Source of the DNA: a virus
DNA: 26,497 bases
Strand: one strand, 5' to 3'
Virus record (IMG/VR): IMGVR_UViG_3300045257_000081
Coordinates: 1-26,497 of that record
Positions within the stretch are counted from its first letter, which is position 1. Each line of letters starts with the position of its first letter. A program made the translations under genes and the position numbers. The notes under the pieces were generated by a model. The model was not told the origin of the DNA. It made no database searches and worked only from the letters and a program-made list of their open reading frames with translations. This document shows, in pieces, positions 1 through 26,497 of the stretch.

Positions 1-1014
1 CTGACCTTCATAATCAATCTCCGGCCATGTGGACAATTTAGCCTCAAGTCCTTCGACATTTCTGGTTCGAGCTGTTTCCCAATCCGTGGCACCATTAAGT
101 ACACTGGTCAGAAATTCAACACTTTTGTTAGCTTCGCGAAGTGATACATTAACCGCTTCGAAAGCGGCCATGTCAATAGCTTTCTGTTGTAATAGCTTAG
201 CTTGTGTGGCGAAATCTACCGCTGGTAATGATTCAAGTTCATTGGTCAAGCGAAGTAAGTCAGACGCCTTCTTGTCATCCCATTGGATAAACTGTAGATT
301 CACAGAATCCAATAGAGCCTTCCGATTAGTATGCTCGCGACGAATGATTTCGTTGAGTTCATGTAGTTCATCGAACCGTTTTTTATTGTCACTGATCTTC
401 TTGCGTAGCAAGTCAGCTTTTTTGGTTAGTTCGGTGATCCCAAACAACTCTTCAATAACATCCCGCTGGTTCGGTTTTGTAGCATGGGTTGCTGGCATCG
501 ACAAAAATGGCTCATGCGTCGCGGAGAACACTACAATACGAGAGAAAATCTCGAATGGTACGCCAATGATAGTAGCTAACAAGGCATTCGCCGCTGCGAT
601 GCTATCAGGGGTGATATCGTTGCTGGCAGTGAAAGCGTTGTCTTCGATGCGCTCGAAGATGCGGACACCATCACCTCCCATGGCTTTATTCTTGCGATAA
701 CGTTCTACTTTGTAGAAAGTATTGTCGTTCTTGGTGAACTCCAATCGCAAATACATGTCCTTTTTGTTGGTGTTGTTGATCAGTCGATCTTTGCTTATGT
801 CCGATATCGGTTTGTCGTAACACACAACGGACATGGCATTGAGAATGGTGGTCTTTCCAGACCCATTACTGTCAACCTGCCCGTTCACCATATCATCAAA
901 ATTGAAACCTAACACCAACGTAGGATCAACAAAATTCAGGTCGATGGTTGTTTCATTGTTGCCATATGACAAGAAATTGCGCATTGTCAAACTGGTCGGT
1001 CGGATACGATTCAT
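1..1014 (-). CDS. 46: gp46-like recombination endonuclease subunit (Rad50/SbcC ATPase), 3' end outside window
   Basis: This is the ATPase subunit of the phage Mre11-Rad50-type nuclease, which resects DNA ends for recombination-dependent replication together with gp47. The ATG at 1014 overlaps the gp47 stop (ATGA). Translating the reverse strand gives 338 codons with no stop, so the gene runs off the left edge. A Walker A motif, SNGSGKTT, is visible at residues 49-56 after the usual N-terminal strand (SLTMRNFLSYG). A Q-loop-like stretch (VVFSATHEPFLSM) lies near residue 160, followed by RDVIEELFGIT and then charged helical sequence typical of the start of the Rad50 coiled coil. The Walker B and signature motifs would lie beyond the window. 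The order 55-47-46 follows T4. Family assignment is firm; only the N-terminal part can be judged. Confidence 0.93.
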   Translation of the reverse strand, partial: MNRIRPTSLTMRNFLSYGNNETTIDLNFVDPTLVLGFNFDDMVNGQVDSNGSGKTTILNAMSVVCYDKPISDISKDRLINNTNKKDMYLRLEFTKNDNTFYKVERYRKNKAMGGDGVRIFERIEDNAFTASNDITPDSIAAANALLATIIGVPFEIFSRIVVFSATHEPFLSMPATHATKPNQRDVIEELFGITELTKKADLLRKKISDNKKRFDELHELNEIIRREHTNRKALLDSVNLQFIQWDDKKASDLLRLTNELESLPAVDFATQAKLLQQKAIDMAAFEAVNVSLREANKSVEFLTSVLNGATDWETARTRNVEGLEAKLSTWPEIDYEGQ

Positions 1015-2054
1015 ACCAGTCCTTCATAAATGGTGATCAGTTTGGCTGGACTGATTTTTTCACTCTTGATCTGTCCCAACATAGCCTTGATGATGTTCTC
1101 TGTGGATTCGAGTTCCATACCTTCTAACGAAAACTCTGTATCTTGAAGAACCTCTGTTAATTCGGTTGTATCTTCCAGCGACAATTCGCGTAGCTTGTAT
1201 TTCTTTACCAAGCGTTCCCTGATCTGGTTGCTTTCCTCAAAAGTTAATGGAACGTCAACCAAACACTTGACTCTAGCGTCCGGTAGGAGATATTTGGTCG
1301 GTTCATCGAGTACATCTGATAAATTACACTTGATGTACATCGGGCAATGAGGCCAATCGATATATTCCAACGTATCGGAGTCGAATTCGTAGGTAGCCAT
1401 GCCACGCTTGGCATCATTAGCATCACCGAAGTCGCCGGGAAAGGCATTTCCTATGTAGAAGGTATTGTCTTTGTCTTGCCGCTTGTGGAAGTGTCCACTG
1501 AAGATTCGTAACTGATTAGAGAACGCGGTGTGTTCAGGCCCGTGTTCCAGTACCTTAGTATCTCCGACAAGAACGAATCCTTTGAACTCGAAGTGACCCA
1601 TGAAAATCTTATGCTTCGCATATTTTGGAAGTAAGGTATGGTATTCCTCTTCAAAAAGGTAAGGGAAGAGAACCGTGTCATTTTGGTCTAATACAACAGG
1701 CGTATCGTGTATCAATACTATGTTAGAAAGAGATTCGAAAGGATTCGTAGTAAAAATCTCACGATTATTTCTATTAAATAAATCATGGTTTCCGGTTACA
1801 AAATATACGGGAAGTCCAAGTGAATTGAGCATTTTTGCACCACGATACGAATAATGTAATGTCATACCGTTAACAGATGATCGGTGCTGATGCCAATCCC
1901 CCAAAAATATGATTACGTCTATCTCAGGGTCAGCTTTTACATTAGTACAGAACCATTTCAAATAATTTATACAGTCTTTATTATGTAATTCGCTGTTATT
2001 TACCCTCCCAAAATGAAGGTCGGTCAACATTGCGCATTTGTTAAATTTCTTCAT
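1011..2054 (-). CDS. 47: gp47-like recombination endonuclease subunit (Mre11/SbcD metallophosphoesterase)
   Basis: This is the nuclease subunit partnering gp46. The 347-residue product shows the calcineurin-like metal motifs in order: DLH (12-14), GDWH (52-55), GNHD (88-91), GH (153-154) and GHFH (187-190). Its length fits T4 gp47 (about 340). The end overlaps the gp46 start by 4 bases, so the two are probably translationally coupled and made in fixed ratio. The start overlaps the last 14 bases of the upstream homing endonuclease. No strong ribosome binding site sits at the usual distance (GGATGG lies about 12 bases upstream, inside the endonuclease gene), so expression may depend on coupling. 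Met9 (MLTDLH) is an alternative start close to the first metal motif. Confidence 0.95.
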   Translation of the reverse strand: MKKFNKCAMLTDLHFGRVNNSELHNKDCINYLKWFCTNVKADPEIDVIIFLGDWHQHRSSVNGMTLHYSYRGAKMLNSLGLPVYFVTGNHDLFNRNNREIFTTNPFESLSNIVLIHDTPVVLDQNDTVLFPYLFEEEYHTLLPKYAKHKIFMGHFEFKGFVLVGDTKVLEHGPEHTAFSNQLRIFSGHFHKRQDKDNTFYIGNAFPGDFGDANDAKRGMATYEFDSDTLEYIDWPHCPMYIKCNLSDVLDEPTKYLLPDARVKCLVDVPLTFEESNQIRERLVKKYKLRELSLEDTTELTEVLQDTEFSLEGMELESTENIIKAMLGQIKSEKISPAKLITIYEGLV

Positions 2055-2883
2055 TTTGTATGATCCATCCGTTGAAGTGTTTTATCTTTTTAGATGTAAG
2101 ACGAAGAATCATATGATACGGTAAATCGTGATCGATTGCGAACTTTCTAACACTTACATATGTACAAGTTAGTCCATCTGGTGATATAAACGTTGTACGT
2201 TGTGAACTATTTTTCTTTTTGATAAGAGCTTCGTTGGTTACTACATCCCATTTACGATGTAAAATGGGTAACCTGTGTTTTATGGCGAAAATTTTCAGGC
2301 AACCGATTAGTTCATTTTTACAAATAGACAGTTGTACATGTGATCGACAATTGATTGCTGGTTTAGATTTTATCATTATATCAAAGAAACGTATAAAAGT
2401 TTCTACCATAAAACAAAGATTATCACTCCAAACATCTTTGGCTTGAATAGATAGATGCAACTTGTCTGTATTTCTTCTTTTCGTGATAGAACCGTCTCCA
2501 TCAATATATCCAATGAACAAGGATATAAGTTGCTTATTGGAAAAGGTAAACTTTCTCCAATTGGGAGGAATTTCAGTTTTTGTGTTATGTATATCGAAAC
2601 GTTCCTTTAATTTAGGTACGTTTATAACATCATTAACCTTCAAAATACAAGATTTCGCACCGATTTTGAAATTAGTGTTTCTGAAGAATGTAGTTACATC
2701 GATTCCTATAAAACATCCTAATTTTTCTAAATGATGAGTATCAATCGATGATAATATCAATCCAAACACATCTTGTCTATTATTTTCTTTAATATTTGTA
2801 GTGACCCAACCATCGGCCATGACAAAACCGATCCAATAGAATGTTTCCAATTCTTCGGACAATAGGCGTGCTAAATTTTTCAT
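2041..2883 (-). CDS. LAGLIDADG homing endonuclease with C-terminal DNA-binding module
   Basis: This is a free-standing homing endonuclease of 280 residues. Two LAGLIDADG helices are seen: FYWIGFVMADG (15-25) and LFIGYIDGDG (122-131). The C-terminus (from SPDGLTCTY to HFNGWIIQ) resembles the small helix-turn-helix module often attached to phage homing enzymes (KFAxDHxLxxxxIxRL...HFNGW). The ATG at 2883 is chosen because GGAGAG lies 4-5 bases before it. The frame is open to a TTG at 2940 but with no ribosome site. It sits between an HNH endonuclease and gp47 and overlaps gp47 by 14 bases, so it probably inserted just before gp47. It is more AT-rich than the core genes by eye, which fits transfer. 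The cleavage target is unknown. Confidence 0.88.
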   Translation of the reverse strand: MKNLARLLSEELETFYWIGFVMADGWVTTNIKENNRQDVFGLILSSIDTHHLEKLGCFIGIDVTTFFRNTNFKIGAKSCILKVNDVINVPKLKERFDIHNTKTEIPPNWRKFTFSNKQLISLFIGYIDGDGSITKRRNTDKLHLSIQAKDVWSDNLCFMVETFIRFFDIMIKSKPAINCRSHVQLSICKNELIGCLKIFAIKHRLPILHRKWDVVTNEALIKKKNSSQRTTFISPDGLTCTYVSVRKFAIDHDLPYHMILRLTSKKIKHFNGWIIQNEEI

Positions 2884-2936
2884 AAAACTCTCCAGATATG
2901 TTGTATATATCATGGATGTTAACGACTCATTTTTTT

Positions 2937-3518
2937 TCAACCGTTTCTATTTACTATAACATCCGTGTTGATTTTTCTTAAATCATTCACTTCTTCGATT
3001 CTAGCTGAAAACGGATGATACTTAGCTTTAGCTGTCAGGTAAGCTTCTTGAGCTTCTTCCTCAGTCGGAAACGACCCCAAATATTTGACTTTACTCTTTC
3101 CATTTTCATATATTCTAATGACGGAGAAGAAATGATCACCTTTCGTTTTTGTTGTACGTCGTTTCACGCCTAGATTGCGGGGCAATAGACGATTTTGGTT
3201 ATTTTCTGATTGGGTCGCTTCTCTTAGATTCTCGAAACGGTTATCGTCCATGTCCCCATTTATATGATCTATCTGATTGACAGGCCAGTTGCCAGTATTA
3301 AGCAACCAGACGATTCGGTGAGCTAAATATTTCGTCCCGTCTAACCTGACTGCTCTATATCCCCTTTCGGATAGTCCACCGGCACGTAGTCCACGATAGG
3401 CTGCCCGCCGACCGCGACTATATTTGAAATCAGTGCGCCAATACAAATACCCAGTGCTGGCATCATATGTTAGATGTTCAAGAAAGCGTTCACGTGTTGG
3501 AAGAGTTTTCTTTGTCAT
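2937..3518 (-). CDS. HNH homing endonuclease with AP2-like DNA-binding domain
   Basis: The 193-residue protein has an HNH_3-type core: H67 in YLAHRIVWL, then IDHINGD (83-89), then N93 and N97 in DNRFENLREAT. It is followed by an AP2-like segment at about 118-175 (FSVIRIYENGKSKVKYLGSF and EEEAQEAYLTAKAKY). This two-domain layout is typical of mobile phage HNH endonucleases. A sigma70-type promoter at 3548-3576 overlaps the gp55 stop, so it has its own early transcription. AAGGG lies about 10 bases before the ATG. The downstream LAGLIDADG gene starts about 54 bases after its stop and probably shares its mRNA. The recognition site is unknown. Confidence 0.9.
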   Translation of the reverse strand: MTKKTLPTRERFLEHLTYDASTGYLYWRTDFKYSRGRRAAYRGLRAGGLSERGYRAVRLDGTKYLAHRIVWLLNTGNWPVNQIDHINGDMDDNRFENLREATQSENNQNRLLPRNLGVKRRTTKTKGDHFFSVIRIYENGKSKVKYLGSFPTEEEAQEAYLTAKAKYHPFSARIEEVNDLRKINTDVIVNRNG

Positions 3519-3547
3519 ATACTGTATATGCCCTTAAAGTCTGTGGC

Positions 3548-3576
3548 ATTATACACCGATACCATCTGAAATTCAA
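3548..3576 (-). promoter_or_regulatory. sigma70-type promoter for the HNH endonuclease
   Basis: On the minus strand TTGAAT (3576-3571) is followed by exactly 17 bases and a consensus TATAAT (3553-3548). It lies 30 bases before the HNH start and overlaps the gp55 stop codon. It should be read by unmodified host polymerase, so the HNH, LAGLIDADG, gp47 and gp46 genes can be transcribed early. Confidence 0.75.
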
Positions 3577-4184
3577 TCTTCCGCTTCAGAATCTCCACCA
3601 GAATCAGGACTTTCGTTATATTCTCGATAACTCTTGGTAAGAACCTCGGAACCCATATCATGTTCCTGTCCATCCTCGCGGAAATTTTCCATGTAGTTAT
3701 AGGAAGGCAGTTCACCAACACTGATCAAAATTTCATCCTTGATCGTTCGCTGTTTGGTTTCACTATTCAGATACTGGTAAAAGGCGTGCCGTAGAACCTG
3801 TGTGAAGTATGCAAACGGATTATTCGTCTTCTCCGGATTGAAACTCTTCCAGACCTTCACGATAGTTAACATGGCAAACGCTTTCATGTCTTCGTCGTAG
3901 GAATAAATTCTTTTGTAGTCGGGGTGTTTGGCGTATTTAGTACATAAGGTCTGAAGCATTTTGGCCAATTCATTGGTCATTGCTCCGGCTTCCTTACTTT
4001 TCGCCAGTTCCTTCATGAGGTCTGCGTTGTTGACGTAATTCTTCTTCTTGACAGCAAGAATGACAATAGGGGCCGCTTCCAGTGTTCCAGAGGTGGAACA
4101 CGTATCGATCTTCTTCTTGCGACCCCTCTTTTTCTTAACAACCGGTTCTGCGTTTTCTGTCTGTGGCAACTTGCTGTTTTCCAT
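3573..4184 (-). CDS. 55: gp55-like sigma factor for late transcription
   Basis: gp55 is a minimal sigma factor that binds host RNA polymerase core and recognises the TATAAATA late promoter, working with the sliding clamp and gp33. The 203-residue product contains the sigma region 2-like core at about residues 97-150: SYDEDMKAFAMLTIVKVW, NPFAYFTQVLRHAFYQYL, then QRTIKDE. T4 gp55 has 185 residues. The extra length is a Lys/Arg-rich N-terminus (KKKRGRKKK at about 17-25) and an acidic tail. The ATG at 4184 has AAGGAAA at good spacing. It has a sigma70-type promoter, as expected for a gene that must be made before late genes. The many late promoter elements in this window are its predicted targets. 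Confidence 0.9.
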   Translation of the reverse strand: MENSKLPQTENAEPVVKKKRGRKKKIDTCSTSGTLEAAPIVILAVKKKNYVNNADLMKELAKSKEAGAMTNELAKMLQTLCTKYAKHPDYKRIYSYDEDMKAFAMLTIVKVWKSFNPEKTNNPFAYFTQVLRHAFYQYLNSETKQRTIKDEILISVGELPSYNYMENFREDGQEHDMGSEVLTKSYREYNESPDSGGDSEAED

Positions 4185-4225
4185 GCGGTTTCCTTGGGGG
4201 TTAAATTACATTATGCATTAACCCG

Positions 4226-4254
4226 AATATACCACAGTGTTTCTGGAATGTAAA
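4226..4254 (-). promoter_or_regulatory. sigma70-type promoter for gp55
   Basis: On the minus strand TTTACA (4254-4249) is followed by 17 bases and TATATT (4231-4226). It lies about 40 bases upstream of the gp55 ATG and diverges from the late promoter at 4281. It fits early or middle expression of the late sigma factor. Confidence 0.7.
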
Positions 4255-4280
4255 CATCTATTTTTGCAACAGTTTCTTTT

Positions 4281-4288
4281 CATAAATA
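4281..4288 (+). promoter_or_regulatory. T4-type late promoter (CATAAATA)
   Basis: This is a 7 of 8 match to the T4 late element TATAAATA. By T4 geometry transcription would start near 4294, giving a leader of about 16 bases to the ATG at 4310. That start point lies after the in-frame GTG at 4289 and so argues against that start. Confidence 0.75.
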
Positions 4289-4309
4289 GTGTATCCCAAT
4301 GGACAAGAT

Positions 4310-7084
4310 ATGGCCGACCCAAACGATTTTGAACTAGAAAATGCTCGTCGCCTAGCTAAAGCACAACGCTTAGGAACTCGTGCGGCACTTGCACCGGGTA
4401 TGTTTGATAAGACTGTCACCGATGTAAATGATGGGCTGACTGGACTTAAGAACCCCCTAAAATCCTTTACCGACGCCCTCGGTGTGTTGACCCGTGGCGG
4501 ATCACTTTTCGAAAAAACGTTAGGTGACATGAACAAGAGAATGGTCGCCAGTGCCGGATTGCATCATGATTTGGCAAAGACCATCGTTGACGGAACTCGT
4601 GATTTAGCGAAGAAGAACAAAGATTTTGCTGAAGGCATGGGAGCTTCCATGACGAACATGTCACACTTTTCAAATTCTTTGAAAGGTCTGTCTGATGTTG
4701 TCAAAGAGAAGGCGGATGCGGTTAGAAAGTCTCAGGATGCTCTAGCAAAACATACGGCTGACATGCCAGCGAGAACAAACACCAAGAAATATGCCGCTTG
4801 GGCCGACAAATACAAAACCCTAAAGAGTTCGGCTGATAATGCTGAGATGATGAATGATGATCTTATTGCAGAGCATGTCGCCGCCGTCAAGCGTACAAGG
4901 GCTGTCATACGCGACGATGCGAGTCCATATGCCGAACAATTCCGTCAAACCATGGGTAAGGAGGCATATGAAAGTCTCAACCACGATGACTTGGGAAACA
5001 TAAAAAACGTTGAGATGCTGGGTAAAGCTGCCAAAGGGTCTGCGTCTACGATAGACCTTCACCAAAAAGCGATCAATAACGAAATTCAGGCATTGGGTAT
5101 GGCGAAGGGTGCTATCAGTAGTGCCACTGCTACCATTACAAGCGCGTTGCTGAGCGTAGCCGGGGCTTTGTATAAGGCAGGCGGAATGACAGTGGACAAC
5201 TGGAATGCGCAGTTGAAATACAATGTTCTAGGAAGTCATTACAAGCAAGCCGCGATGAACGGTATGACAGATGCCCAAATGTCACATATGTTGGGTACCA
5301 ACCAACAAGCGATAGGTATGTTGACAAGCGGCCAAAAAGACCTATCGACACACCAATTGAATGAAATGGGTAAAGTTGGTCGTTTCATGGGTTTGACGGG
5401 CGAAGAAGCTCGACAGAAAGTATTGACTTATCGAGCGGATATTAGTCAAACCGGTTCTCGTGCATCATTAGATGAAATGGCCAAATACGCCAAAGATCAG
5501 AAGACTATGGCCGCAGGCTTGCGCATGACAACCGAAGAGTTGGATGCGTTTAACAAATCTCTTTCTGATAGTGGAACCATGGCTGAAATGTCATTTAGTA
5601 TGACGAAAAAGTCGGACGATGAAAGATTAGAAGCGTATCGCAAAGATATTAATGCCATTCTCTATCACGGTCGGATGATGGGGTTCAGTGCAGATGCCGT
5701 TAAACGCCAGATGGAAGCAGGAAAGGATAATCCTTTCAGAGGTTTGGCTGATAGCATTTTAGGACGCGTTCATGCTCGACTTGAAACTGCCGGTGTGGCC
5801 GCGATGGGTATAACTGTACCCAAAGATTTTGATAGGTTGAATCGAGAAAAGGCCGAATTCGGTAACATGATGAACGCCGACGATTTAGGCAAGTTGACAA
5901 ATGAAAAGTTGGATTTGTCAACGCAGATAACCAAAAAAATGCAAGAGGCAGCCGCACGTGGTGATAGCGCAATGATGGATAAATTGCGTATCTATCGTCA
6001 ACTTGGCGGAACTGAGGAAGGTTCTGTATTAGGTACAGATGCTACGAAGGCTGCGATTCAAGCCAATGCAACGAAGAGTTCGACTGTAGGAATCGCCAAT
6101 GACCTATTTGGAAAAAGTGCGACATCCATTATGGAAGGAATGTATAAGACGGTCGAGCAAACGCCAATAGATAAAGCAGCCGGAGCTATGGATGCTTATT
6201 CGACCGCGTTAGGGGTGTTTACTGAGAACGCCCTCCAAAGAGGTCGCGAATTATCTAATGGTCTCAGTGGAAATCCAGTAGGAAGCATGTTGGGTAGCTT
6301 TGGTCAAACTGCTCTGAACATAGTGGCATACAAAGCCATAGAAAAAATTGGCCCAAGCCTAATCGCACGCGGTGCTGGATTGCTAGGAATAGGCGGCAGT
6401 GGAGCAGCGGCAGGGACAGCAGGAATGGAGGCTGGTTTGTTCGGATCAGGTGCCGGTATTACTGGAACCGCTGGAATGGCGGCTAGCATCGGTTCTCTGG
6501 TGGCATCGACAGCAGTCTTAACAGGTACGGCGATAGCATCCTATAAAGCTACTGATGCAATCTATCATTCTAAAACGATGTCAAGCGGGACAGCGGGGGA
6601 AATAGAAACACATGTGGGGCCACTAGGATTCTTGGCCGTGATGCAAGATGCCTCCGATAAACTCGCTGATTTTAATGGTACCGGAGTGAATGGCAAAGGA
6701 AGTGAGACGACCGAAGCCAGAGATGAAAGATGGAAAAAACTCGGCGTGGTTGGGATGGATGGTAATGGTAAATGGATTTATGCCAATCATGATGCCTCAA
6801 TGACAAAACCATCGTCCACTCCCTTAACATCGACCACCACAAAGGATCAAGATGACCAAACCAAGGCTGGAATGGACACCTTGAAGCAGATCGCTGACAC
6901 CTTGGAAAAGATGTTCGGAGTGAACTCAGATTCGACATCCATGATGAATACGTTACTCGGGTTCGTCTCGAACTTTACCGATATGCACAAGAGAAACGCA
7001 GCACAAGCTAAGATTGATGCACAAGTCCAAGGCTTAGTAACTGCCGCCGCCATCCGAGTCAAAAATCTGGAAGACATGATCTAA
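4310..7084 (+). CDS. large Ala/Gly-rich virion protein, tape-measure-like or internal protein
   Basis: I do not recognise a family with certainty. The 924-residue product is mostly helical and polar in its first 250 residues (many KxxDAL-type repeats, few Cys or Trp). It has a hydrophobic segment near 265-290 (ITSALLSVAGALY) and a long Gly/Ala-rich hydrophobic region at about 660-750 (LLGIGGSGAAAGTAGM, GSLVASTAVLTGTAIA). Long helices plus membrane-like segments are typical of tape measure proteins and of internal proteins ejected with the DNA. A late promoter precedes it and the portal gene follows, so a structural role is likely. In T4 the tape measure (gp29) is not beside gp20, which leaves the role open. 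The ATG at 4310 is preferred to GTG 4289 because of the late promoter position and a GGA at 4301. It ends with a double stop (TAA TAA). Confidence 0.6.
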   Translation: MADPNDFELENARRLAKAQRLGTRAALAPGMFDKTVTDVNDGLTGLKNPLKSFTDALGVLTRGGSLFEKTLGDMNKRMVASAGLHHDLAKTIVDGTRDLAKKNKDFAEGMGASMTNMSHFSNSLKGLSDVVKEKADAVRKSQDALAKHTADMPARTNTKKYAAWADKYKTLKSSADNAEMMNDDLIAEHVAAVKRTRAVIRDDASPYAEQFRQTMGKEAYESLNHDDLGNIKNVEMLGKAAKGSASTIDLHQKAINNEIQALGMAKGAISSATATITSALLSVAGALYKAGGMTVDNWNAQLKYNVLGSHYKQAAMNGMTDAQMSHMLGTNQQAIGMLTSGQKDLSTHQLNEMGKVGRFMGLTGEEARQKVLTYRADISQTGSRASLDEMAKYAKDQKTMAAGLRMTTEELDAFNKSLSDSGTMAEMSFSMTKKSDDERLEAYRKDINAILYHGRMMGFSADAVKRQMEAGKDNPFRGLADSILGRVHARLETAGVAAMGITVPKDFDRLNREKAEFGNMMNADDLGKLTNEKLDLSTQITKKMQEAAARGDSAMMDKLRIYRQLGGTEEGSVLGTDATKAAIQANATKSSTVGIANDLFGKSATSIMEGMYKTVEQTPIDKAAGAMDAYSTALGVFTENALQRGRELSNGLSGNPVGSMLGSFGQTALNIVAYKAIEKIGPSLIARGAGLLGIGGSGAAAGTAGMEAGLFGSGAGITGTAGMAASIGSLVASTAVLTGTAIASYKATDAIYHSKTMSSGTAGEIETHVGPLGFLAVMQDASDKLADFNGTGVNGKGSETTEARDERWKKLGVVGMDGNGKWIYANHDASMTKPSSTPLTSTTTKDQDDQTKAGMDTLKQIADTLEKMFGVNSDSTSMMNTLLGFVSNFTDMHKRNAAQAKIDAQVQGLVTAAAIRVKNLEDMI

Positions 7085-7107
7085 TAAATGCAAGGAGATT
7101 TCAAAGG

Positions 7108-7115
7108 GATAAATA
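7108..7115 (+). promoter_or_regulatory. T4-type late promoter (GATAAATA)
   Basis: This is a 7 of 8 match to TATAAATA, 30 bases upstream of the portal ATG. It gives the head genes their own late start in addition to read-through from the large upstream gene. Confidence 0.72.
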
Positions 7116-7145
7116 ACCTGATGAACCAACGCCAATGAGACCAGC

Positions 7146-8852
7146 ATGAGCCTGACCAAATTCTATAAATTTGTAACACCCGAGACCCATCTTGCGAAGA
7201 TTCACGACAACTCGCCACAAGGTCAAGGCGGACTCTATGGTAACTATACTTGGTATCATTCGTTGGTTTACGGGTCAGCCCAGCGTCTGTCTAGATATAA
7301 AGAATATGATGCAATGGACTTGGATACGGACGTATCCGTAGCTCTCGATTTGATCGCTGGTGAAATCGTAGGCAAGACATCCAAGAACGATATCCCACTA
7401 AATCTGACGATTGAAGCCGGTAACGAGCAATATGTCAATCCTACCATGGTGGTCACAGTCAAAGCCGCTTTGCGTACATGGTGCAAGGTTGAGGATTGGT
7501 CGGTGCGTTTGTTCCCTCTTGCCCGTAACGTCATCAAGTATGGTGACTGTTTCTTCATCCGTAACAACCGTGAGAAATTCCGCCGTTCGATCTTCGTGTC
7601 GCCTCGTAATGTAACGGGTGCCTTGGTCAACGAACTCGATCACACCGACATCAAGGCGTGGCAGATTCAATATCGTTTCTTGGGTGGCGTCAATTCGACG
7701 TTCAACCAGAATGGATATAAGACAATCACCAACCCATTGATGAGTGACAATACCAACGACTTCTCCTCGTTCAATGAAATCAAGGCAGAGGACGTTATTT
7801 GGTACTCTTTGTATAACGATATGGCCGATGAAGCACCATTCGGTGTTTCCATTCTGCGAGCGATATACAAAGTCTTCAAACAGAAAGAATTGCTCGAAGA
7901 CGCGATCATCATCTATCGAATTCAACGTGCCCCAGAAAAGCGTATGTTCCGTATTGACGTAGGAAACATGCCGCCGAATCTTCGTGCTTCACACCTTGAA
8001 CAGCTTCGTAATGAAGTCAAACAGAAGCGCATTCCATCGAACATTGGTGGCGCTACACAGGTGGACTCGATCTACAACTCACAGACGATGAATGAAGACT
8101 ACTACTTCACTAAGAATGCTGCTGGTGAAGGTTCTACTGTAGAGATTCTTCCGGGTGGCCAGAATCTTGGCGAAATCCAAGACTTGGATTACTTCTATAA
8201 CAAAATGTGGCGCGGCTTGCGTATCCCCCAGTCATACATGAATGCCAACGTCGAATCTGGCCCAGCCAGCGACGGTAAGGTAGGCATCGCATATCAACAG
8301 GAAATCAACTTCACGGTGTATATCGAACGTCTTCAAAAGGCGCTGGAACACCGTTTGGATGATGAGTTCAAGAAGTTTCTAGAACGTGCTGGCATCAAGG
8401 TTGACACCACCATGTTCCGCATCACATTACCACCACCGTCCAATTACATGAAGTCGCGCGAAAACGCGATCAACAACGACTTGCTTGGCACCTATCAGAT
8501 GGCCGATGGTATTGAAGCATTGTCAAAGCGGTTTGCACAGGTCAAGTATCTCGGTCTTACTGTGGAAGAAGTTGCCATCAACGAACGCCAGAAGCGCGAA
8601 GAAATGGGTCTCAATCCGAACGGTGGCATGAAAGACTTGCCAATGATCTACAACCCAGAAGCCGCAGAACGTGGTGGCTTCGATGGTGGCTTGGCTGGTT
8701 CCAAGGGCCAGATTGGTGACGATATGTTACCGGCTGGTGGGGATGATGATAAGGGTGGCCCACCGGGTGAAGGCGGAGACGAAGGTGGTCAACCGGGTGA
8801 AGGCGCTTCTCCTGCCGATAATGGCAACGCTCCACCTCCACCTAAAAAGTGA
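7146..8852 (+). CDS. 20: gp20-like portal vertex protein
   Basis: This dodecameric portal protein is the prohead initiator, the DNA entry channel and the docking site for terminase and the neck. The 568-residue product (T4 gp20: 524) shows typical gp20 stretches: GNYTWYHSLVYGSAQRLSRY, DTDVSVALDLIAGEIVG, NVIKYGDCFFIRN, LLEDAIIIYRIQRAPEKRMF and LPGGQNLGEIQDLDYF. The C-terminus from about residue 515 is an unusual low-complexity tail of Gly, Asp, Glu and Pro (GGDDDKGGPPGEGGDEGG, ending PPPPKK), longer than I expect for T4. The order 20-67-68-21 matches T4. The ribosome binding site before the ATG at 7146 is weak (TGAGACCAGC). Confidence 0.95.
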   Translation: MSLTKFYKFVTPETHLAKIHDNSPQGQGGLYGNYTWYHSLVYGSAQRLSRYKEYDAMDLDTDVSVALDLIAGEIVGKTSKNDIPLNLTIEAGNEQYVNPTMVVTVKAALRTWCKVEDWSVRLFPLARNVIKYGDCFFIRNNREKFRRSIFVSPRNVTGALVNELDHTDIKAWQIQYRFLGGVNSTFNQNGYKTITNPLMSDNTNDFSSFNEIKAEDVIWYSLYNDMADEAPFGVSILRAIYKVFKQKELLEDAIIIYRIQRAPEKRMFRIDVGNMPPNLRASHLEQLRNEVKQKRIPSNIGGATQVDSIYNSQTMNEDYYFTKNAAGEGSTVEILPGGQNLGEIQDLDYFYNKMWRGLRIPQSYMNANVESGPASDGKVGIAYQQEINFTVYIERLQKALEHRLDDEFKKFLERAGIKVDTTMFRITLPPPSNYMKSRENAINNDLLGTYQMADGIEALSKRFAQVKYLGLTVEEVAINERQKREEMGLNPNGGMKDLPMIYNPEAAERGGFDGGLAGSKGQIGDDMLPAGGDDDKGGPPGEGGDEGGQPGEGASPADNGNAPPPPKK

Positions 8853-8870
8853 GTTTCTCACGCCAACCCA

Positions 8871-8878
8871 TATAAATA
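8871..8878 (+). promoter_or_regulatory. T4-type late promoter (perfect TATAAATA)
   Basis: This is an exact late consensus 28 bases upstream of the small gp67-like gene. It should start a transcript covering the gp67-like, gp68-like and gp21 genes and ending at the hairpin at 10221-10245. Confidence 0.85.
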
Positions 8879-8906
8879 ATGGATAACCACAGATACAAGG
8901 GCTGTC

Positions 8907-9128
8907 ATGCGTTTTATTGAATTCATCAAAGAGTCTGCCGAGAAAAAGTCAGGGACATTTGATCCCGACTCGTTGCCGAATCAAATGGATTCGGCAAACA
9001 TGCCTCAGACCGACCAAGAATTGGACGGTGCAGGAAAAAAGAAAAAGAGGAAGAAAAAGGACGGCGGATGGGTTGTACCTGCTGTGGGACTTCTTAAATA
9101 TCTTCAACATATGAACAAGGTGCAATGA
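8907..9128 (+). CDS. 67: gp67-like small prohead core protein (by position)
   Basis: The 73-residue product lies between gp20 and the gp68-like gene, exactly where T4 encodes gp67 (80 residues). Sequence similarity is not obvious, so the symbol rests on synteny and size. The N-terminus MRFIEFIKE followed by Ser resembles the capsid targeting sequence of T4 internal proteins (MKTxxEFIxE). The segment IKE/S fits the gp21 protease rule of Ile or Leu, any residue, Glu, then a small residue. A very basic block (KKKKRKKK, 44-51) could contact DNA or acidic scaffold. AAGGG lies 7 bases before the ATG. Confidence 0.6.
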   Translation: MRFIEFIKESAEKKSGTFDPDSLPNQMDSANMPQTDQELDGAGKKKKRKKKDGGWVVPAVGLLKYLQHMNKVQ

Positions 9129-9131
9129 TCC

Positions 9132-9572
9132 ATGACTTCTTCTATTGATAGCCTCCGTAAAGCTTTGACTGCGTTCGCCAAGGGCGAGGATGAACAATCC
9201 GAAGCCGCTTTCCGTGAATATTCTCAAGCTAAATCCCATGAGCTTGTTCACAACACAGAACTACAGAACAAAATTATCAAGGAAAAGGCCGTCTACGCAA
9301 AAATCGGCGCAATGCTTTTGCGTGAATTCAATGCAGATGATCCTATCCAGATGGATGGACAGTACATCGTAGTCAACGGTAAACGTGTGGGTACCGTAAC
9401 CACAAATACAGACGATGTCGATCCTAACGATCCAGACTATGAAAACAAATGGGAACAGAGTCAGAGTGGCATCAATTTCACGGCTGCTGATGGGAAATTC
9501 TCAAAGGAATTCCCTGATATCGCGTCCTTGTACCAGTTCATCTCTAAACAATATCTCGGTACGGCACAATAA
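9132..9572 (+). CDS. 68: gp68-like prohead core protein (by position)
   Basis: The 146-residue protein occupies the T4 gene 68 position and has a matching length (T4 gp68: 141). The N-terminal part (SIDSLRKALTAFAKGEDEQS, then AAFREYSQAKSHELV) is an amphipathic helical segment like those of prohead core proteins. The middle is acidic with a DxDxxDPNDPDYE run, and the end (FPDIASLYQFISKQYLG) is helical. I do not see a catalytic motif. It starts 4 bases after the stop of the gp67-like gene with AAGGTG upstream, so the two are one operon. A scaffold role is inferred from context. Confidence 0.6.
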   Translation: MTSSIDSLRKALTAFAKGEDEQSEAAFREYSQAKSHELVHNTELQNKIIKEKAVYAKIGAMLLREFNADDPIQMDGQYIVVNGKRVGTVTTNTDDVDPNDPDYENKWEQSQSGINFTAADGKFSKEFPDIASLYQFISKQYLGTAQ

Positions 9573-9583
9573 GGACGCATGAC

Positions 9584-10216
9584 ATGACACAACACATTTT
9601 ACTTGTAGAGGAATACACACCAATCGAAAGCCGCATCATTGTGGAAGCTTCGACCTGTGCCAAACAAGTTCACATTCAGGGGATTTTTGCTCAAGCTGAT
9701 CTTCGCAATCGCAACAACCGTATCTACCCGTTGTCTGAGATGTTTCAAGCCATCTCTAGGGCGAATGAAGAAATCTCCCGCGAAGGCGGCATCTACGGTG
9801 AGTTGGATCATCCGGCTGGAGCAACGGTCAACCTGAAGGAAGTGTCTCATATCATCACAAGCTTGCGTGTTGAAGGCACCAACGTCATCGGGCGTGCCAC
9901 GATCCTACCAACACCAAACGGTGAAATCGCAAAGGCTCTATTCCAATGCGGTCGTCGTCCGGGTATCTCAACACGAGGTGGTGGTAAGTTGAATGAGTCT
10001 GGCATCGTAAGTGATTTCACTTTCATCACGGCTGACCTTGTAGCCACACCAAGTGCCCAAGGTGCTATGCCAGTACCGATCTACGAGTCGTTACAGCAAA
10101 CCGCACAGGGTCGTCATGTTATGACGCTTGCCGAATCGATCAAGGATGATCCAAAGGCGCAAGCCTATCTGGTCAAGGAACTGAAAGCCTTCATGGACAG
10201 TTTCATCCGCAAGTAA
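9584..10216 (+). CDS. 21: gp21-like prohead core protease (family S77)
   Basis: This protease is activated inside the prohead. It degrades the core and trims head proteins at (I/L)xE sites before packaging. The 210-residue product matches T4 gp21 in length (212). The likely catalytic His76 lies in GELDHPAG (73-80) and Ser129 in GISTRGGG (127-134), both typical of the family. FAQADLRNRNNRIYPL is another family stretch. The ATG at 9584 is used with AAGGA 8 bases upstream; the ATG at 9579 meets a stop after two codons. In T4, genes 22 and 23 follow. Here a terminator ends the unit, so the scaffold and major capsid genes lie elsewhere. Confidence 0.93.
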   Translation: MTQHILLVEEYTPIESRIIVEASTCAKQVHIQGIFAQADLRNRNNRIYPLSEMFQAISRANEEISREGGIYGELDHPAGATVNLKEVSHIITSLRVEGTNVIGRATILPTPNGEIAKALFQCGRRPGISTRGGGKLNESGIVSDFTFITADLVATPSAQGAMPVPIYESLQQTAQGRHVMTLAESIKDDPKAQAYLVKELKAFMDSFIRK

Positions 10217-10220
10217 AAAG

Positions 10221-10245
10221 AAACCCGCCGAAAGGCGGGTTTTTT
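10221..10245. terminator. intrinsic terminator, probably bidirectional
   Basis: A perfect 9-bp stem (AAACCCGCC with GGCGGGTTT) closes a GAAA tetraloop and is followed by Ts on the plus strand. On the minus strand the stem is followed by TTTCTTTTT-like sequence. It lies between the convergent gp21 gene and the reversed gene at 10269 and can stop both. Confidence 0.92.
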
Positions 10246-10268
10246 GTAATACACACAGTGTGGATTGA

Positions 10269-10679
10269 TTACGCGTTGTATTCCGGACGCACGCCAGCGA
10301 TAGACTTCAAGCGAACCGGTGCAACTTCGTCATCGTTTCCGATGTCTTCACCTGTATCACCTACGTCAGTGAACTTACGCGGCGCACCGAAATCGGTAGC
10401 TCCGAGTTTCTGCATCTTGTTGTGAACCTGACGAGCGTCGCGCGAACCATAACGCTGCACAAGGTCAGCAACCTTGAGACCGGATTCATTCGGTTCATAG
10501 GACATGGAATCAACAAGGCCAAGGTCGGCAAGCTGATCCATGATGGCTTGTTCGCGCGGAGATGCGGTTTCGGCATCTACTTTACCGGTAGCCAAACGAC
10601 GCAGAACTGTAAGTTGAATGTCGTCCAAGTCACGGTACGCAAGCATAGCATTTTCGTTGAGGAGGGTTACAAGTTTCAT
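10269..10679 (-). CDS. hypothetical late protein with possible prohead-targeting N-terminus
   Basis: I do not recognise this 136-residue protein. Its N-terminus MKLVTLLNE followed by Asn is reminiscent of a capsid targeting sequence with an LNE cleavage point, similar to the gp67-like gene's MRFIEFIKE. The middle (LDDIQLTVLRRLATGK, REQAIMDQLADLGLV) could be a winged-helix-like fold (inference). The C-terminal third is acidic and probably flexible. A perfect late promoter lies 40 bases upstream, and AAAGGA precedes the ATG at good spacing. Late control and the targeting-like N-terminus suggest a virion or internal head protein. It is transcribed towards gp21 and shares the terminator at 10221-10245. 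Confidence 0.7.
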   Translation of the reverse strand: MKLVTLLNENAMLAYRDLDDIQLTVLRRLATGKVDAETASPREQAIMDQLADLGLVDSMSYEPNESGLKVADLVQRYGSRDARQVHNKMQKLGATDFGAPRKFTDVGDTGEDIGNDDEVAPVRLKSIAGVRPEYNA

Positions 10680-10718
10680 TACATTTCCTTTGTTTTTGTT
10701 ATTTTGTGTCCAAAACAG

Positions 10719-10726
10719 TATTTATA
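10719..10726 (-). promoter_or_regulatory. T4-type late promoter (perfect TATAAATA, minus strand)
   Basis: The plus strand reads TATTTATA, which is TATAAATA on the minus strand. By T4 geometry transcription would start near 10713, giving a leader of about 34 bases to the ATG at 10679. Confidence 0.82.
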
Positions 10727-10870
10727 CATTGATCTTGTTTTTGAACTGTAATTCGAGTATCCTTGTGTCTCGAATCTATGAGAACGCTGTAACAGGCTAT
10801 CCCGAAGCCCAGCATCCTACTCCTACTCCCGGCAAAGCGCAAGAGTCTTTGCTCTAACCAAGGAAAATTC

Positions 10871-11332
10871 ATGTCAACCGACAATCCCTCCGCCATTTCT
10901 CGTTTCTTTCGTCGAGTGCTAGGCATTCACGATACGATCCCTGAACACGATACGATCCCTGAAGTAGCGGTTCCAGATGAACAGAAGTCAACCGAAGCGA
11001 CTACACCAGTCGAGATTTATCCAGAGGATGAACCATCTTTACGAAGAGTCATCTCGGAAAAGTTGGATGACGCAATTGTCGATCCATGCCGTAGCAGACC
11101 GTTAGCCGCACTTCGGGCTGAATATGAAAAAATCGAGAACCTGATAGGGTGGGCAGAAGACCTCCCTGATGAACGCATTGGTCAGATTTATTTGAGGGAA
11201 CTCCACCAGCGGGCAAGAAGCCACAAATACTACCTCGACCATGCCGAAAGTGCGGAACGCATCAAAATTGCCGCTGCCACAATACCAGACCCACCCGGTT
11301 TCCCTGCAAAAGAGAAAGCCCGTGGAACCTGA
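10871..11332 (+). CDS. hypothetical protein with tandem HDTIPE repeat
   Basis: The family of this 153-residue protein is not recognised. It has a short basic helix at the N-terminus (ISRFFRRVLGI), a perfect two-copy repeat of HDTIPE (20-31), an acidic linker, and a helical C-terminal half rich in charged residues (LAALRAEYEKIENLIGWAED, IYLRELHQRARSHKYYLDHA). AAGGAAAATTC precedes the ATG. Its stop overlaps the GTG start of the Pth2 gene, so the two genes are probably coupled. Confidence 0.7.
   Translation: MSTDNPSAISRFFRRVLGIHDTIPEHDTIPEVAVPDEQKSTEATTPVEIYPEDEPSLRRVISEKLDDAIVDPCRSRPLAALRAEYEKIENLIGWAEDLPDERIGQIYLRELHQRARSHKYYLDHAESAERIKIAAATIPDPPGFPAKEKARGT
10928..10963 (+). repeat. perfect 18-bp tandem direct repeat (two copies)
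   Basis: CACGATACGATCCCTGAA occurs twice in a row and encodes HDTIPE twice in frame. It looks like a recent slippage duplication inside the flexible N-terminal region of the host gene. Confidence 0.9.
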
Positions 11333-11717
11333 AAACTCAGTCAAGCAGGTTATCGTTGTCCGCAAAGACTTGAACATGCGGAAGGGGAAGATTGCGGCCC
11401 AAGTGGCGCACGCCTCTATGTCGTTCCTTACTACGAGCATGCGTGGAAAGTCTGGACATCCTATTGTTATTGAGCTAACCAAAGAACAGAGACTTTGGGT
11501 GGACGGGTCTTTCACCAAAGTGGTGGTCTATGTCAACAGCGATGACGAACTATTGAGTGTACATCGAGCCGCTCACGATGCAGGGATAGAATCACATAGA
11601 ATCCAAGATTCTGGCCGTACCGAATTTAACAACGTGCCGACCTACACTTGTGTCGCCATTGGCCCGGATTTGATACAGTTAATCGATACTGTAACTGGTC
11701 ACCTTCCGCTTCTATAA
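11322..11717 (+). CDS. peptidyl-tRNA hydrolase, Pth2 family
   Basis: Pth2 frees tRNA from peptidyl-tRNA that has dropped off ribosomes. The family is usual in archaea and eukaryotes and scattered in phages. The product has about 131 residues from a GTG start at 11322. The start region VIVVRKDLNMRKGKIAAQ, then VAHAS, is the family signature. Later DSGRTEF and TCVAIGPDLIQLIDTVTG match the conserved D-(S/A)-G-R-T and AIGP elements. The frame opens further upstream (ATG 11241), but that would add 27 residues unlike the family, overlapping the previous gene. The GTG overlaps the previous stop. The gene stop (TAA) lies inside the late promoter at 11713. The next features are tRNA-Trp and peptide deformylase. 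Confidence 0.85.
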   Translation: MEPENSVKQVIVVRKDLNMRKGKIAAQVAHASMSFLTTSMRGKSGHPIVIELTKEQRLWVDGSFTKVVVYVNSDDELLSVHRAAHDAGIESHRIQDSGRTEFNNVPTYTCVAIGPDLIQLIDTVTGHLPLL

Positions 11718-11720
11718 ATA
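11713..11720 (+). promoter_or_regulatory. T4-type late promoter (perfect TATAAATA) before tRNA-Trp
   Basis: This exact consensus overlaps the Pth2 stop codon and ends 8 bases before the tRNA. By T4 geometry transcription starts near 11726, a few bases before the mature tRNA end. Confidence 0.82.
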
Positions 11721-11728
11721 AGTCATAT

Positions 11729-11804
11729 ACTTCGGTAGCTCAATTGGCAGAGCAACGGTCTCCAAAACCGTAGGTTGGGGGTTCAAGTCCCTCCCGGAGT
11801 GCCA
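11729..11804 (+). tRNA. tRNA-Trp (anticodon CCA)
   Basis: A complete 76-nt cloverleaf can be drawn. The acceptor ACTTCGG pairs with CCGGAGT (one G-U). The D arm is GCTC-AATTGGCA-GAGC. The anticodon arm is ACGGT-CTCCAAA-ACCGT with U33 and anticodon CCA. The variable loop is AGGTT. The T arm is GGGGG-TTCAAGT-CCCTC. The discriminator is G and CCA is encoded. It reads UGG. A late promoter lies just upstream and a deformylase gene starts 16 bases after it. Confidence 0.96.
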
Positions 11805-11819
11805 CTTAGAAGTCATCCC

Positions 11820-12302
11820 ATGTTCACAAAGGCCATAGTGTCCATTACATCATACCCCCTCGTCAAATCCGACGATCCAGTTCTTTCAATTTGTACGCCA
11901 GTTTTCAATGGTGACTTTGAATCGTTAAGAGAGATTGCAGAACGATTGATAGGAACGCGGTACTGGAATCAAGCATTGGGCGTGGCTGCCCCACCGGTCG
12001 GACTCAGTCTTCGCATGTTCGTCATGCTGGTTGATGAATGCACCAAGGTCTTCATCAACCCTGAAATCCTTTATATGGAAACGAACGCTCTTTATCCTGT
12101 AAACGAGGGATGTCTTTCATTTCCGGGTGTCCAGATTAAAACGGCCAGAAGCGGACATATCATAGTGTCATATTGTGATTTAACCGGCAAACGTAACACT
12201 ATTCGTCTTAAAGGTCTTGAAGCTGTGTGTTTTCAACACGAACTGGATCACCTCGATGGGATAGTGTTTCATGAACGAGAAGCTGCTCTGCCTCCTGAGT
12301 AA
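11820..12302 (+). CDS. peptide deformylase-like protein with altered motif 1
   Basis: Peptide deformylase removes the formyl group from new proteins. The 160-residue product has metal motif 2 EGCLS (96-100) and motif 3 QHELDH (139-144), both intact. Motif 1, normally GxGxAAxQ, reads ALGVAAPP (52-59), with the oxyanion-stabilising Gln replaced by Pro. The codon is CCG, one base from CAG. Such a protein should bind metal but may be weak or inactive as a deformylase. The ATG at 11820 is the first one after tRNA-Trp and has only a weak AGAAG upstream. The gene is probably cotranscribed with the tRNA from the late promoter. Its 3' end is overlapped for 95 bases by a convergent homing endonuclease frame, and the C-terminus is short. 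Confidence 0.88.
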   Translation: MFTKAIVSITSYPLVKSDDPVLSICTPVFNGDFESLREIAERLIGTRYWNQALGVAAPPVGLSLRMFVMLVDECTKVFINPEILYMETNALYPVNEGCLSFPGVQIKTARSGHIIVSYCDLTGKRNTIRLKGLEAVCFQHELDHLDGIVFHEREAALPPE

Positions 12303-13104
12303 GTATCTTGTTCCATTTTCGTCTAAGCATAGGTAAATCCATCTCTTCTCCAAAAGCAAGAAGGCGAGAAATCAAACGATTTTTACTTATCCTAAGTTCC
12401 GATTGTTTACCGGCGTTGACGATTCTGACCATCATTTTTGATGGGATATTAAAGTAAGTAATGATAAGTTCTTTGAAATGGTTAAGAAATGGGAACCATG
12501 AGACATGATTTTTGATGATCAGATTCAAGCTCGACCTGTTTTTAAGTTGAATGATGCACCCATCACCGTCAATGAATCCAATTAGTACGGCCAGTTGTTC
12601 GATTGGAGTCATTCCAGAAAAAATGCATAGAGAGGGAGGATTATACGTTTTTCGTTGATGTATCTCCCATCTATCAACAAAGGCACCAATATTATCAATA
12701 TCTTTCACCGCAAGGCGATATTGAATACATGGTTCGTTCGTAAGTAGTCTTTGATAGGTTGTTTTATATCTATGAAGTGTGCAGTTGAGAAAGGATGATA
12801 GCTTCGCTAAATGTAATTTATCTATTTCAGCTACTGCAACAACCAATCGATTATCTGATATGTGACCATCAGCCAAGATAAAACCTACCCAATATAATGC
12901 TTCTAAACTCATGGTGTTAAGAAGGTGGCATCTAGTACCACGATGATATGTTGCATTGTCTCTACTAATCCCAATGCGAGCCGCCATAAGCTTTATAGCG
13001 GCTTCAGAGCGTACAAGACAGTTGGATATCTCCTTTATGTTACCGTGTGGATATTCTTTAGATAGAAATTCGATGTCCTCTTGACTCCATTTTCGTTTTG
13101 ACAT
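12208..13104 (-). CDS. LAGLIDADG homing endonuclease convergent with deformylase
   Basis: The 298-residue product has an N-terminal Myb/SANT-like helix bundle (KWSQEDIEFLSKEYPHG, then SEAAIKLMAARIGI; 5-47). LAGLIDADG helices lie at 70-80 (LYWVGFILADG) and 171-182 (LAVLIGFIDGDG). The ATG at 13104 has AGGAG 7 bases upstream. The last 31 residues or so (268-298) are encoded antisense to the deformylase gene, including its metal motif, so they are probably read-through sequence and not part of the functional enzyme. It separates the deformylase from the metallophosphoesterase, which is the likely insertion site. A late promoter inside an inverted repeat precedes it. Confidence 0.88.
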   Translation of the reverse strand: MSKRKWSQEDIEFLSKEYPHGNIKEISNCLVRSEAAIKLMAARIGISRDNATYHRGTRCHLLNTMSLEALYWVGFILADGHISDNRLVVAVAEIDKLHLAKLSSFLNCTLHRYKTTYQRLLTNEPCIQYRLAVKDIDNIGAFVDRWEIHQRKTYNPPSLCIFSGMTPIEQLAVLIGFIDGDGCIIQLKNRSSLNLIIKNHVSWFPFLNHFKELIITYFNIPSKMMVRIVNAGKQSELRISKNRLISRLLAFGEEMDLPMLRRKWNKILTQEAEQLLVHETLSHRGDPVRVENTQLQDL

Positions 13105-13110
13105 AGACTA

Positions 13111-13146
13111 ACTCCTGTTAACATCTATTTATCAATCTACAGGAGT
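13111..13146. repeat. inverted repeat covering ribosome sites of both flanking genes
   Basis: Perfect 8-bp arms ACTCCTGT (13111-13118) and ACAGGAGT (13139-13146) enclose a 20-base loop. The left arm holds the AGGAG of the minus-strand endonuclease and the right arm holds the AGGAG of the plus-strand metallophosphoesterase. Read-through RNA on either strand can fold and hide the ribosome site. Confidence 0.8.
13126..13133 (-). promoter_or_regulatory. T4-type late promoter (GATAAATA, minus strand) inside the inverted repeat
   Basis: The plus strand reads TATTTATC. A transcript would start near 13120, after the first arm of the inverted repeat, so its ribosome site would stay open. This drives the endonuclease at 12208-13104. 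Confidence 0.75.
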
Positions 13147-13154
13147 ACAGTCGC

Positions 13155-13716
13155 GTGATTTGGTTCACTAGCGATAACCACTTTTTTCCATAAGAACATC
13201 ATCCAGTATTCCAACCGTCCATACAAAGACGTAGAGGAAATGAACCGCAAAATGCGGGACATCTGGAACGAACACGTACAGCCCGGAGAAACGGTGTACA
13301 TGTTGGGAGATGTCGGCTTTGCTAAGCCGGAAATCTTGATCCCATTCCTTCGCAGTTTACACGGCGAAAAACATCTTGTGACGGGCAATCACGATAAGCA
13401 AATCAAGAAAATGCGCCAGCGGCTTCTTGATGAACGCGTATTCGTGTCCATGGACATGGCCAAGGAAATCTACATCGGTGACGATTACTTTGTCCTGTAT
13501 CACTACGGACAACGCACTTGGAACAAGGCTCACCATGGGTCTATTCATCTGTTCGGCCACACGCACGGCTCTCTACCGCCGTTGGGTAAGTCTGTGGACG
13601 TTGGTGTTGATGACAAGAACATCACCGACGAATACCGTCCAGTGTCATTGGACGAAGTCCTTCGATTCATGTCAAAGCGTGAATCGCACACCAAACATCA
13701 TGACGGTGAAGGATGA
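13155..13716 (+). CDS. phage metallophosphoesterase with +1 frameshift near the N-terminus
   Basis: This is a small calcineurin-like phosphoesterase. A GTG at 13155 with AGGAG 9 bases before it starts VIWFTSDNHFF, the usual N-terminal metal motif. After a run of six Ts (13182-13187) the frame hits TAA at 13191. Shifting by +1 continues as HKNIIQYSNRPY and then MLGDVGF, VTGNHDK and LFGHTHG, the remaining metal motifs, to the stop at 13716. With the shift the product has about 186 residues. An internal ATG at 13240 gives 158 residues lacking the first metal ligands. The break is an indel, an assembly error or programmed shifting. The gene overlaps the next by 4 bases. Confidence 0.82.
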
Positions 13717-14273
13717 TTAACCCGTTCTGGAAAGTTGTTGGGTGGATCATATCACGCCCGAAAATCGCTGAGTATTTGATCAAAAAGGCTCAAAAGACTG
13801 AGTATTTTCACCTTCGCGGATACATGGAACGGTGGTGGTTGTTCAATCGTCATGACGATACAGATTACGCCACCAAAGCGCCTAAACCATACCCATGGCT
13901 ACCATCGATCAGGATACATCACATTCTTCGAGCAGACGCGGATAGAGTTCCACATGATCATCCATGGAATGCTCGCACGATCATCTTGAAAGGATGGTAC
14001 CGTGAAGTAAGAATCGATCCAGCAAACGCAGAATGGTTTGACCCTGATTTGTGCTTTTCATATGCCAAGTCTTTTACTAGAAATCAAGGTGACACCGCCA
14101 CCTTAAAGTTTGGCGAATATCATAAAATCTCTGAAGTCTCTGAAGGTGGAGTTTGGACGTTGTTCATTTTCTACAAATGGAGAGGTGTGTGGGGCTTCTT
14201 GGTCAACGGGGTAAAGATTCCTTGGAGACAATATGAAGCAATGAAAAAAGATGAAGTGGTCAGCGATAGCTGA
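13713..14273 (+). CDS. cupin-like protein
   Basis: The 186-residue protein has a double-stranded beta-helix pattern. RIHHILRADADRVPHDHPW (about 67-85) carries a His-rich first motif, and GDTATLKFGEYHKISEV plus GGVWTLFIFY (about 125-150) form the second. Such cupin-like proteins are seen in many phages without known function. The N-terminus (FWKVVGWIISR) is hydrophobic and Trp-rich. It starts at ATGA overlapping the metallophosphoesterase stop, so the two are probably cotranslated. A metal-dependent enzyme is possible but the substrate is unknown. Confidence 0.75.
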   Translation: MINPFWKVVGWIISRPKIAEYLIKKAQKTEYFHLRGYMERWWLFNRHDDTDYATKAPKPYPWLPSIRIHHILRADADRVPHDHPWNARTIILKGWYREVRIDPANAEWFDPDLCFSYAKSFTRNQGDTATLKFGEYHKISEVSEGGVWTLFIFYKWRGVWGFLVNGVKIPWRQYEAMKKDEVVSDS

Positions 14274-14341
14274 TTAACCTGAACGACAAGGACGCTATTC
14301 AGATTTCCTCTCCACTTTATAAACGGTAAAAATTATCGTTG

Positions 14342-14349
14342 CATAAATA
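14342..14349 (+). promoter_or_regulatory. T4-type late promoter (CATAAATA) for the prkA module
   Basis: This is a 7 of 8 late element 60 bases upstream of the prkA ATG. A transcript would start near 14355 and could cover prkA, yeaH and spoVR. No sigma70-type promoter of comparable quality is seen in the 136-base gap. Confidence 0.75.
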
Positions 14350-14366
14350 CTCAAAGGCGAGTATTT
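14345..14366. repeat. inverted repeat over the prkA late promoter
   Basis: AAATACTC (14345-14352) and GAGTATTT (14359-14366) form a perfect 8-bp stem with a 6-base loop. The left arm is part of the late promoter and the predicted start is in the loop, so only read-through RNA can form the hairpin. It lies about 43 bases before the ATG and does not cover the ribosome site. Confidence 0.72.
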
Positions 14367-14409
14367 TGTACTGAGTGCGAAACAAAATCGGGTCACCTGA
14401 GAGGAAATC

Positions 14410-16347
14410 ATGAACAGATTGAAGTCTCTATTCCAAGATCAATTCAATTCGAAGACAAAAGAAGAGCTTTCTCTTCTGGAATTCTTGGAACGCTGTAAAG
14501 ATGATCCATCGTGTTATGCAACAGCACCAGAGCGCATGCTCAAGGCAATCGGCGAACCGACTGTCATAAACACCTCAGACACCCCACGCTTATCACGTAT
14601 CTTCTCCAATCGGAAGATCAAGGTCTATCCGGCTTTCTCAGACTTTTATGGGATGGAAGAAACCATCGAAGCAATCGTCAGCTATTTCAAGCATGCTGCT
14701 CAAAATCTCGAAGAGGCAAAGCAGATCATTTATTTGCTTGGCCCGGTGGGCGGTGGTAAGTCTAGTCTGGCCGAACGATTGAAGAAACTCATGGAGAAGG
14801 AACCGATTTACGTGCTGAAAGCAGGATCGGAATTGTCTCCATTGTTCGAATCACCGTTGGGTCTCTTTGATGCAACCACATACGGTGAGACGTTGCAACA
14901 AGAATATGGCATCCCTGAACGGTACTTGAAAGCCATCAATTCGCCTTGGGCGCAAAAGCGTTTGAACGAATTCGAAGGCGACATCACCAAGTTTTCTGTG
15001 GTTAAAATGTATCCTTCTATCATCAATCAGATTGCCATTTCAAAGGCCGAACCCGGCGATGAAAACAACCAAGATATCTCTACGTTGGTTGGTTCTGTCA
15101 ATATTAATAAACTCCAAAGACTCGGTGAAGACGATCCGGATGCTTACGGGTTCACTGGCGCGCTGAACATAGCGACTCAAGGTATCATGGAGTTCGTGGA
15201 AATGTTCAAGGCTCCAATCAAGATGCTGCATCCGCTGCTTACAGCTACACAGGAAGGCAACTATAACGGTACGCGCCGCTTTGGCTCGATTCCGTTCCAA
15301 GGTACCATCTTGGCCCATTCTAATGAGTCTGAATGGGAGACGTTCAAGAACAACAAAAACAATGAAGCATTCCTTGATCGAATCAATCTGATCAACGTGC
15401 CATATTGCTTGAGAATTGATGAAGAGAAAGAAATTTACGAGAAGATCATCCGGAATTCTGAGCTATCAGATGCACCGGTTGCGCCAAAGACGTTTGAAAT
15501 GTTGGCTCAATTCTCCATCTTGACCAGATTGCTGGAACCAAGAAATTCTGACCTCTACGCGAAACTGCTCGTGTACAACGGGGAATACGTCAAGGAAATC
15601 ATGCCCAAGGCGAAGACCCACAAGGAATACAAGGATGACGCTGGCGTAAGAGAAGGCATGGATGGCATGTCAACGCGTTTCGCCTACAAGATTCTGAGCA
15701 AGGTATTCAACCATGACAGCGATGAGGTTGCGGCCAATCCAATCCATCTCATGTATGTTTTGGAGAAGCAAATCAAGCAAGAATGCTTCCCTACCGAAAA
15801 GGAAGAGATGTACCTGTCTTTTGTCCACGGTATCATGAAAGACAAGTATGCTGAGTTTGTCGAGGAAGAACTTCAGAAAGCATATTTGGAATCCTACTCC
15901 GACTACGGTCAGAATTTGTTTGACAATTACGTCAAGTATGCTGATTTCTGGACACAGAACAACGATTATCGTGACCCTGATACAGGTGGCATGATGGATC
16001 GTGAAATGTTGAATAAAGAGCTAGAAAAAATGGAGAAACCGGCTGCCATTTCTAACCCTAAAGATTTCCGCAACGAAATCGTCAACTTTGTATTGCGTGC
16101 AAAGGCGGATAGGGGTGGAAAGAATCCAGTCTGGACTTCCTATGAGAAGCTTCGTCGTGTTATCGAGAAGCGCATGTTCTCTAATACTGAAGAACTGTTG
16201 CCAATCATCTCCTTTGAAACCAAAAAGAAGACGGCAGACGAAGAGGAAAAGCATCATAACTTCGTGGATCGCATGATTGCTCGCGGCTATACGAAGCGAC
16301 AGATTCAACTCATTGTCAATTGGTTCACGCAATACAACAAGAGCTAA
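14410..16347 (+). CDS. prkA: PrkA/YeaG-family serine protein kinase (AAA+ type)
   Basis: PrkA proteins are cytoplasmic AAA+ ATPases reported to act as Ser kinases or ATP-dependent proteases. E. coli YeaG is made in stationary phase and nitrogen starvation. The 645-residue product is full length (YeaG: 644) and looks very close to the bacterial protein. It shows SRIFSNRKIKVYPAFSDFYG (62-81), Walker A GPVGGGKSS (111-119), PGDENNQDISTLVG, IMEFVEMFKAPIKMLHPLL and GNYNGTRRFGSIPF. The C-terminal PrkA region has YRDPDTGGMMDRE, FRNEIVNFVLRAKAD and MFSNTEELLPIISF. No truncation or lost motif is seen. GAGAGGAAATC precedes the ATG. It is the first gene of a prkA-yeaH-spoVR operon behind a late promoter. 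Confidence 0.97.
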   Translation: MNRLKSLFQDQFNSKTKEELSLLEFLERCKDDPSCYATAPERMLKAIGEPTVINTSDTPRLSRIFSNRKIKVYPAFSDFYGMEETIEAIVSYFKHAAQNLEEAKQIIYLLGPVGGGKSSLAERLKKLMEKEPIYVLKAGSELSPLFESPLGLFDATTYGETLQQEYGIPERYLKAINSPWAQKRLNEFEGDITKFSVVKMYPSIINQIAISKAEPGDENNQDISTLVGSVNINKLQRLGEDDPDAYGFTGALNIATQGIMEFVEMFKAPIKMLHPLLTATQEGNYNGTRRFGSIPFQGTILAHSNESEWETFKNNKNNEAFLDRINLINVPYCLRIDEEKEIYEKIIRNSELSDAPVAPKTFEMLAQFSILTRLLEPRNSDLYAKLLVYNGEYVKEIMPKAKTHKEYKDDAGVREGMDGMSTRFAYKILSKVFNHDSDEVAANPIHLMYVLEKQIKQECFPTEKEEMYLSFVHGIMKDKYAEFVEEELQKAYLESYSDYGQNLFDNYVKYADFWTQNNDYRDPDTGGMMDREMLNKELEKMEKPAAISNPKDFRNEIVNFVLRAKADRGGKNPVWTSYEKLRRVIEKRMFSNTEELLPIISFETKKKTADEEEKHHNFVDRMIARGYTKRQIQLIVNWFTQYNKS

Positions 16348-16351
16348 CTAA

Positions 16352-17668
16352 ATGGCACATACCATCATAGACAGAACCCTTCGAAACAAAACGAAGGGTT
16401 CTACTAATCGGGCGAAATTTACCAAGAGAGCTTCTCGAAACATCAAAGAGGCTGTCAAGGACTATATCGCCAACGGTGCCGACATCAAGTCTATTTCCGA
16501 TGGTAAGCAAAAGAAAATTAAGGTGTCCAACAAAACGTTGGATGAACCTCTGATCGTCCACGGAAGCGAGTCCACAAAACGACGTGTCGTGATCGGCAAC
16601 AAAGATTACGAAGTTGGCGACCTGATAAAGAAACCTACCAAGAGCGGATCAAGCAATACCGCAGGAGATAGTGGCGAAGGTGAAGACGATTTTTATTTTC
16701 AGCTAGATCACAAGGAATTTCTGGACATATTCTTTGATGGACTGGAATTGCCCGATTTGATCAAAAAGCAGATCATGGAAGATTGCGAAATTAAACCGCA
16801 TCACAACGGATATACCACCACGGGATCGCCTGTCAGATTAGATTTGAAAAAGAGTCTGGTCAATTCCTATAAACGGCATGTTGCCATCGGCGGGGCTATC
16901 GATATAGAAATCGAAGAGTGCCAAAAACGTTTGGAGACTGCTACATCACAAGACGAAAAGGACGCTCTGCTTCTAGAAATTGCCGAACTCGAAAAGCAAA
17001 AGAACGAAGTACCTTTCCTACAAGAACTTGACCTCCGTTACCGCAATATTCTCATGGTTCCAGAACCAGCCACAAAGGCTGTCATGTTCTGTATCCTTGA
17101 CGTTAGCGGAAGCATGGAAAAATGGCACAAGGAAATAGCCAAACGCTTTTTCATGATCCTTTACCTGTTTCTGACCAAGCAATACGAGAACGTCGAACTG
17201 GTTTTTATCAAACATCACCATGCTGCATTTGAAGTCACGGAACACGACTTTTTCTATTCACGTGAAAACGGTGGAACTGTTGTTTCTGAGGCTCTAAAGT
17301 TGATCAGAGATATCATGAAAAGCCGGTATTCAAGCTCGGCATATAACTCCTATGTCTGCCAAATGAGTGATGGCGATAATTTCGGTTCCGAGGAAGAAAA
17401 CGAAAAGCTGGAAAATTTGATAGAAGAGATTCTTCCATTGGTTCAATATTTCGCGTTCGTCGATATCAAGCGTAAATTCCCACCGTTTGTTGGCGGATTC
17501 ATGACGCAATCGTCAGATGAACCGACTGAATTGATGAGTCAATACATCACAATCAAGGATAGCAACTACAAGCACGGGTATAAGTTCAACCTGCGTAGCA
17601 TTACTGCATTGGCTGACATCTATCAGGTGTTTAGAAGTCTTTTCGAAAAGAAGGTTGAAGAGAAATGA
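16352..17668 (+). CDS. yeaH: YeaH-family (UPF0229) protein with von Willebrand A domain
   Basis: YeaH is the usual operon partner of PrkA/YeaG. The 438-residue product matches E. coli YeaH (427) in length. The N-terminus (IDRTLRNKTKGSTNRAKF) is basic. A linker with GEGEDDFYFQLDHKEF leads to a VWA-like domain whose MIDAS motif DVSGS lies at 250-254 in FCILDVSGSMEKW. Later YVCQMSDGDNFGS supplies another typical VWA stretch. The metal site therefore looks intact. The gene starts 4 bases after the prkA stop and overlaps spoVR by 4 bases (ATGA). It probably bridges kinase and target in the complex; this is inference from operon linkage. Confidence 0.95.
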   Translation: MAHTIIDRTLRNKTKGSTNRAKFTKRASRNIKEAVKDYIANGADIKSISDGKQKKIKVSNKTLDEPLIVHGSESTKRRVVIGNKDYEVGDLIKKPTKSGSSNTAGDSGEGEDDFYFQLDHKEFLDIFFDGLELPDLIKKQIMEDCEIKPHHNGYTTTGSPVRLDLKKSLVNSYKRHVAIGGAIDIEIEECQKRLETATSQDEKDALLLEIAELEKQKNEVPFLQELDLRYRNILMVPEPATKAVMFCILDVSGSMEKWHKEIAKRFFMILYLFLTKQYENVELVFIKHHHAAFEVTEHDFFYSRENGGTVVSEALKLIRDIMKSRYSSSAYNSYVCQMSDGDNFGSEEENEKLENLIEEILPLVQYFAFVDIKRKFPPFVGGFMTQSSDEPTELMSQYITIKDSNYKHGYKFNLRSITALADIYQVFRSLFEKKVEEK

Positions 17669-19149
17669 CGAAGTTGAGAAGTGTCGGCGAATGGGATCAA
17701 CCACTATTGGACGCGTATTACAAGGAAATCGAAGAGATTGCAGTCAACGATTTTCAACTGTCCACCTACCCCAACCAGCTTGAAATCATCTCGTCCGATC
17801 AAATGATCGAGGCGTACAGTACCCACGCCATGCCCATCATGTACGATCACTGGCGATATGGCAAAAGTCTGGTCTCAAACAAGAACGCATATGATAAAGG
17901 TCATATGAATCTCGCGTATGAGGTGGTGATCAACAGTTCTCCATGTATTGCGTATCTGATGGAAGAGAACAGTATCACGATGCAGGCACTTGTGATGGCT
18001 CACGCGTGTTTCGGTCACAATGCCTTCTTCAAGAACAACTACCTTTTCAAGAATTGGACAGACGCAGAATTCATCATTGAATACCTGACGTTCGCCAAAA
18101 AATATATCGCATCCTGTGAAGAAAAATATGGGGTGGATACAGTTGAACGCTTTTTAGATGGCTGCCACGCATTGGAACTGCATGGTGTGGACAAGTACCA
18201 TAGACCGCGTGGGTTGACGAACATCGAAAAGGAAAAGCTGAAACTCGAAGCACTATTACACGCAGAAAAAACGTATGACGATGTCATAGAAACAACCGTG
18301 AACGCGTTCCGTCCGATTGAAGATCAGGTCTTGGAAAAGGTCGAACCACAGGAAAACATCCTATACTTCCTTGAGAAAAACGCGCCGTATTTGGAAGACT
18401 GGCAGCGGGAAGTCATCAGAATCGTGCGCAAGATTGCCCAGTATTTCTATCCGCAACGACAGACACAATTGATCAATGAAGGATTCGCTACCTTTACCCA
18501 TTACAACATCTTGAACCGGCTCAATGAAAAGGGGCTAGTGACGGACGGGTTCATGCTTGAATTCTTGGAATCGCATACGGCTGTCACTGCACAGCCAACA
18601 TTTGACCATCCATACTATGCCACTATGGGCATCAACGTGTATTCACTAGGATTCAGGATGTTCCAAGACATCAAACGTATCTGTATGGAGCCGACAGCCG
18701 AAGATAGAGAATATTTCCCCGATTTTGCCGGTAACGGAGACTGGGTCAAAACGACGCAATGGGCCATGAAAAATTTCAGGGATGAGAGTTTCATCCTTCA
18801 ATTCTTATCACCGCATCTGATTCGCAAATATAGAATGTTCGCCGTCGAGGATGAACCAAATGTATCCTACGTGAAGATTACTGATATCCACAACAAAAAA
18901 GGATATCTTAATATTCGAGAAAAGTTGGCGAAGATGTTTGATATTATGGAAAGAATCCCAAATGTGCAGGTTACGGACGTTGAACAAAAATCTCGTCGTC
19001 TCACTTTAACGCATACATCCAACGATTGCGTCAAGTTGGACGCCTCTAATATCGGTCTAGTTTATGAATATCTCTGTGAAATGTGGAAGCTCCCCGTCAG
19101 GATAGTATCCGTGGACGCCAATGGGAAACCATTCGATCTAATCGAATAA
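17665..19149 (+). CDS. spoVR: SpoVR/YcgB-family protein
   Basis: SpoVR is named from Bacillus spore cortex formation, and YcgB is the E. coli member (510 residues). The molecular function is unknown. In many bacteria it clusters with prkA and yeaH. The 494-residue product has the typical stretches MPIMYDHWRYGKSL (56-69), NLAYEVVINSSPCIAYLMEEN, VMAHACFGHNAFFKNN, QTQLINEGFATFTHY (with a metalloprotease-like glutamate) and YYATMGINVYSLGFRMFQDI. No lesion is seen. It overlaps yeaH by ATGA and ends the module. A dual promoter for the next unit follows at once, and no terminator was found. Confidence 0.96.
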   Translation: MTKLRSVGEWDQPLLDAYYKEIEEIAVNDFQLSTYPNQLEIISSDQMIEAYSTHAMPIMYDHWRYGKSLVSNKNAYDKGHMNLAYEVVINSSPCIAYLMEENSITMQALVMAHACFGHNAFFKNNYLFKNWTDAEFIIEYLTFAKKYIASCEEKYGVDTVERFLDGCHALELHGVDKYHRPRGLTNIEKEKLKLEALLHAEKTYDDVIETTVNAFRPIEDQVLEKVEPQENILYFLEKNAPYLEDWQREVIRIVRKIAQYFYPQRQTQLINEGFATFTHYNILNRLNEKGLVTDGFMLEFLESHTAVTAQPTFDHPYYATMGINVYSLGFRMFQDIKRICMEPTAEDREYFPDFAGNGDWVKTTQWAMKNFRDESFILQFLSPHLIRKYRMFAVEDEPNVSYVKITDIHNKKGYLNIREKLAKMFDIMERIPNVQVTDVEQKSRRLTLTHTSNDCVKLDASNIGLVYEYLCEMWKLPVRIVSVDANGKPFDLIE

Positions 19150-19153
19150 GCAC

Positions 19154-19187
19154 TTGACTGCCAATCCTAATGTTCGTACACTAAATA
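19154..19187 (+). promoter_or_regulatory. overlapping sigma70-type and late-like promoters
   Basis: TTGACT (19154-19159) is spaced 17 bases from TACACT (19177-19182), a fair sigma70 promoter. The overlapping ACTAAATA (19180-19187) is a 6 of 8 match to the late element. The pair could keep the HD-Pth2 gene active early and late. Confidence 0.55.
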
Positions 19188-19244
19188 CTCCTGATACACC
19201 CACCAACCGAGGAAACAAAGATGAACACGTAGCTGCTTGAATCC

Positions 19245-20093
19245 ATGAACACCTGTGAACAGACGCCCGGTCAGAGCATTCTCGACCACGGTCTTAGCGT
19301 TTGGGAACAGTATCAGAAGCTTATCCACGGTGATACTTCTGAGATGCGTCTACCGCAATGGTACGACGCCTACAAAGACCAGCTTCTCTCTACCATCCAC
19401 TCCCCTTCGATTATCCGACAGTACACGTCGTTCCACGACTGTGGTAAACCGTTCTGTCAGGAAATTGACGCCGATGGTCGGAAACACTTCCCGAACCATG
19501 CCGAAATCTCGAAGAAAACCTACGAGACCTATTTCGGTCGTGAGGGTGACCATGCCATCATCGCAGACCTCATCGGTCTGGATATGATTTGTCATACGGA
19601 GACTGCCGACCAGATTATCGGTCGAAACTTGCCAGACAGGACGATTTGTACACTCTTGCTCGCGGCGCTTGCCGAGATTCATGCCAATGCCCAGATGTTT
19701 GGTGGCATCGAATCGACTTCTTTCAAAATCAAGTTCAAGAAGTTGCAGAAGCTCGGTAACAGACTCTGTAAGTACATCTTCGACCATTCCTATATGTACG
19801 CCATCACCCGTGACGACTTGTCCCCGGCCCAAAGGGCGGTGCAGGCTGGCCATGTGGCAATCGAAGCGTCACGAGCGTTTATGTCCAAGGACGACGAACA
19901 CCCGTCGCTGATTCTTTGCACCTTGAAGGGTGAGGAACAGCTTCGGCGTGCAGCGGACGACTTGGAATCGAAGGGTATTCAACTCAAGCGATGGCACGAG
20001 CCTGACCGTAATAATGAGTTGACCGCAATCGCCTCACGGCCTATCGTGGGTGATGATAGAAAGTTGTTCAAAAAATTCCAACTGCTCAAATAA
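19245..20093 (+). CDS. fusion of HD-domain phosphohydrolase and Pth2-like domain
   Basis: The 282-residue product has two parts. Residues 1-175 look like an HD phosphohydrolase: H15 in LDHGLSVW, H64-D65 in FHDCGKP, H85 in HFPNHAEIS and H117 in MICHTETAD. Residues 183-270 resemble peptidyl-tRNA hydrolase 2: YMYAITRDDLSPAQRAVQ and AGHVAIEASRAF, then LILCTLKGEEQL and a WHEPDRNNELTAIASRP end. It may act on tRNA or peptidyl-tRNA ends; this is inference. The good ribosome site (GAGGAA) belongs to an ATG at 19221 that is in frame but followed by TAG at codon 4. The ATG at 19245 has no clear ribosome site. A second Pth2 gene lies at 11322. Confidence 0.78.
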   Translation: MNTCEQTPGQSILDHGLSVWEQYQKLIHGDTSEMRLPQWYDAYKDQLLSTIHSPSIIRQYTSFHDCGKPFCQEIDADGRKHFPNHAEISKKTYETYFGREGDHAIIADLIGLDMICHTETADQIIGRNLPDRTICTLLLAALAEIHANAQMFGGIESTSFKIKFKKLQKLGNRLCKYIFDHSYMYAITRDDLSPAQRAVQAGHVAIEASRAFMSKDDEHPSLILCTLKGEEQLRRAADDLESKGIQLKRWHEPDRNNELTAIASRPIVGDDRKLFKKFQLLK

Positions 20094-20104
20094 GGAGAGT
20101 CATC

Positions 20105-20491
20105 ATGGAAAACGTCTTTGAAACAAAGGAACAAGCACGAGCGTTCCGGCAACGCTGGAAACAACTGTACGCTGAGGGGTTCCACAAACCGAAGTCCCAT
20201 CCGATTATCCGATATTGCCTTAATCGCGGCAACTACGAAAAAATGACGGTCGGTGAATGTAAATGGTCGGACATGGACGCATCCTTCCATTTGGTCTATG
20301 CTGCTGCCATGGGCAAAGATTTTAGCAAAGGATTCGAAAAGGCATCCCGATGGAAGTTGGGCACCAAGCCAGCCGTTTGGAACTTGCAGAAAGTCTATGC
20401 AATGTTCCCGGATTTGACGGATGCACAAAAGCTTGCAATCGGAACAAGAGTGACTGATTTTGCTCATAAATTGGCATGGAGCTATCGGTAA
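20105..20491 (+). CDS. hypothetical protein
   Basis: This 128-residue, basic, Trp- and Lys-rich protein has no recognised domain. It is helical in the N-terminus (ETKEQARAFRQRWKQLYAEG) and has a conserved-looking centre (HPIIRYCLNRGNYEKMTVG). It starts 11 bases after the HD-Pth2 stop with a strong AAGGAGAG site, so it belongs to the same operon and is efficiently translated. A small phage-specific protein is likely. Confidence 0.75.
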   Translation: MENVFETKEQARAFRQRWKQLYAEGFHKPKSHPIIRYCLNRGNYEKMTVGECKWSDMDASFHLVYAAAMGKDFSKGFEKASRWKLGTKPAVWNLQKVYAMFPDLTDAQKLAIGTRVTDFAHKLAWSYR

Positions 20492-20498
20492 ATTACAC

Positions 20499-20506
20499 CA
20501 TAAATA
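20499..20506 (+). promoter_or_regulatory. T4-type late promoter (CATAAATA)
   Basis: This is a 7 of 8 late element. The predicted start, near 20512, coincides with the ATG of the next frame, so that gene would be nearly leaderless from this promoter. It may mainly serve tRNA-Leu downstream. Confidence 0.65.
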
Positions 20507-20507
20507 T

Positions 20508-20532
20508 CTCAATGAACGTATCATTCATTGAG
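20508..20532. repeat. inverted repeat covering the ATG at 20512
   Basis: CTCAATGAA (20508-20516) and TTCATTGAG (20524-20532) form a perfect 9-bp stem with a 7-base loop. The start codon lies in the left arm. The late promoter at 20499 would start RNA inside this arm, breaking the hairpin. Confidence 0.78.
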
Positions 20533-20835
20533 AATATCTGGGGAAGACTGGCCGTATTGACCCCCAATCGTGGTAAAAGCTACGATTGGGGTTTCATCAC
20601 ATCATTCCAAGAATCTCTCTTGCTGAAAACCGGAGACACCATTTCCAGATATGATAGTCTCGGTAACCTGTTGGAAACGGTTATTCTGGAATTCGACGAG
20701 TCTGATACATATTCTTTAGGCCAGAACTTCAGACGAAGGCTGGTCGATAGGATAGCATATCCTTTAGAGAACTTGTTTCTCTCCAATGCATATGTTAAGC
20801 TTACAAGAGATTATGCGGATGTGGTGGAATGGTAG
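20512..20835 (+). CDS. hypothetical protein overlapping the tRNA-Leu 5' end
   Basis: The family of this 107-residue product is unknown. It reads as a plausible soluble protein (IWGRLAVLTPNRGKSYDWGF, YDSLGNLLETVILEFDE). The ATG at 20512 lies at the predicted late start site and inside a hairpin, with no ribosome binding site. An upstream in-frame ATG at 20476 also lacks one and would overlap the previous gene. The last 7 codons, including the stop, run into tRNA-Leu, which is unusual and could mean the true gene was extended or that processing of the tRNA destroys this mRNA. Confidence 0.5.
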   Translation: MNVSFIENIWGRLAVLTPNRGKSYDWGFITSFQESLLLKTGDTISRYDSLGNLLETVILEFDESDTYSLGQNFRRRLVDRIAYPLENLFLSNAYVKLTRDYADVVEW

Positions 20836-21392
20836 TCACGATAGGTCGAGGGCCTATTGCCGTGAGGCGTGCAGGTTCGAGTCCTGTCATCCGCACCAAC
20901 TTTTGAGTTCTTGACGCCCCATGTTGGCGTCTGTTGATGGCAATTTGGGCACAGAAATCTCATATTACAAAGACGGTTATCGTTATTCTTACCATTGACA
21001 TGGTCTAGATGTAGTGTAAGAGGCCGACCACACCATTCAGGTAACAACCCACAAATTTCGCAAACGTATGGCTTCTCTCGTTTAAGAATTTTGCGCAATC
21101 TGCCCGCTGTTACATGATATTGAGGATTCTCTACAAGAATGAGAGCTTCATCCGTTTCTATGTTTCTGGAGTTTTTCTCGACAATAGGATGGGTTTCGCG
21201 CGTATAACCTTTAGCCCATCCTTTACCGGTGAAATGTGTTATATCTAGGTCATGTCGAGCTATCAGTTTCGAAAAATGACAGTAAGAACCACCACTCGGT
21301 TTTAGGTTGAAATATAAAAATAACTGATTCATGGATGTACAGTTTTTAACGGCTTCGGATAAAACTTCTTTGGTGTATCGAATATTTCTCAT
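20811..21392 (-). CDS. HNH homing endonuclease beside tRNA-Leu
   Basis: The 193-residue frame has an HNH core: CEICGLLPEW (zinc knuckle half), LHLDHVNGKNNDNR and MRFLCPNCHQQTPTW. The N-terminus (TKEVLSEAVKNCTSMNQLFL, then YFNLKPSGGSY) is a helix-turn-helix type segment common in phage HNH proteins. The last 28 residues or so, from GADDRTRTCTP on, are the antisense reading of tRNA-Leu, so the natural end is probably near 20905. GAGG precedes the ATG by about 10 bases. A late promoter inside an inverted repeat lies upstream. Insertion next to a tRNA gene is a usual homing site. Confidence 0.88.
   Translation of the reverse strand: MRNIRYTKEVLSEAVKNCTSMNQLFLYFNLKPSGGSYCHFSKLIARHDLDITHFTGKGWAKGYTRETHPIVEKNSRNIETDEALILVENPQYHVTAGRLRKILKREKPYVCEICGLLPEWCGRPLTLHLDHVNGKNNDNRLCNMRFLCPNCHQQTPTWGVKNSKVGADDRTRTCTPHGNRPSTYRDYHSTTSA
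20815..20898 (+). tRNA. tRNA-Leu (anticodon GAG), class II, with C33
   Basis: This is an 84-nt cloverleaf. The acceptor GCGGATG pairs perfectly with CATCCGC. The D arm is GTGG-AATGGTAG-TCAC. The anticodon stem is ATAGG/CCTAT with loop TCGAGGG, giving anticodon GAG but C at position 33 instead of the near-universal U. The long variable arm TGCCGTGAGGCGT forms a GCC/GGC stem. The T arm is GCAGG-TTCGAGT-CCTGT. The discriminator is A and CCA is encoded. A convergent HNH frame runs antisense through the whole gene. Confidence 0.93.
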
Positions 21393-21394
21393 GG

Positions 21395-21432
21395 GGTAGA
21401 CACCTCGCTAGGAGACAATTTCTCTGTCTACC
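21395..21432. repeat. inverted repeat over the HNH translation start
   Basis: GGTAGACA (21395-21402) and TGTCTACC (21425-21432) are perfect 8-bp arms, with an inner GAGA/TCTC pair. On the minus strand the GAGG ribosome site lies just before the second arm, and the ATG 2 bases after it. Confidence 0.78.
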
Positions 21433-21440
21433 TATTTAGT
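21433..21440 (-). promoter_or_regulatory. late-like promoter (ACTAAATA, minus strand)
   Basis: The plus strand reads TATTTAGT. It is a 6 of 8 match to the late element, with the TAAATA core intact. Transcription would start near 21427, inside the first arm of the inverted repeat, leaving the HNH ribosome site open. Confidence 0.58.
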
Positions 21441-21443
21441 GTC

Positions 21444-21472
21444 TTGTGTTAACGCATGTTTTTTGGTATGAT
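21444..21472 (+). promoter_or_regulatory. sigma70-type promoter for the deoxyribosyltransferase-thioesterase-GroES operon
   Basis: TTGTGT (21444-21449), a 17-base spacer and TATGAT (21467-21472), followed by the ATG at 21496. The -10 matches 5 of 6 and the -35 keeps TTG. No late element is seen here on this strand, so early expression is likely. Confidence 0.6.
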
Positions 21473-21495
21473 TCTCCAATAAACGAGAATCAACC

Positions 21496-21963
21496 ATGAA
21501 GCACTTCAAAGCCCCTGAAGCGAATACAACTGACCTGTTCACCGTTTTCCTTGCTGGCTCCATCGACATGGACAAGGCTGAGAAATGGCAGAACCGGGTT
21601 GTCGAAGAACTGAAAGACTTTGATGTTGCCATCATGAACCCACGCCGTGACGCATGGGACGCAAGCTGGAAACAGGAAGTCTCCAATCCCAAGTTCTTTG
21701 AACAGGTCGATTGGGAATTCAAGAACCTCGAAAAATCCAAACTCATCTTCCTCTACTTTACCGCCGATTCCAAGGCTCCTATCAGTCTATTGGAATTGGG
21801 TCTGTTCGCAGATTCCAAGAAACTTATCGTGTGTTGCCCGAAAGCCTATTGGCGTCATGGTAACGTTGAATACATCTGCAAACAGTTCAAAATCCCTCTC
21901 TTTGACACTTTCGAAGCTGCCATCAAGGCGACCAAGAAAGAACTCTTCGCCTACGGAAAATAA
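21496..21963 (+). CDS. nucleoside 2-deoxyribosyltransferase-like protein
   Basis: Members of this family exchange or hydrolyse the base of deoxynucleosides or nucleotides. The 155-residue product shows FTVFLAGSIDMDKAEKWQ (15-32), NPRRDAWDASW (48-58), FFEQVDWEFKNLEKS and the typical PISLLELGLF (95-104), whose Glu is the expected nucleophile. Length and motifs fit the short phage/bacterial form. A role in nucleotide turnover during infection is inferred. It is the first gene of an operon with a sigma70-type promoter; its stop overlaps the next ATG (TAATG). Confidence 0.8.
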   Translation: MKHFKAPEANTTDLFTVFLAGSIDMDKAEKWQNRVVEELKDFDVAIMNPRRDAWDASWKQEVSNPKFFEQVDWEFKNLEKSKLIFLYFTADSKAPISLLELGLFADSKKLIVCCPKAYWRHGNVEYICKQFKIPLFDTFEAAIKATKKELFAYGK

Positions 21964-22343
21964 TGAAATATCGAAGCCGCAAACTTATCATGCCATCCCA
22001 CTTGAACGGGGCCAACACTCTGTTCGGTGGTCAAGCATTGGCGTGGATTGACGAAGAAGCGGCCATCTATGCTGCATGTCAGACCAGAACTGCCAGCCTC
22101 GTAACCAAGGTCATGAGTGCCATCGATTTCAAGGCTCCGGCACATCTCGGAGATATCATCGAAATTGGAACAGACCTCGTGAAGATTGGACGAACGTCCA
22201 TTACGGTTTCTGCTACAATGCGCAACAAATCCACCAAGAATGTCATCTTGACGGTCGATGAGATTGTCTTTGTCTGTGTGGATGCGAACGGAACACCAAC
22301 GCCTCACGGCATCACAGAAAAACTCATTGAGGAAGATGAATGA
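21963..22343 (+). CDS. hot-dog acyl-CoA thioesterase (YciA-like)
   Basis: The 126-residue product has the hot-dog signature near the N-terminus: LIMPSHLNGANTLFGGQALA then WIDEEAAIYAA (8-38). The central AIDFKAPAHLGDIIEIGTDL and RTSITVSATM strands are typical of YciA-type acyl-CoA thioesterases. It would hydrolyse CoA thioesters in the cytoplasm. A phage role is not clear: possibly lipid or CoA metabolism. It is coupled to both neighbours by overlapping start and stop codons (TAATG before, ATGA after). Confidence 0.87.
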   Translation: MKYRSRKLIMPSHLNGANTLFGGQALAWIDEEAAIYAACQTRTASLVTKVMSAIDFKAPAHLGDIIEIGTDLVKIGRTSITVSATMRNKSTKNVILTVDEIVFVCVDANGTPTPHGITEKLIEEDE

Positions 22344-22657
22344 TTAAGATATCCCCACTACGTGATCAGCTTGTGGTCATCGTGAACGAACGTCAAACGC
22401 AAACTGCCGGTGGTATCCAATTGGTCGAACGCGCAGGCTCTTCCAGCACTCTCCCTTCCTCTGGTAAGGTCATCGCAGTTGGGCCGGGTGCAACCGATAA
22501 GAATGGCATTACACAACCGATGGATATCGAAGTCGGCCACACAGTTCTTTTCCACAAGAGCAGCGGCATTAAGCTTCCGGGAGAGTCGATTTCTGACTTT
22601 ACCGATTACCGTATCATGCGCCACGAAGACGTACTAGCAGTCTTGGTAGATTCGTGA
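22340..22657 (+). CDS. GroES-like co-chaperonin
   Basis: The 105-residue product fits GroES (97) and T4 gp31 (111). It begins IKISPLRDQLVVIVNER and has a mobile-loop region at about 20-36 (TAGGIQLVERAGSSSTL). Then come GKVIAVGPG, VGHTVLFHKSSGI and the C-terminal DYRIMRHEDVLAVL, all typical of GroES. It looks closer to bacterial GroES than to gp31. In T4, gp31 replaces GroES so that GroEL can fold the major capsid protein; the same role is likely here. No GroEL gene is in the window. ATGA overlap with the thioesterase. Confidence 0.93.
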   Translation: MIKISPLRDQLVVIVNERQTQTAGGIQLVERAGSSSTLPSSGKVIAVGPGATDKNGITQPMDIEVGHTVLFHKSSGIKLPGESISDFTDYRIMRHEDVLAVLVDS

Positions 22658-22660
22658 TAT

Positions 22661-22668
22661 GATAAATA
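22661..22668 (+). promoter_or_regulatory. T4-type late promoter (GATAAATA) before the tRNA-like gene
   Basis: This is a 7 of 8 late element. The start would be near 22674, 7 bases before the tRNA-like 5' end, the same arrangement as at tRNA-Trp. It probably also drives the six genes that follow. Confidence 0.72.
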
Positions 22669-22680
22669 CCCAAGCATGAC

Positions 22681-22759
22681 GCGGTAGTATCGGCTCAGTT
22701 TCCTAAACTGTTGAAACCGTAATGGACACATGTGGGTTCGACTCCCTCCTATCGCACCA
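22681..22759 (+). tRNA. tRNA-like gene, irregular; possible tRNA-Arg (CCT)
   Basis: The ends are clearly tRNA-like. Acceptor GCGGTAG pairs with CTATCGC (one G-U). The T arm is GTGGG-TTCGACT-CCCTC (one T-T mismatch). The discriminator is A and CCA is encoded. The best anticodon arm is TCAGT-TTCCTAA-ACTGT with U33 and anticodon CCT. This leaves only 7 bases for the D arm and about 20 for the variable region, so no normal cloverleaf forms. The identity is uncertain. It may be degenerate, D-armless, or damaged by an indel. Confidence 0.5.
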
Positions 22760-22774
22760 ATTCTGAGGTATCCC

Positions 22775-23266
22775 GTGGGTTATCATTGTGACATGATCTA
22801 CATCGGCCCTGCTGTCAAAATTGAACAGCAAGAGAGAGTGATGCCGGTAGTCATCAATACCTGTAGTGTTGATGATTGCGAAAACAGTCGCAAACCATCC
22901 ACCAGAAACTTTTGCGACGAATGTGGAAACCCGGTGTTACCTCGTACAATAATGAAACAGAGGCCGGTATCGTTTTGTGATTTCGTGAATGATGACTCCA
23001 GAGCGTATCTGAAATATCAAGATGACCTGTTCAATCCTCCTAACGACAAAGATGGAATTTGGTTACCCAATAGACAGGTGAAGGATATGTCTGCGTTTAA
23101 CGGTGAAATCGGGGAATACACGATTACCGTATCAGATGCCTTCGCCGAGAACAGAGCCAAACAGATAATCATTTTCAATGGGTATTATGACAAACTGTTC
23201 ATCGATTTGCGTACTTATGGGTTTCAAATCGAGACCGTGTACGTTATCAAGACCTACGGATTCTAA
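22775..23266 (+). CDS. hypothetical protein with N-terminal zinc-ribbon-like cysteines
   Basis: The product has about 163 residues from a GTG at 22775, chosen because GAGG lies 7 bases before it. An ATG at 22793 is the alternative. Cysteines in TCSVDDCENS and NFCDECGNPV (CxxxxC and CxxC) suggest a small zinc-binding knuckle. The rest (GEIGEYTITVSDAFAENRAK, IIIFNGYYDKLFIDLRTYGF) is not recognised. It is the first protein gene after the tRNA-like gene and is followed after 6 bases by the NadE-like gene. Confidence 0.7.
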   Translation: MGYHCDMIYIGPAVKIEQQERVMPVVINTCSVDDCENSRKPSTRNFCDECGNPVLPRTIMKQRPVSFCDFVNDDSRAYLKYQDDLFNPPNDKDGIWLPNRQVKDMSAFNGEIGEYTITVSDAFAENRAKQIIIFNGYYDKLFIDLRTYGFQIETVYVIKTYGF

Positions 23267-23272
23267 TCCAAC

Positions 23273-23995
23273 ATGAACATTTCGCCTGCTCTCAGCAAGA
23301 AGATAGCTATCACAAAAAAGTTCAGTAGTCTTGTCAAACGTTTGACGACTAAGGTGCAATTCTCTGCAAACCAAGTAAGAGGGTTCATGCTCGGATTGAG
23401 TGGAACGGATTCTATCGTAACTTACTTCTTATTGAACGAAGTGGCAGCGAAAGAGGGGTTTCTAGTTCATGGCGTTCATTATGTCGAATCAGAGACAAAA
23501 CCGACCCCATTCCAGCGTGATGTTTTACCGTGGTTACGAAACGCGTGGCCGAAATCCAGTGTTACTGTAGCTATACCACCGGGCGGGAATTACGACCAAT
23601 ATCGCTGGGGTGATATACATTATCGAGCGTTGAATAGTGTTGGCAGGTATTGGATTGCGAACACAACGAATGCCACGGAGAAAGCACTGGGAACGTTCGG
23701 CATCATGGCTAACAGTGCGAGTATATCTCCAATCATCTCACTCTATAAAAGTGAAATCCTACAACTGTGTGAGATTTGGAACGTTCCACAGGAAGCCATT
23801 CAACGTTCGCGTCTCCCGGATTGTCTGTGTGGACGCGATGAATTCGCCGCTGAGAACATCGACCTGATCGATGAAGTTCTCAGAAACAACTTGACCAAAG
23901 ACTACCCGGCAGACGTGTTGCGTAAAGCGATGGACTACATTCGCGACACCAAGCGTGCCAACGATTTCAAGAACAGAACGCCGTACAACGTTTGA
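23273..23995 (+). CDS. NAD synthetase-like ATP pyrophosphatase (NadE-like)
   Basis: NadE amidates nicotinate adenine dinucleotide to NAD+. The 240-residue product resembles the NadE synthetase domain. The PP-loop is GLSGTDSIVT (41-50), where the usual SGGxDS has lost one residue (SGTDS). NTTNATEKALGTFGIMA (130-146), SPIISLYKSEILQLCEIW (152-169) and the VPQEAIQRSRLPD end match NadE. No glutaminase domain is present, as in ammonia-using forms. The short PP-loop makes activity uncertain; another adenylating function is possible. It lies in a tight operon with a BtpA-like barrel and a dioxygenase. Confidence 0.75.
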   Translation: MNISPALSKKIAITKKFSSLVKRLTTKVQFSANQVRGFMLGLSGTDSIVTYFLLNEVAAKEGFLVHGVHYVESETKPTPFQRDVLPWLRNAWPKSSVTVAIPPGGNYDQYRWGDIHYRALNSVGRYWIANTTNATEKALGTFGIMANSASISPIISLYKSEILQLCEIWNVPQEAIQRSRLPDCLCGRDEFAAENIDLIDEVLRNNLTKDYPADVLRKAMDYIRDTKRANDFKNRTPYNV

Positions 23996-24002
23996 GAACC
24001 CC

Positions 24003-24335
24003 ATGGCGTACATAACCGACGATAACGACAACTTAGTCAAAGTGGAGAAGCCTATGAAGCCAGTCAGTGACGGCGGAAACAATCTAACCAAAATCGAAAA
24101 GCCGTTTGAATGCTGTGGGAAAGGTAAACCTGAAACATTTGAGTTCACCACTCTTGATCAGCATACGCGGACGTATTACTATCCGCACGTGTGGTTCACC
24201 ATCAAGGATGTCATCAGCATCAATGTCAGCGATGCCGGTACACACCGTTTGAACACACAAGATGGCAAGAAGCACATCGTTCTACCCGGTTGGATTCACC
24301 TTGAGTTCGATACACCAGAGTGGACTGCATACTGA
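24003..24335 (+). CDS. hypothetical protein
   Basis: This 110-residue protein is of unknown family. The ATG at 24003 is chosen; the frame opens upstream only inside the NadE-like gene. The N-terminus contains an imperfect internal repeat (LVKVEKPMKPVSDGG and LTKIEKPFECCGKGK). The C-terminal half is beta-rich (RTYYYPHVWFTIKDVISINV, HIVLPGWIHLEFDTP). It overlaps the next start by TGATG, so it is part of the operon. Confidence 0.7.
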   Translation: MAYITDDNDNLVKVEKPMKPVSDGGNNLTKIEKPFECCGKGKPETFEFTTLDQHTRTYYYPHVWFTIKDVISINVSDAGTHRLNTQDGKKHIVLPGWIHLEFDTPEWTAY

Positions 24336-24997
24336 TGACCCCGGAGATTTGGCCAGTCATACATCTCGACACACCCGGATTAGCGTTTGTGAACGCTGCC
24401 ATTGCGTTCAACGCTGGCTGTGACGGTGTGTTCGTGATTCATATGAATGGTGGGGATGAATTGGTTACCCCGGTAGCCTCGGAAATCAAAAGAATGTGGC
24501 CCGACAAGAAGGTTGGCGTCAACTATTTGACGATGAATGCGTTTGATGGGTTGCGTCGCGCCGAGAAAAACCTATTTGATGCATACTGGACGGACGAGTC
24601 GGGCGTGCGTAGCGATGGTGTCGAAGAGGTGGCGCGAAATGTTCAATGGTTTCTCTCCATTTGCCGACCTATATTATTTTTCGGTTCGGTGGCTTTCAAA
24701 TACCAAAAGTCTGACCCAGACCCATCAATGGCAGCGGAGAGGGCAACGCGACTTGGTATGATACCAACTACCAGTGGAAGTGCAACAGGAAAGGCTCCGC
24801 CTGTGGAGAAGGTCAAGATGATGCGTGAATTTATACAACATCGTCCACTTGCCTTGGCTAGCGGTGTTACACCGGAAAACGTTCTTTCACTTGCTCCATA
24901 CGTGTCCCACATTCTCGTTTCGACGGGAATCTCGAAATCATTCTTTGAGTTCGATGCTGACAAATTGAAAGCGTTGGTGGAGGAACTTCGTGACTAA
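24335..24997 (+). CDS. BtpA/SgcQ-like TIM-barrel protein
   Basis: The 220-residue product shows a (beta/alpha)8 pattern: VIHLDTPGLAFVNAAIAFNA, CDGVFVIHM, KVGVNYL. The late-barrel phosphate-binding stretches are TTSGSATGKAPPVEKV (about 145-160) and LALASGVTPENVLSLAPYV (about 172-190), the best match being the BtpA family. The function of that family is poorly known. The ATG at 24335 (TGATG overlap) is preferred to a GTG at 24320. Next to a NadE-like gene it might act on a nucleotide or ribosyl substrate; this is speculation from context. Confidence 0.72.
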   Translation: MTPEIWPVIHLDTPGLAFVNAAIAFNAGCDGVFVIHMNGGDELVTPVASEIKRMWPDKKVGVNYLTMNAFDGLRRAEKNLFDAYWTDESGVRSDGVEEVARNVQWFLSICRPILFFGSVAFKYQKSDPDPSMAAERATRLGMIPTTSGSATGKAPPVEKVKMMREFIQHRPLALASGVTPENVLSLAPYVSHILVSTGISKSFFEFDADKLKALVEELRD

Positions 24998-25667
24998 ACC
25001 CTTATCGAAGGACGATATTCTTTTTGGATGTGGAAAGGGACATCGAAACAATGAAGCAACACTCTTGGATCGTTTGCCCAATTCGCTAATCCCGCGTTCG
25101 TCTACATCGACCGTTTTGCAAGATGAGAGACCGGCATATGACATTCTTAGAGGGTTCTGTGACCCTTTACGGCACTACACTCATCCACCAACGTCAGGAT
25201 TCCATCCTACGCCTTCATGGTTGGGTCATTTCAAATTTAGACAATTCCCAATCACCGAAACAAGAAAAGAATTGAACAAGTTACCTGTCCGGATCAGAGA
25301 TTTGATTTCGGACATGGAACAAATCGTAGAATATCAAAAATTCAACACGGTATTCCTTCAACGGTACGATGTTGGAGATTTTGTTCGCCTACATCGTGAT
25401 CCAAAGAATAATACTGGGTATACGATCATCGCGGTATTGGGTGACTTCGATGGAGCCGAAACAACTATCCATCGTGGTGATGTCAGTGAGAGGTTCACTT
25501 TACAAGCTGGAGACGTGCTAGTCCTACCGTGTTACATGAATGACATACAAGGTGATTCTCATGAAGTGTCTCCCGTAACTCGTGGTACGCGGTATGCTAT
25601 CATCCTGAATACAATCCAACGGGCAGAACCTGAAGAACCGTCCAAGGCTGAGGAACTATTCTCGTGA
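24990..25667 (+). CDS. 2-oxoglutarate/Fe(II)-dependent oxygenase
   Basis: The 225-residue protein carries the double-stranded beta-helix motif. HRD (135-137) lies in FVRLHRDPKNNTGYTIIAVL, the distal His191 in GDSHEVSPVTRGTRY, and the likely 2OG-binding Arg is 201 (or 198). This pattern fits prolyl-hydroxylase/AlkB-like oxygenases common in phages. The N-terminal 110 residues are not recognised. The substrate is unknown: nucleic acid or protein hydroxylation are both possible. The GTG start at 24990 has a very good GGAGG 7 bases upstream and overlaps the previous stop by 8 bases. Confidence 0.85.
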   Translation: MTKPLSKDDILFGCGKGHRNNEATLLDRLPNSLIPRSSTSTVLQDERPAYDILRGFCDPLRHYTHPPTSGFHPTPSWLGHFKFRQFPITETRKELNKLPVRIRDLISDMEQIVEYQKFNTVFLQRYDVGDFVRLHRDPKNNTGYTIIAVLGDFDGAETTIHRGDVSERFTLQAGDVLVLPCYMNDIQGDSHEVSPVTRGTRYAIILNTIQRAEPEEPSKAEELFS

Positions 25668-26143
25668 ACATACGTGTCTATAGAACATTCCATTGGGAAC
25701 TTGACTGTTCACGCTCGGAAATCCGTTACGGCGGGAAGAACCCGGTGAAATTGGTTTCCACTGACGTTCTTCAGTTCATGGACGATGAAGGAGAGTGGAA
25801 AGCTATACCCATCGTTGAAGGGCCTCAACCCAAACATCCAGACGAAGAAGCCGCAAAACGCGACATGCAAACCATCGATAAATGGATGACAGGGATCAGA
25901 AACAATGCTATCGTCAATGCAGTCATTTCAGGGGAAGATGCATCGGGGTTAGCACTTCTTGCCCAATATGCCGTTAGTGGTGAACAATTGGACATGGAAG
26001 AAGTGAACGAGACACTATCCGGAATCAAGAGTCAGCACGCCAAGAAGATCGCAGAACTCATCTTGCATCCGGATTGGTCTAGCCCGTATACTGATGCCGC
26101 CGAGTCAATCATCAAATGGGCATCAAGCTTGAAGAAGACCTGA
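25664..26143 (+). CDS. hypothetical protein, last gene of the operon
   Basis: This 159-residue acidic protein is of unknown family. The GTG start at 25664 overlaps the oxygenase stop (GTGA). The N-terminal part is beta-rich (RVYRTFHWELDCSRSEIRYG). The rest is helical (MQTIDKWMTGIRNNAIVNAV, ALLAQYAVSGEQLDMEEV, HAKKIAELIL). No motif is seen. After it a bulged hairpin (26157-26182, ATTACGGG with CCCGGTAAT) without a T tract may mark the transcript end weakly. Confidence 0.7.
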   Translation: MNIRVYRTFHWELDCSRSEIRYGGKNPVKLVSTDVLQFMDDEGEWKAIPIVEGPQPKHPDEEAAKRDMQTIDKWMTGIRNNAIVNAVISGEDASGLALLAQYAVSGEQLDMEEVNETLSGIKSQHAKKIAELILHPDWSSPYTDAAESIIKWASSLKKT

Positions 26144-26232
26144 ACAGAAGCTGAATATTACGGGTTGACACTCCCCGGTAATCGTGGCAAGATGATCGTG
26201 CTTACCCGCTTGTTACAAAATTTTGCGACAAG

Positions 26233-26240
26233 CATAAATA
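26233..26240 (+). promoter_or_regulatory. T4-type late promoter (CATAAATA)
   Basis: This is a 7 of 8 late element 34 bases before a small ORF at 26274. The resulting transcript could end at the hairpin at 26446-26471, giving a short RNA of about 225 bases. Confidence 0.65.
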
Positions 26241-26273
26241 CTTCTGAACGAAATTCAACCGGAACACAAAGTC

Positions 26274-26381
26274 ATGAGCGTTTCACTCACCCCAGCACGT
26301 ACATTGAAAAACTGGCACCCCGATTATAAGTTTAATCGAGGTACAGCTTCTGTGCGAGCGTTGGGAGATGAAACTATCTGA
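26274..26381 (+). CDS. possible small protein (35 residues)
   Basis: The ATG at 26274 opens a 35-codon frame (MSVSLTPARTLKNWHPDYKF onward) ending in TGA at 26381. It is placed between a late promoter and an intrinsic terminator, which supports a real transcript. The ribosome site is poor (GGAACACAAAGTC). It may be a small protein or the unit may be a noncoding RNA. Confidence 0.35.
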   Translation: MSVSLTPARTLKNWHPDYKFNRGTASVRALGDETI

Positions 26382-26445
26382 CGCGTGGACAGGGAAAGGT
26401 AAAAGAGAACTTCTGACCTAACCCTAAAATCCAGATTCGCACAGG

Positions 26446-26471
26446 AGCCAGACCAAAAGTCTGGCTTTTTT
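26446..26471 (+). terminator. intrinsic terminator
   Basis: AGCCAGAC and GTCTGGCT form a perfect 8-bp stem with a CAAAA loop, followed by TTTTTT. It closes the short late unit that begins near 26246. Confidence 0.9.
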
Positions 26472-26497
26472 ATTGCCCGCAATATTGAGATTGTTGG

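Follow-up and report, generated by a model that had tools for sequence, protein, structure and literature searches.

The window analysed here, a viral contig of 26,497 nt from IMG/VR, carries three intact, full-length open reading frames, all on the plus strand, that form a tight prkA-yeaH-spoVR operon. The first (14410..16347) encodes a PrkA/YeaG AAA+ ATPase of 645 aa, with matches to the Pfam AAA_PrkA (8e-168) and PrkA C-terminal (1e-63) domains and to NCBIfam PRK15455. The second (16352..17668) encodes a YeaH/DUF444 vWA-MIDAS protein of 438 aa (Pfam DUF444, 3e-127; predicted vWA fold) and the third (17665..19149) a SpoVR/YcgB-like protein of 494 aa, which matches Pfam SpoVR (2e-147) and SpoVR_C (1e-8) and NCBIfam PRK11767. 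A 4-base gap (16348-16351) separates prkA from yeaH, and yeaH and spoVR meet in an ATGA overlap (17665-17668). All three products exceed their NCBIfam equivalog cut-offs, PrkA scoring 1101 bits against a cut-off of 576 for PRK15455 and SpoVR 681 bits against 679 for PRK11767; 251 of 480 aligned residues are identical between the window SpoVR and E. coli YcgB. The complete trio and its tight spacing, described in an earlier note made from the sequence without database searches, are thus confirmed by the reading frames and by both profile collections.

The same note had read the Walker A, MIDAS and SpoVR stretches as intact and this too holds, the key residues being invariant across alignments of phage and bacterial sequences. 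PrkA combines its AAA_PrkA and C-terminal domains with an intact Walker A motif, GPVGGGKSS, read from the sequence at residues 111-119 (14740..14766, plus strand), of which G111, P112, G114, K117, S118 and S119 are invariant in 26 sequences. YeaH is a full-length DUF444 protein with a complete MIDAS of the pattern DxSxS...T...D, comprising DVSGS at residues 250-254 (17099..17113, plus strand) together with T309 and D340; D250, S252, S254, T309 and D340 are invariant in 52 sequences. SpoVR, assigned by its SpoVR domain, C-terminal domain and equivalog score, contains two stretches of candidate metal ligands on the plus strand, an HxxxxH motif (H113 and H118; 18001..18018) and an NEGxAxxxH motif (E272 and H279; 18475..18501). 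These four residues, along with H62 and H168, are invariant in all 52 sequences aligned.

That the operon resides in a T4-like phage, as was originally suggested, is borne out by its neighbours. The contig encodes a T4-type portal protein (7146..8852, plus strand; phrog_213, 1.8e-82), a gp21 prohead protease (9584..10216, plus strand; phrog_207, 4e-53), a gp55-like late sigma factor (3573..4184, minus strand; phrog_234, 1.7e-24; match to the XacN1 late sigma factor, 4.6e-45) and a gp47-like protein; the portal, protease, sigma factor and a late-type motif place it in the T4 superfamily. Direct DNA search gave no near relatives among named phages. By portal, the closest named phage is Xanthomonas phage XacN1 (49.7%), which with the Stenotrophomonas phages CM1 and RAS14 makes up the nearest named relatives (48-50%). 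The window and XacN1 are partly collinear, sharing the late sigma factor, portal, protease, a PTH2-type peptidyl-tRNA hydrolase, a phosphoesterase and GroES, whereas the phosphoesterase-GroES interval holds the trio in the window and other small genes in XacN1. Searches with PrkA, YeaH and SpoVR found the trio absent from XacN1, CM1 and RAS14; since these are the nearest named phages by portal, the trio is therefore accessory in this phage group.

Trio-bearing phages are already present in public records, both gene by gene and jointly. A phage collection searched with each gene gave 16 records with PrkA, 11 with YeaH and 9 with SpoVR; the whole trio was present in several phages of Thermus and in 600-kb huge phages. 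Single members are annotated in some large phages, as the earlier note has it, and phiYS40 carries all three, annotated as a conserved bacterial protein, SpoVR and a serine kinase. A scan of viral contigs identified 130 PrkA relatives. Among the best 80, which were picked by PrkA similarity and hence provide no measure of trio frequency among phages, 61 have the full trio (>80% coverage) and 18 run off the end of their contig. The trio, when searched for as a whole, was accordingly complete at 61 of 62 assessable IMG/VR loci, as well as in phiYS40 and huge phages; the one incomplete locus, L007, clusters with host DNA of Enterobacterial type. In 54 of the 61 complete loci the genes run contiguously and share one order. 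Among 50 contigs tested, a T4-type portal was found in 8 and gp55 in 6, with a full TerL match on most of the same large contigs; most of the others are short fragments, viral by IMG/VR assignment alone. In the literature searched, no paper describes the trio as a module of phages and, among phage papers, only that on RsoM2USA turned up. Enterobacter phage LAU1 (MN688132.1, L162) was considered as a further example and rejected. Its 'complete' genome opens with a host-like yeaG-yeaH pair (1-3308) that lies at the record end and clusters with Enterobacteriaceae, probably the host flank of an excised or integrated Enterobacter prophage.

Trees built with bacterial homologues of PrkA, YeaH and SpoVR, as had been proposed, recover largely matching phage groups, here termed clades A, B and C. 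In the concatenated tree their support is 98 (SH-aLRT) for A, which includes the window, 99 for B, which lies beside Alphaproteobacteria, and 100 for C. These trees assign the window to clade A, that of jumbo T4-superfamily phages. Because the window forms a long branch, where exactly it belongs within clade A is less certain than the clade itself; YeaH and SpoVR, each taken singly, link it only weakly to clade A. Grouping the window with gammaproteobacterial sequences was rejected (p-AU 0.013), as was a single clade of all phage copies (p-AU about 4e-82). With one phage clade rejected and three recovered, the module has therefore crossed between bacteria and phages on more than one occasion, and the tree topology indicates that phages acquired the trio at least twice and then passed it on as one unit. 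Estimates of dN/dS range from 0.02 to 0.14 for all three genes, wherever phage pairs allowed an estimate; these values are rough, many dS being near saturation, and refer to pairs of relatives, the window itself being too divergent to include. They indicate purifying selection on the trio in the window's phage relatives. A very recent one-off capture with decaying relatives, the outcome that would have counted against the module, is contradicted by the separate phage branch, the low dN/dS and the 61 of 62 complete loci. By these comparisons the operon is host-derived, and its residence in the jumbo T4-superfamily clade has lasted long enough for a branch of its own to develop. As the trio has stayed intact in related giant phages over a long time, it is therefore a real and repeatedly acquired phage tool of putative function. 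That unrelated phage groups keep the trio together and intact suggests that it functions as one unit and benefits the phage within a single infection.

The bacterial prkA-yeaH-spoVR operon shares with the window the three families, the gene order and the tight spacing, at identities of about 65% for PrkA, 40% for YeaH and 50% for SpoVR. Linkage varies in bacteria, E. coli having yeaG-yeaH with an unlinked ycgB, and Vibrio, Pseudomonas and others having all three linked. The window differs from the bacterial operon in being phage-encoded, in its separate long branch and in the gp55-type late motif upstream. The Ralstonia jumbo myovirus RsoM2USA (MG752970) encodes SpoVR as ORF28 and PrkA as ORF30 and, by its published description, the interval between them fits a YeaH gene; the genes are listed singly there, YeaH is unnamed and the module is not recognised (PMC8504454). 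Thermus phages phiYS40, TMA, MN1, Lalka8/27 and phiLo also have DUF444/vWA, SpoVR and PrkA genes together (in TMA and Lalka27 as known from search matches only). However, they belong to an unrelated phage group, their PrkA identity is ~26-29% and their gene order is vWA-SpoVR-PrkA. The 600-kb huge phages LR745206, LR756504 and LR756502 are closer in sequence (PrkA 59-60%, YeaH 38-40%, SpoVR 46-48%) but form the separate clade C, with a leading upstream motif other than ATAAATA, and in LR756502 SpoVR is unlinked.

A T4-type late promoter -10 motif, CATAAATA (14342..14349, plus strand), lies 68 bp upstream of the prkA ATG. Nine of the ten NATAAATA sites in the window have a gene start no more than 120 bp downstream (expected 7%, p=5e-10), and the tenth, at 26233, is close to the contig end. 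With no motif preselected, no 7-mer was more enriched ahead of ORFs than ATAAATA in clade A and B relatives; in the same comparison it was not the top upstream motif in clade C and was not enriched in bacteria. In the clade C huge-phage loci L163-L165, L063, L064, L069 and L080, ATATATA tops the upstream motifs, replacing ATAAATA. The enrichment in clades A and B and the site placement in the window establish that the late-promoter motif is real in this phage group, in which NATAAATA is a genuine late-promoter signal. The earlier note, which placed the operon under a late promoter, was thus right about a motif before prkA, but late timing does not extend to the relatives: NATAAATA was found within 150 bp of prkA in none of the 8 clade A relatives tested. 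Six of these 8 instead have a sigma-70 promoter at prkA, with 17-bp spacing, a -35 element of TTGACA or TTGACT and at most 2 mismatches (shuffle p 0.007-0.097 each). A comparable promoter is present at prkA in one clade B locus, L014. Perfect TTGACA-16/17-TATAAT sites are frequent between genes near the module in L002, L004 and L009; the window has a single strong site of this type between genes, located elsewhere than prkA. By this promoter comparison we rejected the idea that late expression is conserved. Because the nearest relatives mostly use sigma-70 promoters at prkA and lack the late motif there, prkA timing has probably changed in the window's own lineage. The window operon sits within the structural (late) gene block; its putative late control, read from the promoter motif, goes with that position and looks derived.

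To our knowledge, the biochemical role of bacterial YeaG/YeaH/YcgB (PrkA/DUF444/SpoVR) is not settled. The predicted fold of YeaH matches vWA domains in the PDB, both integrin-type and Rea1-MIDAS, the latter being the MIDAS domain of an AAA+ protein. The predicted SpoVR fold, mostly helical (pLDDT 82), matches nothing solved in the PDB, and the fold search lent no support to SpoVR having a known fold of the protease or zincin kind. PrkA, termed a kinase in the earlier note, has no protein kinase domain of the Hanks Ser/Thr type among its Pfam matches, and the purified B. anthracis protein proved to be an AAA+ ATPase, its kinase activity undetectable and its protease activity negligible (PMC13001217), making the 'kinase' label doubtful. 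In E. coli, yeaG and yeaH are functionally linked under N starvation (PMC4664914). Under selection in excess iron(III), E. coli populations acquired the mutations yeaG E555* and ycgB H127Y (PMC10044975); H127 of YcgB aligns with H118 of the window SpoVR, the second, invariant histidine of HxxxxH. SpoVR is therefore a probable metalloprotein, an idea that, as its fold has no PDB match, draws on the conserved residues and this one selected mutation.

The explanation that we consider best, and hold tentatively, is that a phage-supplied AAA+/vWA pair remodels SpoVR and thereby maintains stressed host cells in long infections. PrkA would form an AAA+ ATPase ring with YeaH as its vWA/MIDAS partner, in a mode like that of MoxR-type pairs such as NorQ/NorD, which inserts iron into a client enzyme (PMC9976466). 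Together they would remodel or activate SpoVR, with its predicted helical fold, invariant His/Glu set and probable bound metal. The phage would bring its own stress machine because host expression is shut down in a long infection, so that a starved or stressed cell stays productive; RsoM2USA, which bears PrkA and SpoVR, has a latent period of 270 min (PMC8504454). On this proposal the trio would be neither a virion part nor a protein kinase cascade. The proposal follows from the ATPase activity of PrkA, the predicted vWA fold of YeaH, the NorQ/NorD precedent and the SpoVR residues with H127Y. Adjacency and conservation are observed and point, with the predicted folds, to complex formation, a metal and a role in infection, all of which we infer. 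The MoxR-type pairs (NorQ/NorD, RavA/ViaA) likewise place an AAA+ ATPase gene beside a vWA/MIDAS partner, and it is from this gene adjacency and the predicted fold that a similar coupling of PrkA and YeaH, perhaps in chaperone-like client maturation, is proposed by analogy. However, PrkA is from another AAA+ family and has a C-terminal domain of its own, and nothing in MoxR systems corresponds to SpoVR.

Several other readings of the module have been weighed against this remodelling proposal. It could instead, as suggested in the earlier note, impose or mimic a starvation (RpoS-type) state late in infection, redirecting the host. Under N starvation, bacterial YeaG does influence both rpoS expression and the state of the population (PMC4664914) and the window phage has a late motif, but such a takeover is unlikely, given that all 8 clade A relatives tested lack that motif at prkA, most having sigma-70 promoters, and that dormancy imposed late has no obvious benefit to the phage. 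Early-type promoters in relatives are compatible with a role in counter-defence, by which the module would suppress toxin-antitoxin systems or growth-arrest responses of a similar kind. In E. coli, mqsRA and dinJ/yafQ are transcriptionally repressed by YeaG, and a phage copy could silence such systems (PMC4664914). This effect is seen in starvation only, by an unexplained mechanism, and although yeaG E414K swept in T7-selected E. coli (PMC10044975), it did so in one population alongside several other mutations. A PADLOC search returned no match for PrkA or YeaH and one marginal, partial match for SpoVR, on which a defence-system reading of the trio was rejected. We regard counter-defence as quite unlikely.

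A contribution of the AAA+/vWA/SpoVR set to the assembly or packaging of large capsids is suggested by gene position, the set lying between the portal/minor head and TerL genes in Thermus phage Lalka8, near TerL in phiYS40 and, in the window, ~4 kb beyond the prohead protease and preceded by the late motif. In 364- and 342-kb T4-type contigs, however, it lies ~57 and ~82 kb from the portal, respectively, clade A sets are mostly behind sigma-70 promoters and the window proteins match bacterial stress equivalogs, all of which render morphogenesis improbable. IMG/VR does include misassigned host contigs, LAU1 apparently being such a record, so host DNA contamination or a passive recent pickup of host genes has to be considered. 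The 26 kb of the window also encode portal, protease and gp55 and have late-type motifs throughout; with a long phage branch and relatives under purifying selection besides, the chance of either is very slight.

A more far-reaching statement of the remodelling proposal, itself unlikely in this full form, is that the trio constitutes a metal-dependent machine of jumbo phages, taken from bacteria at least twice and switched in its timing between early promoters of host type and late ones of gp55 type. If true, phages would provide a natural experiment on YeaG/YeaH/YcgB function, i.e. iron- or metal-linked activation of SpoVR. The phage trio in any case offers a compact place for probing the function of the PrkA/DUF444/SpoVR system.

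Other features of the window were recorded alongside the operon. A 931-aa protein between the late sigma factor and the portal (4289-7084, plus strand) has no Pfam, PHROGs or NCBIfam match; XacN1 ORF302, of similar length and in the same position, has no detectable sequence similarity to it. Four homing-type endonucleases are scattered over the 26 kb, all on the minus strand (2041-2940, 12208-13104, 2937-3518 and 20811-21392); two are related to phrog_4645, one of these with a LAGLIDADG match, and two are HNH enzymes. A tRNA-Leu(GAG) (20815-20898) overlaps the end of an HNH gene. Four further genes, all on the plus strand, encode the PTH2-type peptidyl-tRNA hydrolase (11241-11717), a nucleoside 2-deoxyribosyltransferase-like protein (21496-21963; 1e-32), a GroES-like co-chaperonin (22340-22657; Cpn10, 5e-19) in the same relative place as in XacN1, and a protein (23273-23995) that matches mainly the C-terminal half of NAD synthase and may be incomplete or a fusion. 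Directly after the hydrolase gene lies a tRNA-Trp (11729-11804) with its own TATAAATA.
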